Shown here in pieces: positions 1 through 62,475 of a stretch of DNA of 62,475 nt. The notes under the pieces are model-generated. The model saw only the letters and a program-made list of their open reading frames with translations, did not search any database and was not told where the DNA came from. A program made the position numbers and the translations under genes. The stretch comes from Promicromonospora citrea (GTDB taxonomy: Bacteria; Actinomycetota; Actinomycetes; Actinomycetales; Cellulomonadaceae): assembly GCF_013004695.1 (NCBI RefSeq), contig NZ_JABEMG010000010.1, positions 1-62,475 on the forward strand, given 5' to 3'. Positions within the stretch are counted from its first letter, which is position 1; every line of letters begins with the position of its first letter.

Positions 1-2
1 CG

Positions 3-1214
3 GCGGTCGCGGCGATCGTCAGTGCGGTGGCGAACATCACGTTGGCGGCCACGGGTGAGCGGTCGTGGGCCGAGGCGGGGATCGCGATCGCGGGTGCGGC
101 GTTGTCTCTGATCGGTCTGGGTGGTGCCGCGAAGGCAGCGATGGGGCTGTCGAAGACGATCGCGAAGGCTGGGGGGTTCCGGCAGGCGCTGGGCAAGGGG
201 TGGTGCAAGTTCGGGTTCGGGAAGTGTTTCGTGGCCGGGACGCTGGTGCATACCCCGGACGGTCCCCGCCGGATCGAGGAGATCCGGGTCGGGGACAAGG
301 TCTGGGCCCGGGACACGGTCACCGGGCGCGACGAGCTGGCGCTGGTGGCCGAGACGTTCGTGCGTACCAGCACCGAGCTGTTCCACCTGACCATCGGCGG
401 GCAGGTCGTCTCGACCACCGCCGAGCACCCGTTCTGGGTCCAGGGCCGGGGCTGGGTCGACGCGGCGTTCCTGCGTACCGGTGACCTGCTGGTCACCCCC
501 GAGGGCGCGACCCTCCCGCTGCAGGACGTGCAGACCGAGGACCGCGCCGAGGACCAGGCCGAGACGGTCTACAACTTTCATGTCGAGACCCACCACACCT
601 ACTACGTCTACGCCGGCGACACCCCCGTCCTGGTCCACAACGCCGCCCACTCGGCCCCTGACGGCATCCCCGGCCTGAAGTTCAAGCCGAAGGACGGCGC
701 GGGGCGTCCCACCGGGGTCAAGGTCACGCTGACGCCCGAGAACATCGCGAAGTACGGGCAGCGCACCGACCCGCCCGCCAGCGTGCGCTCGGGCCTCGGT
801 GCCGAGTACGACGGCGCGAAGCACAACGCGGGCCACATCCTCGGCGCCCAGCTCGGCGGGCCGAACAAGAACCTGGACAACTTCTTCATCCAGCACTCGA
901 CGTCCAACAGCCCCTGGCAGAGCGCCATCGAGTCCGAGGTCAAGCGGGCCGTCACGGGCAAGATCGACGGCGTCCCCGCCGGTCCTGTCGACTACGACGT
1001 CACGCTCAAGTACGCCGACGACGCCTCGACCGACATCCCGCCACAGGTCGAGATCAAGGCGACGAGCGACCACTACAATCTCGATGTCACCCTGAAGAAC
1101 GAACCCGACATGCCGAACGTCAGGGAGACACCGGCGTTCGACCGGAACGCGGACGGGCTCCGGTTCGGTGAGGTCGGGTCCGGCCCCGCGACCCCGAGGA
1201 ATGCGCCCTCATGA
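3..1214 (+). CDS. Polymorphic toxin, C-terminal part: Hint domain plus DNA/RNA non-specific nuclease (5' end outside window)
   Basis: The frame is already open at the window edge, so the delivery region and true start are missing; a GTG at 27 is merely the first in-frame start. Numbering from that GTG, a hydrophobic Gly/Ala-rich stretch (15-50) leads into a Hint (pretoxin, intein-like) domain: Cys67 in GKCFVAGT, the TAEHPF block (131-136) and the terminal VLVHN (201-205), where self-cleavage is expected. The released part holds NAGHILGAQLGGPN (267-280), a motif typical of the non-specific endonuclease fold used by secreted toxins; His270 is the likely catalytic base. The stop overlaps the next start as ATGA, the usual toxin-immunity coupling. 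The Hint call is firm; the nuclease subtype is from motif recognition only. Confidence 0.85.
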   Translation, partial: AVAAIVSAVANITLAATGERSWAEAGIAIAGAALSLIGLGGAAKAAMGLSKTIAKAGGFRQALGKGWCKFGFGKCFVAGTLVHTPDGPRRIEEIRVGDKVWARDTVTGRDELALVAETFVRTSTELFHLTIGGQVVSTTAEHPFWVQGRGWVDAAFLRTGDLLVTPEGATLPLQDVQTEDRAEDQAETVYNFHVETHHTYYVYAGDTPVLVHNAAHSAPDGIPGLKFKPKDGAGRPTGVKVTLTPENIAKYGQRTDPPASVRSGLGAEYDGAKHNAGHILGAQLGGPNKNLDNFFIQHSTSNSPWQSAIESEVKRAVTGKIDGVPAGPVDYDVTLKYADDASTDIPPQVEIKATSDHYNLDVTLKNEPDMPNVRETPAFDRNADGLRFGEVGSGPATPRNAPS

Positions 1215-1747
1215 CACGAGCTCAGCAGCTGATCGACCTGGCACGGCCCGTCCCTCCCGCGACCCCGTTCGACTGGCAGCGCGTCGAGGACCAGATCGGG
1301 GCCCCGGTGCCGCCCGACTACCGGGACCTCCTGGACGGCGGCGGCGGCGGCCTGTGGGCCGACGTCCTGCGCCTGTTCGTGCCGGCGCCGGGCGCAGGGT
1401 TCAAGCATGTCGACCTCGAGCGGTCCCGGCTCGAGTTCGAGCAGCTCCAGGACCTGTTCGAGGACGAGGTCGTCGAACGTCCCGCGGATCTCGGCGACGA
1501 GGACCGGCTCCTGCCCTGGGCCTCGACCGGCTCGGGCCTCACGTTCTACTGGCAGGTCGCGCCCGGGGCGGACCCCGAGACGTACCCGGTCCGCGTCTCG
1601 GACCGGAACGGGTACGTCTGGGAGCGGTACGACCTGCCGACGACCGACCTCGTGCTCCAGATCGTCGAGGGCGAGCTGCGCAGCGAGCTCGTCGACCCGT
1701 CGTGGGTGAACCGCGACCAGCTCTTCCAGCCGTACCAGCGCGAGTAG
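1211..1747 (+). CDS. SUKH (SMI1/KNR4)-type immunity protein
   Basis: A 178-residue acidic cytoplasmic protein with no signal peptide. The segment around residues 23-45 (W-x-x-VEDQIGAPVPPDY then DLLDGGGGG) matches the start of SUKH-superfamily immunity proteins, and the tail (SWVNRDQLFQPYQ) is also typical. Its ATG overlaps the stop of the upstream nuclease toxin, so the two are translated together; the expected job is to bind and neutralise that toxin in the producing cell. SUKH proteins pair with many nuclease toxins, so context supports the role. No other function is suggested by the sequence. Confidence 0.8.
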   Translation: MTRAQQLIDLARPVPPATPFDWQRVEDQIGAPVPPDYRDLLDGGGGGLWADVLRLFVPAPGAGFKHVDLERSRLEFEQLQDLFEDEVVERPADLGDEDRLLPWASTGSGLTFYWQVAPGADPETYPVRVSDRNGYVWERYDLPTTDLVLQIVEGELRSELVDPSWVNRDQLFQPYQRE

Positions 1748-1766
1748 CACGGGAGGCCGACGCTGA

Positions 1767-1800
1767 CCGGCCCGGGCCACCGCGCGGTGGCCCGGGCCGG
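1767..1800. terminator. Bidirectional hairpin between convergent genes
   Basis: A perfect inverted repeat with 15-base arms (CCGGCCCGGGCCACC) and a GCGC loop sits between the plus-strand immunity gene and the minus-strand sugar dehydrogenase-like gene. No U-tract follows, as is common in high-GC actinobacteria. Confidence 0.7.
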
Positions 1801-1815
1801 TGCCTGTCGTCGGGT

Positions 1816-4560
1816 TCAGCGCCGGACCGTCAGCTCGACCGTCGTCCAGTCGCGGGTGCCCTCGCTGTCCGTCGCGATGAGCCGCGCCGTGTACCGGCCG
1901 GGCTGCTCGTACACGTGGGTGACGGCCGCGCCGTCCGTCGTCGTGCCGTCGCCGAGGTCCCACCGGTAGGAGACGATCTCGCGCCCCTCGGGTGCGACCG
2001 CGGTGCCCGCCAGGTCGACCGGGGCACCGGCCCGCGGCCCGCGCACGGGCTCGGCCGTCACGGCCGGCGCCGCGTCGTCGGCGACGCCCCGGCCGTGGAA
2101 CACGAGCCAGTCGAGGCCGAGGTCGGCTCCGCCGTCGGGCTCGCGCGGGCTCGTGGCCACGAGGTACAGCGTGGTGGCGCCCTCCTCGCCCCGGATCCGG
2201 ATCGTGGGGGAGACGACCTGCCCGTCCCCGGTGGCCCGCGGGATGCGGACCCGGCCGAGCGTGTGCCCGGTCGGGCTGCCCTCCCGCACCTCGACGGTCG
2301 TGTCGGACGCGCCGCGCACGGCACCGATCGTCAGGCCGTCGATGCCACGCAGGTCCAGCGGGCCGAAGGCGATCCGGTCGCCGTCGTCGACGTCGGTGAC
2401 GAGCCGGCCGCCGCGAGCGTCCGCGTCGTCGGCCACGGTGACGCCGGAGCCGTCGGCGAAGAACTCGGCCTCCTTGTCCCGCACCTGCAGGCGAGCCGCG
2501 TCCTGGCCGGTCAGCTCCGGGATGTCGGCGGAGCCGAGGTCCTGGTAGCTCGCGCGGAGCACGGGGTAGACGTTCTGGCCGACGCCGTGGTCCGCAGGGT
2601 CGAGGAACACCGTCCCGGTGCAGCCGGTGTAGTTGTCGATGGGGTGGGCGTGCGAGTCGTGGCCGAGCTGGGTGCTCACCGTGACCCGCTCGCAGTCGAT
2701 CGTGCCCGCGTCGGTCGAGCCGTCCTCGACGTCGGCCACGTCGACCGCGTAGGGGACGGTGTCGCCGAGCTCGGCGAACCCGCCGTGCACCGGCGCCCCG
2801 AAGGCGACGTCGGGGCGCGTGTTGCCGACGGTGATCGTGTGCACCGAGACGCCGGTGAAGCCGTCGGTGTCCGTGACGGTCAGGCGGGCCTCGAACTGCC
2901 CGCGCTCGGCGTAGGTGTGCGTGGGGTTCGGTTCTGTGGAGTCGACGACGCCGTCGTTCTCGAAGTCCCACGCGTAGGTGATGTCGAGCCCGTCGGGGCT
3001 CGTGCTGGTGTCGCCCGTGAAGGCGACGGTCAGGGGCTCGTGACCGGAGTCGACGTCGGAGGTGAACCGCGAGATCGGCCGGCGGCCGTCGGCGGCGTGG
3101 TCGATGCGGTAGATGCCCGCGTCGGTGTTGGTGCTCCCGCGGCCGGCCCCCGAGCCGAGGCCGAAGTCGATGACGTAGAGCGAGCCGTCGGGTCCGAACT
3201 CGACCTCGAACGGGGCCACGAACGTCTCGTCCGGGAGGAACGGGTCGATCGCCTCGACCTCGCCCGTGCTCTCGTCGAGCGTGAGCGCCCGGTAGAAGTT
3301 GCGGGCGTACTCGGAGACGAACCACCGCCCGTCGAAGGCTTCCGGGAACTTCGTCTTCACGTCGAGCTCCGGGTCGAAGCGGTACACCGGGCCGGCCATC
3401 GGCGCGGCCCCGCCCTCGCCCATCTCGGGGAACTCCTCCGACGGCCCGTAGCCGTACCAGACCATCGGCTCCTGCGACGGCGGCAGCTCGCGCAGGCCGG
3501 TGTTGTTCGGCGAGTCGTTGACCGGCCGGGCGCAGTCGAACGGCTCGCCCGACTCGCCGGTGGCGAAGTCGTAGTCGATGTACGCCTGGTTGTCGGCGTG
3601 GCAGTAGGGCCAGCCGTGGTTGCCCGGCTCGGTCATCCGGATGAGCTCGACCTGGCCCTCGGGGCCGCGCAGCGGGTCGGCGACGCGGGCGTCCGGCCCG
3701 TAGTCGCCGACCATCACCGCCCCGGTCCCCGGGTCGACGGTGATCCGGAACGGGTTGCGGAAGCCCATGCCGTAGATCTCCGGGCGGGTCCCCTCGGTGC
3801 CCGGTGCGAAGAGGTTGCCCTCCGGGACCGTGTAGGTGCCGTCGTCCTCCGGCGTGATCCGCAGGACCTTGCCGCGCAGGTCGTTCGTGTTCGCGGACGT
3901 GCCCTGCGCGTCCCAGCCCCTGCGGCCGGGCCGCTCGTCGATCGGGGTGTAGCCCTGCTGGTCGAAGGGGTCGGAGTTGTCGCCGGTGGCCACGTAGAGG
4001 TCGCCGTCGGGGCCCATGGCGAGCGAGCCCGCCATGTGGGAGTTGGCGCGGCCCTCGCCGCGCCAGATGGTGTAGTCGAGCAGCCGCCGCTCCGACGCGG
4101 GGTCGATCGTGTCGTCGGGGCCCATCGTGAACCGCGAGAGGTTCATCTTCGCCACGTCGGGGTCGCTCCACAGCAGGTAGAGCCACCCGTTCTCGGTGAA
4201 GTCGGGGTCGAGGGTCAGGCCCAGCAGGCCGTCGGACTGCGTGAGCAGGTCCAGCGAGTAGTCGAGGTCCAGGGCCGTGGTGCGGCGCAGCGTGTCCTGG
4301 TCCAGCACGACCACCTGCCCGGTGCGCTGGATGTAGACGACGCGGCCGTCGTCGGCGACGTCGAGCTCGAACGGGTCGGCCAGGCCCTCGGTGACCAGGG
4401 GGACCTTGTCGAACTGGGTGTCGAACTGGGTGTCGGCCGGGGCGACGGGCTCGTGCGCCGTGGCGGCGGTGGTGGCGGGGACCAGGCCGGCGAGCCCGAC
4501 GACCAGGGCGGTCGTCGCGGCAGCGGCCCGGCGGCGCGCGCGGCGGTGTGATGCGGACAT
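1816..4560 (-). CDS. Secreted glucose/sorbosone dehydrogenase-like beta-propeller with PKD domains
   Basis: 914 residues. A twin-arginine-like N-terminus (RRARRRAAA then a hydrophobic stretch to about 40) marks export. Residues about 50-480 form a soluble-glucose-dehydrogenase/sorbosone-dehydrogenase-type six-bladed propeller (GLLGLTLDPDF, GDLYVATGDNSD, GNHGWPYCHADN, GSLYVIDFG). A PKD domain follows (about 490-575, YAWDFENDG), then a beta-rich region resembling a carbohydrate-binding module, then a second PKD domain at the end (YRWDLGDGTTTDG). No CXXCH haem motif is present. Family knowledge suggests PQQ-dependent oxidation of a sugar; PQQ binding cannot be verified. The start at 4560 has GGGAG just upstream. 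It is the last gene of a three-gene minus-strand unit, 83 bases after the TIM-barrel gene. Confidence 0.85.
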   Translation of the reverse strand: MSASHRRARRRAAAATTALVVGLAGLVPATTAATAHEPVAPADTQFDTQFDKVPLVTEGLADPFELDVADDGRVVYIQRTGQVVVLDQDTLRRTTALDLDYSLDLLTQSDGLLGLTLDPDFTENGWLYLLWSDPDVAKMNLSRFTMGPDDTIDPASERRLLDYTIWRGEGRANSHMAGSLAMGPDGDLYVATGDNSDPFDQQGYTPIDERPGRRGWDAQGTSANTNDLRGKVLRITPEDDGTYTVPEGNLFAPGTEGTRPEIYGMGFRNPFRITVDPGTGAVMVGDYGPDARVADPLRGPEGQVELIRMTEPGNHGWPYCHADNQAYIDYDFATGESGEPFDCARPVNDSPNNTGLRELPPSQEPMVWYGYGPSEEFPEMGEGGAAPMAGPVYRFDPELDVKTKFPEAFDGRWFVSEYARNFYRALTLDESTGEVEAIDPFLPDETFVAPFEVEFGPDGSLYVIDFGLGSGAGRGSTNTDAGIYRIDHAADGRRPISRFTSDVDSGHEPLTVAFTGDTSTSPDGLDITYAWDFENDGVVDSTEPNPTHTYAERGQFEARLTVTDTDGFTGVSVHTITVGNTRPDVAFGAPVHGGFAELGDTVPYAVDVADVEDGSTDAGTIDCERVTVSTQLGHDSHAHPIDNYTGCTGTVFLDPADHGVGQNVYPVLRASYQDLGSADIPELTGQDAARLQVRDKEAEFFADGSGVTVADDADARGGRLVTDVDDGDRIAFGPLDLRGIDGLTIGAVRGASDTTVEVREGSPTGHTLGRVRIPRATGDGQVVSPTIRIRGEEGATTLYLVATSPREPDGGADLGLDWLVFHGRGVADDAAPAVTAEPVRGPRAGAPVDLAGTAVAPEGREIVSYRWDLGDGTTTDGAAVTHVYEQPGRYTARLIATDSEGTRDWTTVELTVRR

Positions 4561-4643
4561 GGCACTCCCTCGTGCTCGGTCGGGTGCTGGTCTGGTGCTC
4601 GGTCGGGTGCAGTGACGGGCCAGGGGGCGGTGCCGGCAGCGGC

Positions 4644-5807
4644 TCAGTAGCGCAGCGCGGCGAGGTTGCCGAGGCTGGTGCACGCCGACGTCACGCCGTC
4701 GGGCGACGGCTGGTCGTGCTCGGTGAAGCCGTACCGGACCCCGGCCAGGGGAGCCGCGGCGAAGATCGCGGCGAAGTCGATGGTGCCCTCGCCCACGTCG
4801 GCGAAGGAGCCGTCGGCCGCCATGTCCTTGAGGTGCAGCAGCTCGAACCGCCCCGGGTACCGCTCGAAGAGGTCGGTGGCGGACGTGCCGACGCTCGCCG
4901 CCCAGTACACGTCGAGCTCCATCGTGACGAACGCGGGATCCGTCTCGCGGACCAGGACGTCGTACCCGGTCACGCCGTCGGGCGTGGACTCGAGCTCGAA
5001 CCCGTGGTTGTGGTAGGCGACCCGGATGCCCTCCGCCGCGAGCCGCTCGCCGGCCTCGTTCAGGATCGCGGCCGTCCGGGAGTAGTCGGCGAGGTCCCAG
5101 TCGCCCGAGCCCGAGACCCGCACGTACCGGGCACCGATCGCGTGCGCCTCGGCCGCGACGAGCTCGACGTCGTCCTGGAGGTTGCCCAGGCTCACGCCGA
5201 GCGAGGGCACCGTCAGCCCCGCGTCCCGGGTGAGCGGTGCGAGCTCCGCCGCGGTGTACCCGTAGAAGTTGCCCGCGCTGCCCGACGGCTCGATGTTCCG
5301 GAAGCCGCACGCGGCGAGCGCCCCGAGGGTCCCGGCGGCATCGGCCGGCATGGTCGCGCGGACCGTGTACCCGACCAGGCCGATCGCCGACAGGTCCACG
5401 GACCGCCTGCCCGTGACGGGGTGGGGCCGGCCGACCCGCGAGGCGGCGGCCGCGCGGACGACGGCGGCGCGCTCGGCGTGGGTGAGCACACCGTGCAGGA
5501 CGTGCCCGCGGGTCACCGAGGCGACGGCGGCGACGAACCGCCCGTGCGACGCGAACGGCGCGCGAGCCATGATCTCGTCCATGACGGTGCAGCCGTCCCC
5601 GGTGTCGCGGTTGGGCACGCCGGAGTCGGCGTCGGCGCCGAACCGGACGGTGGCCTCGCTCGTGTAGCCGTACGCGCACGCGTCCGCGGCCGGGGCGGGC
5701 GCCTGCTGCGCCGTCGCGGGCGGGGCGAGGAGCGGGAACGACAGCGCGGCGGCCAGCGCGACCGCGAGCCAGGGCCGGGAGCGGGTGGTGGGGGTGGTGT
5801 GTTCCAT
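4644..5807 (-). CDS. Secreted TIM-barrel sugar isomerase/epimerase-like enzyme
   Basis: 387 residues with a signal peptide (hydrophobic 13-33). Residues 44-125 are a separate module with paired Cys (44 and 73) around SGVPNRDTGDGC, known to me only as an unnamed domain of secreted actinobacterial proteins. Residues 135-387 are an AP-endonuclease-2-type TIM barrel (xylose isomerase-like): NIEPSG (171-176), HNH (266-268), ELD (297-299), HLKD (325-328) and TEHD (362-365) supply the usual metal ligands. Relatives include 3-keto-glycoside lyases and C-deglycosidases as well as epimerases, so the reaction is open; an extracytoplasmic sugar-modifying role fits the neighbours. It lies 31 bases after the upstream DUF1080 fusion gene and is probably cotranscribed with it. 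Confidence 0.85.
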   Translation of the reverse strand: MEHTTPTTRSRPWLAVALAAALSFPLLAPPATAQQAPAPAADACAYGYTSEATVRFGADADSGVPNRDTGDGCTVMDEIMARAPFASHGRFVAAVASVTRGHVLHGVLTHAERAAVVRAAAASRVGRPHPVTGRRSVDLSAIGLVGYTVRATMPADAAGTLGALAACGFRNIEPSGSAGNFYGYTAAELAPLTRDAGLTVPSLGVSLGNLQDDVELVAAEAHAIGARYVRVSGSGDWDLADYSRTAAILNEAGERLAAEGIRVAYHNHGFELESTPDGVTGYDVLVRETDPAFVTMELDVYWAASVGTSATDLFERYPGRFELLHLKDMAADGSFADVGEGTIDFAAIFAAAPLAGVRYGFTEHDQPSPDGVTSACTSLGNLAALRY

Positions 5808-5838
5808 CGGACGAACCTCTCGGTCGAAGGGAGCCTGC

Positions 5839-8800
5839 TCAGGGCCGGGCGCCGGCGGCGTCAGGGAGCCGCTCGACCCAGATGTTCCGGAACAGCGGGT
5901 TGAGGCCGGGGTCGCCGTGGTCCTGCAGCCGGATGTGTCCCGGCGTCGGCCCCTCGTCCCGGCCGTTGCCGGTCTTGCCGTCGACCGCCACGTCGTCGTG
6001 CACCAGGCGGCCGTTCCACCGGAGCGAGATCCGGGCGTCCTCGGTCTTGCTGCCGTCGGCGGCGAACCGGGCGGCGCGGAAGACGATGTCGTACCGCTGC
6101 CAGGTCCCCATCGGGGTGGCCGCGTTCACGTCGGGCGGCTTCCTGAGGTAGATCGCCCCGGCGCCGTCCGGCTCGGGCGGGTCGATGCCGAAGGACTCCA
6201 GTACCTGGACCTCGTAGCGCTCCTGGAGGTAGACGCCGCTGTTGCCGCGGGCCTGGCCGGTGACGTCGTCGGCGTGCCGCGGCTGGAACCACTCGACGTG
6301 CAGCCGGAAGTCGCCGAACCGGTCCCGGGTGCGGATGTCGCCGCCGACGGACTCCATGGTGCGGCCCTCGACGGGCCACGTCGCGGGTCCGCCCCCGACC
6401 GCCTCCCACGCGTCCAGGTCGCCGCCGTCGAACAGCGTCACGCGCCGGGTCGGGGTGACCGTGAGGCTGTCGAGGTTGACGTGGCCCACGTCGTCGGCGT
6501 CGTACGCCCAGGCGACGGTGTTGGCGCCCCTGCGCAGCTCCACGGTCTCCGTGTGGGTCGCCCACGTGGACCAGCTCACGGTGCTGTCGAGCCAGACCTG
6601 CTTGACCTTCTCGCCGTTGACGTACAGGCTCATCGACCGCGGCAGAGGGCTGGGGTCGGCGTTCTGCCCGTTCGCGTACCGCAGCGTGAGGTCGTGCCGG
6701 CCCGCCCGGTCGGCGCGGACGGCGAACGTGGTGCGGGAGCCGGGCTCCCAGTTGCGGTCGACGAACCCGGCGCCCGAGTACCCGGCGTGGTTCGTGTTCC
6801 ACCCGGCGCCGCCCGAGAGGTCGGCGGCCTCGGCCTCGTAGACCGGCGGCGCGGTGGAGCCGTCGGGCAGGCGGGTGAGGGTGTACCAGGCCTCGGTGCT
6901 CCACAGCTCCTGGCCGCTCGCGTCGGCGAACGGGCGCGGTGAGTGCAGGTGGACGACGCGGCCCGGCCGCAGGCCGTCGATCCGGAGGGTGACCGTCCGG
7001 CGGTCGGGCGACAGGGTGGCGCCCGTGACGTCGAGCTCCTCCTCGTCGACCTTGGGGCCGCCGTACTGCGGCGTCGACACGTAGCGCCACTGCGCCACGG
7101 CGTACCGCTCCGCCAGGTCCTGCGCGGTCTCGTCCGACAGCGGCTGGGTGTACTCGACCTCGAACCCGCCGGGGACCGCGCGCATCTCGAGCATGTCGAA
7201 CGCGCGGCTCTCGTCGAAGGTGAGCCGCTGCAGGCCGTACCCGAGCTTGCCCTCCTGCCCCCAGTTGCCGGACCAGCCGATACCGCCCACGTAGACCGAC
7301 CCGTCGGGCCCGACGCTCGTCCGGCTCACCCCCGACTCCAGGCCCTGCGTCATGCGGAACACGGCGCCCTGCTCCTGGCCGGCGACGGTCTCGAGGTGGA
7401 TGCGCTGCAGACCGCCGTACGTGACGTCGCCGACCGCCATCTGCCCGGCGAACACGCCCTCGGTGAGGATGACGGGGTTGCTCGGCGAGTTCGAGATCTC
7501 ACCGTGCGGCAGCCACAGCACGGGCTCGGTGACGGGCTGGTCGTCGTACGGGCCGTCGGGGTTGGTGTAGTGGTTCCAGAACGCGCCCTCCCGCACGCGG
7601 ACCAGCTTCGACGTCGGCACGTGCATGCCCTGGTTGTCCGTGACGTACATGCCGCCGTCCGCCCCGAACCCGAGGCCGTTGGGGGTGCGCAGGCCGCCCG
7701 CGAGGTACTCGACCTCGCCCGTGTCCTCGTCGATCTTCAGCACCGAGCCGCGGTTCGGCACGAGCTGCGGGTCGCGGGTCGCGCCGCCGGGCACCATCGC
7801 GATGCCCGTCGTGACGTAGAAGAAGCCGTCCTCGTACAGGAGCCCGAACGCGAACTCGTGGTAGTTGCCGCCGAACGGCCAGGTCGCGACCTGGCGGTAC
7901 TCGTCGGTGACCTCGTCGCCGTCGGTGTCCACGAGCTCGGTGAGCTGGTGCTTCTCGGAGACGTAGATGCGCCCGTCGACCACCGTGAGGCCCATCGGTT
8001 CCTGGAGCTCCTCGGCGATCCGCGTGTACGTCACGTCGCCGGCGTCGCCGTCCCCGGTCACGCCGTCGACCAGGTACACCTCGCCGAGCACGGTCTCCCG
8101 GTCGCCGCCCCAGGTGGCGATGGCCATGCGGCCGTCCGGCAGCCAGTCCATGCCGGTGACCTGCGGCTCGAAGCCGTCCGGGCGCAGGTCCGTGAGCGTG
8201 TAGTCGGGGTGCACCCCGGTCAGCGGCAGACCGTCGCCCGGCGACTCGGTGACGCCCTCGCACTGCTTGCGGCCCGGCGACGTCACGCGCGTGACGTCGG
8301 CGTCCGTGCTGAGCACCGAGCTCGGCACCACGGCGAACCCGTCGGCGCCCGGCGGGCGCCACTCCAGGGTGAGCTGCTGGTCGTGATCGCCGTCGAAGTG
8401 GTCGACGCGCAGGGCGTGGTACCCGGCCTCGAGGGTGGCCGAGCCGTCCTTCGGCGTCGCCCCGTGCCTGCCCGGGTGGTCGACGACGACGGCGTCGTCG
8501 AGCAGCAGGCGCGCGCCGTCGTCGCTCGTGAGCCGGAACTCGTAGGTGCCCGCCTCGGGCGCGTCCAGATAACCGGTCACCTCGGTGACGAACCGGTCGG
8601 CGAACCCGAAGTCGTCGACCGTGCGCCAGTCGATCGTCGGCATGAGCCGGTCGACGTTCGGCGTCTGGCCGGGCTTGAGCGTGCAGTAGTCCTCGAGCGG
8701 CACCTGGACGTCGAAGACCCGCATCGTCACGCCGGGCTCCTGGGGGCGCGTGGGGTCGGTGGCCGCGGTGCCCGCCGTGCCCGCGAGGGCAGGGAGGGCC

Positions 8801-8889
8801 GTCAGCGGCAGCACGAGCGCGCCGATCAGCGCGGCGATCGTGCGGTGAGGTGATCTGCGTGCCGGTCTGCGTGCCGTGCTGCGGTTCAT
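5839..8889 (-). CDS. Secreted PA14 / beta-propeller / carbohydrate-binding / DUF1080 (3-keto-disaccharide hydrolase-like) fusion
   Basis: 1016 residues, first gene of the minus-strand unit. After a Tat-like signal (RRPARRSPHRT, cleavage near 36) come: a PA14 domain (about 55-190; YEFRLTSDDGARLLLDD), a sorbosone-dehydrogenase-like propeller (about 205-520; GLRTPNGLGFGADGGMYVTDNQG), a beta linker, a CBM6/35-like module (about 690-815; YEAEAADLSGGA) and a C-terminal DUF1080 domain (about 820-1012; GNSGVYLQERYEVQVLESFG and the final FRNIWVERL). DUF1080 proteins include 3-keto-disaccharide hydrolases and 3-keto-2-hydroxyglucal hydratases. The start at 8889 is chosen because the signal peptide begins there and GGAGAGG lies upstream; an in-frame ATG at 8958 would fall inside the operator. 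Substrate unknown. Confidence 0.85.
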   Translation of the reverse strand: MNRSTARRPARRSPHRTIAALIGALVLPLTALPALAGTAGTAATDPTRPQEPGVTMRVFDVQVPLEDYCTLKPGQTPNVDRLMPTIDWRTVDDFGFADRFVTEVTGYLDAPEAGTYEFRLTSDDGARLLLDDAVVVDHPGRHGATPKDGSATLEAGYHALRVDHFDGDHDQQLTLEWRPPGADGFAVVPSSVLSTDADVTRVTSPGRKQCEGVTESPGDGLPLTGVHPDYTLTDLRPDGFEPQVTGMDWLPDGRMAIATWGGDRETVLGEVYLVDGVTGDGDAGDVTYTRIAEELQEPMGLTVVDGRIYVSEKHQLTELVDTDGDEVTDEYRQVATWPFGGNYHEFAFGLLYEDGFFYVTTGIAMVPGGATRDPQLVPNRGSVLKIDEDTGEVEYLAGGLRTPNGLGFGADGGMYVTDNQGMHVPTSKLVRVREGAFWNHYTNPDGPYDDQPVTEPVLWLPHGEISNSPSNPVILTEGVFAGQMAVGDVTYGGLQRIHLETVAGQEQGAVFRMTQGLESGVSRTSVGPDGSVYVGGIGWSGNWGQEGKLGYGLQRLTFDESRAFDMLEMRAVPGGFEVEYTQPLSDETAQDLAERYAVAQWRYVSTPQYGGPKVDEEELDVTGATLSPDRRTVTLRIDGLRPGRVVHLHSPRPFADASGQELWSTEAWYTLTRLPDGSTAPPVYEAEAADLSGGAGWNTNHAGYSGAGFVDRNWEPGSRTTFAVRADRAGRHDLTLRYANGQNADPSPLPRSMSLYVNGEKVKQVWLDSTVSWSTWATHTETVELRRGANTVAWAYDADDVGHVNLDSLTVTPTRRVTLFDGGDLDAWEAVGGGPATWPVEGRTMESVGGDIRTRDRFGDFRLHVEWFQPRHADDVTGQARGNSGVYLQERYEVQVLESFGIDPPEPDGAGAIYLRKPPDVNAATPMGTWQRYDIVFRAARFAADGSKTEDARISLRWNGRLVHDDVAVDGKTGNGRDEGPTPGHIRLQDHGDPGLNPLFRNIWVERLPDAAGARP

Positions 8890-8953
8890 GGGCCTGCCTC
8901 TCCGTCGAGGACGTTCCCTGCCGCCCGTCAGCATGCGGCGGGCGCAGACCCCG

Positions 8954-8977
8954 GACAACGAGTTGCCACTTGTTGCC
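8954..8977. promoter_or_regulatory. LacI-type operator 1, before the secreted-enzyme operon
   Basis: On the minus strand this reads GGCAACAAGTGGCAAC followed by TCGTTGTC, an imperfect dyad (8 of 10 half-site bases). Including three more flanking bases (8951-8953), 27 bases are identical to the site at 10522-10548. Its TTGTCC end can serve as a -35 box with CATGCT as -10 at 17-base spacing, so LacI binding would block this promoter. Confidence 0.8.
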
Positions 8978-9012
8978 CCTGTGCCGGCTCTCTGGCCGGT
9001 CCTCCGGCGGGT

Positions 9013-10041
9013 TCAGCCGCGGCGCGCCGTCGAGCCCCGCTCGACGAGCTTGGCCGGCAGCAGGGCCGGCACGGACAGGCCGGGCGACGGGGTGCGGAGC
9101 TGGTTGAGCAGGCGCTGCACGGCGAACGCCCCGAAGTGGCGCAGCGGGGCGGCGACCGTGGTCAGCGGCGGGGTGCAGAAGTCGGAGCCGAAGATGTTGT
9201 CGAACCCGACGACGCTCAGCTCGCGCGGGATGTCGACGCCCAACCGCGTCAGCCCGCGCATCGCGCCGATCGCGACCAGGTCGTTGTAGGCGACCGTCGC
9301 CGTCGCGGCGTGGGTGGTCAGGGCCTGGGCCGCCGAGAGTCCGCCGGCGAGCGTGGGCGCGAACGGGCCGAGCCGCCGGGCGCGCAGGCCGAGCTCCTGG
9401 GTCGCCTCGCGGAACGCGCGCCAGCGCATGCCGTCGGCCCACGACGCCTCGGGCCCGGCGAGGTAGGTCAGGCGGGTGTGTCCCAGCCCCGCGAGGTGCT
9501 CGACGGCGCGCCGCATCCCCTGCGCGTTGTCGGTGATCACGCTCGGCACGTCGGTGACGACGCGGTTCATGACGACGGTCGGGCGCTGCTTGGCGACGGC
9601 CCGGATCGCCGAGTCCGACAGCCGGGAGGTGGCCAGCACGATGCCCTCCACGAGCGGGAGGGTGCGTTCCAGCGCCCGGCGCTCGGCGCCGCTCGACTCG
9701 TGGGCGTCGACCACCAGCAGCGTGTACCCGGCATCGATCGCCGTCTTCTCCGCGCTGCGGATGATCTCGAAGAAGAACGGGTTGGTGAGGTCGGCGACGA
9801 CGATCGCGAGCAGCGCCGTCCTGCCGTCCGGCCGCGCCCGCCCGATCGGCCGGGTGCGGTACCCGAGCTCGTGCGCCACCCGGCGGATCCGCTCCGCGGT
9901 CTCCGCGTTGACCCGGCCCGGCCGGGAGAACGCCCGCGACACGGTCGACGGCGCGACGTCGGCGGCCCTGGCGACGTCGTAGATGGTCGGTCTGGTGTCC
10001 GGTGTGGCCGAAGAGCTCCCTGTCTCGCCAGTTTCGCCCAT
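9013..10041 (-). CDS. LacI-family transcriptional repressor of the carbohydrate regulon
   Basis: 342 residues. The N-terminal helix-turn-helix (TIYDVARAADVAPSTVSRAF, about residues 18-37) and hinge are followed by a periplasmic-binding-like sensor domain (LAIVVADLTNPFFFEIIRSA; the terminal GLSVPALLPAKLVERGSTA is typical). It should repress its targets until a sugar-like ligand binds. It lies between the two transcription units that carry identical operators, and a diverged operator lies just upstream of its own gene, suggesting autoregulation. The start is uncertain: ATG at 10041 has no clear ribosome site, and an in-frame ATG at 10083 would add 14 residues. Confidence 0.93.
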   Translation of the reverse strand: MGETGETGSSSATPDTRPTIYDVARAADVAPSTVSRAFSRPGRVNAETAERIRRVAHELGYRTRPIGRARPDGRTALLAIVVADLTNPFFFEIIRSAEKTAIDAGYTLLVVDAHESSGAERRALERTLPLVEGIVLATSRLSDSAIRAVAKQRPTVVMNRVVTDVPSVITDNAQGMRRAVEHLAGLGHTRLTYLAGPEASWADGMRWRAFREATQELGLRARRLGPFAPTLAGGLSAAQALTTHAATATVAYNDLVAIGAMRGLTRLGVDIPRELSVVGFDNIFGSDFCTPPLTTVAAPLRHFGAFAVQRLLNQLRTPSPGLSVPALLPAKLVERGSTARRG

Positions 10042-10125
10042 GCGCGGGGAGCGTACGGCGCGCCCGGCGCTCGCGGCAACCATCTGCCGTGAAACCACGT
10101 AGGTGTGGCATGTCCTTACCTGCCC

Positions 10126-10149
10126 GGCAAGAGGTGGCAACACCTTGAC
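10126..10149. promoter_or_regulatory. LacI-type operator 3 (diverged), before lacI
   Basis: GGCAAGAGGTGGCAAC followed by ACCTTGAC matches 19 of 24 positions of the two identical operators and keeps the central TGGCAAC core. Its place about 85 bases upstream of the repressor start suggests weaker autoregulation. Confidence 0.55.
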
Positions 10150-10179
10150 TGCCCCTGTGCCGCACCCTCGAATGACAGC

Positions 10180-10506
10180 ATGCCGCCGCCGACCGATCCG
10201 CCGGACCTGCCTGACGACGAGCTCGGCCACCTGCCCGGCGACCTGCCCGGCCACCTGCCCGGCCTGGTCGCCGACGAGGCGGCGGTGCAGGTCGAGGCCG
10301 CCGAGAGCGAGCTGCGGCGGCTGGGTCTGGAGGAGATCCGCGTGCGGCACCACGGTGACCTGGCCCGCCTCGAGGCACCCCACCACGACCTCGCGAGCGT
10401 GGCGGCCGAGCCGTTGCGCGGCGAGGTGCTGCGGGCCGTGCGGTCCGCGGGGTTCCGGTCCGTCGCTGTCGACCTGGAGGCAGTCCCGGACCCGCGCGAG
10501 GTGTGA
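10180..10506 (+). pseudogene. Fragment resembling the C-terminal end of LarE (PP-loop sulfur transferase)
   Basis: 108 codons from ATG. Residues about 45-105 (ESELRRLGLEEIRVRHHGDLARLE, in two parts, then VRSAGFRSVAVDLEA) match the conserved C-terminal region of LarE/ExsB-type ATP-dependent sacrificial sulfur transferases. The whole PP-loop ATPase part is absent and the end diverges where intact proteins read LEGYRSGSLN. The first 35 residues are low-complexity PDLP/GHLPGDLPGHLPG repeats of unclear origin. It sits alone between lacI and the importer operon, after operator 3. Most likely a decayed remnant; a short expressed protein is possible but has no evident function. Confidence 0.6.
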
Positions 10507-10521
10507 CCTCGGCACCGGCAC

Positions 10522-10545
10522 GGCAACAAGTGGCAACTCGTTGTC
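10522..10545 (+). promoter_or_regulatory. LacI-type operator 2 and promoter, before the importer operon
   Basis: The same 24 bases as operator 1 in inverted genome orientation, about 80 bases before the permease start. TTGTCC (10541-10546) and TAGTGT (10564-10569) form a -35/-10 pair with 17-base spacing, so the operator covers the -35 box. Confidence 0.8.
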
Positions 10546-10624
10546 CGGCCCCACCGCGGCTCCTAGTGTCCGTGGGACGCGCGGCCTCACCGGCGAGGCC
10601 GCTGACCTGCTGGAGGTCCACGCC

Positions 10625-11437
10625 ATGGTGACGTCCCGGGAGGCCCGCCCCACGGCCGTGGCGCTGCTCGCGGAGGGCTGGCGGCCGGTGGCGGTGCTGC
10701 TGGCCCTGTTCGCCGTGTGGTGGTTCGTCGCGTGGCGCGAGCTCGTCCCCGCCTATCTCGTGCCCTCCCCGGGTGCGGTCGCGGAGACGATGGCCGCCGA
10801 CTGGGCGATGCTGCTCGAGCACACGTGGGTGACCACGCTCGAGACGATCGTCGGCTTCGCGCTCGCCGCGGTGATCGGCGTGGCGGCGGCCGTGCTGCTG
10901 GTCTACTCCCGGACCGCCGAGCGTTCGCTCTACCCGCTGATCCTGTTCGCGCAGGTCATCCCCAAGATCGCCATCGCGCCCATCCTCGTGGTCTGGTTCG
11001 GCTTCGGGATGACGCCGAAGATCGTGCTCGCCGTGCTCATCGCCTTCTTCCCCGTGGTGGTCTCGGCGGTGGCCGGGCTGCGCTCGGTCGACCCGGAGCT
11101 GCTCGAGCTGTCCGCGACCATGGGCGCCTCACGGTGGAAGACGTTCCGCAAGATCCGGTTCCCCGGCGCGCTGCCGCAGCTCGTGTCCGGCCTCAAGGTC
11201 GCGGTCACCCTGGCCGTCGTGGGCGCCGTCGTCGGCGAGTTCGTGGGGGCCGACCGCGGCCTCGGGTACGTGCTGCTGCTGGCCAGCGGCAACCTCGATG
11301 CCCCGCTGCTGTTCGCCGACCTCCTCCTCATGTCGCTCATCGGCGTGGTCCTCTTCGTGCTCGTCGAGGTGCTCGAACGGCTCCTCGTCCCGTGGCACGC
11401 GTCGCGGCGCACCGGCCTCGCGCTCGCGACGGTCTGA
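10625..11437 (+). CDS. ABC transporter permease, nitrate/sulfonate/taurine (SsuC-TauC) type
   Basis: 270 residues with about six membrane segments. The cytoplasmic EAA-type loop reads ELLELSATMGASRWKTF (about 158-174) and precedes KIRFPGALP, the usual coupling site for the ATPase. The start has GGAGG 8 bases upstream. It is the first gene of an importer unit with a lipoprotein receptor (64 bases downstream) and ATPase. Paralogues carry sulfonates, nitrate, pyrimidine precursors and other small molecules, so the solute is not fixed by sequence; the shared operator ties it to the secreted sugar-active proteins. Confidence 0.92.
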   Translation: MVTSREARPTAVALLAEGWRPVAVLLALFAVWWFVAWRELVPAYLVPSPGAVAETMAADWAMLLEHTWVTTLETIVGFALAAVIGVAAAVLLVYSRTAERSLYPLILFAQVIPKIAIAPILVVWFGFGMTPKIVLAVLIAFFPVVVSAVAGLRSVDPELLELSATMGASRWKTFRKIRFPGALPQLVSGLKVAVTLAVVGAVVGEFVGADRGLGYVLLLASGNLDAPLLFADLLLMSLIGVVLFVLVEVLERLLVPWHASRRTGLALATV

Positions 11438-11500
11438 CGGCCGCCCACCCTCCCGCGTCCCGCGCCGTCGCGACGGCGGCCCGACAGAAAGGTCCGACCC

Positions 11501-12589
11501 ATGCGTGGTACCCGGCGTCACACAGCGCACGACCGCACGAACGACGAGAGGGACGGCGGCAGGCGGCGCGGGCCGCGCCCGCGCAGGCTCGCGACGTCCC
11601 TGGCAGCCGGGTCGGCGGTCGCGGCCCTCGCCGCGTGCGGGCAGGCCGCAGGCCCGGCGGGCGAGACGAACGCCGAGGGCCTGCAGGAGGTCACGGTCAC
11701 CCTGAACTGGGTGCCGTACGGCGAGCACGCGCCGTTCTACCTCGGCGTCGCCGACGGCATCTTCGAGGACGAGGGGATCGACCTCACGATCCAGCCCGGC
11801 AACGGGTCCGGCAACACCGTCCAGCAGGTCGCGCAGCGCAACACCGACTTCGGCTGGGCGGACACGCCGCCGCTCGCCAACGGGATCGCCTCGGGCATGC
11901 CGGTGCGCAGCGTCGGCGTCTTCCTGCAGACCGGGCCGAGCTCCGTCGAGTTCTTCGAGGACCAGGGCATCACCGAGCCCGCGGACCTCGTGGGCAAGAC
12001 GGTCGGCGGCACGCCGGGCGACGCGATGTACGGCACGTTCCCCGCGTGGCTCGAGATCAACGGCGTGGACCCGGCGGACGTGACGGTGGTCAACGTCGAC
12101 GCGGCGGGCAAGATCGCCGCGCTCATCGAGGGCAAGGTCGACGCGATCCAGGGCTTCTACCACGACCAGTCCGCGACCATCGAGGACCAGACGGGCAAGG
12201 AGGTGTCCGCGCTGCCCTTCGCCGACTTCGGCATGAACATGCTCGGCACCGGCCTCGTCGCGCACGAGGCGACCATCGAGAGCGACCCCGGGCTGGTCCA
12301 GGCGATGGTGCGGGCGACGTCGCGCTCGTTCCAGGCCGCGGCCGAGGACCCGCAGGCCGCCGTCGCCGCGATGGCCGAGGGCGCCGAGCAGGCGCCGGAC
12401 GAGAGCGTGCTGACGGCGCAGCTCGAGGCGACCGTCGGCCTGCTCGACCTGGAGGGCGCGCCCGCCCCGGGCGTCAACACCGAGCAGCAGTGGACGGACA
12501 CGCTGACGTTCCTCACCGAGAACACCGACTTCGACGGCGGGACGACGCCGGGCGACTTCTGGGACGCGAGCTTCGGGGAGGACCTGTGA
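11501..12589 (+). CDS. ABC transporter substrate-binding lipoprotein, NMT1/THI5-like
   Basis: 362 residues. A long basic, Arg-rich N-region precedes a lipoprotein signal with lipobox LAAC (Cys about 46). The mature part is NMT1/THI5-like: VTLNWVPYGEHAPFYLGVADG, DFGWADTPPLANG and GKTVGGTPGD are characteristic. It should capture the solute outside the membrane and hand it to the adjacent permease. AGAAAGG lies upstream of the ATG. The family binds pyrimidines, sulfonates or small organic anions in known cases; the ligand here is unknown. The stop overlaps the GTG of the ATPase by four bases. Confidence 0.92.
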   Translation: MRGTRRHTAHDRTNDERDGGRRRGPRPRRLATSLAAGSAVAALAACGQAAGPAGETNAEGLQEVTVTLNWVPYGEHAPFYLGVADGIFEDEGIDLTIQPGNGSGNTVQQVAQRNTDFGWADTPPLANGIASGMPVRSVGVFLQTGPSSVEFFEDQGITEPADLVGKTVGGTPGDAMYGTFPAWLEINGVDPADVTVVNVDAAGKIAALIEGKVDAIQGFYHDQSATIEDQTGKEVSALPFADFGMNMLGTGLVAHEATIESDPGLVQAMVRATSRSFQAAAEDPQAAVAAMAEGAEQAPDESVLTAQLEATVGLLDLEGAPAPGVNTEQQWTDTLTFLTENTDFDGGTTPGDFWDASFGEDL

Positions 12590-13407
12590 CCGCGACCGCG
12601 GAACAGGGCGCCGCGACCGGCCCCGCGCCCGCCGCGGAGCCGATCATCGAGGTCTCGCACGTCACCTGCCGCTTCACGTCCCGGCGCTCGGAGACGGTCG
12701 CGCTGGAGGACGTCTCGCTGGCCGTGCGGCCGGGGGAGTTCGTGACGGTCGCGGGGCCCTCGGGCTGCGGCAAGTCCACCCTGCTCAAGCTCGTCGCGGG
12801 CCTCGTGCCGGCGACCGAGGGCGACGTGCGCCTGTACGGCCGGCCGGTCACCGGCCCGCAGCGCGAGATCGGGTTCGCGTTCCAGCGCTCGGCCCTGCTC
12901 GAGTGGCGCGGCGTGCGGCGGAACATCCTGCTGCAGGCCGAGATGCGCGGGATGGACCGCCGCAGGGCCGAGGAGCGCGCCGACCGCCTCATCGAGCTCA
13001 CCGGCCTGACCGGGTTCGAGAAGGCGCTGCCGCACGAGCTGTCCGGCGGCATGCAGCAGCGGGTCGCGCTGTGCCGCGCCCTGCTGCACGAGCCCCGTGT
13101 CCTGCTCATGGACGAGCCGTTCGGCGCGCTCGACGCCCTGACCCGCGAGCAGATGAACACGGAGATGAACCGGATCTGGCGCGAGACGGGCACCACGGTG
13201 GTGCTCGTGACCCACTCGGTTCCGGAGGCGGTGTACCTGGGCAGCCGGATCGTCGTCATGAGCCCCCGGCCGGGCCGGATCGTCGAGATCCTCGAACCAG
13301 GGCTCCCGGAGCACCGCGAGTACGGGCCCACGCTCGCCGACCCCCGGTTCGCGGCGGCGGCCGCCCGCCTGCGGGACCTGCTCGGCGCGAGCCACGCGCC
13401 GGAGTGA
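12586..13407 (+). CDS. ABC transporter ATP-binding protein, SsuB/TauB type
   Basis: 273 residues from GTG, which overlaps the receptor stop (GTGA). Walker A GPSGCGKST, Q-loop AFQRSALLEW, signature LSGGMQQR, Walker B VLLMDEPFGALD and the H-loop THSVPEA are all intact, so it should power the importer with the two preceding genes. The Q-loop/LEW form and the short C-terminal tail without a regulatory domain match nitrate/sulfonate-type ATPases. It ends 10 bases before the oxidoreductase gene, suggesting continued transcription into it. Confidence 0.93.
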   Translation: MTATAEQGAATGPAPAAEPIIEVSHVTCRFTSRRSETVALEDVSLAVRPGEFVTVAGPSGCGKSTLLKLVAGLVPATEGDVRLYGRPVTGPQREIGFAFQRSALLEWRGVRRNILLQAEMRGMDRRRAEERADRLIELTGLTGFEKALPHELSGGMQQRVALCRALLHEPRVLLMDEPFGALDALTREQMNTEMNRIWRETGTTVVLVTHSVPEAVYLGSRIVVMSPRPGRIVEILEPGLPEHREYGPTLADPRFAAAAARLRDLLGASHAPE

Positions 13408-13417
13408 GGCGCGCACG

Positions 13418-14455
13418 GTGAGCGGCTGCGGTCTCGGCGTCGGCCTGGTCGGCCTGGGCGGCATCGGCACGATGCACGCCCGGGCGCTCGCCGAGCTCCC
13501 GGGCCGGGCACGGCTCGTCGCGGTCAGCGGGAGCGGCACGCCCGGCACCGGTCCCGTGCCCGCGCGGCTGCCGCCGCACGAGGTGATCGCCCACCCGGAC
13601 GTCGACGTCGTCGCGATCTGCACCCCGAGCCACACCCACGCGGCGCTCGCGCTGGCCGCCCTCGAGGCCGGGCGGCACGTCGTCGTCGAGAAGCCGCTCG
13701 CGCTCGACGTCGGCGACGCGCTGCGCGTCGCGCGAGCAGCGCACGACCGCGGCCTGTCGGTCTCGATGATCGCGCAGCGCCGCCTGGAGCCGGAGTACCG
13801 GGCGCTCGCGCGCGCCGTCACCGACGCGGCGCTGGGCGACCTGCGCCTCGCGGTCACCCAGGTGCCCTGGCACCGTGACGACGGCTACTACCGCGCGGCG
13901 CCGTGGCGCGCAGCGCCCGGCCGCGGCGGCGGGTCCCTGATGAACCAGGGTGTGCACAGCGTCGACCTGCTGCGGTGGGTGTGCGGTCGGGCCTGTGGCC
14001 CGGTCGAGTCGGTGACCGCGCAGGCAGGCACCCTCGCGCACGACGTCGCGGTCGAGGACACGACGGTCGCGACGCTCCGGTTCGCCTCCGGCGCGCTGGG
14101 CGTCCTGACCACGACGACGGCGACCCCGCCCGGCTTCCCGGCGACCCTCGCCGTGTACGGGTCGCAGGGCTCGGCCGAGCTCGGCCAGGGCGCCGTGCTC
14201 CGCTGGGACGTGCCGGGCGTGCCGCCGCCGTCGGCGGCGGCGAGCCCGACGAGCGGCGCCGCGGACCCGCTGGCCATCGGGCACACGGGGCACCTGGCGC
14301 AGTGGGCGCGGATCGTCGACGCGCTCGAGGCGGGCACGCCCGTCCCGGTCGGGGTCGACGACGCCGTCGAGACGGTGCGGCTGCTGTGCGCGATCGAGGA
14401 GGCCGCGGCGTCGGGCCGGGCGGTGCGGCCGGCTGACCTGGGGGCCGCACCCTGA
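13418..14455 (+). CDS. Gfo/Idh/MocA-family NAD(P)-dependent oxidoreductase
   Basis: 345 residues from GTG. The N-terminal Rossmann fold has GLVGLGGIGTMHARAL and CTPSHTHAALAL; the EKP motif (VVVEKPLALD) and GGSLMNQGVHSVDLL, with its conserved His, mark the active site. There is no signal peptide, so it works in the cytoplasm. Family members oxidise or reduce hydroxyls of sugars, inositols and glycosides, including C3 oxidation of glucosides. As the last gene of the LacI-controlled importer unit it probably acts on the imported compound. A Pro/Ala-rich insertion near residue 270 is unusual but does not touch conserved motifs. Confidence 0.9.
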   Translation: MSGCGLGVGLVGLGGIGTMHARALAELPGRARLVAVSGSGTPGTGPVPARLPPHEVIAHPDVDVVAICTPSHTHAALALAALEAGRHVVVEKPLALDVGDALRVARAAHDRGLSVSMIAQRRLEPEYRALARAVTDAALGDLRLAVTQVPWHRDDGYYRAAPWRAAPGRGGGSLMNQGVHSVDLLRWVCGRACGPVESVTAQAGTLAHDVAVEDTTVATLRFASGALGVLTTTTATPPGFPATLAVYGSQGSAELGQGAVLRWDVPGVPPPSAAASPTSGAADPLAIGHTGHLAQWARIVDALEAGTPVPVGVDDAVETVRLLCAIEEAAASGRAVRPADLGAAP

Positions 14456-14488
14456 CCGTCACGCGCGCGCACCGGTCCGCGGCGCCGC

Positions 14489-15094
14489 TCACGCCGGCGT
14501 GACGGCGTCCCCCGGGTGGTCGGCGCGCAGGCCGTCGAGCGTGACGGTGAGCAGCCGGCGCCAGCCCTCGGGCCTGCACGCGTCGGTGACCTCCACGGTG
14601 TGACCGAGCGCGACGAGCAGGAGCAGCACGTCGTCGGTGGTGACGCCGGGGCGGAGCAGGCCCGCGGCGTCGGCTCGGGCGCGCAGCTCGTCGATGACGA
14701 GGCGGAGCTGCCCGATCCCCTCCCGATCGGGCTCGGCCCAGGTGAGCGCGAAGTGCTCCAGGGTCGCGCGGTGACGGGCGTAGCCGGTCAGCGCCTGCTC
14801 GAAGAAGTCGGTGAGCGCAGCCCAGGGGTCCGTGGCCCGGGCGGCCGCGTGTCGTGCCGCCTCGGCCCACCGCGTGAAGTCCTGCCGCAGCACGGCCTCG
14901 ACCAGGTCCGACTTCGTGGGGAAGTGGCGGTACAGCGTGCCCATCCCGACGCCGCTGCACCGTGCGATCTCACGGACGTCGACGCTGGTTCCGTACTCGG
15001 CCATCGCGGCCGACGCGGCCGCGACGATCGCCTCCCGGTTGCGGACGGCGTCGGCGCGGCGGGGGCGGTCCGGCGACGTCGGAATCGTGGTCAC
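14489..15094 (-). CDS. TetR-family regulator of the divergent DUF385 gene
   Basis: 201 residues from GTG. The helix-turn-helix is SVDVREIARCSGVGMGTLYRHFPTKSDLVEAVL (in two parts, about 42-75), classic for TetR; the C-terminal domain is of the common TetR_C type with many Arg/Asp and no recognisable ligand pocket. It is divergent from a deazaflavin-dependent nitroreductase-like gene, and the 83-base spacer holds two palindromes of the same sequence, so it most likely represses both genes. Confidence 0.9.
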   Translation of the reverse strand: MTTIPTSPDRPRRADAVRNREAIVAAASAAMAEYGTSVDVREIARCSGVGMGTLYRHFPTKSDLVEAVLRQDFTRWAEAARHAAARATDPWAALTDFFEQALTGYARHRATLEHFALTWAEPDREGIGQLRLVIDELRARADAAGLLRPGVTTDDVLLLLVALGHTVEVTDACRPEGWRRLLTVTLDGLRADHPGDAVTPA

Positions 15095-15114
15095 GAGGAC
15101 AGGGTACCCGAAGG

Positions 15115-15160
15115 CGGAGCGCCTGCTCCGCTTGTGGTACGTTCCGGAGCACGTGCTCCG
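15115..15160. promoter_or_regulatory. Pair of TetR operators CGGAGC-N4-GCTCCG
   Basis: Two palindromes occupy the spacer between the TetR gene and its divergent neighbour: CGGAGCGCCTGCTCCG (15115-15130) and CGGAGCACGTGCTCCG (15145-15160). Half-sites are identical, the second is perfectly symmetric including its centre, and the centres are exactly 30 bases apart, placing both on related faces of the helix. Confidence 0.8.
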
Positions 15161-15177
15161 CTGAGAAGAGGTATCGC

Positions 15178-15675
15178 ATGTCTGACGCACCCCTGAGCTG
15201 GAACGACAGGATCGTCGCCGAGTTCCGGGCGAACGGCGGCTACGCCGCCTGGAGCAGCCCGGAGGACTTCGCCGCCGGGCGCCCCGTGCCGCCCCGGGTG
15301 CCCGGCCTGGACGGGCCCGGGATGCCGCTGATCCTGGTGCACCACACCGGGGCAAGGACCGGGCGCGAGCGGGTCAGCCCGCTCTTCTTCCAGCCGGTCG
15401 ACGACGGCTGGGCCGTCTTCGCCACCCACGGCGGCAGCCCGCACGACCCGGCCTGGTACCGGAACCTGATGGCGCACCCGCGGACCACCGTCGAGACGGG
15501 CGACGAGGAGGTGCCCGTGGTGGCCCGTCTCGCGCAGGGGGAGCAGCGCGCGCGGATCTGGTCCCGGCAGGTCGCGCTCATCCCGAAGTTCGCCGAGTTC
15601 GAGGCGGCCTCCGGCCGGGAGATCCCCGTGGTCGTGCTGCAGCGCGTGACGCCGGCCGCCGCGGCCGGGGAGTGA
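15178..15675 (+). CDS. Deazaflavin (F420)-dependent nitroreductase-like protein (DUF385)
   Basis: 165 residues. The split-barrel core shows LILVHHTGARTGRERVSPLFF (in two parts), WAVFATHGGSPHDPAWYRNLMAHP and the final RxIPVVVLQR, all hallmarks of the DUF385/F420H2-dependent reductase family. Such proteins use F420 to reduce nitro compounds, quinones or other substrates. GAAGAGG precedes the ATG. Divergent from, and probably repressed by, the TetR regulator through the twin palindromes. The natural substrate is unknown. Confidence 0.9.
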   Translation: MSDAPLSWNDRIVAEFRANGGYAAWSSPEDFAAGRPVPPRVPGLDGPGMPLILVHHTGARTGRERVSPLFFQPVDDGWAVFATHGGSPHDPAWYRNLMAHPRTTVETGDEEVPVVARLAQGEQRARIWSRQVALIPKFAEFEAASGREIPVVVLQRVTPAAAAGE

Positions 15676-15679
15676 GGCG

Positions 15680-16225
15680 TCAGAGCCGGTCGAACGGGGC
15701 CGCGTACCGGAACTCTCCCGCGTACTCCGCACGCCACGCCGACAGCGCACGCGCCTGGAACGCCGCGCCCCACGTGGGGTCCGGCGCCGAGATGCCCAGC
15801 TCGTGCGCGGGGACGAAGCCGAAGCGCCCGTAGAACGCCGGGTCCCCGAGCAGGACCACGGCGGGCTCACCCAGCGCGTCGGCCGCCCCGAGCAGGGCGT
15901 GCAGCAGCGCCGAGCCGACGCCGCGGCCCTGGTGGTCCGGGCGCACGCTCACCGGGCCGAGCCCGAGCACCGGGCGGCCCGCCATCCGGCCGCGGGTCGC
16001 CACGGCGTGGCCGAGGAGCTCGCGGCCGGACGCGTGGTGCTGCGCGACGAGCGCCAGCTCGGGCACCCAGCCCGCGTCCGCGCGCAGCCACCCGACCAGC
16101 GTGGCCTCGCCCGGGACGCCGTCGGGCTCGACCGGGGGCGCCGAGTGGGCCACCCCGGCGAAGGCGGCCGCGGTGAGCGCGCGGATCTCGGGGGCGTCGG
16201 ACGGGCGCTCGCGGCGGATCAGCAT
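15680..16225 (-). CDS. GNAT-family N-acetyltransferase
   Basis: 181 residues. MLIRRERPSDAPEIRAL starts the fold; GLGPVSVRPDHQGRGVGSALL is the acetyl-CoA-binding motif A, and the segment VVLLGDPAFYGRFGFVPA is typical of the YhbS-like GNAT group. The start at 16225 is chosen because homology begins at MLIRRE; an upstream in-frame ATG would add 12 residues without similarity. It converges on the DUF385 gene with a four-base gap. Substrate unknown. Confidence 0.88.
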   Translation of the reverse strand: MLIRRERPSDAPEIRALTAAAFAGVAHSAPPVEPDGVPGEATLVGWLRADAGWVPELALVAQHHASGRELLGHAVATRGRMAGRPVLGLGPVSVRPDHQGRGVGSALLHALLGAADALGEPAVVLLGDPAFYGRFGFVPAHELGISAPDPTWGAAFQARALSAWRAEYAGEFRYAAPFDRL

Positions 16226-16292
16226 GCCGTCACCGTGGGCCTCCGCCCGGCCGGGAGGCAAGGTGAATTCGCGGTGGCTCGGCCCGGCTCCC

Positions 16293-17054
16293 TCAGGGCT
16301 CCCGCGGGAGGAGGGTGGTGGCGCCGCTCCAGAGGGCCCCGGCGTTGAGCCGGTCCGGGAACCGCCCGAGCATCGCGTCGAAGAACTCGAGCGCGGTGCG
16401 CGTCGTGCCCAGGAGCTCGGCCGCCGCCCGCAGGTAGGCGCGGGTCTCCGCGACGGTCCGGGTCGCGTCGTCGTCGAGCCGCTCGTCCTTGTGGCCGGCG
16501 ACGACGAACCGGGGCCTCAGGCCCGCGACGACGTCGAGCGCCTGGAGCCACCGGGCGATCCCGTCGCCCTGGGCCTCCCGGAGGAACTGGTGGACGCCGT
16601 TGTAGACGACGTCGCCCGCGACCACGAGGCCGAGGTCCGGCACGTGCAGGACGCTGGTGTCGTCCGTGTCGGTGTGGCCGACCTCGACGATCCGCAGCTC
16701 GTGGCCCTCGAGGTCGATCCGGTTGCCGTCCGGCACGACCGCGGTGACCGGGGCGTCGGGGATCTGGCCGGGGAAGAGCGCGTCCCAGAAGGTCGGCCGC
16801 AGCCGGGCGTTGGCCTCCATCTGCGTGGTCGTCCCGGCGGACGCGACGACCTGGGCGCCGAAGCGCTCGGCGAGCGTGGGAGCGCCGAACCAGTGGTCGC
16901 CGTGCCCGTGGGTGACGACGATGTGCGTGAGGCGCTTGCCCGACGCCTCGACCCAGTCGCCGACCTGTTCGGTCTGCGCGGTCGTGAGGGGCGGGTCGAC
17001 CAGCACGGCGTCGCGCTCGCCGGAGACCAGGGTGACCGACAGCGGGGAGAACAT
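16293..17054 (-). CDS. Metallo-beta-lactamase-fold hydrolase
   Basis: 253 residues. The metal site motif HGHGDH is at 49-54; further ligands are in VGHTDTDDT, VVAGDVVYNG and VVAGHKDE. The protein is the single-domain MBL hydrolase type and lacks a signal peptide. Typical functions are glyoxalase II-like, lactonase or general detoxifying hydrolysis; the substrate cannot be fixed. A GGGGA site lies upstream. The first codons abut a plus-strand fragment that looks like the tail of a MarR regulator, suggesting a lost divergent partner. Confidence 0.88.
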   Translation of the reverse strand: MFSPLSVTLVSGERDAVLVDPPLTTAQTEQVGDWVEASGKRLTHIVVTHGHGDHWFGAPTLAERFGAQVVASAGTTTQMEANARLRPTFWDALFPGQIPDAPVTAVVPDGNRIDLEGHELRIVEVGHTDTDDTSVLHVPDLGLVVAGDVVYNGVHQFLREAQGDGIARWLQALDVVAGLRPRFVVAGHKDERLDDDATRTVAETRAYLRAAAELLGTTRTALEFFDAMLGRFPDRLNAGALWSGATTLLPREP

Positions 17055-17059
17055 GCGGC

Positions 17060-17179
17060 GGTCCCCGTTGGGCCGCCCAGGACCGGTTCGAGGACGCCTT
17101 CGGTGCCGAGGAGGCGGCGGTGCTGCGACGCGCGCTGCACGCCGTGCTCGACACCGAGCTCGATCCCTGGGTCGAGTGA
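17060..17179 (+). pseudogene. C-terminal remnant of a MarR-family regulator
   Basis: The plus-strand frame here reads about 39 residues (WAAQDRFEDAFGAEEAA, then VLRRALHAVLDTELDPWVE and a stop), like the last helix pair of MarR-type regulators. No DNA-binding part is present upstream, where the strand is occupied by the 5' end of the hydrolase gene. Probably what remains after a deletion. Recognition is from memory of the family and is short. Confidence 0.4.
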
Positions 17180-17203
17180 GGGGCCGACCGGGCTCCCGTC
17201 CGG

Positions 17204-17848
17204 TTACAGCGTCGCCGGGCGCGCCGTCGGTGCCATCCGGCTGAGCCGCTCGATCTCGGCGACGACCTCGGCGGGCGGGGTGTCGAGACCGTCGACGCCG
17301 AACCGGATCGGCGACGGCACCTCGACGCGGCGGCCCTGCTCGTCGTTCATCTCGAAGTCGGCGTACAGCTCGCGGACGTCGGGCGCGAGCCGGGCGAGGA
17401 ACGCCTCGGGATCGGCGACCGTCACGAAGACGAGGAGCTCGTCGACCAGCACCTCGGTGTCGTCGGGGTCGTCGTCGAGGTCGATCTCGTGCTCCTCGAG
17501 CCGGTAGAGCCCGTGGTGGCGGCGGACCTCCCAGGACACGACGTCGGCCCACCGCACGCGCAGGCCGCCCCACGCGGCGAAGCCCTGCTGGTCGAGGACG
17601 AGCGCCGGCTCGGGCGGCGGCTGCGTGCGGCGGCGCCGCGCCTCGCGGAGGCTGCCCGTCAGGCTGCTGACGCCGACGACGACGAGGAGCGCGCCGCCGA
17701 TCAGCCCGAGGGACCGCAGGTCGCCCGACGACACGACCGACCCGACGAGCAGGGCGACGCCCCCGAGCGCGAGGACGGCGCCGAGCGCAGTGCCGCGTGT
17801 GGTCGGTGGCGGTGCGGGCACGGCGGGGCGGAACTCGCGGGTCGACAT
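17204..17848 (-). CDS. Hypothetical membrane protein with PH-like cytoplasmic domain
   Basis: 214 residues. Two membrane helices (about 20-42 and 47-65) are followed by an Arg-rich turn (REARRRR) and a cytoplasmic domain. The stretch LDQQGFAAWGGLRVRWADVVSWEV resembles bacterial PH-like (YcxB/DUF304 type) domains, and an acidic loop (DLDDDPDDTE) follows. No function is recognised. It ends 25 bases downstream of the MarR remnant's stop and its start is 21 bases from the end of the exonuclease gene, so the two may be cotranscribed. Confidence 0.7.
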   Translation of the reverse strand: MSTREFRPAVPAPPPTTRGTALGAVLALGGVALLVGSVVSSGDLRSLGLIGGALLVVVGVSSLTGSLREARRRRTQPPPEPALVLDQQGFAAWGGLRVRWADVVSWEVRRHHGLYRLEEHEIDLDDDPDDTEVLVDELLVFVTVADPEAFLARLAPDVRELYADFEMNDEQGRRVEVPSPIRFGVDGLDTPPAEVVAEIERLSRMAPTARPATL

Positions 17849-17868
17849 GGCGGGAACCTACCGTGCCG

Positions 17869-19152
17869 TCAGCGCACCGGCTCGTAGGCCACGCGGCCGG
17901 GGGGATGGCTCCGTGCCGGCCGGGCCAGCTCGTCGAGGACGCGCAGGAACCCGGCCTCGCCGATCACCGGGATGCCGTAGGCGGCGGCCTTGCGGGCCTT
18001 GCCGGACAGGGAGTCGGGATCGGCGGCCACGACGAGGCGGACCTGCCGGGTCACCGCGCCGTGCGGGACGAGCCCGGCCTCCCTGGACCGGCGGTGCCAC
18101 ACGTCGCGCGGCTCGTCCATCGCACCCGTGAAGACGACGAGGTCGCCCGGGCTCACCGTGAAGCGCCGCGGGCGGGGTGCGGGCGCCCCCTCGCCGAGGG
18201 GTGCTGCCCGCTCCAGGAGGACGGCCGCGTCGGCGGCGGGGACCTCGAGCAGCGCGGCGACGGCCGCGAGGTCGGTGGCCTCCGCGGTGTCGAGCACGCC
18301 GTCGGACCAGGCGGCGGCCGCGAGGCCGGCGAGGTACTCGCGGTGCAGGGCGTCGGCGTCGGCGCGCCCGAGGCTGAGCCGCGTGCACAGCGCGGCGAGC
18401 TGGTCGTGCTCGCGGGCCGAGATGTGCCGGTCCAGCAGAGCGCTGTCGACGAGCCCGAGGTACTCCTCCTGCGCCGCCGCCGGGACCGGACGTCGCCCGC
18501 CGGCGGCGAGCCGGGCGAGGAAGTGCGTGTCCCGCTCCCGGGCGACGCCGCGCCGGACGGGCTCGGCCGCGGCGGCGGGGACCGCGGGCCAGGGCGTGGT
18601 CGCGGCCAGCTCGACGACGTCGTCCCAGCCGGACACCGCGTCCCGTGCGCCGGCGGCCAGGTAGACCCGCAGGAGCTCGGCGGTGGCCCGTGCGTCGGCC
18701 AGGGCCTCGTGCGCGGCGTCGAGCGCGATGCCGTGGTGGAGGCACGCACCGGCGAGCGAGCGCGGCGCGGTGGGGAAGAGCTGCGTGCCGGTGCGCATCG
18801 TGCACAGCGTGGTCGGCTCGATGACCGGGACGTCGTACCCGAGCGCGGCGAACGCGTGCCAGACGAACCGGCGGTCGAACTGCGCGTTGTGCGCCACGAA
18901 CGTGCGCCCGCGCAGGCGCTCGGCGACGTGCCCGGCGACGGCGCCGAAGGGCGGGGCGTGCCGGACGTCCGCCGCGCTGATGCCGTGCACCTGCTGCGGG
19001 CCGAGGTCCCGCCCGGGGTCCACGAGCGTGGCCCAGGTGTCCTCGACCCGGCCGTCGGGGTCGACCAGCACGATCCCGATCTCCGCGATGCGGTCGTGCC
19101 CGCCGGGGAACAGCCCGGTGGTCTCGACGTCCACGACGGCGTAGCCGGTCAC
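17869..19152 (-). CDS. DEDDh (DnaQ-like) 3'-5' exonuclease with C-terminal BRCT-like domain
   Basis: 427 residues from GTG with GAGGGAG upstream. The exonuclease motifs are Exo I DVETTG (about 8-13), Exo II HNAQFD and Exo III HEALADA, with the DEDDh acidic residues in place. The middle (about 200-330) is alpha-helical with a TerB-like look. The C-terminal part (VVFTGAMDEPRDVW ... AADPDSLSGKARKAAAYGIPVI, in parts) is a BRCT-like domain, as in bacterial exonuclease/BRCT fusions. It probably trims DNA ends in repair or proofreading. A housekeeping-type gene without regulatory neighbours. Confidence 0.9.
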   Translation of the reverse strand: MTGYAVVDVETTGLFPGGHDRIAEIGIVLVDPDGRVEDTWATLVDPGRDLGPQQVHGISAADVRHAPPFGAVAGHVAERLRGRTFVAHNAQFDRRFVWHAFAALGYDVPVIEPTTLCTMRTGTQLFPTAPRSLAGACLHHGIALDAAHEALADARATAELLRVYLAAGARDAVSGWDDVVELAATTPWPAVPAAAAEPVRRGVARERDTHFLARLAAGGRRPVPAAAQEEYLGLVDSALLDRHISAREHDQLAALCTRLSLGRADADALHREYLAGLAAAAWSDGVLDTAEATDLAAVAALLEVPAADAAVLLERAAPLGEGAPAPRPRRFTVSPGDLVVFTGAMDEPRDVWHRRSREAGLVPHGAVTRQVRLVVAADPDSLSGKARKAAAYGIPVIGEAGFLRVLDELARPARSHPPGRVAYEPVR

Positions 19153-19309
19153 GCGTGCTCCCTCTCGACGGCGGTGGCAGGACCGCGCCATCGTCGCAGG
19201 GGAGGTGCCTCGTCCCGTGGTCCGACACGGGCGGGAGCGGGTCCGGGCGATGAGTTCACGGCGCCGCCGCCGTCTGCCCGCACGAGCCCACCACCGACCG
19301 GGAGACCTC

Positions 19310-19984
19310 ATGAAGCTGCTGCTCACGTCCGCCGGTGTCCGGAACCCGAGCATCGAGGCGGCGCTGACCCGCCTGCTCGGGCGGCCGGTCGCCGAGTGCA
19401 CCGCCCTGTGCGTCCCCACCGCGCTGTACGGACACCCGTGGGTCGGCCCGGGGCGCAACGCACGGGACTTCGTCACCGGGCGGTCGGACCACCTGACGGG
19501 CCTGGGCTGGGAGTCGGTCGGCCTGCTCGAGCTGACCGCCCTGCCGAGCATCCCCGAGGAGCGCTGGGTCCCGCTCGTGCAGGAAACAGACGCGCTGCTC
19601 GTCGCGGGCGGTGACGCCCTCTACCTCGCCCACTGGATGCGTCTCTCCGGCCTGGCGGAGCTCCTGCCGTCGCTGGAGCGCACCGTCTGGGTCGGCATGA
19701 GCGCGGGCAGCATGGTGCTCACGCCGCGCATCGGGGACGACTTCGTGGGCTGGGAGCGGCCGGACGACGGCGGCGACACCGCGCTCGGCGTCGTGGGGTT
19801 CTCGATCTTCCCGCACCTGGACCACCCGGACCTGCCGTCGAACACACTGCCTGCGGCCGAGCGGTGGGCCGCAGGGATCGGTGGGCCGGCGTACGCGATC
19901 GACGACGAGACGGCGATCGTCGTCGACGGGCCCGGGGCGAACGCCGAGGTGGTGTCCGAGGGGGCGTGGCACCGGCTCGGATGA
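19310..19984 (+). CDS. Peptidase E-like (S51 family) hydrolase
   Basis: 224 residues. MKLLLTSAGV starts the class-I glutamine-amidotransferase-like fold; LLVAGGDALYLAHWM carries the conserved Gly-Gly-Asp, and VGMSAGSMVL holds the nucleophilic Ser (GxSAG) of the S51 dipeptidase family. The His of the triad is likely in FPHLDHP. Peptidase E cleaves Asp-X dipeptides, but several actinobacterial S51 members have unknown substrates. GGGAGACC precedes the ATG. The gene converges on the HxlR regulator with a seven-base gap. Confidence 0.87.
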   Translation: MKLLLTSAGVRNPSIEAALTRLLGRPVAECTALCVPTALYGHPWVGPGRNARDFVTGRSDHLTGLGWESVGLLELTALPSIPEERWVPLVQETDALLVAGGDALYLAHWMRLSGLAELLPSLERTVWVGMSAGSMVLTPRIGDDFVGWERPDDGGDTALGVVGFSIFPHLDHPDLPSNTLPAAERWAAGIGGPAYAIDDETAIVVDGPGANAEVVSEGAWHRLG

Positions 19985-19991
19985 GGGGCGG

Positions 19992-20363
19992 CTACGCCGT
20001 CTCCCGGGCCTCCTGGGCGTCGGCGACGGCGCCGCCGTGATCCTTGGCCCAGTCGTTGAGGGCCTCGATCGGCCCGACGAGCGTGGACCCGAGCTCGGTC
20101 AGGCGGTACTCGACGCTGCGGGCCGGCCCGGTGCGACGGTCGACCAGGCCGTAGCCCTGGAGCCGGCGCAGGGTCTGGGTGAGCACCTTGCGCGAGATGC
20201 CGCCCACGAGGCCGACCAGCTCGCTGTGGCGGCGGGCGCCCTGGCCGAGGCCGAAGAGCACCAGCGCGGCCCACTTGTCGGACAGGATCTCCGTCGCCAG
20301 CCGCGCCGGGCAGTCGGCGAGGAACGATGACGGCGGGCCGGTGTGCGTGCGGCCGTCGGGCAT
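19992..20363 (-). CDS. HxlR-family transcriptional regulator
   Basis: 123 residues. The winged-helix core CPARLATEILSDKWAALVLF, GGISRKVLTQTLRRLQ and GSTLVGPIEALNDWA is a clear HxlR signature; the first Cys (about 18) is the conserved redox-sensing Cys in several relatives. It is divergent from a quinone-oxidoreductase-like gene with a dyad site in the spacer, so it probably controls that gene in response to reactive carbonyl, quinone or thiol stress. Confidence 0.92.
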   Translation of the reverse strand: MPDGRTHTGPPSSFLADCPARLATEILSDKWAALVLFGLGQGARRHSELVGLVGGISRKVLTQTLRRLQGYGLVDRRTGPARSVEYRLTELGSTLVGPIEALNDWAKDHGGAVADAQEARETA

Positions 20364-20371
20364 GACGTCAC

Positions 20372-20387
20372 GGTACCAACTGGTTCC
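20372..20387. promoter_or_regulatory. Likely HxlR operator
   Basis: GGTACCAACTGGTTCC is an imperfect dyad (6 of 8 half-site bases) nine bases upstream of the HxlR start and about 55 bases before the divergent oxidoreductase. HxlR proteins often bind GTAC-containing dyads; this fits but is a short match. Confidence 0.5.
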
Positions 20388-20440
20388 TTCGCGCTCCGTA
20401 GCGTCGGTGCGAGAGATACCCGACACGGAGGAGAACCACC

Positions 20441-21418
20441 ATGACGCGAGTCGTCGTCCACGACATCTTCGGCGGCCCGGAGGTGCTGCGCGTCGTCGAG
20501 CGGCCGACGCCGGAGCCGCACGCGGGGGAGGTGCGCGTGCGGGTCGAGGCGTTCGCGGTGAACCCGCTCGACCTGATGATGCGCGCGGGCACGTCGCCCG
20601 CGCCGGTGCGTCTGCCCGGCGCCCGGCTCGGCATCGAGGCGACCGGGGTCGTCGACGCCGTCGGCGAGGGGGTCGTCGGCGTGCCGGTCGGTGCACCCGT
20701 CGTCGTCACGGCGATCCCGGACCCGGCGGTGGACGGGAGCTACGCGGAGCATCTCGTGCTGCCCGCGGACCGGGTGGTGCCGCGTCCGGCGGAGCTCGAC
20801 GCGGTCGCGGCGGCGGCGTGGTGGGTCGCCGCCTCGACCGCGTACGGCGCGCTCGTCGAGACCGCAGGGATGCGTCCCGGCGACCGGGTGCTGGTCACAG
20901 CGGCCACGGGCGGCGTGGGGCGGGCGGCGCTCCAGGTGGCCGCCCAGGTCGGTGCGGTCCCGATCGCGGTCACGCGGCACGGTGCGCGGCGGGACGAGCT
21001 CCTCGCCGCGGGCGCCGCCGCCGTCGTGGCCACCGACGAGGACGACCTCGTGGCCGCCGTCCGGCAGCACACCGGGGGCGCCGGTGCCGACGTCGTCCTC
21101 GACCTGGTGCGCGGGCCGGGCCAGGCGGACCTCGTCCGGGCGACGCGGCCCGGCGGGACGCTCCTCGCCGCCGGGTTCCTCGACCCCCGGCCCGCGCCAC
21201 CCGTGGACGGGCCGGTAACCGTGCACGACTACAGGGGCTTCGCGCACACGACGGACCCGGCGGTGGTGCGGCGTATGGCGGCGTTCCTCGGAGCGGGCGT
21301 GCGGCTGGGGGTGATCCGGCCCGCGGTGGGCCCCGTGCTCGGGCTGGACGACGTGGTGGCGGCGCACCGGCTGGCGGAGGAGGGGGCGGGGGCGGGGAAG
21401 GTGGTGGTGACGGTGTGA
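20441..21418 (+). CDS. NADP-dependent quinone oxidoreductase-like protein (MDR superfamily)
   Basis: 325 residues. The N-terminal GroES-like part (GEVRVRVEAFAVNPLDLMMR) and the cofactor domain (VLVTAATGGVGRAALQVAA, with A-T-G-G-V-G instead of GxGxxG) define a zinc-free quinone oxidoreductase-type MDR enzyme. It should reduce quinones or alpha,beta-unsaturated carbonyls with NADPH. GGAGGAG lies upstream, and the divergent HxlR regulator is the probable controller. The end is marked by a Gly/Ala-rich tail (GAGAGKVVVTV) typical of the family. Confidence 0.92.
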   Translation: MTRVVVHDIFGGPEVLRVVERPTPEPHAGEVRVRVEAFAVNPLDLMMRAGTSPAPVRLPGARLGIEATGVVDAVGEGVVGVPVGAPVVVTAIPDPAVDGSYAEHLVLPADRVVPRPAELDAVAAAAWWVAASTAYGALVETAGMRPGDRVLVTAATGGVGRAALQVAAQVGAVPIAVTRHGARRDELLAAGAAAVVATDEDDLVAAVRQHTGGAGADVVLDLVRGPGQADLVRATRPGGTLLAAGFLDPRPAPPVDGPVTVHDYRGFAHTTDPAVVRRMAAFLGAGVRLGVIRPAVGPVLGLDDVVAAHRLAEEGAGAGKVVVTV

Positions 21419-21442
21419 GCCACGCGCACGGGCGCCCGACAG

Positions 21443-22027
21443 CTATGACGAGGTCTGGTCCGCGAGGAGCCGCTCGACGAGACCGTGCACCCAGGCCGGG
21501 TCGAGGGGGAAGTTTGTGAAGACCGCGCGGTAGTACAGCGGAGCGAGGATCGCGTCGGTGGTCTCCTCGATGCCGGGCGGCTCGTTGCCTCGGGCGCGGT
21601 CGCGCTCGAGGATGGCGACGAGCTGGTTCTCTCGTTCGCTGCGGCAGACAGCGGCACCCTGCTCCCCACCGATGCCGACGGTCGCGCGGACGAGCGCGAG
21701 GGTGTCCGGGTCGGTCAGGTCCTTGGCGAGTCCGGCAGCGTACCGGTCCAGGTCGGCGCGGAGGTCCCCGGTGTCCGGCACGACGAGGTCTCCCGCGAAC
21801 CGGCTCGCGCTGACGTCGGCGAGCAGCTCGGCGACCGTGCCCCAGCGGCGGTACACGGTCGTGGGATGCACCCCGGCTCGCTGGGCGATCGTCGGGATGG
21901 TCAGCGCCTCGGCGGCCCCCTCGGCGGCGAGCTCGAGTGCCGCACCATGGACGGCCGCACGGACGCGGGCGGAGCGTCCGCCGGGGCGGACGGCCCGGGA
22001 GGAGCGGGATGCGACGGTGGTGGCCAT
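21443..22027 (-). CDS. TetR-family repressor of the divergent MFS transporter
   Basis: 194 residues. The helix-turn-helix is LTIPTIAQRAGVHPTTVYRRW (about 43-63); the C-terminal domain (DTGDLRADLDRYAAGLAKDL, YYRAVFTNFPLD) is the TetR_C_33/AefR-like type seen in efflux regulators. The divergent gene is an MFS exporter, and the 100-base spacer is packed with inverted repeats, so autoregulated repression of efflux is the likely role. Confidence 0.92.
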   Translation of the reverse strand: MATTVASRSSRAVRPGGRSARVRAAVHGAALELAAEGAAEALTIPTIAQRAGVHPTTVYRRWGTVAELLADVSASRFAGDLVVPDTGDLRADLDRYAAGLAKDLTDPDTLALVRATVGIGGEQGAAVCRSERENQLVAILERDRARGNEPPGIEETTDAILAPLYYRAVFTNFPLDPAWVHGLVERLLADQTSS

Positions 22028-22043
22028 GCGCCCATTGTCGCAT

Positions 22044-22119
22044 CGATCACTGCGTTTGTATTGCAGTGATCATTGCGTTAGTGCTACGTTGCCGGAGCAC
22101 TAACGCAACGATCACTGCG
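22044..22119. promoter_or_regulatory. Compound TetR operator with two inverted repeats and a direct repeat
   Basis: GATCACTGC (22045-22053) is inverted as GCAGTGATC (22063-22071); TTGCGTTAGTGC (22073-22084) is inverted as GCACTAACGCAA (22097-22108). CGATCACTGCG occurs twice in direct orientation (22044-22054 and 22109-22119). All three lie between the divergent TetR and MFS starts; arms are perfect, so several repressor dimers may bind cooperatively. Confidence 0.8.
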
Positions 22120-22127
22120 AGGTACTC

Positions 22128-23414
22128 ATGTCAGTCGAGGCGTCGAAGACGGCCGGAGGGCCGCCCCGTACGCGAGACCGCAAGCCGCCCACGGTGCGCA
22201 CGAGGCGCGTTTTCTACGCCCTGGCCACCGTCTTCGTCCTGTTCCTTGCGGCGTCGAGCGCGCCGTCGCCCCTCTATGCGATCTACCAGCAGCATTGGCA
22301 CTTCAGCGCCTGGGTGCTGACCGTCGTCTTCGCGCTCTACGTCGTCGGGCTGCTCGCGGCGCTGCTCGTCGTCGGAGGTCTGTCGGACCACGTGGGCCGC
22401 CGACCCGTTCTCGCCGCGGCCGTCGGACTGGAGGTGCTCGCCCTCGTCACCTTCCTCGCCGCGGAGGACGTCGGAGTGCTCGCGCTCGCCCGGGTGCTGC
22501 AGGGCATCGCCACTGGCGCCGCGACGACGACGCTCAGCGCGGCGTTGGTCGACCTCGAACCGGCCCGTGGGCGCGCAGGGATGTTCACCGCCGTGGCGCC
22601 CCTGGCCGGGCTCGCCGCCGGCGCCGTCGGGTCGGGCCTGCTCGTTGAGCTGGCGCCCGCGCCGACCCGCCTCGTCTACGCCGTCCTGCTCGTCGGCATG
22701 CTGGCCTCCGCGGTCGTCGTCGCCGGTATGCGCGAGACGTCGGGGCGGCGTCCCGGAGCGCTCGGGTCCCTGCGGCCGAGGGTCGGGCTGCCCGCCCACC
22801 TGCGGCCGGACATCCTGCCAGTGGTTCCCGTCATGGTGTCCGGCTGGGCGCTCGCCGGGATGTACCTCTCGCTCGGACCGTCCGTCGCTGCGGACCTGCT
22901 CGGGCTGCGCAGCGCACTCCTCGGCGGGCTGGTGGTCGGCCTGCTCGTCGGCCCCGGGGCCATGGCGGTCTTCCTCCTGCGAGGCCGGGCCGCGACGGCG
23001 CTGCTGGTCCCCGGGGCGCTGCTGCTCGGTGGCGGCACGCTGACCTCGCTCGTCGGAATCCGGGCCGACGCCGCCTGGGCGGCCGCTCTCGGCACGATCC
23101 TGGCAGGAGCGGGCCTCGGGACGTCGGTCCTGGCGGCCATGGGAACGGTCGCCCGGGTCGCGCGGCCGCACGAGCGCGGCGAGGTCTTCGCGACGGCGAA
23201 CGTCATCAGCTATCTGGGCAACAGCGTGCCCGCTGTCCTCGGTGGTATCGCCGTCACCGTGCTGGGGCTGAGGACGGCCACGGAGATCTACGCGGTCACC
23301 ATCGCGGTGATCGCGCTCCTGGCTCTCCTCCTCCATGTCCGCCGCCTCCGGACGGAGCGCACGACAGCAACGCCCGCGCCTGCGGGCGACCAGCGACCCC
23401 GGGAGATCCGATGA
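22128..23414 (+). CDS. MFS transporter (drug-efflux type)
   Basis: 428 residues, twelve predicted membrane segments. The loop GGLSDHVGRRPVL between helices 2 and 3 is motif A; ARVLQGIATGAATTTLSAAL matches motif B/C of the drug:H+ antiporters. A basic cytoplasmic N-terminus precedes helix 1. The adjacent TetR gene and the dense operator support a substrate-induced exporter. It is coupled by an ATGA overlap to an alpha/beta hydrolase, so export and hydrolysis of one class of compound may go together. Substrate unknown. Confidence 0.92.
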   Translation: MSVEASKTAGGPPRTRDRKPPTVRTRRVFYALATVFVLFLAASSAPSPLYAIYQQHWHFSAWVLTVVFALYVVGLLAALLVVGGLSDHVGRRPVLAAAVGLEVLALVTFLAAEDVGVLALARVLQGIATGAATTTLSAALVDLEPARGRAGMFTAVAPLAGLAAGAVGSGLLVELAPAPTRLVYAVLLVGMLASAVVVAGMRETSGRRPGALGSLRPRVGLPAHLRPDILPVVPVMVSGWALAGMYLSLGPSVAADLLGLRSALLGGLVVGLLVGPGAMAVFLLRGRAATALLVPGALLLGGGTLTSLVGIRADAAWAAALGTILAGAGLGTSVLAAMGTVARVARPHERGEVFATANVISYLGNSVPAVLGGIAVTVLGLRTATEIYAVTIAVIALLALLLHVRRLRTERTTATPAPAGDQRPREIR

Positions 23415-24214
23415 CCTCGACAGCAGCTCGACCCGGCACCCACCGTGAGGTGAGCCGTGACGGCCACACCACGGTCCGGTACACCGCGACGGGGCCGGCA
23501 GGAGGGAGGACGTTCGTCCTCGTCCACGGCTGGGCGTGCGACCGGCGCGACTTCGACGCCGTGACCGCCGCGCTCCCCGCCGACACCCGTGTGCTCGCCG
23601 TCGATCTCGCCGAGCACGGCGAGTCCCGCTCGACACGAGACCTCTGGACGGTGGAGGAGTTCGCCCGGGACGTGACGGCGGTGATCGAGGCAGAGTCGGT
23701 CGGCTCGGTGATCGTCGTCGGGCACTCGCTCGGCGGTGCCGTGGCGGTGGAGGTCGGGCGGCTGCTGCCCGACGTCGTGACACACGTCGTCGCGCTCGAC
23801 TCACTGGTCTACCTGTCGCTCTTCCCGGCGCAGCCGCCTGAGCAGGTGCGCGAGATGCGACGCGTGTTCCGGGACGACTTCGCGGGCGCCGTCCGGGGGC
23901 TCGTCGAGGGCGGGTCTCCGCGGGGGTTCGACAGGGAGTTGCAGGACCGCTACTACGAGAAGATGGTGGCGGTGCGTCAGCCCGCGGGGACCCGCGCGAT
24001 CGAGGGCCTCGTGGACTGGGACATGGACGCCGCTCTGGCGGAGGTCACGCAACCGGTGACGGTCTTCGCCGTCGGCGCCCTGGTGGCCCCCGAGGCGCTC
24101 GAGCGCTACGGGGACCGGCTCGACATCAGGCTCGTCGACCTCGGCAGCCACCACTTCCCCGTCGAGGACTCGCTCGGTACCGCACAGCTTCTGGCGGACG
24201 TCGCGGCTGACTGA
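23411..24214 (+). CDS. Alpha/beta hydrolase
   Basis: 267 residues. The oxyanion region is LVHGWACDRRDF; the nucleophile elbow is VVGHSLGGAVAVEVG (Ser about 105); the catalytic Asp is probably in the DWDMDAA-TVFAVG region and the His is in DLGSHHFPVED near the C-terminus. Its ATG overlaps the stop of the MFS exporter, so it is in the TetR-controlled unit. It could be an esterase or haloperoxidase-like enzyme acting on a toxic ester or lactone; the sequence does not decide. Confidence 0.9.
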   Translation: MTSTAARPGTHREVSRDGHTTVRYTATGPAGGRTFVLVHGWACDRRDFDAVTAALPADTRVLAVDLAEHGESRSTRDLWTVEEFARDVTAVIEAESVGSVIVVGHSLGGAVAVEVGRLLPDVVTHVVALDSLVYLSLFPAQPPEQVREMRRVFRDDFAGAVRGLVEGGSPRGFDRELQDRYYEKMVAVRQPAGTRAIEGLVDWDMDAALAEVTQPVTVFAVGALVAPEALERYGDRLDIRLVDLGSHHFPVEDSLGTAQLLADVAAD

Positions 24215-24303
24215 CGTCCGCCGGCGAGGACGGGGGGTCCGGGCCGGCGGGCGGGGCCGCGTGCCCTGACCCTCCGGCCTGCGTCGTCCCGGGGACGCCG
24301 GAA

Positions 24304-24338
24304 ACGCCCCGCGCGCCGGGACCTGGCGCGTGGGGCGT
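24304..24338. terminator. Bidirectional hairpin between convergent genes
   Basis: ACGCCCCGCGCGCC and GGCGCGTGGGGCGT form 14-base arms with one G-U-type mismatch around a seven-base loop. It lies 90 bases after the alpha/beta hydrolase and touches the stop of the minus-strand sensor gene, serving both directions. Confidence 0.65.
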
Positions 24339-25615
24339 CACGCGGCGCGCAGCGAGCGCGACGGGCCCAGGCCGGCCTCTCGGGCGACCAGCGCGGCGTG
24401 GTTGCGGGAGCCGACGCCGAGCTTCGCCAGCACGTTCGCGACGTGGAACTTCACGGTGTTCTCGCTGATCGTCAGCTTCTCGGCGATCTCACGGTTGCGC
24501 AGCCCGTCGGCCAGGCCCGTGAGCACCTCGACCTCTCGCGGGCGCAGGGCGGCCAGCGGGTCGCTCGCCGTCGTGTCGACGCCGGTCGCGTCGTCGAGGG
24601 GGATCCTGGCGACGACGGTGGTGCCCCAGCCCGGGACCCGCTCGGCCCGGAACGTCCCGCCGAGGGCGCGCGCACTCTCCGCCAGCGCGTCGTCGCCGAG
24701 CGGTGAGCCGTCGGTGCCCGGGCCGTCGTCGCGGACGCTGACCTCCAGCCCGTCGCCGAGCGCCCACGCGACCCGGATGCGCCCGGCGTCGCCCTGCTCG
24801 AGCACCTGCAGGACGGCGCCGCGGGCGACCGCCCGGGCCGCGTGCGCGACCGCCGCGGGGACGGGCGCGTCGGCGCTGCGGCCAGACGGGCCGGCGAACT
24901 CGATCCGCGCGGCCGCGTAGCGCGCCACGGGACGGAGCTCTTCGCGCAGGCGCTCGAACGCCTTCGTGAGCGGTTCGTCGTTGAGCGCACGCTGATGCGT
25001 CGTCGCGCTGCGCAGGTCGACCAGTGCGGTGGCGGCGAGGTCGACCGCCGTCTGCCGGGCGGCGCGGTCGTCCAGGTGCCGCGCGCGCAGCGCACCCAGG
25101 ATGCCGGTGAGCGCGACGCGGTGATGGTCGGTGAGCTCGGTGGTCACCCGGAGGCGTTCACCGGCTGCCGCACGGGACGCACTGAGGTCGATCGCGGTGG
25201 CGCGGTCGAAGGTCTGCTGGGTGGCCACGGCGAACAAGGACCAGGCCTCGGCGAGTGTCGTCAGCCGCTCTGCGGGCACCGAGTTGGTGCCCTCACGCAC
25301 CAGCACCAGCACGGACGACGGCTCGGGCGCCGCCACGACGACGACCGGCCGCAGGTCGCCGGCGAGCTCCGCGTCTCCCTGCCAGTGCGGTGCCGTGCCG
25401 ATCGCGGCGCCGAGTCGGGCGAGGTCGCTCACGGTGATGCGGGTGGCGACGTCCCGGTCGCCCGCGGTGCCGAGCGGGGCCCGGTCGCACCCGTCGACCA
25501 GCATGGCGAGCGCGCGGTGGGGGACGAGGCCGGAGAGCGCCGAGGAGAGCCGCTGCGCGCGTTCGGTCTGGTCGGACGTCCTGAGGGCCTCGGTGATCCC
25601 GGCAAGCACGGACAT
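24338..25615 (-). CDS. Single-chain sensor: GAF-like domain, histidine-kinase-type ATPase fold and LuxR DNA-binding domain
   Basis: 425 residues. The N-terminal third looks GAF-like. Residues about 155-180 (LTDHHRVALTGILGALRARHL) resemble the dimerisation region of LuxR-linked histidine kinases but with the DHHR His context. A HATPase-like part follows (VSVRDDGPGTDGSP as the G1 box; VPGWGTTVVARIPL as G2). The C-terminal end (ALRPREVEVLTGLADGLRNREIAEKLTISENTVKFHVANVLAKLGV, in parts) is an intact GerE/LuxR helix-turn-helix. There is no receiver domain, so it appears to sense and bind DNA in one chain. It is divergent from an enoyl-CoA hydratase gene. No good ribosome site is seen at the chosen ATG. 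Confidence 0.85.
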   Translation of the reverse strand: MSVLAGITEALRTSDQTERAQRLSSALSGLVPHRALAMLVDGCDRAPLGTAGDRDVATRITVSDLARLGAAIGTAPHWQGDAELAGDLRPVVVVAAPEPSSVLVLVREGTNSVPAERLTTLAEAWSLFAVATQQTFDRATAIDLSASRAAAGERLRVTTELTDHHRVALTGILGALRARHLDDRAARQTAVDLAATALVDLRSATTHQRALNDEPLTKAFERLREELRPVARYAAARIEFAGPSGRSADAPVPAAVAHAARAVARGAVLQVLEQGDAGRIRVAWALGDGLEVSVRDDGPGTDGSPLGDDALAESARALGGTFRAERVPGWGTTVVARIPLDDATGVDTTASDPLAALRPREVEVLTGLADGLRNREIAEKLTISENTVKFHVANVLAKLGVGSRNHAALVAREAGLGPSRSLRAA

Positions 25616-25653
25616 GTCTTCACGGTACGCCGACTCCCTGCGGAACCTCCTAC

Positions 25654-25688
25654 CCGTCCGGGTGGGCAGGACCGTCCGGGCGGGCAGG
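25654..25688. repeat. Tandem 17-base repeat in the divergent promoter region
   Basis: CCGTCCGGGTGGGCAGG is followed one base later by CCGTCCGGGCGGGCAGG (one mismatch, 18-base period). It lies 40-75 bases upstream of the LuxR-type sensor start and 75-110 bases before the enoyl-CoA hydratase. A LuxR-family direct-repeat binding site is a reasonable reading. Confidence 0.55.
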
Positions 25689-25763
25689 CGCGCGTCCGGA
25701 CGAGGCGGCACAGCCTGGAGTCACGACCGATGACACGACATCGTGAGACGAAAGGCATGAGAG

Positions 25764-26645
25764 ATGACTGACAGCTCGGCGCACCAGTCGGTGCGGCTCG
25801 GTGACCGTGTGACCTACGACGTCCCGCTGCCGCGGGTGGCTCGGGCGACGCTCACCCGCGCGGAGAACGGCAACCTGCAGGATGTCCATCTCTTCTACCA
25901 GCTCGACGCTGCGTACCGGCGCGCGGGCGCCGACGACTCGATCTCCGTGCTCGTTCTGGCCGCGGACGGCGACGACTTCTCCCTCGGGCACGACGTCGAG
26001 GCGCTGTTCAGCACCGACGGCATGGAGCAGGTGACGCTGGAGGGAGGCTTCTCGCGCGGTGGCGTCGAGGGCGACATGGCGTGGGAGACCGAGGTCTTCC
26101 TGGAACTGCACTGGCGGTGGCGCAACTTCCCCAAGCCGGTGGTCGCGGCCGTGCAGGGGCGGGTGTTCGCAGGCGGGATGATGACGATGTGGCCGGCCGA
26201 CCTCATCGTGGCCAGCGAGGACGCGACATTCGCGGACCCGGTCACTGCGTTCGGCATCGGGCACGTCGAGCTGTTCCTGCACCCCTGGGAGCTCGGGGCC
26301 CGGAAGGCCAAGGAGCTGCTGTTCACGGGCGAGACCATGACGGCCGCCGAGGCCAAGGACGGCGGCATGGTCAGCCGTGTGGTTCCGCGCGCCGAGCTCG
26401 TGGCCGAGACGCTCGCGCTCGCCGAGCGGATCGCCGCCCGCCCGAGCCACGGGCTGCGCATGGCCAAGAAGTCGGTGAACCAGACGCTCGACATCCAGGG
26501 CCAGTGGAACGCGGTGCAGGCCGCGTTCAGCATCCACACGCTCGGGCACGCGCACAGCCGGGTCGCGCACGACGGCGCGTACATCGATCCGGCCGGCTTC
26601 GCGCTGACCCGCGACATCTGGGGGCTGGCCGACACGGACGTCTGA
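25764..26645 (+). CDS. Enoyl-CoA hydratase/isomerase family protein
   Basis: 293 residues, slightly longer than the usual 260. The crotonase core includes SVLVLAADGDDFSLGHDVE, KPVVAAVQGRVFAGGMMTMWPADLIVAS (in parts; the oxyanion-hole Gly pair at VFAGGMM) and TFADPVTAFGIGHVEL. The loop AWETEVFLELHWRWRNF and the position of the second acidic residue differ from canonical hydratases, so it may act on an unusual CoA ester. GAGAG lies upstream of the ATG. The divergent LuxR-type sensor is the likely regulator. A strong hairpin follows the stop. Confidence 0.9.
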   Translation: MTDSSAHQSVRLGDRVTYDVPLPRVARATLTRAENGNLQDVHLFYQLDAAYRRAGADDSISVLVLAADGDDFSLGHDVEALFSTDGMEQVTLEGGFSRGGVEGDMAWETEVFLELHWRWRNFPKPVVAAVQGRVFAGGMMTMWPADLIVASEDATFADPVTAFGIGHVELFLHPWELGARKAKELLFTGETMTAAEAKDGGMVSRVVPRAELVAETLALAERIAARPSHGLRMAKKSVNQTLDIQGQWNAVQAAFSIHTLGHAHSRVAHDGAYIDPAGFALTRDIWGLADTDV

Positions 26646-26651
26646 GGGCGC

Positions 26652-26679
26652 GAGCCCCGCCTCGGCGGAGGCGGGGCTC
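26652..26679 (+). terminator. Hairpin after the enoyl-CoA hydratase gene
   Basis: GAGCCCCGCCTC and GAGGCGGGGCTC are perfect 12-base arms with a GGCG loop, six bases past the stop codon. There is no U-tract. Confidence 0.75.
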
Positions 26680-26807
26680 AGGCCTGCGCGGACCGACCGG
26701 CACCCTTGACACCGCACCGGGTGAACTCCAGACTGCTTTTGCGCGTCCGGCGGCAGAAGTCGCATGGTCGCCGCCATAAATGACAGAGTCGTCGACGGGG
26801 GAACCGC

Positions 26808-28616
26808 ATGCACACCTCACTCCTGCCCGGCGCGCGGAGCCTCGGCGCCGCCCTGACCGGAGGTGCGCTGCTCGCGGGCGTGCTCGCCGGGACCCCGGCC
26901 GCTGCCTCACCCGCTCCCGCTGTCGCTCCCGCCGTCGCACCCGCCACCGCCACCACCACCGCCACCGAGTGCGGCGAGGGCGCGGGCCTGCCGGACGCGA
27001 ACATCTCCATCCAGCTCTTCACGCACGTCGGCGAGCTCGGGTTCGGAACGCCGGCCCCGGAGACGATCGACCGCGTGCTCGGCGCCGTCGCCGACGCCGG
27101 GTTCACGAACATCGAACCGTTCGACCAGCCCTACGGGATGCCGGTGCAGGAGTACCAGGAGATCCTCGACCGGCACGGCCTCGAGGTGTCGTCGAGCCAC
27201 GGTGCCACGGACTGGGAGACATGGCCGGAGACCGTGGCCTACGCCGTCGCACTGGGGCAGGACTACATCGGCACCGGCGGCATGGCGGGCGGGTACGGCA
27301 CGTACGACGAGGCCGTCGCAACGGCCGAGCACGTCAACCGGCTCGGGCGGTACGCGCACGAGCACGGCATCGACAAGATCGCGCTGCACAACCATCAGGA
27401 CGAGTTCCTCACGCGGTACCCCGACCCCGAGACGGGCGAGACGGTCAGCGCCTGGCAGGTCATCGAGGAGCACACCGACCCGCGCTACGTCACGTTCCAG
27501 CTCGACGTGGGCTGGGCGGCGGACGCCGGCATCGACGTGCCGACCTGGATCGAGAAGTACGGCGACCGCATCGAGCTGCTGCACGTCAAGGACGCGGTGA
27601 ACGTGAACGCAGAGGGCGACATGCGCCAGGTCGCGCTGGGCACCGGCGACCTGGACCTCCCGGCGATCATCGCGGCGGCCGAGCCGTACGTGCAGTACTA
27701 CACCTACGAGTGGGACGACGCGCCGTCGTTCGAGACCTCCGCCGAGTCCTACCGGTACCTGCGGTGCTACCTGGCCGACGGCGGCGACGAGGTCTGCGAC
27801 CCCGACGACGGCGAGTCGCTCGCGCTGGGCCGGCCGGTGACGACGTCGAGCATCGACGACCCGTCGCGCACCGGCGAGATGGCCGTCGACGGCAACGCGG
27901 GCACCCGGTGGGGCAGCGGGTGGAGCGAGCCGGAGTGGATCGCGGTGGACCTCGGCGCGCCGTACGACCTCCGCCGCGTGGTGGTCGACTGGGAGACCGC
28001 GTACGCCTCCGGCTACGAGATCCAGGTCTCGGCGGACGGCGAGGACTGGACCACGGTGCACACCGTGACCGACGGCGACGGCCTCTTCGACGACCTCGAG
28101 GTCGCGGGTACGGGGCGGCACGTGCGCCTCTACGCGACCGAGCGGGCCACGCAGTGGGGCTTCTCGATCTACGAGCTGGAGGTCTACGGCACGCCGGTGG
28201 GCGCCGAGCCGGCGCCCGAGCCCGAGGCCCGCGGCGCCGGGTACTGGACGTCGGAGTACCGGCAGGTCGGGCACCCGGACCACACCGCGGAGGAGCTGGA
28301 GTGCTACCTCGCGAGCACGCGCGCGCAGAGCGCCGTCTTCGACGAGGCCGTCGCGCTGGACACGCTCGACGACGCCGTGCAGGTGCTCTGGCCGCGCCAC
28401 CACGACGAACCGGTCGACGTGCTCGACCGGCAGCTTCTCACCCTGTGGCTGAACGTCGCGTCGGGCGCGATCGACCCGGACCAGTCCGTGGCCGGGGGCC
28501 GCACCGTCGGCGACCTGCTGGCGGCGGTCGAGGCCGCGCGGCTCGAGGCGGGTGCGCACCGGGACGGGCTCGCGCGGTACGGGGCCGCGCTGGAGGCGGT
28601 CGACGCCGGTCGCTGA
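26808..28616 (+). CDS. Secreted TIM-barrel isomerase/epimerase-like enzyme with F5/8 type C (discoidin) domain
   Basis: 602 residues. Signal peptide to about residue 33, then an Ala/Pro/Thr linker. Residues about 60-330 are the same TIM-barrel family as the enzyme at 4644-5807: NIEPFDQ, HNHQDEF, QLDVGWA, LLHVKD and YTYEWDD carry the metal ligands. Residues about 340-480 form an F5/8 type C domain (MAVDGNAGTRWGSGW, WIAVDLGAPYDLRRV, WGFSIYELEVYG), expected to bind glycans. The last 110 residues (YWTSEYRQVG; LLTLWLNVASGAID) are an unnamed module seen at the ends of secreted actinobacterial proteins. It stands alone, with CATAAAT as a possible -10 box; no copy of the LacI operator is present upstream. 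Confidence 0.88.
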   Translation: MHTSLLPGARSLGAALTGGALLAGVLAGTPAAASPAPAVAPAVAPATATTTATECGEGAGLPDANISIQLFTHVGELGFGTPAPETIDRVLGAVADAGFTNIEPFDQPYGMPVQEYQEILDRHGLEVSSSHGATDWETWPETVAYAVALGQDYIGTGGMAGGYGTYDEAVATAEHVNRLGRYAHEHGIDKIALHNHQDEFLTRYPDPETGETVSAWQVIEEHTDPRYVTFQLDVGWAADAGIDVPTWIEKYGDRIELLHVKDAVNVNAEGDMRQVALGTGDLDLPAIIAAAEPYVQYYTYEWDDAPSFETSAESYRYLRCYLADGGDEVCDPDDGESLALGRPVTTSSIDDPSRTGEMAVDGNAGTRWGSGWSEPEWIAVDLGAPYDLRRVVVDWETAYASGYEIQVSADGEDWTTVHTVTDGDGLFDDLEVAGTGRHVRLYATERATQWGFSIYELEVYGTPVGAEPAPEPEARGAGYWTSEYRQVGHPDHTAEELECYLASTRAQSAVFDEAVALDTLDDAVQVLWPRHHDEPVDVLDRQLLTLWLNVASGAIDPDQSVAGGRTVGDLLAAVEAARLEAGAHRDGLARYGAALEAVDAGR

Positions 28617-28650
28617 GCGGACGTCCGGGCCGCCGCCGATCAGCTTTCGA

Positions 28651-28698
28651 CCCGACGTTGCTCGGCTTTAAGGGCTGTCAAAGCCGAGCAACGTCGGG
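28651..28698. terminator. Long perfect inverted repeat, terminator-like
   Basis: CCCGACGTTGCTCGGCTT and AAGCCGAGCAACGTCGGG are 18-base perfect arms around a 12-base loop, 34 bases after the discoidin-enzyme stop. Much longer than a normal hairpin; T/A tracts flank the loop rather than the foot, so a dispersed palindromic element is also possible. Confidence 0.6.
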
Positions 28699-28781
28699 CT
28701 GGAGGGCAACTGGCAGCGGCTGCAGCAGGTCGGCGGGCCGCCGGCTGGGATCGACCTGACCTTCGGTGGCAGACTCGGCGC

Positions 28782-29525
28782 GTGAGCCGCCCCGACCCTC
28801 CCCGGCGCACTGTGTCCGTCCTGTGGGTGGCTCTCGGCGCTGTCCTGGTCGTCGACGCCCTGGTCATGCTCCGCGTGACCGCCCTGCACACCGGCATCGT
28901 CGCGACGTTCGTGCTCGGGCTGCTGTACCTGGCCCACGGCCTCTCCCGACGCCGGGTCCGGTGGCTGCGGATCCTCGTCCCGGCGGGCACCGCACTGCTC
29001 GTCGCCCTCTCCGCCGTGCTCGCCGTCGTCGGCAGCAGAGACACCGCCACGGGGGACGAGGACGCCGTCGTCGTGCTCGGGACGCTGGTCAAGGACGGCG
29101 AGCCGACGCCCGCCCTGCGCGCCCGGCTCGACGTCGCGGCCGCGTACGCCGCGTCGCACCCGGACACCCTCGTCGTGGTCGCCGGCGGGCTCGCGCCCGG
29201 CGAGGACGTCACCGAGGCACGCGCGATGCAGCGGTACCTGGTCGCGCACGGCGTCGCGGAGGACCGGATCCTCCGGGACGACACGTCGACCAGCACCTCC
29301 GAGAACCTCGCCCACGCCCGGGACCTGCTCGACACGCGCCTCGCCCCCGGGTACACGACGACGTTCGTCACGAACGAGTACCACGTGGTCCGGGCCGCGG
29401 GGATCGCGAGGCAGGCGGGCGTGGACGCCACGCACGTGCACGCCCCCACGCCCTGGTACGAGGTGCCCGTCGACTACGTGCGGGAGACGCTCGCGCTCGG
29501 GAAGCTCGTGCTCCTGCGCCGCTGA
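28782..29525 (+). CDS. YdcF-like (DUF218) membrane protein
   Basis: 247 residues from GTG. Two to three membrane segments (about 12-30, 38-55, 66-85) precede a DUF218 domain: VVVLGTLVKDGEPTPAL, VVAGGLAPGEDVTEA, DTSTSTSENL and FVTNEYHVVRAAGIAR are its conserved blocks. YdcF/ElyC-type proteins take part in envelope carbohydrate or antigen metabolism, but the reaction is not known. No neighbour explains it: the preceding palindrome and the converging gene downstream isolate it. Confidence 0.88.
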   Translation: MSRPDPPRRTVSVLWVALGAVLVVDALVMLRVTALHTGIVATFVLGLLYLAHGLSRRRVRWLRILVPAGTALLVALSAVLAVVGSRDTATGDEDAVVVLGTLVKDGEPTPALRARLDVAAAYAASHPDTLVVVAGGLAPGEDVTEARAMQRYLVAHGVAEDRILRDDTSTSTSENLAHARDLLDTRLAPGYTTTFVTNEYHVVRAAGIARQAGVDATHVHAPTPWYEVPVDYVRETLALGKLVLLRR

Positions 29526-29538
29526 ACGCCGGACCCGG

Positions 29539-30039
29539 TCACGCCACCACCGACCGCGTGGCCGCCTCGACCGCGCGCCGGTGCAGCGCGTCCAGCCCAC
29601 GTGCCCGGGCCCGGACGGCCGGCGCGACCCGGCCCGGGCAGGAAGCCGCGCGCAGCTCGAGCGCCGCGGCGAGCTCGCGCAGCAGCCCGGTGGTCAGCTC
29701 GTCGAGGCGCTCGCGGATCGCGGCGAGGTCGGGCCGCGTGGCGGGGGCCTCGGTCGGGTGGGCGGCCCAGTGCGCGAGCAGCCCGCGCTGCACCTCCTTG
29801 CTCGCGGTGATCTGGTCCCGGAAGAACGCCACGGCCACGTCCGGGTCCACCCCGGCGTCGCGCGCCCGCGCCCGCACCTGGTCGAGCACCTCGCGCTCGC
29901 GGGCCGGGTCGTCGACGGGGGCGCCCGCGCCGAACTTGGCCGCCGCGACGTCGTCGGTCACGAGGAGCCGTGCGACGACGAGGTCGATCAGCGGTGCCAG
30001 CCGGGTCACCTGCCCGTCTGGGGACGGCTCCGCGCTCAT
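29539..30039 (-). CDS. Chorismate-mutase-like (AroQ fold) protein
   Basis: 166 residues, all helical. RLAPLIDLVVARLLVTDDVAAAKF, then DPAREREVLDQVRARA and VAVFFRDQITASKEVQRGLL follow the pattern of secreted gamma-type chorismate mutases, including the Lys, Arg and Gln positions of that fold. Unlike secreted members it has no signal peptide. Its ATG overlaps the end of the upstream FAD-linked oxidase (ATGA), so the two are translated together, which is unusual for this family. Either a true mutase or a protein reusing the fold. Confidence 0.75.
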   Translation of the reverse strand: MSAEPSPDGQVTRLAPLIDLVVARLLVTDDVAAAKFGAGAPVDDPAREREVLDQVRARARDAGVDPDVAVAFFRDQITASKEVQRGLLAHWAAHPTEAPATRPDLAAIRERLDELTTGLLRELAAALELRAASCPGRVAPAVRARARGLDALHRRAVEAATRSVVA

Positions 30040-31427
30040 CCGCGCGCCTCCGCAGCAGCCCCGTCCGGCAGCGGGATGGCGCGGAAGACGCCGTCCGGGT
30101 CGAACCGCTCCTTGACCGCCAGCAGCCGCGCGGCGTGGGGGCCGTAGGCGTGGGCGACCTGGTCGAGGGCGTCCGGGCCGAGCAGGTTGGGGTACCCGCC
30201 GGGCAGGGCGTGGGGCTCGAGGGCGTCCGCGACGTCGTCGGCCCAGGCGCCGTGCTCGGCGGCGAGCGCGTCGCCGGGCTCCCACGTGGCGATGATCTCG
30301 ACCATGAGGTGCGGGTCGCGCAGGCCGAACGCCGTCTCCGTCACGGGGACGCGCGTGGCGGCCCCGTGCAGGCTGTGCAGCGACACGGCCGACAGCGGCG
30401 AGGTGAGCGCGTCGCCCGCGCCGGCCAGCGCCTCGGCGACGCCGGTCGTGAGCGACGGGACCGTCCGCGTGCGGATCGCGACGTGCCGGCCGGCGGGGAA
30501 CTGGGCGTCGATGCCCGCGAGCATCGCGGGCAGCGTCACGGGGCCGACCTGGGAGACGAGCGGTGTGCCCACGGCGCCGAGCCGGGCCAGCGCGTGCTCG
30601 CCCGCGCCGGCGTCGTCGCCGCTCCAGGTGGGGGAGGCGAAGACGACGGGGCCGCCGTCCGGGCCTGCCACGACGCCGGTCTGGACGGTCAGCTCGTCGG
30701 GCTGCTCGGCGAGCAGCTCCGACAGGCCGGTCAGTACGGTGCCCGCCTGCGCCCAGGGGAACACGACGAGGCCGGAGAGCAGAGTGGGCACCTTCCGGAG
30801 GCGCACCCGCATCGACGTGACCACGCCGAAGTTGCCGCCGCCGCCCCGCAGCGCCCAGAACAGGTCGGGCTCGTGCTCGGCGTCCGTGGTGACGACGGAC
30901 CCGTCCGCGAGCACGACGTCCGCCGAGAGCAGGTTGTCCGCGGCCAGCCCGAACCGGCCGCTGAGCGGACCGTACCCACCTCCCAGGGTCAGGCCGGCGA
31001 GGCCCACGGTGCCGGCGGTCCCGGTCACGGGGGCCAGGCCGTACGGTGCGGCGGCCGCGGCGACGTCGGCGGCGGTCGCGCCCGCCTGCACCTCGGCGAC
31101 CTGGGCCGCCGGGTACACCGTGACGTTGCGCTCGGTGGACAGGTCGACGGTCAGCCCGCCCTGCCGCAGCGCGCGGCCTGCCCAGTCGTGCCCGCCGCCG
31201 CGCACCGAGACGGGGACCCCGGCCTCGCGCGCGGCCACCACGGCGCGGCCGACGTCGTCCGGCATGGCGCCCCGGACGACGACGCCGGGGCGGGCGGCGA
31301 CCCTGCCGTTCCAGAGGTGGGTGGCCGCGTCGTACTCCGGGCCGGTGGAGACGACCGTGCCGCTGCGGAGCGTGCTCCGCAGCCGGTCCACGAGATGGTC
31401 GAGCGGGTGCTCTACGGGTGCGGACAT
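30036..31427 (-). CDS. FAD-linked oxidoreductase, berberine-bridge-enzyme type
   Basis: 463 residues. The FAD domain shows VSVRGGGHDWAGRALRQGG (the His is the usual covalent FAD site), VTGTAGTVGLAGLTLGGGYGPLSGRFGL and DNLLSADVVLADGSVVTT; the C-terminal BBE segment includes NLLGPDALDQVAHAYG and KERFDPDGVF. The second covalent Cys of bicovalent members is absent, so one-site flavinylation is expected. It oxidises an alcohol or sugar with O2 in known relatives. It is followed, with a four-base overlap, by the chorismate-mutase-like gene. Cytoplasmic; no signal peptide. Confidence 0.92.
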   Translation of the reverse strand: MSAPVEHPLDHLVDRLRSTLRSGTVVSTGPEYDAATHLWNGRVAARPGVVVRGAMPDDVGRAVVAAREAGVPVSVRGGGHDWAGRALRQGGLTVDLSTERNVTVYPAAQVAEVQAGATAADVAAAAAPYGLAPVTGTAGTVGLAGLTLGGGYGPLSGRFGLAADNLLSADVVLADGSVVTTDAEHEPDLFWALRGGGGNFGVVTSMRVRLRKVPTLLSGLVVFPWAQAGTVLTGLSELLAEQPDELTVQTGVVAGPDGGPVVFASPTWSGDDAGAGEHALARLGAVGTPLVSQVGPVTLPAMLAGIDAQFPAGRHVAIRTRTVPSLTTGVAEALAGAGDALTSPLSAVSLHSLHGAATRVPVTETAFGLRDPHLMVEIIATWEPGDALAAEHGAWADDVADALEPHALPGGYPNLLGPDALDQVAHAYGPHAARLLAVKERFDPDGVFRAIPLPDGAAAEARG

Positions 31428-31463
31428 GCTTCCTCGTTCCCTGGCGCCGGATAGGTAGGGTGA

Positions 31464-31489
31464 CTAGTACGTCTACGACGTCACACTAG
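31464..31489. promoter_or_regulatory. Dyad operator upstream of the FAD oxidase
   Basis: ACGTCTACGACGT (31469-31481) is a dyad with a three-base centre, flanked by CTAGT and ACTAG. It lies about 40 bases before the FAD-oxidase start in an otherwise featureless 177-base spacer. No regulator gene is adjacent, so the binder is unknown. Confidence 0.4.
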
Positions 31490-31604
31490 GCCCCGGACGC
31501 CGTGCGCACAACCTCGTCGGGGTGTGGCGAGCCTGGGTGGTCCCGGGAGTCCTAGGGGCGCCACGGAACTGCCACCTCCACGCCGCGCGGCCGACGATGA
31601 ACGC

Positions 31605-32312
31605 ATGACTACGACACTGATCACCGGAGCCACGAAGGGGCTCGGCAAGGAGACCGCCCGCCGACTCGCCGAGGCGGGCCACACCGTCTGGGTCGGGGCG
31701 CGGGACGAGCAGAGGGGGCGCGCTGTCGCCGAGGAGCTCGGCGCCCGCTTCGTCCGGATCGACGTCACCGACGACGCGTCGGTGGCCGCTGCGGCCGAGA
31801 CGGTCGCCGCGGACGGCGGGCTCGACGTCCTCGTCAACAACGCGGGCGTCGAGCCGCGGCTCGCCGGGAACGCCGTCCCGACCGCCGACGACGAGACCGT
31901 CGACCTGATGCGGGAGACCTTCGAGACCAACGCGTTCGGCACGCTGCGCGTCCTGCGGGCCTTCCTCCCGCTGCTGCGGCGGTCGGGCGCGCCGGTCGTC
32001 GTCAACCTCAGCAGCGGCCTCGCGTCGCTCTCCGGGCTGGCCGACCCCGCGAGCCGCACGCACTTCTACCCGGGCATCAGCTACCCCGCGTCCAAGGCGG
32101 TGGTCAACGCGATCACCATCCAGTACGCCAAGCAGCACCCGTGGCTGCGGATCAACGCGGTCGAGCCCGGGTTCACGAAGACGGACCTCAACGGCAACAC
32201 CGGGACCCAGAGCGTCGAGGAGGGTGCCGAGATCGTCGTGCGGATGGCCCAGGTCGCGCAGGACGGGCCCACGGGCACGTACACCTCGGCCGCGGGGTCG
32301 ATTGCGTGGTGA
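31605..32312 (+). CDS. Short-chain dehydrogenase/reductase
   Basis: 235 residues. TGATKGLGKETARRL is the nucleotide-binding TGxxxGxG motif; VNNAG matches the NNAG motif; the catalytic Ser is in VVNLSSG and the YxxxK motif is YPASK. The Asp-x-Thr-Asp context (RIDVTDD) is seen for NAD(P) binding. Similar proteins reduce small carbonyls. The translation start is set by similarity beginning at MTTTLITGAT; there is no strong ribosome site. Stand-alone gene. Confidence 0.92.
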   Translation: MTTTLITGATKGLGKETARRLAEAGHTVWVGARDEQRGRAVAEELGARFVRIDVTDDASVAAAAETVAADGGLDVLVNNAGVEPRLAGNAVPTADDETVDLMRETFETNAFGTLRVLRAFLPLLRRSGAPVVVNLSSGLASLSGLADPASRTHFYPGISYPASKAVVNAITIQYAKQHPWLRINAVEPGFTKTDLNGNTGTQSVEEGAEIVVRMAQVAQDGPTGTYTSAAGSIAW

Positions 32313-32362
32313 GCCGGCAGCGGGGCTAGCGTGAGGCCGTCGTCGACGAGGAGAGTGCCCGC

Positions 32363-33001
32363 ATGATCGTGTCCTGGACGGCCCTCGCCGCCGTCGCCCT
32401 CATCGAGCTCGGCATGGCGGTCACGCCGGGGCCGAACATGGTCCACCTGGCATCGAGGTCGGTCTCGCAGGGCACCCGTGCCGGCCTGATCGCGCTCGGC
32501 GGGACGGCCGTGGGGTTCGTGGCGTACCTCGTCGCGGCGGCGTTCGGGCTGGCGGCGCTCTTCGCGGCCGTCCCTGCCGCCTTCCTCGTGGTGAAGGTGG
32601 CCGGCGCGGTGTACCTCGGCTACCTCGCCTGGCAGATGCTGCGGCCCGGCGGCCGGTCGGTGTTCGACCCGGCCGCCGTGCCGCCGGTCCGACCCGCACG
32701 GCTGTTCGGGGCGGGGCTGGTGACCAACCTGCTCAACCCCAAGATCGCCGTCCTCTACGCCGCCCTGCTGCCCCAGTTCATCGACCCGGCCCGCCCGGTC
32801 TGGGCCCAGTTCCTCGTGCTCGGTGGTGTGCAGATCGTCGTCGGCGTGGCCGTGAACGGGCTGGTGGTCCTGCTGGCGGGCCGGCTCGCACGGTTCCTGC
32901 GCGGTCGGCCGCGGGCGATGCGGGTGCAGCGTGTGGTGTCGGGCTCGGTGCTGGGTGCGCTGGCCGTGCGGCTCGCCGTCGAGCGGCAGCCGGCGACGTA
33001 G
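32363..33001 (+). CDS. LysE/RhtB-family amino-acid exporter
   Basis: 212 residues with five to six membrane segments. GMAVTPGPNMVHLASRSVSQGTRAG is the family hallmark, followed by GAVYLGYLAWQMLR and GLVTNLLNPKIAVLYAALLPQF. Members export amino acids such as lysine, threonine or homoserine lactone. GAGGAGAG lies upstream of the ATG. No dedicated regulator is next to it, so the exported compound cannot be inferred. Confidence 0.92.
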   Translation: MIVSWTALAAVALIELGMAVTPGPNMVHLASRSVSQGTRAGLIALGGTAVGFVAYLVAAAFGLAALFAAVPAAFLVVKVAGAVYLGYLAWQMLRPGGRSVFDPAAVPPVRPARLFGAGLVTNLLNPKIAVLYAALLPQFIDPARPVWAQFLVLGGVQIVVGVAVNGLVVLLAGRLARFLRGRPRAMRVQRVVSGSVLGALAVRLAVERQPAT

Positions 33002-33084
33002 GCGGTGCGCTGCCCGGATGTGTGGCGTCGGTGAACATCGCGAGATCATCGATCGACTGTCGCGACGAATCTATTGATTATCGA

Positions 33085-33105
33085 GCGATTCTCATCGAGA
33101 ATCGC
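33085..33105. promoter_or_regulatory. Palindrome immediately before the DUF2975 gene
   Basis: GCGATTCT-CATCG-AGAATCGC is a perfect eight-base dyad ending three bases before the ATG. It lies in a locally AT-rich stretch that also has ATTGATTATCGAGCGATT, and is the natural target for the XRE regulator encoded downstream. Confidence 0.65.
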
Positions 33106-33108
33106 TGC

Positions 33109-33603
33109 ATGACTCGCATCGTCTTCAACCTGCTCACCCTGCTGATCTTCAGCGGGATCGCCATCGGCCTGTTCGCGCAGGTCGTGATCCTTCCCGGGAT
33201 CGCCGCCGATGAGGCCAGGAACTTCCCTCCGCTGGAGCCCTACCGCGCCCCGCTCCTGGCCGTGGGAATCGCGTTCGTCGCGTGCGCGCAGGTCGCGCTC
33301 GGGGCGCTCTGGGCCCTCGTGTACCGCGCCCAGTCGGGCGTCTTCTTCCGCCCCGGGACGCAGCGCTGGGTCGTGACCATCGGCGCGGCGACCGGCGTCG
33401 CCACGCTGCTCACCTGCGGCTTCTTCCTGTACGTGACGTTCGCGGGGATCCCGATGCCTGGCGACATGGGGGACATCGGTCTCTGGATGGCCAGCGGCCT
33501 CGGCTGCCTGGTCGGCGTGGCGCTCCTCGGCGTCGTGTTCGTGACGCACCGGCTCGTCGAGCGGGCGACGGAGGCACAGACCGAGCTGGACGGCGTGCTC
33601 TGA
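33109..33603 (+). CDS. DUF2975 membrane protein
   Basis: 164 residues with four membrane helices (about 5-27, 48-68, 87-110, 125-147). The order, spacing and the loop with EARNFPPLEPYRAP match DUF2975 proteins, which are almost always encoded with a tiny XRE regulator of the YozG type. Its stop overlaps the next ATG (TGATG), so the pair is translated together. The function of the membrane partner is not known; membrane-linked control of the regulator is one possibility. Confidence 0.85.
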   Translation: MTRIVFNLLTLLIFSGIAIGLFAQVVILPGIAADEARNFPPLEPYRAPLLAVGIAFVACAQVALGALWALVYRAQSGVFFRPGTQRWVVTIGAATGVATLLTCGFFLYVTFAGIPMPGDMGDIGLWMASGLGCLVGVALLGVVFVTHRLVERATEAQTELDGVL

Positions 33604-33863
33604 TGGCGATCGTCGTCGAGATCGACGTGCTCCTGGCCAAGCGGAAGATGTCGGTCGGCGACTTCGCCGACGCGATCGGCCTGAGCCCCGCGAACGTCTC
33701 GGTGCTGAAGAACGGGCGCGCGAAGGCGGTCCGGTTCTCGACGCTGAACGCGATCTGCGAGGTGCTGCAGTGCCAGCCGGGGGACGTGCTGCGGTGGGTG
33801 CCGGACGGCGAGGGTGAGGGCGAGGAGGTGTCGTCCAGGGATCGGCTCGTCGACAGGGCGTGA
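33603..33863 (+). CDS. YozG-like XRE/Cro transcriptional regulator
   Basis: 86 residues, nearly all helix-turn-helix: IVVEIDVLLAKRKMSVGDFA, DAIGLSPANVSVLKNGRAKA and FSTLNAICEVLQCQPGDVLRW are the standard blocks of the small YozG/HTH_26 group. A short acidic tail (GEGEGEEV) follows. It overlaps the DUF2975 gene by one base and probably binds the palindrome before that gene. Confidence 0.92.
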   Translation: MAIVVEIDVLLAKRKMSVGDFADAIGLSPANVSVLKNGRAKAVRFSTLNAICEVLQCQPGDVLRWVPDGEGEGEEVSSRDRLVDRA

Positions 33864-33894
33864 AGGATCTCGTCGGACCAGGGTCCAACCGCTA

Positions 33895-33909
33895 CCTTGC
33901 GACGCAAGG
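33895..33909. promoter_or_regulatory. Perfect palindrome upstream of the PadR gene
   Basis: CCTTGCGACGCAAGG is a perfect seven-base dyad around an A, 21 bases before the PadR ATG. It differs from the common ATGT-N8-ACAT PadR box but is placed for autoregulation; the GTGTAT at 33921 could be a -10 box giving a leaderless transcript. Confidence 0.5.
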
Positions 33910-33929
33910 AACCTGCTATCGTGTATCGC

Positions 33930-34265
33930 ATGGTACCGACATCGGACATCGTCCTGACGCAGCTGCGCAAAGGGGTCGTGGAGTACTGCGTCCTGGCCTG
34001 CCTGCGCTCGGGGCCGGCCTACGGGCTCGAGCTCGCCGAGCGACTCGGCTCGGACAGCAGCCTGCTGACCAGCGAGGGGACGCTCTACCCCCTGCTGTCG
34101 CGCGTGCGCCAGCAGGGCTGGGTGACCACGACCCAGGTCCCCTCCGCGGTGGGCCCGCCGCGCCGGTACTACGAGATCACCGACGAGGGCCGGGCGGCGT
34201 TGGAGACCTTCCTCGCCACCTGGTCCCGCTTCACGACCGACGTCCGCACGACCCTGGAGTCCTGA
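33930..34265 (+). CDS. PadR-family transcriptional regulator
   Basis: 111 residues. QLRKGVVEYCVLACLRSGPAYGLELAERL and SEGTLYPLLSRVRQQGWV (each given in part) are the conserved PadR winged-helix blocks; RRYYEITDEGRAAL is the wing. The start at 33930 is chosen because homology begins at MVPTSD; a TTG 33 bases upstream would interrupt the palindrome. The next gene, a HAAS-type membrane protein, overlaps by one base, as is standard for PadR pairs. It probably represses this two-gene unit. Confidence 0.92.
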   Translation: MVPTSDIVLTQLRKGVVEYCVLACLRSGPAYGLELAERLGSDSSLLTSEGTLYPLLSRVRQQGWVTTTQVPSAVGPPRRYYEITDEGRAALETFLATWSRFTTDVRTTLES

Positions 34266-34714
34266 TGACCGCAACGCCCGAGTTCCCGCCCCTGGTCGAG
34301 GCCTACCTCGCCGACCTGGACCGCGCCCTGGCCGGCACCGACCCGCGCGAGCGTGCCGAGACGGTGGCGGCGGTGCGTGAGCACGCCGTCGAGTCGCTGG
34401 CCCGGCACGGCCGCGACGACGAGGCGGCTCGCCGGGTGATCGGCGAGCTGGGACCCGTGGAGCACATCGCCGCCGAGGCGACGCCCGCCCCGGCGGCCGC
34501 GCCCGCAAAGGTTGAGGTCACGGACGTGGTGCTCGCCGCCCTCGCCCTCCTGGTCTGGCCGCTGGCCCCGGTCCTCCTCGTCTGGGCGATCGTGCGGCTG
34601 CGCGCCGGGGTGGGCAACCGCGCCCTGCAGTGGACCACCGTCGTGCTGAGCGCGCTGCCCGTCGTCGTCGGCATCGTGTTCACCGTGCTGCACGTGCTGA
34701 ACCGCGCCGCGTAG
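34265..34714 (+). CDS. PadR-linked membrane protein with HAAS domain (DUF1700-like)
   Basis: 149 residues. The N-terminal 70 residues (VEAYLADLDRALAGTDPRERAE, VREHAVESLARHG, VIGELGPVEHIAAEA; parts) are the helical HAAS/DUF1700 signalling domain; two membrane helices follow (about 90-110 and 122-144). It starts at the ATG overlapping the PadR stop. HAAS proteins connect PadR regulation to the membrane, but their exact role is unresolved. Confidence 0.88.
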   Translation: MTATPEFPPLVEAYLADLDRALAGTDPRERAETVAAVREHAVESLARHGRDDEAARRVIGELGPVEHIAAEATPAPAAAPAKVEVTDVVLAALALLVWPLAPVLLVWAIVRLRAGVGNRALQWTTVVLSALPVVVGIVFTVLHVLNRAA

Positions 34715-34749
34715 CGCCCGCGGGGGCGAGCGGTTCGCCCACCGGCGCC

Positions 34750-36036
34750 TCAGGGTCGAGCCGGTGCAGGCCGTCGGGAGGCCCGGCGCCGTCGCTCCGT
34801 CAGCGCAGCGACGGCGCCGACGGCCGCCGGGAGCGCGAGCAGCGCTCCGCAGCACAGCAGCACGACGGCGAGGAAAGCCGACGCCACGACGGCGGTGGTG
34901 CGCTGCCGCCCGCGCAGCAGCCGCACACCGGCCAGCGTGCCGACGAGGGTCACCGCCGCGAGCAGCGCGGAGGTGGCGCGGACCAGGCCGTCGAGCGCGA
35001 CGACACCCCCGAGCACCGGGACCGCGACGACCAGGCAGCACGCAGCGAGGAACGCCAGGCTGCGGCGTGGTTCCCGCCCGGGCGTCGTCCGGCCGACGAG
35101 CCACCGGGGGAGCGCGCCGTCGCGGCCGAGCGCCGCGCCCAGCCGGGCGCCGCTCGCCAGGTAGGCGTTGATCGCGCCGAACGTCAGGAGCAGCGCGGCG
35201 ACGGTGGCCGGCGCGGTCCCGGCCGGGCCCACTGCCCGCTGCAGGAGCGTGAGCAGCGGGGCCGGGTCGCGTCCGGCCGCCGGGCCGAGGACGCCGAGCG
35301 TGACCACGGCCAGCCCGAGGTAGAGCACGACGACGACGGTGACGGTCAGCGCCGTCGCACGGCGCAGGCCGCGGCCGGGGTCCGCGAAGTCGGCCGAGAG
35401 GTGGGCGGCGGCCTCCCAGCCCGCGAACGCGAAGAACAGCACGGTGGCGGCGACGCCGACCCCGGACCACCCGTGCGGGGCGAAGGGCGTGAACGACCCG
35501 GCCCGCACGTCGCCGAGCGAGACCGCGACGGTCACGACCAGGAGCGTCACCATGACGGCGGCGGTCACGACCTGGACCCGCCCTGTCGTGTGGAGGCCGA
35601 CGGCGTTCAGGGCGAACGACGCCGCGAGCAGCCCGAGGCCGACGCCGACGGCGACACCGGGGTCCGCGCCCACCGCGGCCGCGACGTAGTGTCCTCCCAT
35701 CAGCGCGGCGGCCGTCACGCCGAGCGGGACCGCCGCCAGGAACCACCAGCTCGCCGCCCCGGCGGTCCGTCCGCCGAAGGCGAGCGACGCGAAGTGCGCC
35801 ACGCCTCCGCCGTCGGGGAAGGTGCCGCCGAGCGCCGCGAAGGTCGCGGCGACCGGGATGCCCGCGAGGAGCAGCAGGGCCCAGGCCAGCAGGGAGGCGG
35901 GCCCGGCGGCGTCGGCGGCCAGGGTGGGCAGGGACAGCGCGCCCGGCCCGAGGACGGCGCCGAGCAGCAGGACCGAACCGGTCAGGACGCCGAGCCTGCG
36001 GGTGCCGTGCGGTCGTCGGCGAACGTCTTTCTCCAT
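34750..36036 (-). CDS. APC-family amino-acid permease
   Basis: 428 residues with about twelve membrane segments. GVLTGSVLLLGAVLGPGALSLPTLAA has the G-rich unwound helix 1 typical of APC transporters, and FFAFAGWEAAAHLSADFADPGRGLRRA (in parts) is the helix 6 region. AGAGGAAC lies before the ATG. It is divergent from an Lrp/AsnC regulator, which suggests amino-acid-responsive control. The solute is unknown. Confidence 0.92.
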   Translation of the reverse strand: MEKDVRRRPHGTRRLGVLTGSVLLLGAVLGPGALSLPTLAADAAGPASLLAWALLLLAGIPVAATFAALGGTFPDGGGVAHFASLAFGGRTAGAASWWFLAAVPLGVTAAALMGGHYVAAAVGADPGVAVGVGLGLLAASFALNAVGLHTTGRVQVVTAAVMVTLLVVTVAVSLGDVRAGSFTPFAPHGWSGVGVAATVLFFAFAGWEAAAHLSADFADPGRGLRRATALTVTVVVVLYLGLAVVTLGVLGPAAGRDPAPLLTLLQRAVGPAGTAPATVAALLLTFGAINAYLASGARLGAALGRDGALPRWLVGRTTPGREPRRSLAFLAACCLVVAVPVLGGVVALDGLVRATSALLAAVTLVGTLAGVRLLRGRQRTTAVVASAFLAVVLLCCGALLALPAAVGAVAALTERRRRASRRPAPARP

Positions 36037-36043
36037 GAGAGTT

Positions 36044-36087
36044 CCTCTGTCGAATGGCCGGATGATCGGCGCAAACGTAGACAGAGG
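36044..36087. promoter_or_regulatory. Inverted repeat in the permease-Lrp spacer
   Basis: CCTCTGTC (36044-36051) and GACAGAGG (36080-36087) are perfect eight-base arms 28 bases apart. The left arm overlaps the permease ribosome site. Lrp proteins bind such spaced sites, so it may be the operator. Confidence 0.5.
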
Positions 36088-36145
36088 TTTGGCATCATGG
36101 GGCGCCCGCCGAACGGTGTTCGTCGGCGTGGCTAGACTCCCGATC

Positions 36146-36607
36146 GTGGATGAACTTGATTCGGCGATCGTGCAGCATCTCCAGCGCGACGCGCGGCAGA
36201 CCAACCGCGACCTGGCCCGCCGGCTCGGCATCGCGCCGTCCACCTGTCTGGAACGCGTGCGGCTGCTGCGCGCCCGCGGCGTCATCCGCGGGTACCACGC
36301 CGAGATCGACCCGGCGGCGCTGAACCGCAACGTCGAGGCGTTCGTCTCCATCCGGCTGCGCCCGCTCAACCGCGACGTGATCGACGCGTTCAAGGCCACG
36401 CTGATCGGGCTGCCCGAGGTCACCGCCGTCTACGTGCTCGCAGGCGACGAGGACCTGCTCGCCCACGTGACCGCACCGGACCTCGACCACCTGCACGCGT
36501 TCCTCATCGACCGGCTCAGCCAGCCGCGGGAGGTCGTCACTTTCCGGAGCCAGATCGTGTTCCAGAGTGCGCAGAAGCGGGTGCACGAGCGGCTGCCGGG
36601 GGAGTGA
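36146..36607 (+). CDS. Lrp/AsnC-family transcriptional regulator
   Basis: 153 residues from GTG. The helix-turn-helix is IVQHLQRDARQTNRDLARRLGIAPSTCLERVRLL (in parts, about 7-40); the RAM ligand domain has VEAFVSIRLRPLNRDVIDAF and VTAVYVLAGDEDLLAHVTAPD. TAGACT seven bases before the GTG suggests a leaderless start. It is divergent from the amino-acid permease and is probably its regulator, active as an octamer in known relatives. Confidence 0.93.
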   Translation: MDELDSAIVQHLQRDARQTNRDLARRLGIAPSTCLERVRLLRARGVIRGYHAEIDPAALNRNVEAFVSIRLRPLNRDVIDAFKATLIGLPEVTAVYVLAGDEDLLAHVTAPDLDHLHAFLIDRLSQPREVVTFRSQIVFQSAQKRVHERLPGE

Positions 36608-36625
36608 GGGGCGACGCCGGAACCC

Positions 36626-37096
36626 CTACGCCTCTGCGGCGGCCGTCGTCGCGGCCGTGATCGCCGCCTCGAAGTCGGGGTCGGCACCGAGCTGGGCCAG
36701 CCACACGTTCGCCGCGTTGTAGCAGTTGAACGTCTCGATCCGTCCGTCACGGAGGTGCCAGAGGTCGGCCGTCGGGACGTCGATGCGGCGACCGGTCGGG
36801 GGAATCACGCCTGCCGGGGTCGGGAACCCGCCGAGATGTGTGCCCTGGATCCGCAGCTCGACGGCGACGACGTCGCCGAGCGCGTGGACGCCGAGCAGCT
36901 CGCGGTGGATGTCCGGGAACGCGCCGGCGAGGCCGGCCAGGGCCTGAGGGATCTCGTCACCGCGGAAGGTCAACGAGTTCGGCATGTCGTTGAACGTGCC
37001 GTTCTCGGTGAACAGGGCGCGGAAACCGGGTCCGTCGAGGGTGTCGCCCTCCGCCAGCCGGTATGCCTCGCGCACTACCTCTTCGTTGGTCGTCAT
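36626..37096 (-). CDS. SnoaL-like (NTF2-fold) protein
   Basis: 156 residues. EEVVREAYRLAEGDTLDG, ENGTFNDMPNSLTFRGDEIPQALAGLAGAFPDIHREL (in parts), VPTADLWHLRDGRIETFNCYNA are typical of the SnoaL/ester-cyclase-like NTF2 superfamily. The fold includes enzymes and binding proteins, and the pocket residues do not settle which. Start from the ATG at 37096, with an AAGGAT site upstream. Two related 20-base sites precede it. Confidence 0.85.
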   Translation of the reverse strand: MTTNEEVVREAYRLAEGDTLDGPGFRALFTENGTFNDMPNSLTFRGDEIPQALAGLAGAFPDIHRELLGVHALGDVVAVELRIQGTHLGGFPTPAGVIPPTGRRIDVPTADLWHLRDGRIETFNCYNAANVWLAQLGADPDFEAAITAATTAAAEA

Positions 37097-37165
37097 GGTG
37101 ATCCTTCCTGATGTCGGCGTCGCTCCCGCGCGGGCGACCCGGGCGAGATCCGGCACGGCCCCGTG

Positions 37166-37217
37166 ATGGACCGCACGGTCAATAACCCTAGTGAGTTATG
37201 GACCGAGCCGTCAAATA
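37166..37217. promoter_or_regulatory. Two related 20-base sites before the SnoaL-like gene
   Basis: ATGGACCGCACGGTCAATAA (37166-37185) and ATGGACCGAGCCGTCAAATA (37198-37217) match at 15 of 20 positions, 32 bases apart. The first contains the dyad GACCG-CA-CGGTC. They look like paired operators of a regulator not encoded nearby. Confidence 0.5.
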
Positions 37218-37232
37218 TGGGTCCCGTGGGAC

Positions 37233-37266
37233 GAGTGGTGCCGGCACGGCCGCCCCGGCACCACTC
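37233..37266. terminator. Hairpin after the polysaccharide lyase-like gene
   Basis: GAGTGGTGCCGG and CCGGCACCACTC are perfect 12-base arms with a ten-base GC-rich loop, 21 bases beyond the stop of the minus-strand lyase-like gene. Confidence 0.65.
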
Positions 37267-37287
37267 CTCGTGCTCAGCCGATCGACG

Positions 37288-38301
37288 TCAGTCGCGGTAG
37301 TAGGGCTGTACCTCGGCCTTGCTCGCGCCGATCCGCACGTTGCGGAAGTCGGCGCGGAACGTCGCGCCGGGCTGGTAGTCCTTGTACATGCCGAACTTGA
37401 TCCGGAACGAGTCGTCGTAGTAGTCGCCCTTGCACCGCGCGCTCGACCCGTAGCCGTAGTAGTCGTCCCGCTCCAGGATCTTCTCCTCGACGGTGGTCGC
37501 ACCGACCCTTCGGTGCCAGACCTCGATGCGACCCTTGGGCCCGCCGGGCCGGTAGGCCTCGACGTTGTACTTGATGACGAAGGAGTGCCACTCGTCGGCG
37601 CTGATGCCCTTGGTCGTCATCGCCTTGTCGTAGTAGTCGTCGGGCTGGTTCGGGTCGTCTCCCCGGCGCACGAACTGCAGGTTGCGCATGTTGCCCGCGC
37701 CCGACTGGATGCGCACGCCGCCGATCGGGTTCGCGGTGCACTGCCACAGCTGCATGACGTACGCCCCGCTGCCGGTCACGCTGTCGACGCCCCGCGGGAT
37801 GCGAATATCGAAACCCACCCACACATTGGTGTGGAACGGCAGCCCGCCCCTCGGCGTCGCCAGCTCCGTGCGGTCCCGGAGCCGATGACCGTCCGGGCCC
37901 AGCCAGATGTTCTTCTCCGCGTCCTCGAGCGTGGCGTCCGGGTACTCGAAGTTCGCGTCCGTGCGGAACGTCAGGGCTCGGCCCGTCTCCGTGCTGCCCG
38001 TGATCTGGGGCGCCTCACCGGCTCCCTGGCACTTGCCGGTGTACGTGCGGTTGTTCTCGATGAGGTTGCCGCCGTCGCCGATTCCCGGCCCGCAGAGCTG
38101 TGGGTTCTGGATGGTCCAGGTCCTGCCTTCGATGCCCATCGCGTAGCTGGGAACCTCGTCCGCCGCGGCGACGGCCGCGCTGGCCGGCGGGGTGGTGGTC
38201 AGGGCGGCAGCGCCGAGCGAGGCGGTCAGGATGGCCACCCCGGCGAGTGCCGTCACACGCCGAGCACGGTGGCTAGGGGTCGAGCTCTGTGATCGTGTCA
38301 T
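37288..38301 (-). CDS. Secreted polysaccharide lyase-like protein (heparin-lyase-I fold)
   Basis: 337 residues. Signal peptide (hydrophobic about 17-43). The mature part is a beta-jelly-roll protein: ALTFRTDANFEYPD, VWVGFDIRIPRGVDSV, WHSFVIKYNVEA, GRIEVWHRRVGATTVEEK and FGMYKDYQPGATFRADFRNVRIG (parts) follow the pattern of PF14099-type polysaccharide lyases. Members cut uronic-acid-containing glycans, but catalytic residues are not conserved enough to name the substrate. Four Cys (CGPG, KCQG, WQCT, RCKG) probably form two disulfides. Single gene. Confidence 0.75.
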   Translation of the reverse strand: MTRSQSSTPSHRARRVTALAGVAILTASLGAAALTTTPPASAAVAAADEVPSYAMGIEGRTWTIQNPQLCGPGIGDGGNLIENNRTYTGKCQGAGEAPQITGSTETGRALTFRTDANFEYPDATLEDAEKNIWLGPDGHRLRDRTELATPRGGLPFHTNVWVGFDIRIPRGVDSVTGSGAYVMQLWQCTANPIGGVRIQSGAGNMRNLQFVRRGDDPNQPDDYYDKAMTTKGISADEWHSFVIKYNVEAYRPGGPKGRIEVWHRRVGATTVEEKILERDDYYGYGSSARCKGDYYDDSFRIKFGMYKDYQPGATFRADFRNVRIGASKAEVQPYYRD

Positions 38302-38363
38302 GAAGCCCTTATATCGCAAAACCTGGGCAAAGGGCTCTTGATGTCGGGGCAAGCCGGGTCGGC

Positions 38364-38762
38364 TCAGTCTCCGGTCGAGCGCCGGACGTCCGTCCCGGCA
38401 CGCAGGGCCTGCGGGATCTCGGCGACATCGTCGACGCGCGCGACGAGGCGTGCGATGTCGTCAGCGGCGGCCGGGGAGTCGACGGTGAGCGTGTAGACGA
38501 TGCCGGTGGACCGCCACCCGTCGTCGAAGGTGCCGTCGGCCGTCGCCGCGACGCCGGTCACCTCGATCCCGAGCTCGAGCGCCTCGCGGAAGGTGTCGTC
38601 GAGGACGCAGACCGCGACGGCGAGGTGGAGCACCTGCGCGCCGTTGCTCGCGGGGTGCCCCACGATCCCGTCGGTTGTCCAGGTGTGGGGGAGGGTGACC
38701 CCGGCGACGGGGCGGAGGCTACCGGCGCCGGCGGTGACGCCGAAGGGGGACAGCGTGGTCAT
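38364..38762 (-). CDS. OsmC-like protein
   Basis: 132 residues. NGAQVLHLAVAVCVLDDTFREALELGIEVTGVAATADGTFDD (in parts) and ARLVARVDDVAEIPQALRAG follow OsmC/Ohr folding blocks, with one conserved Cys (about 52) in the AVCVL helix. OsmC proteins reduce organic hydroperoxides using two Cys; only one is obvious here, so peroxidase activity is uncertain. The ATG at 38762 was chosen because similarity starts soon after it. Next to the decayed island. Confidence 0.75.
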   Translation of the reverse strand: MTTLSPFGVTAGAGSLRPVAGVTLPHTWTTDGIVGHPASNGAQVLHLAVAVCVLDDTFREALELGIEVTGVAATADGTFDDGWRSTGIVYTLTVDSPAAADDIARLVARVDDVAEIPQALRAGTDVRRSTGD

Positions 38763-38788
38763 CCAGGCAGCATGCCCGGATCGGTCGC

Positions 38789-39595
38789 TTGCGTCGCGCC
38801 GAGGTGGAGCCTGCTGCACGTATTGGGATCGAGGAGCCCGGCTGGGGCTGGCGCGTGAACGAGCCATTCGCGCCGGGCCAGGTCAATTGCGAGCAGAAGG
38901 TAGCCTCCGTCGTCGACCTGTGCTTCAGCCCTGTTACCCGTGTTGCGGTGGCCGCACCCGGTGTCGCGAGGCACCTCGACCTGCTGCGCGAGACGGGCGT
39001 CACCGTCACCCGGGCTGGTGAGTCCTGGCTCGACGTGACCGGCCCGGGCGTCACGAAGGCGAGCGCACTCGAAGTTCTCCGCGTGAAGCTCGGCATCTCG
39101 TCCGGGGCGACGGTTGCCGTTGGGGACTCCGAGAACGACCTCGAAGCGCTGGCCTGGGCCGGGCGTGAAATTAGCATGGGCCACGCGCCGGCCGTTGTGC
39201 AGGGTGTGGCTGACGAGGCCACCGGCACGATCGATGAGCACGGCGTCGCGACGGCACTCGACTCACTTCTGCCGCCCATCGACACGACAGGGCTTTCCGA
39301 CCTCGCTGCGCAGCTGGCCGTCGCAGTGGATTCGGCGCCGGGCGTGACCAAGCTGCGGGTCTGGCACGGAGCGGGCGCGGAGCTGGCCGGGGCGGAGATC
39401 CGCACAGCGGTCGCCCGCGCCTGGCGACGTCACGCCCCGATCCCCGAAGCCGTCGGGTCCACCATGCTGGCCCTCGCGGACGCGGCGGATCAGGCGGGCC
39501 TTGGCTATCCGACGACCGATTTGCGACTACGAGCCCGCTGGACCCGCGGAGAGGCCAGGCCGGCCCTGTTCGAGCTGCCGATCTGGCAGCGATGA
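38789..39595 (+). pseudogene. N-terminally truncated HAD-superfamily (Cof-type) hydrolase
   Basis: Open frame of 268 codons from TTG. It preserves the end of a Cof-type cap (PFAPGQVNCEQKVASVVDLCF) and the C-terminal HAD core with GVTKASALEVLRVKLGI (conserved Lys) and VAVGDSENDLEALAWAG (motif IV). The N-terminal DxDGT motif with the nucleophilic Asp, and motif II, are missing, so the protein could not be active. About 105 further residues of unknown relation follow, ending in LFELPIWQR. The region looks AT-richer than its neighbours. Most likely the 3' end of a gene left after a deletion. Confidence 0.65.
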
Positions 39596-39888
39596 ACTCA
39601 ACTCCGGCCCGATCCGAACGTGAGTCTGCCCACCGCCGGGCGAACCGTTGGTGGGGACCGCGACCCGAGGGTCCTGAACAGCACCACGTTCCCCGCATTT
39701 CCACAGTTCCTGCGTGCAGGGCCCGGTAGTATTCCGGGCCAGGCCACGGCCGGACGCTTCTTCGGGCTCATGCGTGGCTGGGACGTGCGCAGACGTACAA
39801 GTGGGAGACCACAGCCGACGTCGGCTTGCATGCCGCTGACGGTCGGCCTTACGGCAGGCGAATGGCCCGGGAGTTGAGGAGGAATGTC
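39596..39888. other. Gap without a recognised gene
   Basis: 293 bases between the HAD fragment and a small membrane-protein gene. No open frame with family resemblance on either strand. A probable upstream signal for the next gene is the AGGAGG at its 3' end. Confidence 0.5.
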
Positions 39889-40326
39889 GTGAGCACACCG
39901 TGGCACCCTGACCTCAAAGTCGACCTCGTGCCCGGGCAACCTGCAAGCAAGCCCATGCACGTTGTGTCGGTCTGCTGGTGGATCGGCTGCGTCACCTTCG
40001 CTCCGGTCTGTATTGGCTTCTTCGCCGGCTACGGCGAACCTGCGCCGGCCTGGTGGCTGCTGACGTTCCTGGTGTTTGGGGGTTCACTGGTTGCCGGGCG
40101 GATCGCGCTGGGGGTCGCGCAGCGCCCTGTTTCCCGTGAGAGAGCAGCCGGATACACCACGATCGCCCCGAACATCGACGACGCTGACTATGTCGATGCT
40201 GTCTCGCGACGGATCGTTCGCCAGAGGACGGAACCGCATATCGACAGGCGCGAGATCCGGCGGCGCCTAGCTCTGGTCCGTGAGTCAGCCCGTCGAGACC
40301 GCCGCGTCGCGCCCGACTACTGGTAG
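39889..40326 (+). CDS. Hypothetical two-helix membrane protein
   Basis: 145 residues. Start at GTG 39889 because a textbook AGGAGG lies six bases before it; upstream in-frame ATGs lack this. Two membrane helices (about 23-45 and 52-73) are followed by a basic cytoplasmic tail (RRIVRQRTEPHIDRREIRRRL) of about 65 residues. No family is recognised. The strong ribosome site suggests real expression amid decayed neighbours; the basic tail could contact nucleic acid or acidic lipid, but this is only a possibility. Confidence 0.65.
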   Translation: MSTPWHPDLKVDLVPGQPASKPMHVVSVCWWIGCVTFAPVCIGFFAGYGEPAPAWWLLTFLVFGGSLVAGRIALGVAQRPVSRERAAGYTTIAPNIDDADYVDAVSRRIVRQRTEPHIDRREIRRRLALVRESARRDRRVAPDYW

Positions 40327-40382
40327 CGCGAGAGCCGCTAGATCAGATGCGCGGACGGATGGCGGGCTGGTCCCACCGTCGG

Positions 40383-40718
40383 TCAGCGGGCCGGTAAACC
40401 CGGCGCCTCCGTTACTGCCGTAAGGGCGACGTCGCTGCGCAACTGTGCTGGTTGCTGGAACATGTGCAGGGTGCGGGTCTTGTGTTGGGTCGTGCGCACG
40501 AGCGTGTAGCCCTGTTCACGGTAGAGGTTCGCGAGTCCGTCGAAGTAGCAGCCGCGGCGGACCCAGTCGAGGCCGCGTCGTGCGGCGTGGTCGAGGGCCC
40601 ACCAGGCGATCTGGGTGCCGATCCGGTGCTCTCGCCAGTCCGGGTGGGTTGCCGTGGTGAACAGGTACAGGGCCGGTCGTGCGGCTTCGTCGGCGGTCCA
40701 TTCGTTACCTAGCCGGGG
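40383..40718 (-). pseudogene. C-terminal remnant of a GNAT acetyltransferase
   Basis: The minus-strand frame ending at TGA 40383-40385 reads ARPALYLFTTATHPDWREHR, then IGTQIAWWALDHAARRGLDW and LYREQGYTLVRT, which fits motif A and the C-terminal part of a GNAT enzyme. There is no start codon: the frame opens directly after a TAG at 40719-40721. Directly upstream and in the same frame is a remnant of another protein, so this is a deletion scar. Confidence 0.6.
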
Positions 40719-40898
40719 CTATAAGGCGAGCACCTTGTGACGCGCCGGACCGGTCTCGTCCTCATGGTCCAGTCGGCGCCGAAAGCTGGCGAGCGCCGAC
40801 TTGAACGCTTCGGACTCCGTTTCGCGGTCCGTGAAGAGTTCGCCGACATGTGGCTCCCCGCCGCGGTCGGGGTCTACGCCCGGCGGAGGAACTCTCAT
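40719..40898 (-). pseudogene. N-terminal remnant of a STAND/NB-ARC-type ATPase
   Basis: 59 codons from ATG 40898: after MRVPPPGVDPDRGG comes GELFTDRETESEAFKSALAS, then RHKVLAL and a TAG. In intact proteins of this kind the matching stretch runs into the P-loop (FYGIGGIGKT); here it stops exactly before it. Such proteins are signal-dependent NTPases, many linked to defence or regulation. Similarity is from memory of the family pattern, so moderate. Confidence 0.45.
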
Positions 40899-41994
40899 GG
40901 CGACCCCTTGCTGGCGGCTGGAACGTTGCTATTCGGACATTACGGTCTCGTAGGGTGCTGCGGCAATGAACAGCTCGGGTGAACCGTGAGAGAGGTGAGT
41001 GTCACCCTGGGTGAAGTCTTCGCAGTGTCCGTTCCCAGCCCTGGCCGCGGCGCGCAACCTCCGAACATGACTGCTGCGGGGCGAGTGCTGCACGGATAGG
41101 TGACAGGGCACCTCAGGCAGTGAGCAGCCTGCCCGGTCAACGGGTAGCCTCGAACCCGATACCAGGGTGTGCTTCCCATTGGGTGCTGAGTCGAGGAACA
41201 AGACCCCCACACTCCGGCCGGGTGCGGCGCGGATCGAATGAGCCGGCGCCTCCTCGGGAGTCGAGCCAGGTTGGCGCTAGTGAGTGGATTGTCGGTTCGT
41301 TGCCGCGAGCGAGGCAGCTGTTTCGCCGCATCTTGATCATGCGCACGGCGGTTGCCTTGTGCATTGGCGAGCAGCCCGCGCTGAGCTCTTGCTCGGTCGG
41401 CCGTGTTCGGCTGGCGTCCCACCGGAACCAGGTCCCAGGCATGTCCCAGCCGCCTACGGTGTGGGATAACCGCCAGGTCAGATCCGGTTTGCACAGGTCA
41501 ACGTCCGAGCGGTGCATGTTTCGGCAGCAGCGCGAGTGCACACATGAAAGGCCGTCTCCGCGGAAGGAGACGGCCTTTCGTGGGCGGCAACCCGGAAATC
41601 ATCTGGCGCGGTTGCGCCTACCACCCGGCGCCAACGATAGGCGGTCGATCGACATCGCCCATCCCTGCCGTGCCAGAGGGGCCAAGCTTCCCTCGCGCTT
41701 CGAGCAAGCGCGGTGAGCCCGGCGGAGCAGTCGCGTGAGCGCGATGCGTAGTGAAGTCCCAGGTCAACGAGCAATTCGTGCCATGTTCCCACGTGTTCAA
41801 GCAGGTCAGAGACCTGAACCGTGCCACGATCGAGGCGTCGGCCCCGAGGCGCGTTATCGCGGCACGTTTACGACACGTTTCGGCACGCTGAGGGACGTCC
41901 AGCGACGCCTCGATACGGGAGGCTTGGCAATCGGTCCGGGCCTCTGACCAGCCAGAACGGGATCGACCAGGTCGGGCGCCCACCACCCCGGAAC
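40899..41994. other. 1.1 kb without a recognised gene
   Basis: No reading frame on either strand resembles a known family, codon use is irregular, and stops are frequent in all frames. The only clear structure is the hairpin at 41546-41579. Base composition looks less GC-rich than the flanks. It may hold decayed sequence between the remnants and metH. Confidence 0.5.
41546..41579 (+). terminator. Strong hairpin with terminal T-tract
   Basis: GAAAGGCCGTCTCC and GGAGACGGCCTTTC are perfect 14-base arms around a six-base loop; the TTTC end and mirrored AAAG let it work both ways. No gene ends here, so it probably served a gene now lost or an unrecognised RNA. Confidence 0.8.
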
Positions 41995-44900
41995 TCACAC
42001 GGAGAAGTACTTCGCCTCCGGGTGATGGAACACGAACGCGTCCGTCGACTGCTCCGGATGCAGTTGCAGCTCGTCCGACAGCGTGACCCCCACCCGCTCC
42101 GGCCGCAGCAGCTCGACCACCTTGTGCCGGTCCTCCATGTCGGGGCACGCGGGGTACCCGAGCGACATCCGCGCCCCGCGGTAGTCGAGCTTGAACAGCC
42201 CCTCCACCGTGGACGGCTCCTCGGATGCGAACCCCAGCTCCGCCCGCACGCGCGCGTGCCAGAACTCCGCCAGTGCCTCGGTGAGCTGCACCGACAGCCC
42301 GTGCAGCTCCATGTACTCGCGGTACTTGTTGGCCTCGAACAGCCGACCGGTGTGCGCGGACACGGAGTCCCCGACCGTCACGAGCTGCACCGGAAGCACG
42401 TCGAACCGGCCGGTCTCCTCGACCCACGACCGCGGTCGGACGAAGTCCGCGAGGCACAGGTGCCGGTCGCGGCGCTGCCGCGGGAACGTGAACCGCAGCC
42501 GCTCGGTGCCCACGGGCCCGCCGGACCCGCCGTCGGGCGCCCCGATGCCGGCCAGCTCGCCGTGGTGGGCCACCACCACGGAGTCACCCTCGGACCACAC
42601 CGGGAAGTACCCGTAGACCACGGTCGGGTCCATGATCTGGTCGGTCCGGATGCGGTCCAGCCACTCCGCCAGCCGCGGCCGGCCCTCGGTCTCGACCAGC
42701 TCCTCGTAGGAGGCGCCGTCCGCGGACCGGCCCGGCTTCAGCCCCCACTGGCCCATGAACGTCGCGCGCTCGTCGAGGAACGCCGCGTACTCCGAGAGCT
42801 GCACGCCCTTGACGATGCGCGTACCCCAGAACGGCGGGTCGGGCACCTCGTTGTCGGTGGCCACGTCCGAGCGGGCGGGCAGCGCCTCGACCGGCGTCTC
42901 GGTCACCTTGACGACGTTGTGGCGGCGCTTGCGCAGTGGCGGCAGCCCGACGTCGTCGGGGGAGGCGCCGCGCGCGATGCGCACGAGCGGCTCCATGAGC
43001 CGCAGGCCCTCGAAGGCGTCCTTCGCGTAGCGGACGACGCCGGGGAACGCGCCGGCCAGGTCGTCCTCGACGTACGTGCGGGTCAGCGCCGCGCCGCCGA
43101 GCAGCACCGGCCAGCGCTTCTCGAACCCGCGGGAGGCCAGCTCCTCGAGGTTCTCCTTCATCACCACGGTCGACTTCACGAGCAGGCCGGACATGCCGAT
43201 GACGTCGGCGTCGTGCTCGATCGCGGCGTCGATCATGGCGCTCACCGGCTGCTTGATGCCGATGTTGACCACCGTGTAGCCGTTGTTCGTCAGGATGATG
43301 TCGACGAGGTTCTTGCCGATGTCGTGCACGTCGCCGCGCACCGTGGCCAGCACGATCGTGCCCTTCGACCCGGAGTCGCCCTCGACCCGCTCCATGTGCG
43401 GTTCCAGCAGCGCGACGGCGGTCTTCATCACCTCCGCCGACTGCAGCACGAACGGGAGCTGCATCTCGCCGCGCCCGAACAGGTCGCCGACCACCTTCAT
43501 GCCCTCCAGCAGGTGGTCGTTGACGATGTCCAGCGCCTCCATCCCGGCGGACAGCGCCTCCTCGACGTCGTCCTCCAGGCCCTTGCGGGCGCCGTCGACG
43601 ATGCGCCGCGCCAGGCGCTCGCCGACCGGCAGGGCCGCGAGCTCGGCGGCGCGCTGGTCGCGGATCGCCGCGGCGTCGACGCCCTCGAACAGGTCGAGCA
43701 GCCTCGAGAGCGGGTCGTAGGTCAGGGTGCCGTCGGCGTCCCACTCGCGCTTGTCCCACACCAGGTCGAGCGCCGTCTGCCGCTGTTCCTCGGGGATGGA
43801 GGCGAGCGGAAGGATCTTCGCCGCGTGCACGATCGCCGAGTCCAGGCCCGCGGCGACGGCCTCGTGCAGGAACACCGAGTTGAGCACCGCGCGTGCCGCC
43901 GGGTTGAGGCCGAACGACACGTTCGAGACGCCGAGCGTGGTGTGCACGCCGGGGTAGCGCCGCGTGATCTCCCGGATCGCCTCGATCGTCTCGATCGCGT
44001 CCCGCCGCGTCTCCTCCTGACCGGTCGCGATGGGGAAGGTCAGGGCGTCGACGATGATGTCGTCCACGCGCAGGCCCCAGTCGCCCACGAGGGTGTCGAT
44101 GAGCCGCGACGCGATCGCGACCTTCTTCTCCGCCGTGCGGGCCTGGCCCTCCTCGTCGATCGTCAGCGCGACGACGGCGGCACCGTGCTCGACCACCGCG
44201 GGCATGATGCGGGCGAACCGCGACGTCGGGCCGTCGCCGTCCTCGAAGTTCACCGAGTTGACGACGGCGCGCCCGCCGAGCAGCTCCAGTCCCGCGCGGA
44301 TGACGTCGGGCTCCGTTGAGTCGATGACCAGCGGCAGCGTGCTCGCCGACGCCAGCCGGGACACGACCTCCCGCACGTCCGCGACGCCGTCGCGCCCCAC
44401 GTAGTCGACGCAGACGTCGAGCAGGTGCGCGCCGTCGCGGGTCTGGGCGCGCGCGATGTCGACGACGTCGTCCCAGCGCTCCTCCAGCATCGCCTCGCGG
44501 AACGCCTTGGAGCCGTTCGCGTTGGTGCGCTCGCCGATCGCGAGGAAGCTCGTCTCCTGCCGCAGCTCCGTGGCCGAGTACAGCGAGGCGACGGCGTTCT
44601 CGCGCACCGGCTCGCGCGGCGCCACCGGCCGGCCGCCCACGGCCTCGACGACGAGCCGCATGTGCTCCGGCGTCGTGCCGCAGCAGCCGCCCACCAGCCC
44701 GAGGCCGAACTCGCGCGCGAACTGCGTGTGCGCGGCCGCGAGCTCCTCCGGGGTGAGGGGGTAGGTGGCGCCGTCCGGACCCAGCACGGGCAGGCCCGCG
44801 TTGGGCATGCAGGCCACGGGCACCTCCGCGTGCTGCGACAGGTGACGCAGGTGCTCGCTCATCTGCTCCGGGCCGGTGGCACAGTTCATGCCGATCGAGT

Positions 44901-45582
44901 CGACGCCCAGCGCCTGCAGCGCCACCAGCGCCGCGCCGATCTCCGAGCCCATGAGCATGGTGCCCGTCGTCTCGACCGTCACCGACACGATGACGGCCAC
45001 CCGCCGCCCGACCTCCGCCATCGCCTGCCGGCCGCCCGTCACCGCGGCCTTGGCCTGCAGCAGGTCCTGGCTGGTCTCGATGAGCAGGGCGTCCGCGCCG
45101 CCCTCGATGAGGCCCGCCGCCTGCTCGGCGAACGTGTCCCGCAGGTGCGCGTACGTCGTGTGGCCCAGCGACGGCAGCTTGGTGCCCGGCCCCATCGAGC
45201 CCAGCACCCAGCGGGGCGCCTCCGGGGTTGCGAATGCGTCCGCGCGCTCGCGGGCCAGCGCGGCCCCCGCGCGGGCGAGCTCGCGGATGCGGTCGTCGAT
45301 GCCGTAGTCCGACAGGTTCGACCAGTTCGCGCCGAACGTGTTCGACTCGATCGCGTCCACGCCCACCGCGAGGAACGCGTCGTGCACCCCCGCAATCAGG
45401 TCCGGGCGCGACACCGTGAGGATCTCGTTGCACCCCTCCAGGCCCTGGTAGTCCTCCAGGGTCGGGTTCGCCGCCTGGATCATCGTGCCCATCGCGCCGT
45501 CGGCCACGACCACGCGCGTGCGCATGGCCTCCAGGAGGGCGGCGGAGCGGTCGTCCAGGGCGGGCAACGTAGCGGCGTTCAC
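41995..45582 (-). CDS. metH: Cobalamin-dependent methionine synthase
   Basis: 1195 residues from GTG, full length for MetH. Homocysteine domain 1-320 with zinc ligands Cys234 (GMNCATGP) and Cys300/301 (GGCCGTTPEH); pterin-binding domain about 340-620 (AIGERTNANGSKAF, INFED-type FEDGDGP); B12 cap about 640-735; cobalamin domain with DVHDIGKN (His753 is the lower ligand); activation domain about 900-1195 (SAdoMet site RLAEW, RxxxGYPACPD near the end). It transfers a methyl group from methyl-tetrahydrofolate to homocysteine. The start is moderately sure: the ribosome site is weak, and only 78 bases separate it from the divergent SDR gene, with no B12 riboswitch. Confidence 0.97.
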   Translation of the reverse strand: MNAATLPALDDRSAALLEAMRTRVVVADGAMGTMIQAANPTLEDYQGLEGCNEILTVSRPDLIAGVHDAFLAVGVDAIESNTFGANWSNLSDYGIDDRIRELARAGAALARERADAFATPEAPRWVLGSMGPGTKLPSLGHTTYAHLRDTFAEQAAGLIEGGADALLIETSQDLLQAKAAVTGGRQAMAEVGRRVAVIVSVTVETTGTMLMGSEIGAALVALQALGVDSIGMNCATGPEQMSEHLRHLSQHAEVPVACMPNAGLPVLGPDGATYPLTPEELAAAHTQFAREFGLGLVGGCCGTTPEHMRLVVEAVGGRPVAPREPVRENAVASLYSATELRQETSFLAIGERTNANGSKAFREAMLEERWDDVVDIARAQTRDGAHLLDVCVDYVGRDGVADVREVVSRLASASTLPLVIDSTEPDVIRAGLELLGGRAVVNSVNFEDGDGPTSRFARIMPAVVEHGAAVVALTIDEEGQARTAEKKVAIASRLIDTLVGDWGLRVDDIIVDALTFPIATGQEETRRDAIETIEAIREITRRYPGVHTTLGVSNVSFGLNPAARAVLNSVFLHEAVAAGLDSAIVHAAKILPLASIPEEQRQTALDLVWDKREWDADGTLTYDPLSRLLDLFEGVDAAAIRDQRAAELAALPVGERLARRIVDGARKGLEDDVEEALSAGMEALDIVNDHLLEGMKVVGDLFGRGEMQLPFVLQSAEVMKTAVALLEPHMERVEGDSGSKGTIVLATVRGDVHDIGKNLVDIILTNNGYTVVNIGIKQPVSAMIDAAIEHDADVIGMSGLLVKSTVVMKENLEELASRGFEKRWPVLLGGAALTRTYVEDDLAGAFPGVVRYAKDAFEGLRLMEPLVRIARGASPDDVGLPPLRKRRHNVVKVTETPVEALPARSDVATDNEVPDPPFWGTRIVKGVQLSEYAAFLDERATFMGQWGLKPGRSADGASYEELVETEGRPRLAEWLDRIRTDQIMDPTVVYGYFPVWSEGDSVVVAHHGELAGIGAPDGGSGGPVGTERLRFTFPRQRRDRHLCLADFVRPRSWVEETGRFDVLPVQLVTVGDSVSAHTGRLFEANKYREYMELHGLSVQLTEALAEFWHARVRAELGFASEEPSTVEGLFKLDYRGARMSLGYPACPDMEDRHKVVELLRPERVGVTLSDELQLHPEQSTDAFVFHHPEAKYFSV

Positions 45583-45660
45583 CTCGGCAGCGTAAGCCTT
45601 GCCCCGCCGACGACGCCGGGAGTGCCCGGCGGTCGGGACGTCGCCCGTTACCGTGCCTGC

Positions 45661-46440
45661 ATGACGACGCACGACTACCTCGCCTCCCTCTTCTCGCTCA
45701 CCGGCCGCACCGCGGTCGTGACCGGCGGCAGCTCCGGCATCGGCCGGGCCATCGCCGAGGCGCTCGCCCAGGCCGGGGCGCGCACCGTGCTCGTCGCGCG
45801 GGGCGCCGACCGGCTGGAGTCGGTCGCGGCCGGCCTGCGCGAGAAGGGCTGCGACGTCGCGACGGTGGTGGCCGACCTCTCCACCCGCGCGGGCATCCAC
45901 GCGGCCGCGGACGGCGTCGTCGCCGCGGCGGGGGAGCCCGACATCGTCGTCAACAGCGCGGGCATCAACCTGCGGCCGCACCTCGGCGACGTCGACGAGG
46001 CCACCTGGGACCTCACGCTCACCGTGAACCTCGAGGCGCCGTTCCTGCTCGGGCAACGCTTCGCGCCCGGCATGGCGTCGCGGGGGTACGGCCGGCTGAT
46101 CCACATCTCGTCGCAGCAGGCGCACCGGTCGTTCGTCGACAGCGGTGTGTACGGCGTCTCCAAGGGCGGCCTCGAGTCGCTCGCGCGCTCGCAGTCGGAG
46201 GCGTGGTCGGCGCGCGGCGTCACGGCGAACACGCTCGTACCCGGCTTCGTGCTCACCCCGCTCAACCAGCGCCTCCAGGACGACGCCGACACGATCGCGG
46301 CGCTCGCTGCCCGCACCACGGTAGGGCGCAACGGCGTGCCCGAGGACTTCGCGGGGGCGGCGGTGTTCCTCGCGGGCCCGGCGTCGGGGTACGTCACAGG
46401 GCACTCGCTGTTCGTGGACGGCGGGTTCTCGGTGCACTGA
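45661..46440 (+). CDS. Short-chain dehydrogenase/reductase
   Basis: 259 residues. TGGSSGIGRAIAEAL is the cofactor motif, VNSAGINLRPH the NNAG-equivalent, and SSQQAHRSFVDSGVYGVSK supplies Ser and the YxxxK pair. The C-terminal GHSLFVDGGFSVH matches the classical SDR end. Homologues are gluconate 5-dehydrogenase-like, but the substrate is not certain. TACCGT six bases before the ATG suggests a leaderless start. Divergent from metH; a functional link is not evident. Confidence 0.92.
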   Translation: MTTHDYLASLFSLTGRTAVVTGGSSGIGRAIAEALAQAGARTVLVARGADRLESVAAGLREKGCDVATVVADLSTRAGIHAAADGVVAAAGEPDIVVNSAGINLRPHLGDVDEATWDLTLTVNLEAPFLLGQRFAPGMASRGYGRLIHISSQQAHRSFVDSGVYGVSKGGLESLARSQSEAWSARGVTANTLVPGFVLTPLNQRLQDDADTIAALAARTTVGRNGVPEDFAGAAVFLAGPASGYVTGHSLFVDGGFSVH

Positions 46441-46575
46441 GGGGACCGAGGACAGGGGCCTCGAGTCAGGTGCGGCGTAGGCGACGGTCCGGGCAACCGC
46501 CCAGCCCACGTGACTACCTCGCGGGGGAGTGGGACGGGGGCGTGGGGTCGGCGGGGGAGCAGTAGGCTCCACGCC

Positions 46576-47364
46576 GTGAACGTCGACCTGCCCGGCCTCG
46601 GGACGCTCGTCAACGTCGGGACCGTCGTCGTCGGCTCGCTGCTCGGGATGGCCGTGGGTCACCGGCTGCCGCAGCGCACGCACGCCGTCGTCACCGACAT
46701 CCTCGGTCTTGTGACGCTCCTGGTGGCAGCGCTGTCGGCGATGTCGGTGACGGACGCGGCGTTCGTCGCGGCGACCGGCTCCGGCGCGCCTGTGCTCATC
46801 GTCCTCGGCTCGCTGCTCATCGGCGGCATCCTCGGCTCCCTGCTGCGGATCGAGGACCGGCTCGAGGGACTCGCCGGCGTGATCCAGGCCTGGTTCGCGC
46901 GCCGCGGCGGCGGCAGGTCCGCGGAGACAACGACCGCCGACGACGCCTCCGCACGCGAGCGGTTCATCGAGGGCTGGCTCACCGCGTCGCTGCTGTTCTG
47001 CGTCGGCCCGCTGACGATCCTCGGCTCGCTGTCCGACGGTCTCGGCCGCGGCATCGACCAGCTGCTGCTCAAGTCGGTGCTCGACGGGTTCGCCGCTCTG
47101 GCGTTCGCGTCCTCGTTCGGCGTGGGGGTGCTGCTGTCGGCGGTGTCGGTCGGCGTCGTGCAGGGGCTCCTGACGGTCGCGGGCGTCCTGCTCGGGTCGG
47201 TGCTGCCGGACGCGCACATCGCGGCGCTCACCGCGGCGGGCGGCCTCATGCTCGTCGGCATCGCGCTGCGCCTGCTGCGCATCAAGCAGGTCGCGGTGGG
47301 CGACCTGCTGCCCGCGCTCGTCGTCGCGCCGCTGCTGACACAGCTGGTGGTCGTGCTGCGGTGA
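46576..47364 (+). CDS. DUF554 membrane protein
   Basis: 262 residues from GTG. Six to seven membrane helices. GLGTLVNVGTVVVGSLLGMAVG, VLIVLGSLLIGGILGSLLRIEDRL, TASLLFCVGPLTILGSLSDGL and LLLKSVLDGFAALAFASSFGVGVLLSA (parts) are the conserved DUF554 blocks. The protein is a membrane transporter-like fold with unknown function; a hydrophilic Thr/Asp-rich insert lies near residue 118. TAGGCT seven bases before the GTG points to leaderless expression. Confidence 0.93.
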   Translation: MNVDLPGLGTLVNVGTVVVGSLLGMAVGHRLPQRTHAVVTDILGLVTLLVAALSAMSVTDAAFVAATGSGAPVLIVLGSLLIGGILGSLLRIEDRLEGLAGVIQAWFARRGGGRSAETTTADDASARERFIEGWLTASLLFCVGPLTILGSLSDGLGRGIDQLLLKSVLDGFAALAFASSFGVGVLLSAVSVGVVQGLLTVAGVLLGSVLPDAHIAALTAAGGLMLVGIALRLLRIKQVAVGDLLPALVVAPLLTQLVVVLR

Positions 47365-47418
47365 CTGCGCCGGCGTCGGCCCGCGACGTACCGGCCCCGA
47401 ACGTACCGGCCCAGCGCG

Positions 47419-48360
47419 TCAGCCCCGCACGGGCACCGGCAGCCGGACCTGGCGGCCCGCCTCGTCCTGGCCGTCGAGCAGCTGCACCAGCAGGTCCATC
47501 GCGGTGCGGCCCAGCTCCTCGCCGTCGACGTCGACGGCCGGTGTGTGCTCGATCCCCAGCGCCTCGATGACGGCGGGCTCGGTGCTCACCACGAGGTCGC
47601 GCGGCACCTCGACGCCGCGCGAGCGCAGGGCGAGCAGCAGGCCCAGGCCGATGGAGGTCGCGTACGGGACCACGGCCGTGGCGCCGGTCTCGAGCACGGC
47701 GGGCGTCACCTCGACCCCGGCGGCGAAGGTCGCGGGCAGGGGGCCGAGCACGGTGAGCTGCGCCCCGGCACGGTCCGCGGCGTCCCGCACCGCGGCGGTG
47801 CGCTGCCGGTCCTGCCACGACCCCGCCGGCCCGCCCACGTAGACGACCCGGTCGTGCCCCTCGGCGGCGAGCCGTGACGTCAGCGTGCCGAAGGCCGTCG
47901 CGGTGTCGGCCACGACCGACGTCATGCCGTCGATCTCCCGGTCGACCAGGACGGACGGCTTGGTCGACCCCGTCGCCGCGACGAGCGTGTCGCTGTCTCG
48001 TGGCGCGACGAGCAGGAACCCGTCGACCTGGCGGGCCAGGCGCTCGGCGGCGCCGGTGGAGCCCAGGGCGTGGACGGCGACGGTGAGCTGGAGGCCCGCC
48101 TCCTCGGCGCGCGCCTGGGCGCCCGCGACGATCGGTGTGAAGAACGCGTTGTCGAGGGTGGGCACGACGATGGCGATGATGCCGGTGCGCCCGCGGGCGA
48201 GCTCGCGGGCCGCCCGGTTGGGGACGTAGCCGAGCCGCGCGGCTGCCGCGACGACGCGGACGGCGGTCTCGGCGGCGACCAGGCCGCTCCCGTTGAGCGC
48301 TCGCGACGCGGTCGCCTTCGAGACGCCGGCCACCGCGGCGACGTCGGACAGATCAGGCAC
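47419..48360 (-). CDS. LacI-family repressor of the ABC importer / deaminase operon
   Basis: 313 residues from GTG 48360, chosen because AAAGGAGG lies seven bases before it; an ATG eight codons earlier lacks a site. Helix-turn-helix DLSDVAAVAGVSKATASRAL (about 3-22), then a sugar-binding-protein-like sensor (GIIAIVVPTLDNAFFTPIV; GFLLVAPRDSDT; PAVDVDGEELGRTAM). It is divergent from the potABCD-like operon, with two operators in the spacer. The effector is probably the imported compound or its product. Confidence 0.93.
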   Translation of the reverse strand: MPDLSDVAAVAGVSKATASRALNGSGLVAAETAVRVVAAAARLGYVPNRAARELARGRTGIIAIVVPTLDNAFFTPIVAGAQARAEEAGLQLTVAVHALGSTGAAERLARQVDGFLLVAPRDSDTLVAATGSTKPSVLVDREIDGMTSVVADTATAFGTLTSRLAAEGHDRVVYVGGPAGSWQDRQRTAAVRDAADRAGAQLTVLGPLPATFAAGVEVTPAVLETGATAVVPYATSIGLGLLLALRSRGVEVPRDLVVSTEPAVIEALGIEHTPAVDVDGEELGRTAMDLLVQLLDGQDEAGRQVRLPVPVRG

Positions 48361-48400
48361 CGTTCCTCCTTTGTCGGTGGGCACACTCTAGACGCCCCCT

Positions 48401-48412
48401 GCAACCGATTGC
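48401..48412. promoter_or_regulatory. LacI half-dyad near the repressor promoter
   Basis: GCAACCGATTGC is an imperfect 12-base dyad 40 bases before the lacI start, of the CAAYCGRTTG type bound by LacI-family proteins; a probable autoregulatory site. Confidence 0.5.
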
Positions 48413-48486
48413 GCCGACCTGAGGTGTCCACGTAACGAGAAGTTAACGCGGGGACGTCTGGCCGAGCGCCGTCATGCCTTAAGGTC

Positions 48487-48506
48487 CGATGGAACCGGTT
48501 CCATCG
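48487..48506. promoter_or_regulatory. Perfect 20-base LacI operator before the importer operon
   Basis: CGATGGAACCGGTTCCATCG is fully self-complementary. TTAAGG just upstream may be part of the -10 region, placing the operator at the transcription start. An in-frame ATG lies inside it, so translation more likely begins at GTG 48522 downstream. Confidence 0.85.
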
Positions 48507-48521
48507 AACGAAAGACGGCTC

Positions 48522-49343
48522 GTGCGAGCACGTTCCACACTCCTGCTGCTCCTGCCGGGGCTCGCGTTCCTCCTCGTGGGCTTCCTGCTCCCGGCGGTCG
48601 CGATGCTGTTCGCCCCGCCCGGCGTGACGTTCGCCCAGGTGATCGAGCGCATGGGCGCGATGCTGACCGACCCCTACGACCTCGGCATCGTCTGGCGCAC
48701 GGTGCGCATCGGCCTGGTCGTCACCGCCGTGTGCGTGCTCCTCGGCTTCCCGATCGCCTCGCTGCTGGCCCGCTCCCGGTCGCGGTGGGCCGGCGTGCTG
48801 CTCGCCCTGGCGATCTTCCCGCTGCTGCTGAGCAACGTGGTGCGGACCTTCGGCTGGCTCGTGGTGCTCGGCTCCAACGGCGTGATCGGGCAGCTGCTGA
48901 CCGGCCTCGGCCTCGTCGAGAAGGCGCCCCAGCTGCTGTACACCGAGCTGGCGATCGTCCTCGGCCTGGTCCAGCTCTTCCTGCCGCTGGCCGTCATCAC
49001 CTGCTACTCCGCCGTCGCCCAGGTCGACCCGGGGCTCGAGGAGGCCGCGCGCGGACTGGGCGCGAGCCGCACCCGCACCTTCTGGAGCATCCTCGTCCCG
49101 CTCTCGCTGCCGGGCGTCGTCGTCGCCGCCACGCTCGTCTTCGCGGGATCCGTCACCGCCTACACCACCCCGTACCTGCTGGGCGGGTCCAGCCAGCGCA
49201 TGCTCTCGACCCAGCTCTTCTCGTACGCGAGCGTCACGGTCGACTGGGCGGCCGCGTCGGCCACCGCCGTCGTCATGACGGTGCTGGTCTTCCTCGTGTC
49301 CGGGATCTCGGCGCTGGTCGGCCGGAAGGGAGCGGTCTCGTGA
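48522..49343 (+). CDS. ABC transporter permease, spermidine/putrescine (PotB) type
   Basis: 273 residues. Six membrane segments; EEAARGLGASRTRTFWSILVPLSLPG is the EAA coupling loop (parts). GTG 48522 is preferred because the alternative ATG 48489 lies within the perfect operator; GAAAG lies eight bases before the GTG. The stop overlaps the next GTG (GTGA). It works with the second permease, ATPase and receptor encoded downstream. Confidence 0.9.
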   Translation: MRARSTLLLLLPGLAFLLVGFLLPAVAMLFAPPGVTFAQVIERMGAMLTDPYDLGIVWRTVRIGLVVTAVCVLLGFPIASLLARSRSRWAGVLLALAIFPLLLSNVVRTFGWLVVLGSNGVIGQLLTGLGLVEKAPQLLYTELAIVLGLVQLFLPLAVITCYSAVAQVDPGLEEAARGLGASRTRTFWSILVPLSLPGVVVAATLVFAGSVTAYTTPYLLGGSSQRMLSTQLFSYASVTVDWAAASATAVVMTVLVFLVSGISALVGRKGAVS

Positions 49344-50146
49344 GCGGCACCCGCCTGCGCCACCCCGTCGCCGCCGCGCTCGCCGTGGCCGGCTACGTGA
49401 TCATGATCGTGCCCATCGGCTTCGTCGTCGCCACCGCGTTCACGGCGGGCAGCACGCTGCGCTTCCCGCCCGAGGGCCTGTCCCTGACCTGGTTCGGCGA
49501 GGCGGTGGCCTACTCGCCGTTCATGGAGGCCGTCGTCTCCAGCCTGGAGCTCGCCGCGCTGGCCACCGCTCTGGCGCTCGTGCTCGGCGTGCCGGTCACG
49601 CTGGCGGTCCACCGCGGCAGGATCCCGGGCAGGGGACTGCTGGAGGGCCTGTTCCTGTCGCCGCTCGTGGTGCCGGAGCTGGTGGTGGGCCTCGCGCTCT
49701 ACCAGCAGCTCATGATCGGCCTGCACCTCGACAACTTCACGACCCTGCTGCTGGGCCACACCGCGCTGCTGCTGCCGTACGCGGTGCGCGTCACCGGGGC
49801 CTCGCTGGCGCTCGCGGACCCGGCGCTGGAGGAGGCGGCCCGCGGCCTGGGCGCGTCACCGGTGCGGGCCTTCTTCACGGTGACCCTCCCGATGCTGCGG
49901 CCGGGTCTCGTCTCGGCGGGCCTGCTCGGCTTCGTCACCTCGTTCAACAACGTGCCGCTGTCGCTGCTGCTGCAGACCCGCGACTTCAGGACCCTGCCCG
50001 TCACGATGCTCGACTACGTCCAGCAGAGCTACGACCCGATGGTGGCCGCCGCCTCCACGCTCGTGCTCGCCGCGACCGTCGTCGTCGCCGTCGTCGCGGA
50101 GCGCACGGTCGGCTTCGCCAAGATCTTCGGAGGGATCAACCGATGA
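49340..50146 (+). CDS. ABC transporter permease, spermidine/putrescine (PotC) type
   Basis: 268 residues from GTG, overlapping the upstream stop. FLSPLVVPELVVGLALYQ and EEAARGLGASPVRAFFTVTLP (EAA loop) define the PotC-like second permease. VPLSLLLQTRDFRTLPV near the end is typical. The gene overlaps the ATPase start by four bases. Part of the LacI-controlled importer. Confidence 0.92.
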   Translation: MSGTRLRHPVAAALAVAGYVIMIVPIGFVVATAFTAGSTLRFPPEGLSLTWFGEAVAYSPFMEAVVSSLELAALATALALVLGVPVTLAVHRGRIPGRGLLEGLFLSPLVVPELVVGLALYQQLMIGLHLDNFTTLLLGHTALLLPYAVRVTGASLALADPALEEAARGLGASPVRAFFTVTLPMLRPGLVSAGLLGFVTSFNNVPLSLLLQTRDFRTLPVTMLDYVQQSYDPMVAAASTLVLAATVVVAVVAERTVGFAKIFGGINR

Positions 50147-51204
50147 CCACCCCCGCCGCCGAGCTCGTCGGCGTCACCCAGCGGTTCGGCAGCTTCACGG
50201 CCGTCGACGCGGTCGACCTGCGGATCCCGCGCGGCCGCCTGACCACGTTGCTCGGCCCCAGCGGCTGCGGCAAGACCACGACCCTGCGCATGCTCGCCGG
50301 GTACGCCACGCCGACGTCGGGCCGCATCCTCATCGACGGCCAGGACGCGACCCGCACCCCGCCCGAGAAGCGCGACCTGGGCATGGTCTTCCAGTCCTAC
50401 GCCCTGTTCCCGCACCTGACGGTCGCCGACAACGTGGCCTACGGCCTGACCATGCGCAAGGTGCCTGCCCCCGAGCGCCGCCGCCGCGCCGCCGAGGCGC
50501 TGGAGCTCGTGGGCCTCGGGCACCTGGGCGACCGCAGGCCCAAGCAGCTCTCGGGCGGCCAGCAGCAGCGTGTCGCGCTGGCCCGTGCCGTCGCCGTCCG
50601 GCCCCGGCTGCTGCTCCTGGACGAGCCGCTGTCCAACCTGGACGCGCGGCTGCGCGTGCAGATGCGCGCCGAGATCCGCCGCATCCAGTCCGAGACCGGC
50701 CTGACCGTCGTGCTCGTGACCCACGACCAGGACGAGGCCCTGGAGATGTCCGACGAGATGGTGCTGATGCGCGCGGGGAAGGTCGTGCAGAGCGGCGCCC
50801 CGCGCGACGTCTTCCCCGCACCGGCCGACCGGTTCGTCGCCGAGTTCCTCGGCTACGAGAACTTCCTGACGCTGGCCGACGGCCGCGAGGCCGCGGTCCG
50901 CCCCGAGCACCTGCGCGTCGTCACGGCGGACGCCCCGCTCGACGGGCGGGTCGACGACGTCGTGCTCGACGCCGTCGTGCGCGACGTCGCCTACCGCGGC
51001 GTCGACGTACTCGTGACGCTCGACGCGACCGACCCGGCCGGCACCGCCGTGCGCCTGGTGGCCGACCACCGCGCCGAGGACGAGACCCCGGCACCGTCGC
51101 CCGGTGCCCGCGTCCGGCTCGTCGCACCCCGGGCACGTCTCGCCCTCCTGACCCCGGCTGCTCCCGCAGCCGCACCCGCAACCGCACCTGAAGGAAACCG
51201 ATGA
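50143..51204 (+). CDS. ABC transporter ATP-binding protein, PotA/FbpC type
   Basis: 353 residues. Walker A GPSGCGKTT, Q-loop VFQSYALFPHLTV, signature LSGGQQQR, Walker B LLLLDEPLSNLD and H-loop THDQDEAL are intact. A C-terminal TOBE-like domain (VRPEHLRVVTADAPL; RGVDVLVTL) follows residue about 240. It overlaps the genes on both sides by four bases, so all four importer components are coupled in translation. Confidence 0.94.
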   Translation: MTTPAAELVGVTQRFGSFTAVDAVDLRIPRGRLTTLLGPSGCGKTTTLRMLAGYATPTSGRILIDGQDATRTPPEKRDLGMVFQSYALFPHLTVADNVAYGLTMRKVPAPERRRRAAEALELVGLGHLGDRRPKQLSGGQQQRVALARAVAVRPRLLLLDEPLSNLDARLRVQMRAEIRRIQSETGLTVVLVTHDQDEALEMSDEMVLMRAGKVVQSGAPRDVFPAPADRFVAEFLGYENFLTLADGREAAVRPEHLRVVTADAPLDGRVDDVVLDAVVRDVAYRGVDVLVTLDATDPAGTAVRLVADHRAEDETPAPSPGARVRLVAPRARLALLTPAAPAAAPATAPEGNR

Positions 51205-52289
51205 ACCGCACCCTGCCGCCGCGTCGGCCCGCCGCCCGCCGCGCGACCGCCGTCGCCGCCACCGGCCTGTTCCTCTCCGGGCTCGTCACCGGCTGCTCCG
51301 CCGCCGACGACGCCTCCGCCCAGGACACGATCGTGGTCTCCACGTTCCCGTTCGGCGTGGAGGAGTTCCAGGAGGCGGTGATCGACCCCTTCACGGCCGA
51401 GACCGGCATCGAGGTCGAGGTCGAGACCGGGTCGAACGCCGACCGGCTCTCCCAGCTCCAGGTGGCGGGCGACGACTCGGGCATCGACGTCATGCTCCTG
51501 TCCGACTACTACGCGGCGCTGGGCCAGGAGACCGACCTGTTCCAGGACGTCGACGCCGCGAAGGTCCCGTCGCTGGACGAGGTCGCCGACTTCGCGCTCG
51601 AGGACGGCTACGCGGGCCCCGCGTACAGCTACCAGCTCAACGGCACGATCTACGCCACGGACGCGCTCTCGGCCGACGAGGCCGCGGACTGGGACCTGTA
51701 CGGCGACCCCGCGCACGCCGGTGAGCTCGCGCTGCCGGACATCTCGGTCACCGCGGGTCAGCTCATGGTCTCGGGCGTCGGCGAGGCGTACGGTGACGGC
51801 CCCTACGACATCGACACCGCGCTCGGGACCCTCGGCGGGTGGGCGCCGGGCATCCTGCAGTTCTACTCGTCGTCGACCGAGGTGACCAACCTCCTCACCC
51901 AGGGCGAGATCGTCGCGGCGGACTCGCTGAGCGGGTTCGCGACCGACCTGGTCGCCTCCGGCGAGCCGTTCGCGTGGACGCCGCCGGCGACCGGCCGCTA
52001 CATGGCCACCAACCGCGCCATGGTCCCGGCGGGGGCACCGAACATCGACGGCGCGCACCGCTTCATCGACTACCTGCTCTCGGCCGAGGCGCAGACCCGG
52101 TCCGCCGAGCTGGTCGGCGACCTGCCGGTCAACCCCGGTGCGACGGTCCCCGACACGATCTCCGCCGTCGTCGGCGACATCGCGGACGACCCGGTCGCCG
52201 CGGGCTACGCGACGCTCGACCCGGCAGAGCTCGTCCCGACGCGCGGCGAGTGGGTCGACCGGTTCGCGCGCGAGGTGACGGCCGGCTGA
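51201..52289 (+). CDS. ABC transporter substrate-binding lipoprotein, PotD type
   Basis: 362 residues. A Tat-like Arg-rich start (RRPAARRATAVAATG) leads to lipobox VTGC (Cys about 33). The mature domain fits the PotD/PotF class of extracellular solute-binding proteins: VSTFPFGVEEFQEAVIDPFTAETGIEVEVETG (parts), VMLLSDYYAA, WTPPATGRYMATNRAMVPAGAPN. The stop shares one base with the start of the deaminase gene, unusual for polyamine importers and suggesting that the solute is a substrate of that enzyme. Confidence 0.92.
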   Translation: MNRTLPPRRPAARRATAVAATGLFLSGLVTGCSAADDASAQDTIVVSTFPFGVEEFQEAVIDPFTAETGIEVEVETGSNADRLSQLQVAGDDSGIDVMLLSDYYAALGQETDLFQDVDAAKVPSLDEVADFALEDGYAGPAYSYQLNGTIYATDALSADEAADWDLYGDPAHAGELALPDISVTAGQLMVSGVGEAYGDGPYDIDTALGTLGGWAPGILQFYSSSTEVTNLLTQGEIVAADSLSGFATDLVASGEPFAWTPPATGRYMATNRAMVPAGAPNIDGAHRFIDYLLSAEAQTRSAELVGDLPVNPGATVPDTISAVVGDIADDPVAAGYATLDPAELVPTRGEWVDRFAREVTAG

Positions 52290-53398
52290 TGGGCGCCGAC
52301 ACCCGAACGCTGCTCGACCGGATGCCGAAGGTCGACCTGCACTGCCACCTCATCGGCACCGTCCGGGCCTCGACGTTCGCGGAGCTCGCCCGGCGCGAGC
52401 GTCTCGACCTGCCCGCGGAGCCCGAGCGCATCTACGCCGACGTCAACTCGCTGCCGCCCGACCCGGACCTGTACCGCGACACGCGGGTCCCGGTGCCGCA
52501 GGGGCGTGCGGCGGACGAGCCGGAGGTGTCGTACTCGCTGTTCCAGACGTCGCGCTGGGTGACCCAGGTGCTGCGCGACGCCGACGACCTGACGCGGATC
52601 ACATACGAGGCGTTCGAGGCGGCGCACCGCACGAGCGCGACGCGGCACCTGGAGGTGTCGTTCGACGCCGTGCCGGAGCACCTGGCGTCGCTCGGCTACC
52701 TCGGGTGCGTCGAGGCGTACGCGGAGGGGATCCGGCTGGCGGAGCGTGACTTCGGCATGTCGGGCCGGCTGATCGCCGCGATCGACCGGTCGGGCTCGGG
52801 CGAGGAGGCGCTGGAGCGCGTCCGGACGGTGGTCGACCACCCGCACGAGTACGTGGCGGGGATCGGTCTCGACAACCTGGAGACGGCGGGGCCGCCCGAG
52901 CGGTTCGCGGACGCCTACCGGCTCGCGGGGGAGGCGGGGCTGGGCCGCACGGCGCACTCGTCGGAGCACGCGCCGGTCGCGGTGAACACGATCACCTGCC
53001 TGGACACGCTGGGCTGCGACCGCATCGACCACGGGTACTTCGTGCTCGAGGACGACGACGTGGTGGCGCGGGTGCGCGACGAGCAGGTGCCGTTCACGGT
53101 GATCTCCACGACGTCGCGCCGGTCGTGGCGGCCGTGGCGGCGGGCCTCGATCGCGGCGATGCTCGAGGCGGGGCTGAACGTGGTTCCTGCGAGCGACGAC
53201 CCGGGGATGTTCCCGACCACGCTGGCGGGCGAGTACCGGATCCTCGCCGAGGACCTGGGCGTCCCGGTGCCCCGGCTGCGCGCGATGGCGCTGGCGGGGG
53301 TCGAGGCGTCGTGGCTGCCGTCCGCCGAGAAGGCGGCGCTGCGCGCGCGGTTCGAGCGGGAGCTGGACGAGCTCGGGGTGCCCGCGCAGGAGGCATGA
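52289..53398 (+). CDS. Adenosine deaminase-family amidohydrolase
   Basis: 369 residues. VDLHCHLIGTVRASTFAEL replaces the usual HLDG (HCHL keeps the two metal His); GLDNLETAGPPERFADAYRLA, RTAHSSEHAP (Glu in place of the HAGE motif), DRIDHGYF and PASDDPGMFPT complete the active site, with the STTSRRSW stretch in the usual NTSN position. The fold and metal site are of the deaminase family, but three purine-recognition motifs differ, so the substrate may be a modified purine or another amine. It is translationally coupled to the PotABCD-type importer. Confidence 0.85.
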   Translation: MGADTRTLLDRMPKVDLHCHLIGTVRASTFAELARRERLDLPAEPERIYADVNSLPPDPDLYRDTRVPVPQGRAADEPEVSYSLFQTSRWVTQVLRDADDLTRITYEAFEAAHRTSATRHLEVSFDAVPEHLASLGYLGCVEAYAEGIRLAERDFGMSGRLIAAIDRSGSGEEALERVRTVVDHPHEYVAGIGLDNLETAGPPERFADAYRLAGEAGLGRTAHSSEHAPVAVNTITCLDTLGCDRIDHGYFVLEDDDVVARVRDEQVPFTVISTTSRRSWRPWRRASIAAMLEAGLNVVPASDDPGMFPTTLAGEYRILAEDLGVPVPRLRAMALAGVEASWLPSAEKAALRARFERELDELGVPAQEA

Positions 53399-53470
53399 CG
53401 ACCGGTCGGACCGGGTGAGGTCGCGATATCTCGTGGCCGCCGCAGGAGCGTGAGCCTAGCGTTGACGCCC

Positions 53471-54601
53471 ATGAGCACCCTTCGCGCCGTCCCCGAGCCC
53501 GAGCCCGCCGTCGCACCCATCGCCGTGCGGGCCGCCGCGCCCGCCGCGCCGCCCGTCCCCACGGCAGGCGGCCTGAGCTGGCGCGCCTGGGCGCGCGACG
53601 ACGTCCCGGCCCTCGCCGCGCTCATGCGCACCGTCGACGAGGCGGACGGCCGCTCCTGGTTCATGTCCCCGGAGGAGGTCGCCGAGCTGCTCGACGCCCC
53701 GCACGGCGACCCCGCGACCGACACGCTCGTCGGCCTGGACGCCGACGGCGCGCTGGTCGCGCACGCCTCCGTCGAGCGGTCCTCCACGGACGGCGTCGAC
53801 ACGCTGCGCGCGGAGCTCGGCGGCGGCGTGCACCCTGGCCGGCGCGGTGAGGGCATCGGGACGGAGCTGCTGGCGTGGGCGGTCGGCCGGGCACGGCAGG
53901 TGCTCGCGGCGTCGGGCACGGACGACCGGCTGGCCGCCCTGCCCGGGCGCATCGCCCTGCACCTCGAGGACTCCGACCCCGCCGAGCGCGTCGACCTGGC
54001 ACGCGCCGCGGGCTTCACGCCCATCCGGTTCTACGCCAACCTCGTGCGCGACCTCGCCGAGCCCGTCCCCGCGATCGGTGTGGAGCCGCCGCTGCGGATC
54101 GTGCCGTGGTCGGACGCGCTGGAGGACGCCACGCGGCTGGCCCGCAACGACGCGTTCCGCGACCACTGGGGCAGCCAGCCGCGCACCCCCGAGGCGTGGC
54201 GCGCCTACCGCAGCATGTTCGCCCCGCAGTGGTCGTTCGTCGTGGTCGACGACTCGGTGGACCATCCCGGGTCCGCGACCGAGCACCCGGGCGACGAGTC
54301 GGTCCCGCCGGGCACGCCCTACGTCGTCGGCCTGCACCGGGCCGAGCGTTACGAGCACGACTGGGAGACCCAGGGGTACACCGCCGGCTACACCGGGCTG
54401 CTGGGCGTGCGCCGCGCCTACCGCGGGCGCCGGGTCGCGGCCGCACTGCTCACGCACGCGATGCGAGCGTTCGCCGCCGACGGTATGCAGAAGGCGGAGC
54501 TCGACGTCGACACCGCCAACCCCACCGGTGCGACCGGGCTGTACGCCCGGCTGGGCTACACCAAGAACGACGGCTCGACGCTGTACACGATCGAGCTCTG
54601 A
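53471..54601 (+). CDS. Double-domain GNAT N-acetyltransferase
   Basis: 376 residues. Two GNAT domains: the first (about 36-180) has GGGVHPGRRGEGIGTELLAWA, the second (about 200-376) ends in GVRRAYRGRRVAAALLTHAMRA and TANPTGATGLYARLGY. Similar double-domain proteins are aminoglycoside- or mycothiol-type acetyltransferases. TAGCGT before the ATG suggests leaderless expression. A close paralogue follows 26 bases downstream. Confidence 0.9.
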   Translation: MSTLRAVPEPEPAVAPIAVRAAAPAAPPVPTAGGLSWRAWARDDVPALAALMRTVDEADGRSWFMSPEEVAELLDAPHGDPATDTLVGLDADGALVAHASVERSSTDGVDTLRAELGGGVHPGRRGEGIGTELLAWAVGRARQVLAASGTDDRLAALPGRIALHLEDSDPAERVDLARAAGFTPIRFYANLVRDLAEPVPAIGVEPPLRIVPWSDALEDATRLARNDAFRDHWGSQPRTPEAWRAYRSMFAPQWSFVVVDDSVDHPGSATEHPGDESVPPGTPYVVGLHRAERYEHDWETQGYTAGYTGLLGVRRAYRGRRVAAALLTHAMRAFAADGMQKAELDVDTANPTGATGLYARLGYTKNDGSTLYTIEL

Positions 54602-54627
54602 CCCACCGGCCCGCACGAGGGAGCACC

Positions 54628-55752
54628 ATGACCGCCGAGACCCCCCTGGCCCCCATCGCGGAGCGCGCCACCGCGCCCGCGACCCTGGCCCTGCCCACGG
54701 CGGGCGGCCTGTCCTGGCGCCCCGCGACCCGGGACGACGTGCCCGCCTGGCTGCTGCTGCGCCACCACATCGCGCGCGTCGACGCCGAGCCGTTCCTCGC
54801 GACCCTCGAGGAGCTCGAGGAGCTGTTCGACGGCGACTGGCGCGACATGTCCGCCGACTCGCTGCTCGGCTTCTCCACGTCCCCCGCCGACGACGGCGCC
54901 CTCGTCGCCTGGGCGCACGTCGAGGCCCCGCCGGGCGACGTCTCGCAGGTGCGCGCCTTCACCTGGGGCGGCGTGCACCCGGACCACCGCGGCCAGGGCA
55001 TCGGGCGCGAGCTGCTCGCCTGGGAGATCGGGCGGGCCCGGCAGAAGCTCGCGGCGTCGGGCAAGGACGTGCCCGGCCGCATCGCCGTCTTCGCCGAGGA
55101 CGACGCGCCCGCCGCCACCCTGCACCTCTACGAGCGCGCCGGCATGACGCCGCGGCGCTACTACTCCGACCTCGCCCGCCCGCTGACCGGCCCCGACGCC
55201 GGGCCCGTGCCCGAGGTGGAGCTGACCGGCTCGCTGCGGCTCGTGCCGTGGTCGACGGAGCTCGACGAGGCCACCCGGCTCGCGCACAACGACGCCTTCC
55301 GCGACCACTGGGGCAGCCAGCCGCAGGCCCCGGGGCAGTGGACGCAGCGCGCCGGCTTCGCGCCCGAGTGGTCGTTCGTGGTGGTCGACGACGCGCCCGA
55401 CGTCGACGCGCTGCTCGCCTCGCCCGACACCGACGCCGACACGGCGGCCGCCCTGCGCGCCGGCGAGCCGTTCGTCGTGGGCTACCAGCTCGCCGGGCGG
55501 TACCCCGACGACTTCGCGGTGCGCGGGTACTCGTTCGGGTACACCGACATCCTCGGGGCACGGCGCGCGTACCGGGGACGCCGGATCGCGCTCGCGGCGC
55601 TCGCCGCGGGCATGCGGGCGTTCGCGGCCGACGGCATGGAGTACGCCGCCCTCGACGTCGACACCGCCAACCCGAGCGGCGCGCACGGCCTGTACGCGAG
55701 CCTGGGCTACGTCAAGCAGTCCGGGTCACGGATGCTGTCGATCGAGCTGTGA
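54628..55752 (+). CDS. Double-domain GNAT N-acetyltransferase, paralogue of the preceding gene
   Basis: 374 residues with GAGGGAGC upstream. Same layout as its neighbour: PTAGGLSWR start, GGVHPDHRGQGIGRELLAWE in domain 1, NDAFRDHWGSQP in the middle, LGARRAYRGRRIALAALAAGMRAFAADGM and TANPSGAHGLYASLGY at the end. The shared long identical segments show a tandem duplication. The two copies differ most in the acceptor-side loops of domain 1, suggesting different substrates. Confidence 0.9.
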   Translation: MTAETPLAPIAERATAPATLALPTAGGLSWRPATRDDVPAWLLLRHHIARVDAEPFLATLEELEELFDGDWRDMSADSLLGFSTSPADDGALVAWAHVEAPPGDVSQVRAFTWGGVHPDHRGQGIGRELLAWEIGRARQKLAASGKDVPGRIAVFAEDDAPAATLHLYERAGMTPRRYYSDLARPLTGPDAGPVPEVELTGSLRLVPWSTELDEATRLAHNDAFRDHWGSQPQAPGQWTQRAGFAPEWSFVVVDDAPDVDALLASPDTDADTAAALRAGEPFVVGYQLAGRYPDDFAVRGYSFGYTDILGARRAYRGRRIALAALAAGMRAFAADGMEYAALDVDTANPSGAHGLYASLGYVKQSGSRMLSIEL

Positions 55753-55763
55753 GCCCTGCGCCG

Positions 55764-56576
55764 TCAGCGGGCGAGCCGCTGACGCCGGGCCTCGTAGAGC
55801 ACCACGGTCGCGGCGTTGGCCGCGTTGAGCGAGCTGGCCGAGCCGGTCATCGGGATGCTCAGCGTCACGTCGGCGGCGTCCAGCCACGCGCGGGTCAGGC
55901 CCGCGGTCTCGCTGCCGACCAGCAGCAGCACCGGCTGCGTCAGGTCGAACCCGGACACCTCCGCGTCCCCGTGCTCGTCCGTCGCGGCGACGACGACGGG
56001 CACGCCCGCGGCCCGGCGCTGCTCCACCCACGCCATGACCTCGGCCGTGGACGGCGCCCGCACCACCGGCGTCGCGAAGAACGAGCCGGTGGTGGCGCGG
56101 ACCGCCTTGGGGTCGTACGCGTCGGCGGCGTGCCCGGTGGTGATGACGCCGTGCGCGCCGAACGCGTCCGCCGACCGCACCACCGCGCCGACGTTGCCGG
56201 GCTGCGAGGGCCGGTCGAACACGACACCCAGGAAGTCGGGCCCGGTCTCGATGCGGTCCAGGTCGTCCGGTCGCATCCCGACCACGGCGAGCAGCTCCGC
56301 CTCGTCCTTCTCGGCGAGCTCCGCCAGCAGGTCGGGCGCCATGCGCACGTGCTCGACGCCCGGGTGCGCCGCGAGCAGGTCCCGGGCCCACTGCGAGAGC
56401 CGGCGCTCGCCGTCGTACAGCAGGGCCCGGATCTCCCAGCCGTGCTCCACCGCCATGGTGACCGGCCGCACCCCCTGCACCAGGAACTCGCCGGCCCGGT
56501 GCCGCTTGTTGCGGTTGGTCAGGAGGGTCTGGAGCTGCTGGAACCGTGCGTTGCGCGAGGAGATGCGGGTGGCCAC
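55764..56576 (-). CDS. SpoU/TrmH-family RNA 2'-O-methyltransferase
   Basis: 270 residues from GTG. The N-terminal RNA-binding region (RNARFQQLQTLLTNRNKRHRAGEFLVQG, parts) is followed by the knotted SPOUT domain: FDRPSQPGNVGAVVRSADAFG (motif 1, Asn and Arg), LLLVGSETAGLTRAWLD (motif 2) and IPMTGSASSLNAANAATVVLYEARRQ (motif 3, parts). Members methylate ribose in rRNA or tRNA with SAM. The GTG lies upstream of the first homology; GGATGG is nearby. It converges on the GNAT pair. Confidence 0.92.
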   Translation of the reverse strand: MATRISSRNARFQQLQTLLTNRNKRHRAGEFLVQGVRPVTMAVEHGWEIRALLYDGERRLSQWARDLLAAHPGVEHVRMAPDLLAELAEKDEAELLAVVGMRPDDLDRIETGPDFLGVVFDRPSQPGNVGAVVRSADAFGAHGVITTGHAADAYDPKAVRATTGSFFATPVVRAPSTAEVMAWVEQRRAAGVPVVVAATDEHGDAEVSGFDLTQPVLLLVGSETAGLTRAWLDAADVTLSIPMTGSASSLNAANAATVVLYEARRQRLAR

Positions 56577-56625
56577 GCGACCATCCAACCATCCGGACCG
56601 GCCCGGCACGCCCGGTCACGCCGCC

Positions 56626-57393
56626 TCAGCGGCGCAGCAGGCGCGCCATCGCGGTGCGCGCGGCCTCCGAGGCGAACAGCTCGGCGGAGGCGGTGACCGC
56701 CGCGTCCACGTGCGCGTCGAACCGGGCCAGCACGTCGGCGTTGAGCAGCGCCTTGGTCGCCGTGAGGCCCTGCGGGTGGGCGGCCGCGAGGTCGGCCAGG
56801 ACGGCGTCGACCGCGGTGTCGAGCGTGTCCGGCGGCACCGCGTCCGTGACCAGGCCGTGCGCGGCGGCCTCGGCCGCGGTGAACGTCGCCCCGGTGAGGA
56901 ACGTGCGCGACGCCGCGCGCGGCGTCATCCGCGGCAGCACCGCGAGCGAGATGACGGCGGGCGTGAGCGCGAGCCGCGCCTCGGTGAACGCGTAGGTGAG
57001 CGTGTCGGCGCTGATCGCGACGTCGCACGCGGCCACGAGCCCGATGCCCCCCGCCCGCACCGGCCCGTGCACGCGCGCGACGACGGGCAGCGGCGCGGCG
57101 AGGATCGCACGCAGCACCTCGGCCAGGCGGCGCGCGGACGACTCCATGCCGACGTCGAGCGCCTCGGTGAGGTCGGCCCCGGAGCAGAACGCCGGGCCGG
57201 CGGCGGCCAGGACGACGGCGCGGGCGCCGTCGCGCTCCGCACGGTCGAGGGCCGCCTCGAGCTCGTCGAGCAGGGCGCCCGAGAGCGCGTTGCGCCGGGG
57301 ACCGTCCAGCGTGAGGCGGGCGTACGGCGTGGGCTCGCCGTCGGGCGGGGTGACCGCGGCGACCTCGTAGCTGACGAGGGGCTGACTGGGCAT
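56626..57393 (-). CDS. Enoyl-CoA hydratase, probable methylglutaconyl-CoA hydratase type
   Basis: 255 residues, usual crotonase length. RRNALSGALLDELEAAL, AAGPAFCSGADLTEAL (oxyanion Gly), VHGPVRAGGIGLVAACDVAISA and EARLALTPAVISLAVLPRM carry the family signature. GGAGGACC lies ten bases before the ATG. It is divergent from the acyl-CoA dehydrogenase and shares the promoter region with a TetR site, fitting the leucine-type catabolic cluster. The exact CoA ester is not certain. Confidence 0.87.
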   Translation of the reverse strand: MPSQPLVSYEVAAVTPPDGEPTPYARLTLDGPRRNALSGALLDELEAALDRAERDGARAVVLAAAGPAFCSGADLTEALDVGMESSARRLAEVLRAILAAPLPVVARVHGPVRAGGIGLVAACDVAISADTLTYAFTEARLALTPAVISLAVLPRMTPRAASRTFLTGATFTAAEAAAHGLVTDAVPPDTLDTAVDAVLADLAAAHPQGLTATKALLNADVLARFDAHVDAAVTASAELFASEAARTAMARLLRR

Positions 57394-57444
57394 GGGAAGA
57401 GGTCCTCCGGTGGGGCGTGGTCCGGCGTGGGTATGGCGTCGTGG

Positions 57445-57462
57445 GGTTAATGGTGGTTAACC
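57445..57462. promoter_or_regulatory. TetR operator GGTTAAT-N4-GTTAACC
   Basis: Arms GGTTAAT and GTTAACC are complementary at 6 of 7 positions around GGTG. It lies nine bases before the dehydrogenase start and 52 bases from the divergent hydratase, and matches the site at 59407-59424. Confidence 0.75.
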
Positions 57463-57470
57463 TCTGTGGC

Positions 57471-58646
57471 ATGCGCAACATGCATCCACCAGAGAACCCG
57501 GAGCTCACCAAGCTCCGGGACGCGGTCAGGGACTTCGCCGACCGCGAGATCGCGCCCCACATCGCCCGATGGGACAGGGAGAGTCGCCTGCCCGTCGAGG
57601 TGGTGCACCAGATGGGTGAGCTGGGCCTCTTCGGCCTGACCGCCCCGGAGGAGTACGGCGGGTCCGACCTCGGGCTCACCGGCCTCAGCATCGCGGTCGA
57701 GGAGATCGGCCGCGTCGACCAGTCCGTCGGGATCACGCTCGGGGCCGGTGTCGGCCTCGGCGTCGGGACCCTGCTGGCCTACGGCACGCAGGAGCAGAAG
57801 GAGACCTGGCTGCCGGACCTCGTGGCCGGCCGCACGCTCGGGGCGTTCGGCCTCACCGAGCCCGGCGCGGGCAGCGACGCCAACGCCATGGCCACCACGG
57901 CGGAGCTCGTCGACGGCCAGTGGGTCGTCAACGGCGCCAAGCAGTTCATCACCAACTCGGGTACGCCGATCACCAGCGTCTGCACCGTCGCGGCGCGCAC
58001 CGGCACCACGCCGGACGGCCACCCCGAGCTGAGCGCCGTCATCGTGCCGACCGACACGCCGGGGTACGTCGTCGAACCCCTGCACGACAAGATGAGCTGG
58101 CGCTCGTGCGACACCCACCCGCTGCGCTTCGAGGACGTGCGCGTGCCGGAGGCCAACCTGCTGGGCGTGCGCGGCAACGGGTTCAAGCAGCTCATGACCT
58201 GCCTGAACACCGGGCGTGTCGCCGTCGCCGCGCTCGCCACGGGCTGCATCCAGGCGATGCTCGAGCTCGCCGTCGAGCACGCGGGCGTGCGGCCGACGTT
58301 CGGCGGGCCGATCGGCCGCAAGCAGGGTGTGGCGTTCCAGATCGCCGACCTCGAGGTCATGCTCCAGGCGAGCCGCGCGCTCACCTACCGGGCGGCGATG
58401 CTCAAGGACACCGGGGCGCCGCTGGACGAGTTCCGCCGTGCGTCGTCGGTGGCCAAGCTGTACGCGACGGAGTCCGCCGTCACGGCCACGCGCATCGCGG
58501 CGCAGGTCTTCGGCGGGTACGGCGTCATGGAGGACGGCCCGATCGCGCGCTTCTACCGGGACGCCAAGGTGCTGGAGATCGGCGAGGGCACCTCGGAGCT
58601 GCAGCGCATGCTCATCGCCCGCGGCCTGGGTCTCCCGGTGGAGTAG
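57471..58646 (+). CDS. Acyl-CoA dehydrogenase (isovaleryl/short-chain type)
   Basis: 391 residues. LGAFGLTEPGAGSDANAMATTAEL is the FAD/substrate signature (parts); QFITNSGTPITSV follows; RMLTCLNTGR-type MTCLNTGRVAVAAL and YGGYGVMED-type VFGGYGVMEDGPIARFYRDAK (parts) and IGEGTSELQRMLIAR mark the C-terminal domain with the usual catalytic-region Glu. It oxidises an acyl-CoA and passes electrons to ETF. With the hydratase and biotin-dependent carboxylase it suggests leucine/isovalerate breakdown. Start is MRNMHP at 57471 or the next Met, three codons on. Confidence 0.92.
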   Translation: MRNMHPPENPELTKLRDAVRDFADREIAPHIARWDRESRLPVEVVHQMGELGLFGLTAPEEYGGSDLGLTGLSIAVEEIGRVDQSVGITLGAGVGLGVGTLLAYGTQEQKETWLPDLVAGRTLGAFGLTEPGAGSDANAMATTAELVDGQWVVNGAKQFITNSGTPITSVCTVAARTGTTPDGHPELSAVIVPTDTPGYVVEPLHDKMSWRSCDTHPLRFEDVRVPEANLLGVRGNGFKQLMTCLNTGRVAVAALATGCIQAMLELAVEHAGVRPTFGGPIGRKQGVAFQIADLEVMLQASRALTYRAAMLKDTGAPLDEFRRASSVAKLYATESAVTATRIAAQVFGGYGVMEDGPIARFYRDAKVLEIGEGTSELQRMLIARGLGLPVE

Positions 58647-58671
58647 GGGCCCGCTGGTTCCCGGGCGGGGT

Positions 58672-58747
58672 CCGCTGAGATCTGGTGTCCACGTCGAGAT
58701 CTGGCCGTGCACGGCCAGATCTCGACGGCAGCACCAGATCTCAGCGG
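58672..58747. repeat. Nested long palindrome (76 bases)
   Basis: Outer 16-base arms CCGCTGAGATCTGGTG / CACCAGATCTCAGCGG enclose, across four-base bulges, a 36-base perfect palindrome (58692-58727) centred on GTGCAC. GAGATCTGG appears four times, twice per strand. It lies between convergent genes and may work as a terminator or represent a mobile palindromic element. Confidence 0.85.
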
Positions 58748-58808
58748 CCGCGGCGGTCGGCGGCCGCGGCGGTCAGCGGCCGCGGCGGTCAGGGGCCGCA
58801 GCCGTCAC
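58745..58808. repeat. 16-base tandem repeats overlapping the tetR 3' end
   Basis: Three consecutive copies of CGGCCGCGGCGGTCRG at 58745, 58761 and 58777, then a degenerate fourth (GGGCCGCAGCCGTCAC) that includes the tetR stop. Slippage-type repeat. Confidence 0.85.
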
Positions 58809-59353
58809 GGGTGCAGGGCACGTACCGCCATACCCGTCAGCAGCGCGTGCATCGTCGCGCGGTTGATGCGGGCGCTGTGCGGGGTCGAGTTCAGCAGGCC
58901 GAAGGCGGCCTGCACCGCGGCACGCGCCTCGGCCGGGTCGAGGTCAGGTCGCAGGGGGCGCAGGGCGTCGGTCCAGACGTCGATGTAGGCGAGCTGGTGC
59001 TTGCGCACCTGGGCCCGTGCCTCGGTGCCCAGCACGTCCCACTCGCGCTCCTGGATGACGATGAGCGCGGGGTTGTCGAGCGCGAAGTCCGCGTGCCGTG
59101 CCACGAGCGCGTGCAGTGCGGCCTGTGGCGACGCCGCGCCCGACAGCAGCTCGCGCGCACCGGCCAGGAGCTGGTCCGAGGCGTGCAGCAGGCACTGGCC
59201 GAGGATGTCCTCCTTGCCCGCGAAGTGCTTGTACAGGGCGGGGCCGGAGACGCCGACGGCGGCGCCGATGTCGCCCATGGAGACGCCGTGGAAGCCGCGT
59301 GCCGCGAAGAGGTCGGCCGCCGTGTCCAGGATCTGCTGCCTGCGCGGTGTCAC
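58805..59353 (-). CDS. TetR-family regulator of the acyl-CoA catabolic cluster
   Basis: 182 residues from GTG. Helix-turn-helix GFHGVSMGDIGAAVGVSGPALYKHFAGKE (parts, about 20-50), then a TetR_C_27/FadR-like ligand domain. It lies between the dehydrogenase and the carboxylase genes; both have GGTTAAY-N4-GTTAACC sites. It probably releases DNA when an acyl-CoA binds. No ribosome site is seen; a GTG at 59401 would add 16 residues and overlap the operator-proximal DNA. Confidence 0.9.
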   Translation of the reverse strand: MTPRRQQILDTAADLFAARGFHGVSMGDIGAAVGVSGPALYKHFAGKEDILGQCLLHASDQLLAGARELLSGAASPQAALHALVARHADFALDNPALIVIQEREWDVLGTEARAQVRKHQLAYIDVWTDALRPLRPDLDPAEARAAVQAAFGLLNSTPHSARINRATMHALLTGMAVRALHP

Positions 59354-59406
59354 GAGAAGGAGTCTAGGGAGGTGAGCGGCACGAGGCCCGGAGGGTTCCA
59401 CGATGT

Positions 59407-59424
59407 GGTTAACGCGTGTTAACC
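59407..59424. promoter_or_regulatory. TetR operator GGTTAAC-N4-GTTAACC
   Basis: Perfect seven-base arms around GCGT, between the divergent TetR and carboxylase genes, 22 bases before the carboxylase start; TATGCT just downstream can be the -10 box of a leaderless carboxylase transcript. Confidence 0.8.
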
Positions 59425-59445
59425 CACCGGGCTATGCTGCGGCAC

Positions 59446-61008
<1,563 letters not shown>

Positions 61009-61015
61009 GGCACCC

Positions 61016-62475
61016 GTGATCCGAGCCCTCCTGGTCGCCAACCGCGGCGAGATCGCCCTGCGGGTCATCCGCACCGCGCGGCGCCTCGGCCTGCGCACGG
61101 TCGCCGTCTTCTCCGACGCCGACGCCGGCGCGCCGCACACCCGGGCCGCCGACACGGCCGTCCGGATCGGCCCGGCGCCGGCCACCGAGTCCTACCTGTC
61201 CGTGCCCGCGCTGCTGGCTGCCGCCAAGGAGTCCGGCGCCGACGCCGTGCACCCCGGCTACGGGTTCCTCTCCGAGCAGGCCGACTTCGCGCGCGCCGTG
61301 CTCGGGGCCGGGCTGACCTGGGTGGGGCCGCCGCCCGAGGCGATGGACGCCATGGCACGCAAGGACGCGGCACGTGGCATCGCCGAGAAGGCGGGGGTGC
61401 CGGTGCTGCGAGAGGTCCCGCTGCACCAGCCTCGCGCGTCCGCCGACCGGGTCGCCGTGGCCGGGGACGTGACGTACCCCCTCCTGGTCAAGGCCGCGGC
61501 GGGCGGTGGCGGGAAGGGCATGCGCATCGTGCGCGAGCCCGACGAGCTCGCTCCCGCCCTCGCCACAGCCCGGCGCGAGGCCGCCACCGCGTTCGGCGAC
61601 GACACCGTCCTGCTCGAACGCTTCGTCGAGCGCGGCAGGCACATCGAGGTGCAGGTCCTCGCCGACGCGCACGGCACCGTGCTGCACCTGCACGAGCGCG
61701 ACTGCTCGGCCCAGCGCCGCCACCAGAAGGTGCTCGAGGAGGCCCCGGCCCCCGACCTCGACCCGACGCTGCGCGACCGGCTCCACACGTGGGCGGTCGA
61801 CCTGGCCCGCGAGGTCGGCTACACCGGGGTCGGCACGGTCGAGTTCCTCGTCGAGGACCCGGCGGCGCCGCGCGGCGAGGGGGCCTCGAGGGCCGACGTC
61901 GGCGCCTGGTTCCTCGAGATGAACACCCGTCTCCAGGTCGAGCACCCCGTCACCGAGGAGGTCGTCACCGTGCGCGGCGAGCGCCTCGACCTCGTCGAGC
62001 AGCAGCTCCGCGTCGCCGCGGGCCTCGAGCTCGGCTTCGGCCAGGACGACGTCGCCGTCGACGGCCACGCGATCGAGGCCCGGGTCTACGCCGAGGACGC
62101 GTTCACCGGGTTCCTGCCCCAGGCCGGCACCGCCACGCGCGTGCGCTGGCCCGAGCACGCGCGGGTCGAGGCAGGCATCGAGGACGGCACCGTGGTGCCC
62201 GCCGTCTACGACCCCATGGTCGGCAAGGTCGTCACGCGCGGCCCCGACCGCGAGACCGCCCGGCAGGCGCTGGTCGACGCCCTCGACGCGACCGTCGTCG
62301 GCGGGCTCGTCACCAACACGGGGTTCGTGCGGGCGCTCGCGGACTCCGCGGCGTTCCGCGACAACGAGGTGCACACCACGTGGCTCGACACCCACGCCCT
62401 CGCACCGCCCGACCCGTGGCCCGCGCTGGTCGCAGCCGCGTGGGGCGTCGCGGCGGCCGCCGCGCGCGACGGCGG
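61016..62475 (+). CDS. Acyl-CoA carboxylase alpha subunit (biotin carboxylase part; 3' end outside window)
   Basis: At least 486 residues, cut by the window edge before the biotin-attachment domain. RALLVANRGEIALRVIRTARRLG starts the biotin carboxylase; YGFLSEQADFA, the glycine-rich ATP loop AAAGGGGKGMRIVRE, and WFLEMNTRLQVEHPVTEEV are intact. GTG at 61016 follows GAGG by few bases. The biotin lysine (MKM) is expected beyond the edge. It carboxylates biotin with ATP and bicarbonate for the preceding beta subunit. Confidence 0.95.
   Translation, partial: MIRALLVANRGEIALRVIRTARRLGLRTVAVFSDADAGAPHTRAADTAVRIGPAPATESYLSVPALLAAAKESGADAVHPGYGFLSEQADFARAVLGAGLTWVGPPPEAMDAMARKDAARGIAEKAGVPVLREVPLHQPRASADRVAVAGDVTYPLLVKAAAGGGGKGMRIVREPDELAPALATARREAATAFGDDTVLLERFVERGRHIEVQVLADAHGTVLHLHERDCSAQRRHQKVLEEAPAPDLDPTLRDRLHTWAVDLAREVGYTGVGTVEFLVEDPAAPRGEGASRADVGAWFLEMNTRLQVEHPVTEEVVTVRGERLDLVEQQLRVAAGLELGFGQDDVAVDGHAIEARVYAEDAFTGFLPQAGTATRVRWPEHARVEAGIEDGTVVPAVYDPMVGKVVTRGPDRETARQALVDALDATVVGGLVTNTGFVRALADSAAFRDNEVHTTWLDTHALAPPDPWPALVAAAWGVAAAAARDG

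What the first reader, a model, noticed from the sequence alone, without database searches (positions are those of the whole stretch)
1816..14455. A LacI regulon that may run an extracellular 3-keto-glycoside breakdown route
Seen: two transcription units on opposite strands share an identical 27-base operator that overlaps the -35 box in both, and the LacI gene lies between them. One unit encodes three secreted proteins: a PA14/propeller/CBM/DUF1080 fusion, a TIM-barrel lyase/epimerase-type enzyme and a sorbosone-dehydrogenase-type propeller. The other encodes an NMT1-type importer and a Gfo/Idh/MocA oxidoreductase. Known: DUF1080 proteins, TIM-barrel isomerase-like lyases and Gfo/Idh dehydrogenases together form the recently described 3-keto route of glycoside cleavage in bacteria. 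Inference: here oxidation, elimination and hydration could happen outside the cell, with the propeller protein in place of, or besides, the NAD enzyme, followed by import. I do not know this arrangement as a described system.
Basis: partly seen in the sequence, partly recalled or inferred. Interest (0 to 1): 0.8.

Follow-up and report, generated by a model that had tools for sequence, protein, structure and literature searches.

The report
Secreted 3-keto-sugar breakdown regulon
A soil bacterium switches on, with one repressor, a set of secreted proteins that look built to break sugar linkages by an unusual elimination reaction outside the cell, together with an importer and an enzyme for the product; the gene pairing recurs in Streptomyces and other actinobacteria, but the chemistry has not been tested.

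Summary
The 27-nt operator occurs twice; its 24-nt core matches nowhere else in the genome at up to 3 mismatches. A third, diverged copy lies beside LacI. The operator is in 25 of 221 family genomes. The genus is Promicromonospora.

The secreted TIM barrel keeps the metal ligands and catalytic His of the 3-keto-glucoside beta-eliminase AtOGE in 19 of 19 aligned barrels, the window's included. The DUF1080 domain is full-length. The sorbosone-dehydrogenase-like propeller travels with the lyase: 37 of 80 lyase-relative loci have both propeller and NMT1 importer, and one ORF holds propeller and lyase in 7 family loci. The same genome has a ThuA-propeller-DUF1080 polypeptide.

The weak point is oxidation: none of 42 propellers examined has the C-terminal Arg-x-Arg PQQ contact, so the oxidant is unproven.

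Best reading: a compartment-split 3-keto pathway, elimination and perhaps hydration outside, reduction inside. New variant of a known kind; no biochemistry, substrate or inducer is known.

The parts
1816..4560 (-). secreted GSDH-like propeller + PKD + CBM6 + PKD protein
   Evidence: Pfam; Foldseek top hits sGDH 1cru and, lower, Asd-type 2ism; signal-like N-terminus
4644..5807 (-). secreted xylose-isomerase-like TIM barrel, candidate AtOGE-type 3-keto-glycoside beta-eliminase
   Evidence: Pfam; PDB hits 8tcs, 8tcd, 8tct, 8bvk; AtOGE ligands and catalytic His conserved; signal-like N-terminus
5839..8889 (-). secreted PA14 + DUF7133 propeller + CBM35/CBM6 + DUF1080 (3-keto-disaccharide hydrolase) protein
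   Evidence: Pfam; DUF1080 domain vs 4qhz E=2e-37; signal-like N-terminus
8951..8977 (-). LacI operator O1 of the secreted operon, overlapping a -35-like TTGTCC (8958-8953)
9013..10041 (-). LacI-family repressor
   Evidence: Pfam; co-conserved with the operator
10128..10147 (+). third, diverged operator O3 between LacI and the LarE-like gene
   Evidence: also in L036-L042, L098 and 4 of 11 loci L086-L096 at up to 2 mismatches
10180..10506 (+). small conserved protein matching only the C-terminal part of LarE
   Evidence: NCBIfam TIGR00268 positions 186-252, below cut-off; 21 related loci hit
10522..10548 (+). LacI operator O2 of the importer operon, overlapping a -35-like TTGTCC (10541-10546); -10-like TAGTGT 10564-10569
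10625..11437 (+). ABC permease (SsuC/TauC type)
11501..12589 (+). NMT1/SsuA-type substrate-binding protein with a lipoprotein-like N-terminus
12586..13407 (+). ABC ATPase
13418..14455 (+). Gfo/Idh/MocA oxidoreductase without a signal-like N-terminus, candidate 3-keto-sugar reductase

Best explanation
One LacI repressor acting on three operators controls a compartment-split 3-keto-glycoside pathway. SEEN in the sequence: the shared operators, the signal-like N-termini, the intact lyase site, the full-length DUF1080 domain, the importer, and a Gfo/Idh/MocA enzyme without export signal. INFERRED: outside the cell the carbohydrate-binding proteins hold a glycoside whose C3 has become a ketone. The secreted TIM barrel breaks the glycosidic bond by metal-dependent beta-elimination, giving a leaving alcohol and a 2-hydroxy-3-keto-glycal. 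The secreted DUF1080 protein hydrates this or cleaves 3-keto-disaccharides directly. In relatives that carry it, a second, unexported TIM barrel may hydrate inside the cell. The NMT1-type importer takes up the keto product and the Gfo/Idh/MocA enzyme reduces it to an ordinary sugar. NOT ASSIGNED: what oxidises C3. The GSDH-like propeller is the best candidate by linkage and fusion, but it lacks the usual C-terminal PQQ contacts.
For: Operator in 25 of 221 family genomes, reversed-pattern control 0; in the genus, the same 3 of 13 genomes lack both the operator and a close lyase. Operator columns 0.97-1.0 identical at 44 sites with distant flanks 0.42-0.57 (sites chosen by match to the core). 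Cassette complete and in order in L036-L041; operators with LacI, importer and DUF1080 fusion in 11 of 11 loci L086-L096 of two other genera. All five AtOGE residues (H132, H134, D163, H189, E233; PMC10628242 section 8) in the window protein and invariant in 19 of 19 aligned barrels. Propeller and lyase in one ORF in 7 of 7 loci L048-L054 (Pfam on 2 of the 7). Of 80 lyase-relative loci 41 carry the propeller, 40 the importer, 37 both. ThuA + GSDH + DUF1080 in one 1440-aa protein of this genome. A second TIM barrel in the importer operon of relatives. Gfo protein hits 8tdi glucuronide-3-dehydrogenase at 7e-23; NCBIfam LevoglcsnDh and BT_2158_fam match below cut-off.
Against: No biochemical evidence, substrate or inducer. 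No convincing C3 oxidant: Arg-x-Arg before the last PDG loop is absent in all 42 propellers examined. The binding protein's best NCBIfam hits are sulfonate/taurine families, all below cut-off. The Gfo protein's best NCBIfam hit is inositol 2-dehydrogenase and the TIM barrel's is inosose dehydratase, both far below cut-off. AtOGE His66, and Glu161 in most fused barrels, ligands of its alternative metal position, are not conserved. The DUF1080 fusion model failed (pLDDT 44). In the 30 Streptomyces loci no DUF1080 hit and one weak Gfo hit (L149) appeared in the fetched flanks, so the later steps are not part of the widespread core.
Confidence: 0.55

Rival explanations
1. Whole oxidation-elimination-hydration outside the cell: the GSDH-like propeller itself oxidises C3 (a quinone or another cofactor, electrons perhaps to a secreted copper protein), the TIM barrel eliminates, DUF1080 hydrates, import follows.
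For: Fold is sGDH/Asd-like. His and Arg-Asn counterparts invariant in 16 of 16 aligned sequences, window included. In one ORF with TIM barrels and, in this genome, with ThuA and DUF1080, overlapped by a gene for a protein with a plastocyanin-type domain.
Against: Arg-x-Arg motif absent in all 42 propellers examined, both arginines present in the two canonical proteins of the same genome; 4 Jiangella proteins keep an Arg at the first of the two positions (my reading). The Lys377 counterpart is Ala or Ser by hand placement against recalled sGDH letters. AA12 enzymes lack that Lys but keep arginines (PMC6881789 passages). HHIP, in the same Foldseek list, is not an enzyme (recalled). The PQQ-synthesis search was uninformative. 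Own-genome hits of this kind match PF07995 only to positions 205-234 of 332 (4 hits), the two canonical ones to 327 and 329.
Confidence: 0.3
2. The importer carries the released aglycone (an aromatic or sulfonate-like small molecule), not the sugar; the enzymes strip sugar from a plant glycoside to reach it.
For: Binding protein, permease and ATPase fall with SsuA/Tau/NMT1-type families; AtOGE acts on a flavonoid glucoside (PMC10628242).
Against: The same operon carries a sugar-type Gfo enzyme and, in relatives, a sugar-isomerase-type TIM barrel; among the nine genes annotated here none is an aromatic-catabolism gene.
Confidence: 0.15
3. Inositol-type chemistry: the TIM barrel is a secreted inosose-dehydratase-like enzyme and Gfo an inositol dehydrogenase; no glycosidic bond is broken by elimination.
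For: Best NCBIfam hits of both are IolE and IolG.
Against: Scores far below the curated cut-offs (37 vs 290, 131 vs 355). PDB matches are 8tcs/8tcd/8tct and AtOGE, sharing the YHNH stretch. CBM, PKD, PA14 and DUF1080 partners point to glycans.
Confidence: 0.1

Closest known systems
Agrobacterium GlycDH-AtOGE-AtHYD-Gfo operon (PMC10628242; passages and section 8 seen)
   Same: TIM-barrel beta-eliminase with the same metal ligands and catalytic His; Gfo reductase; a second TIM barrel as hydratase (here only in relatives)
   Different: There the oxidant is a flavoprotein, and the words periplasm, signal peptide and secreted do not occur in the text; here the lyase has an export signal, propeller and DUF1080 partners and an NMT1 importer
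Levoglucosan pathway LgdA-B1-B2-C of Bacillus smithii (PMC7676230; abstract and passages seen)
   Same: oxidation, elimination, hydration, reduction logic; LacI gene and sugar ABC importer in the cluster
   Different: NAD-dependent oxidation first, the word extracellular absent from the text; here the lyase is exported and no LgdA equivalent was identified in the cassette
DUF1080 periplasmic 3-ketolactose route of Caulobacter (PMC9007349; passages seen)
   Same: an extracytoplasmic DUF1080 protein proposed to act on a 3-keto-glycoside after membrane oxidation
   Different: LacABC oxidase there; here a secreted multidomain protein with a TIM-barrel lyase and no LacABC in the cassette
Broad-specificity 3-keto glycan pathway of gut Bacteroides (Nature 2024, content recalled; only its title words were seen, as text hits in three other papers)
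   Same: DUF1080, TIM-barrel and Gfo/Idh families together
   Different: Here actinobacterial, LacI-controlled, with GSDH-like propeller and NMT1 importer
ThuAB 3-keto route of rhizobia (Ampomah 2013; title seen in reference lists)
   Same: ThuA genes tied to 3-keto disaccharides; ThuA is fused to the propeller in L121 (Streptomyces), L111 (Jiangella) and elsewhere in this genome
   Different: The window cassette has no ThuA domain; a DUF1080 protein is present

Membership tests
AtOGE-type 3-keto-glycoside beta-eliminase | TIM barrel with metal ligands H132, D163, H189, E233 and catalytic H134 | tested here: met
   alignment to 8BVK; invariant in 19 of 19 aligned barrels, window included; residue roles from PMC10628242 section 8
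AtOGE-type 3-keto-glycoside beta-eliminase | beta-elimination activity on a 3-keto-glycoside | not testable with these tools
   needs purified enzyme
DUF1080 / 3-keto-disaccharide hydrolase (PF06439) | full-length domain match above the curated cut-off | tested here: met
   122 bits vs 26.8, profile 3-187 of 187; 4qhz E=2e-37
DUF1080 / 3-keto-disaccharide hydrolase (PF06439) | catalytic residues of characterised hydratases | not tested
   I made no search aimed at these residues; RGNSG and YEVQVL stretches are shared with 4qhz, their role unknown to me
PQQ-dependent soluble glucose/aldose dehydrogenase | propeller fold of sGDH/Asd | tested here: met
   Foldseek 1cru E=5e-18, 2ism_A TMt 0.79; model mean pLDDT 71 with loops under 50
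PQQ-dependent soluble glucose/aldose dehydrogenase | catalytic His (H144) and Arg-Asn (228-229) counterparts | tested here: met
   aligned, invariant in 16 of 16; His role from PMC6881789, Arg-Asn numbering recalled
PQQ-dependent soluble glucose/aldose dehydrogenase | C-terminal PQQ contacts (Lys377, Arg406, Arg408) | tested here: not met
   no RxR[DE] in the last 190 residues of the matched region in 42 of 42 propeller ORFs from 41 loci; canonical L181 (RIRT) and L182 (RLRD) have the two arginines. Roles of Lys377 and Arg408 from PMC6881789, Arg406 recalled; Lys position placed by hand
Oxidation-elimination-hydration-reduction operon (Lgd / AtOGE type) | dedicated C3 oxidant in the cluster | tested here: inconclusive
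   only the propeller and the Gfo protein are candidates
Oxidation-elimination-hydration-reduction operon (Lgd / AtOGE type) | lyase, hydratase-type enzyme and Gfo reductase families together | tested here: met
   TIM + DUF1080 + Gfo in the window; second TIM barrel in relatives
LacI local regulon | palindromic operator at the promoters, conserved with the LacI gene | tested here: met
   binding itself not tested

The most novel reading that the evidence does not exclude
The GSDH-like propeller and the TIM-barrel lyase form a secreted oxidise-and-eliminate machine, in some actinobacteria on one polypeptide with one to three lyase domains. It cuts glycans outside Gram-positive cells without hydrolysis, using a cofactor site different from known PQQ enzymes, and feeds a dedicated NMT1-type importer of keto-sugars that recurs in Streptomyces and Jiangella.
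Probability: 0.25. Interest if true: 0.85.

Novelty: new variant of a known kind. Interest (0 to 1): 0.62.

Why it matters
If the reading is right, soil actinobacteria of several genera break glycosides outside the cell by elimination, not hydrolysis, and import a keto-sugar. Annotation built on glycoside hydrolases would miss this carbon route, and it would give a first function to a family of secreted propeller proteins now labelled sugar dehydrogenases. The regulon offers a direct entry: the operators, the binding protein and the lyase can each be tested separately.

Tried and rejected
A PQQ-synthesis search (TIGR02111) rang in no control genome, so it says nothing. The DUF1080 fusion was modelled (979 residues, 12 rows, pLDDT 44) and not used; only the propeller model went to Foldseek. 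A strict sigma-70 scan found nothing; the promoter claim rests on conserved spacing. A script alignment with canonical Asd proteins misplaced the C-terminus and missed L181. A first motif count looked at 37 ORFs and left out four Jiangella loci and L155; a second picked wrong domains; one search covers 42 ORFs of all 41 propeller loci and is the one I cite. I first took the second TIM barrel and the DUF1080 fusion to replace each other; one search showed a distant DUF1080 fusion (30% in the domain) beside L044, so this is dropped as an argument. A search for GMC flavo-oxidases found two hits elsewhere in the genome, not followed. The window's genome has no good match to the relatives' second TIM barrel (best 26%). 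That I found no description of the gene set in print rests: 62 and 100 listed no paper, 16 one, 67 five and 88 fifteen of 32, of which I opened only PMC9007349; from the other listed titles none is on this subject. Many subscription papers are not held.
Full report
WHAT IS THERE. The finding covers nine genes, LacI among them. Pfam and NCBIfam give, on the minus strand, a GSDH-like propeller with PKD, CBM6 and PKD domains (1816-4560), an AP_endonuc_2 TIM barrel (4644-5807) and a PA14 + DUF7133 + CBM35/CBM6 + DUF1080 protein (5839-8889). LacI follows (9013-10041). On the plus strand lie a small protein matching the C-terminal part of LarE (10180-10506), an SsuC-type permease, an NMT1-type binding protein, an ATPase and a Gfo/Idh/MocA oxidoreductase (10625-14455). 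The three secreted-type proteins begin with signal-like stretches and the binding protein with a lipoprotein-like one; the Gfo protein shows none. These are readings by eye; no signal-peptide program was available.

THE OPERATOR. The 27-nt site occurs at 8951-8977 (-) and 10522-10548 (+). A 24-nt core has no further match in the genome at up to 3 mismatches. A third, diverged palindrome, CAAGAGGTGGCAACACCTTG, lies at 10128-10147 between LacI and the LarE-like gene. Three sites are found in each of L036-L041, and in L042 with one mismatch; the third site is seen in L098 and in 4 of 11 loci of two other genera. The operator at up to 1 mismatch is in 25 of 221 family genomes, reversed-pattern control 0. 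One of these, G005, has no cassette beside it (L097); G149 was not fetched. Within the genus 10 of 13 genomes have the operator, and the other three (G048, G077, G117) are also those without a close lyase. In 29 sequences examined, chosen for carrying the lyase or the site, 44 sites were taken at up to 1 mismatch; operator columns are then 0.97-1.0 identical (partly by construction), the five columns on either side 0.82 and 0.75, the -10 region 0.65-0.66 and the other flanks 0.42-0.57. A TTGTCC-like -35 at the operator end is followed after 17 nt by TAGTGT or CATAGT in the window's importer operon and many relatives.

THE HOST AND THE CONSERVED SET. Of the 20 loci fetched first, six carry the complete set in the same order (L036-L041). 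L042 lacks the DUF1080 gene between TIM and LacI. L043 is incomplete. L044 (same genus) and L045 (another genus) are rearranged but linked. L046 and L047 (a further genus) hold TIM and propeller with an operator in front. L048-L055 were chosen as distant relatives. In 11 of 11 loci L086-L096 (ten of genus g7, one of g11; fetched because the operator was there) the operators flank DUF1080 fusion, LacI, LarE-like gene and importer operon. In these 11 the importer operon also carries a second TIM barrel (read as lacking an export signal in L088 and L096; Pfam on L088); a TIM-propeller pair with its own operator lies elsewhere in G049 and G098. The second TIM barrel is not seen in L036-L043, and is present in L044, L045 and L099 and in L107 and L108. 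No DUF1080 hit was seen in L045, L107 and L108 in the stretch fetched; L044 has a distant one just beyond its end.

THE LYASE. The nearest solved structures of the TIM barrel are 8tcs, 8tcd, 8tct and AtOGE 8BVK. AtOGE converts 3-keto-phlorizin by beta-elimination, with metal ligands H132, D163, H189 (E233 weak) and essential H134 (PMC10628242). All five are present in the window protein and invariant in 19 of 19 aligned barrels, window included; six of these come from five fused proteins and one from a single distant gene. Ligands of the alternative metal position are not all conserved (His66 no; Glu161 is Gln in five of the six fused barrels).

DUF1080. The domain matches PF06439 over its length (122 bits) and 4qhz at 2e-37. 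Catalytic residues were not compared. PMC9007349 (passages) proposes a periplasmic DUF1080 enzyme for 3-ketolactose in Caulobacter, so extracytoplasmic 3-keto cleavage is not itself new.

THE PROPELLER. Foldseek puts the model (mean pLDDT 71) next to sGDH and Asd enzymes, with HHIP and AA12 also in the list. The His and Arg-Asn counterparts are invariant in 16 of 16. The C-terminal region differs: where the two canonical proteins of this genome read RIRT or RLRD before the PDG loop, none of 42 propeller ORFs from 41 named-genome loci has RxR[DE]; the usual letters are APFEAEFGPDG or NQPFDADFGPDG, and four Jiangella proteins keep one Arg (LRPIDLQFGPDG). AA12 enzymes lack Lys377 too but keep two of three arginines (PMC6881789 passages). 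Ordinary PQQ binding is thus not supported; an unusual cofactor site is not excluded.

LINKAGE BEYOND THE FAMILY. The one scan of named genomes used the lyase alignment; 302 stretches encoded a relative and the best 80 were kept. Of these 80, 41 carry the propeller (over 150 bits), 40 the NMT1 binding protein (over 150 bits) and 37 both. By my count of those rows the 37 are 6 of 7 Promicromonospora, 4 of 4 Jiangella and 27 of 30 Streptomyces. Agromyces and Georgenia have the importer without the propeller in the flank, and Halosaccharopolyspora the propeller alone. L103, L161, L162 and L166 have short stored flanks or assembly gaps on the missing side. The remaining 36 loci (Bradyrhizobium, Bacteroidota, Alicyclobacillus, Paenibacillus and others) have neither over the threshold. 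The 37 are not independent, being mostly Streptomyces. In 29 of the 30 Streptomyces rows the lyase begins with an RR-x-(F/L)-L stretch before a hydrophobic segment, as Tat signals do; the thirtieth (L166) is cut. In L121 and L111, the two tested, the propeller protein has an N-terminal ThuA domain, a family tied to 3-keto disaccharide use in rhizobia (title of Ampomah 2013 in reference lists).

FUSIONS. In L048-L054 (7 of 7) propeller and one to three lyase barrels lie in one ORF; Pfam was run on two of the seven and agreed. The window's own genome has a 1440-aa ThuA + GSDH + PKD + DUF1080 protein overlapped by a gene for a protein with a plastocyanin-type domain, and a second cluster ThuA-GSDH / TIM / GSDH. 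These fusions tie propeller, lyase and DUF1080 to one process. They are the strongest argument that the propeller takes part in 3-keto chemistry, possibly as the oxidant with a copper protein as acceptor; that last step is inference.

MECHANISM. By analogy with the Lgd pathway (LgdA oxidises, LgdB1 eliminates, LgdB2 hydrates, LgdC reduces; PMC7676230) and the AtOGE operon, the set fits a pathway split by the membrane: elimination outside, hydration outside by DUF1080 or inside by the second TIM barrel of relatives, uptake by the NMT1 importer, reduction by Gfo. The Gfo protein's solved relatives include glucuronide-3-dehydrogenase 8tdi. The substrate is unknown; PKD, CBM6, CBM35 and PA14 domains suggest a glycan or glycoside polymer.

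VERDICT. The regulon is well supported by sequence, the lyase assignment is likely, the pathway is plausible (0.55) and the oxidant is open. It is a new variant of the known 3-keto pathways; the searches behind the statement that I found no description in print are named in Tried and rejected.

Noticed in passing
window 10180-10506 (+): Conserved stand-alone protein matching only the C-terminal part of LarE (TIGR00268 positions 186-252, below cut-off); 21 related loci hit; the genome has no LarE match over cut-off. Its role in the regulon is unexplained.
   Followed up: partly
window 27-1747 (+): Gene for a pretoxin-HINT + DNA/RNA non-specific endonuclease protein followed by a SUKH-1-like (just below cut-off) protein: a likely polymorphic toxin and immunity pair.
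   Followed up: no
window 5839-8889 (-): The window DUF1080 fusion ends about 100 residues earlier than 18 relatives, which carry an extra C-terminal domain of two kinds; one kind also ends propeller-lyase fusions in L048 and L049 and another secreted protein in L049.
   Followed up: partly
L192 1295-7548 (own genome, contig 255): ThuA + F5/8C + GSDH + PKD + DUF1080 in one 1440-aa protein, overlapped by a gene for a protein with a plastocyanin-type copper domain.
   Followed up: partly
L193 36-7077 (own genome, contig 69): Second cluster: ThuA-GSDH-PKD-CBM6 / TIM barrel / GSDH-PKD-CBM6.
   Followed up: partly
L054 5628-12440: 2270-aa ORF with the propeller and three lyase barrels, a long proline-valine-aspartate repeat tail and an LAKTG sorting-signal-like C-terminus.
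   Followed up: no
L046 10569-13294: The propeller gene of G098 lies in two reading frames, a real break or a sequencing error.
   Followed up: no
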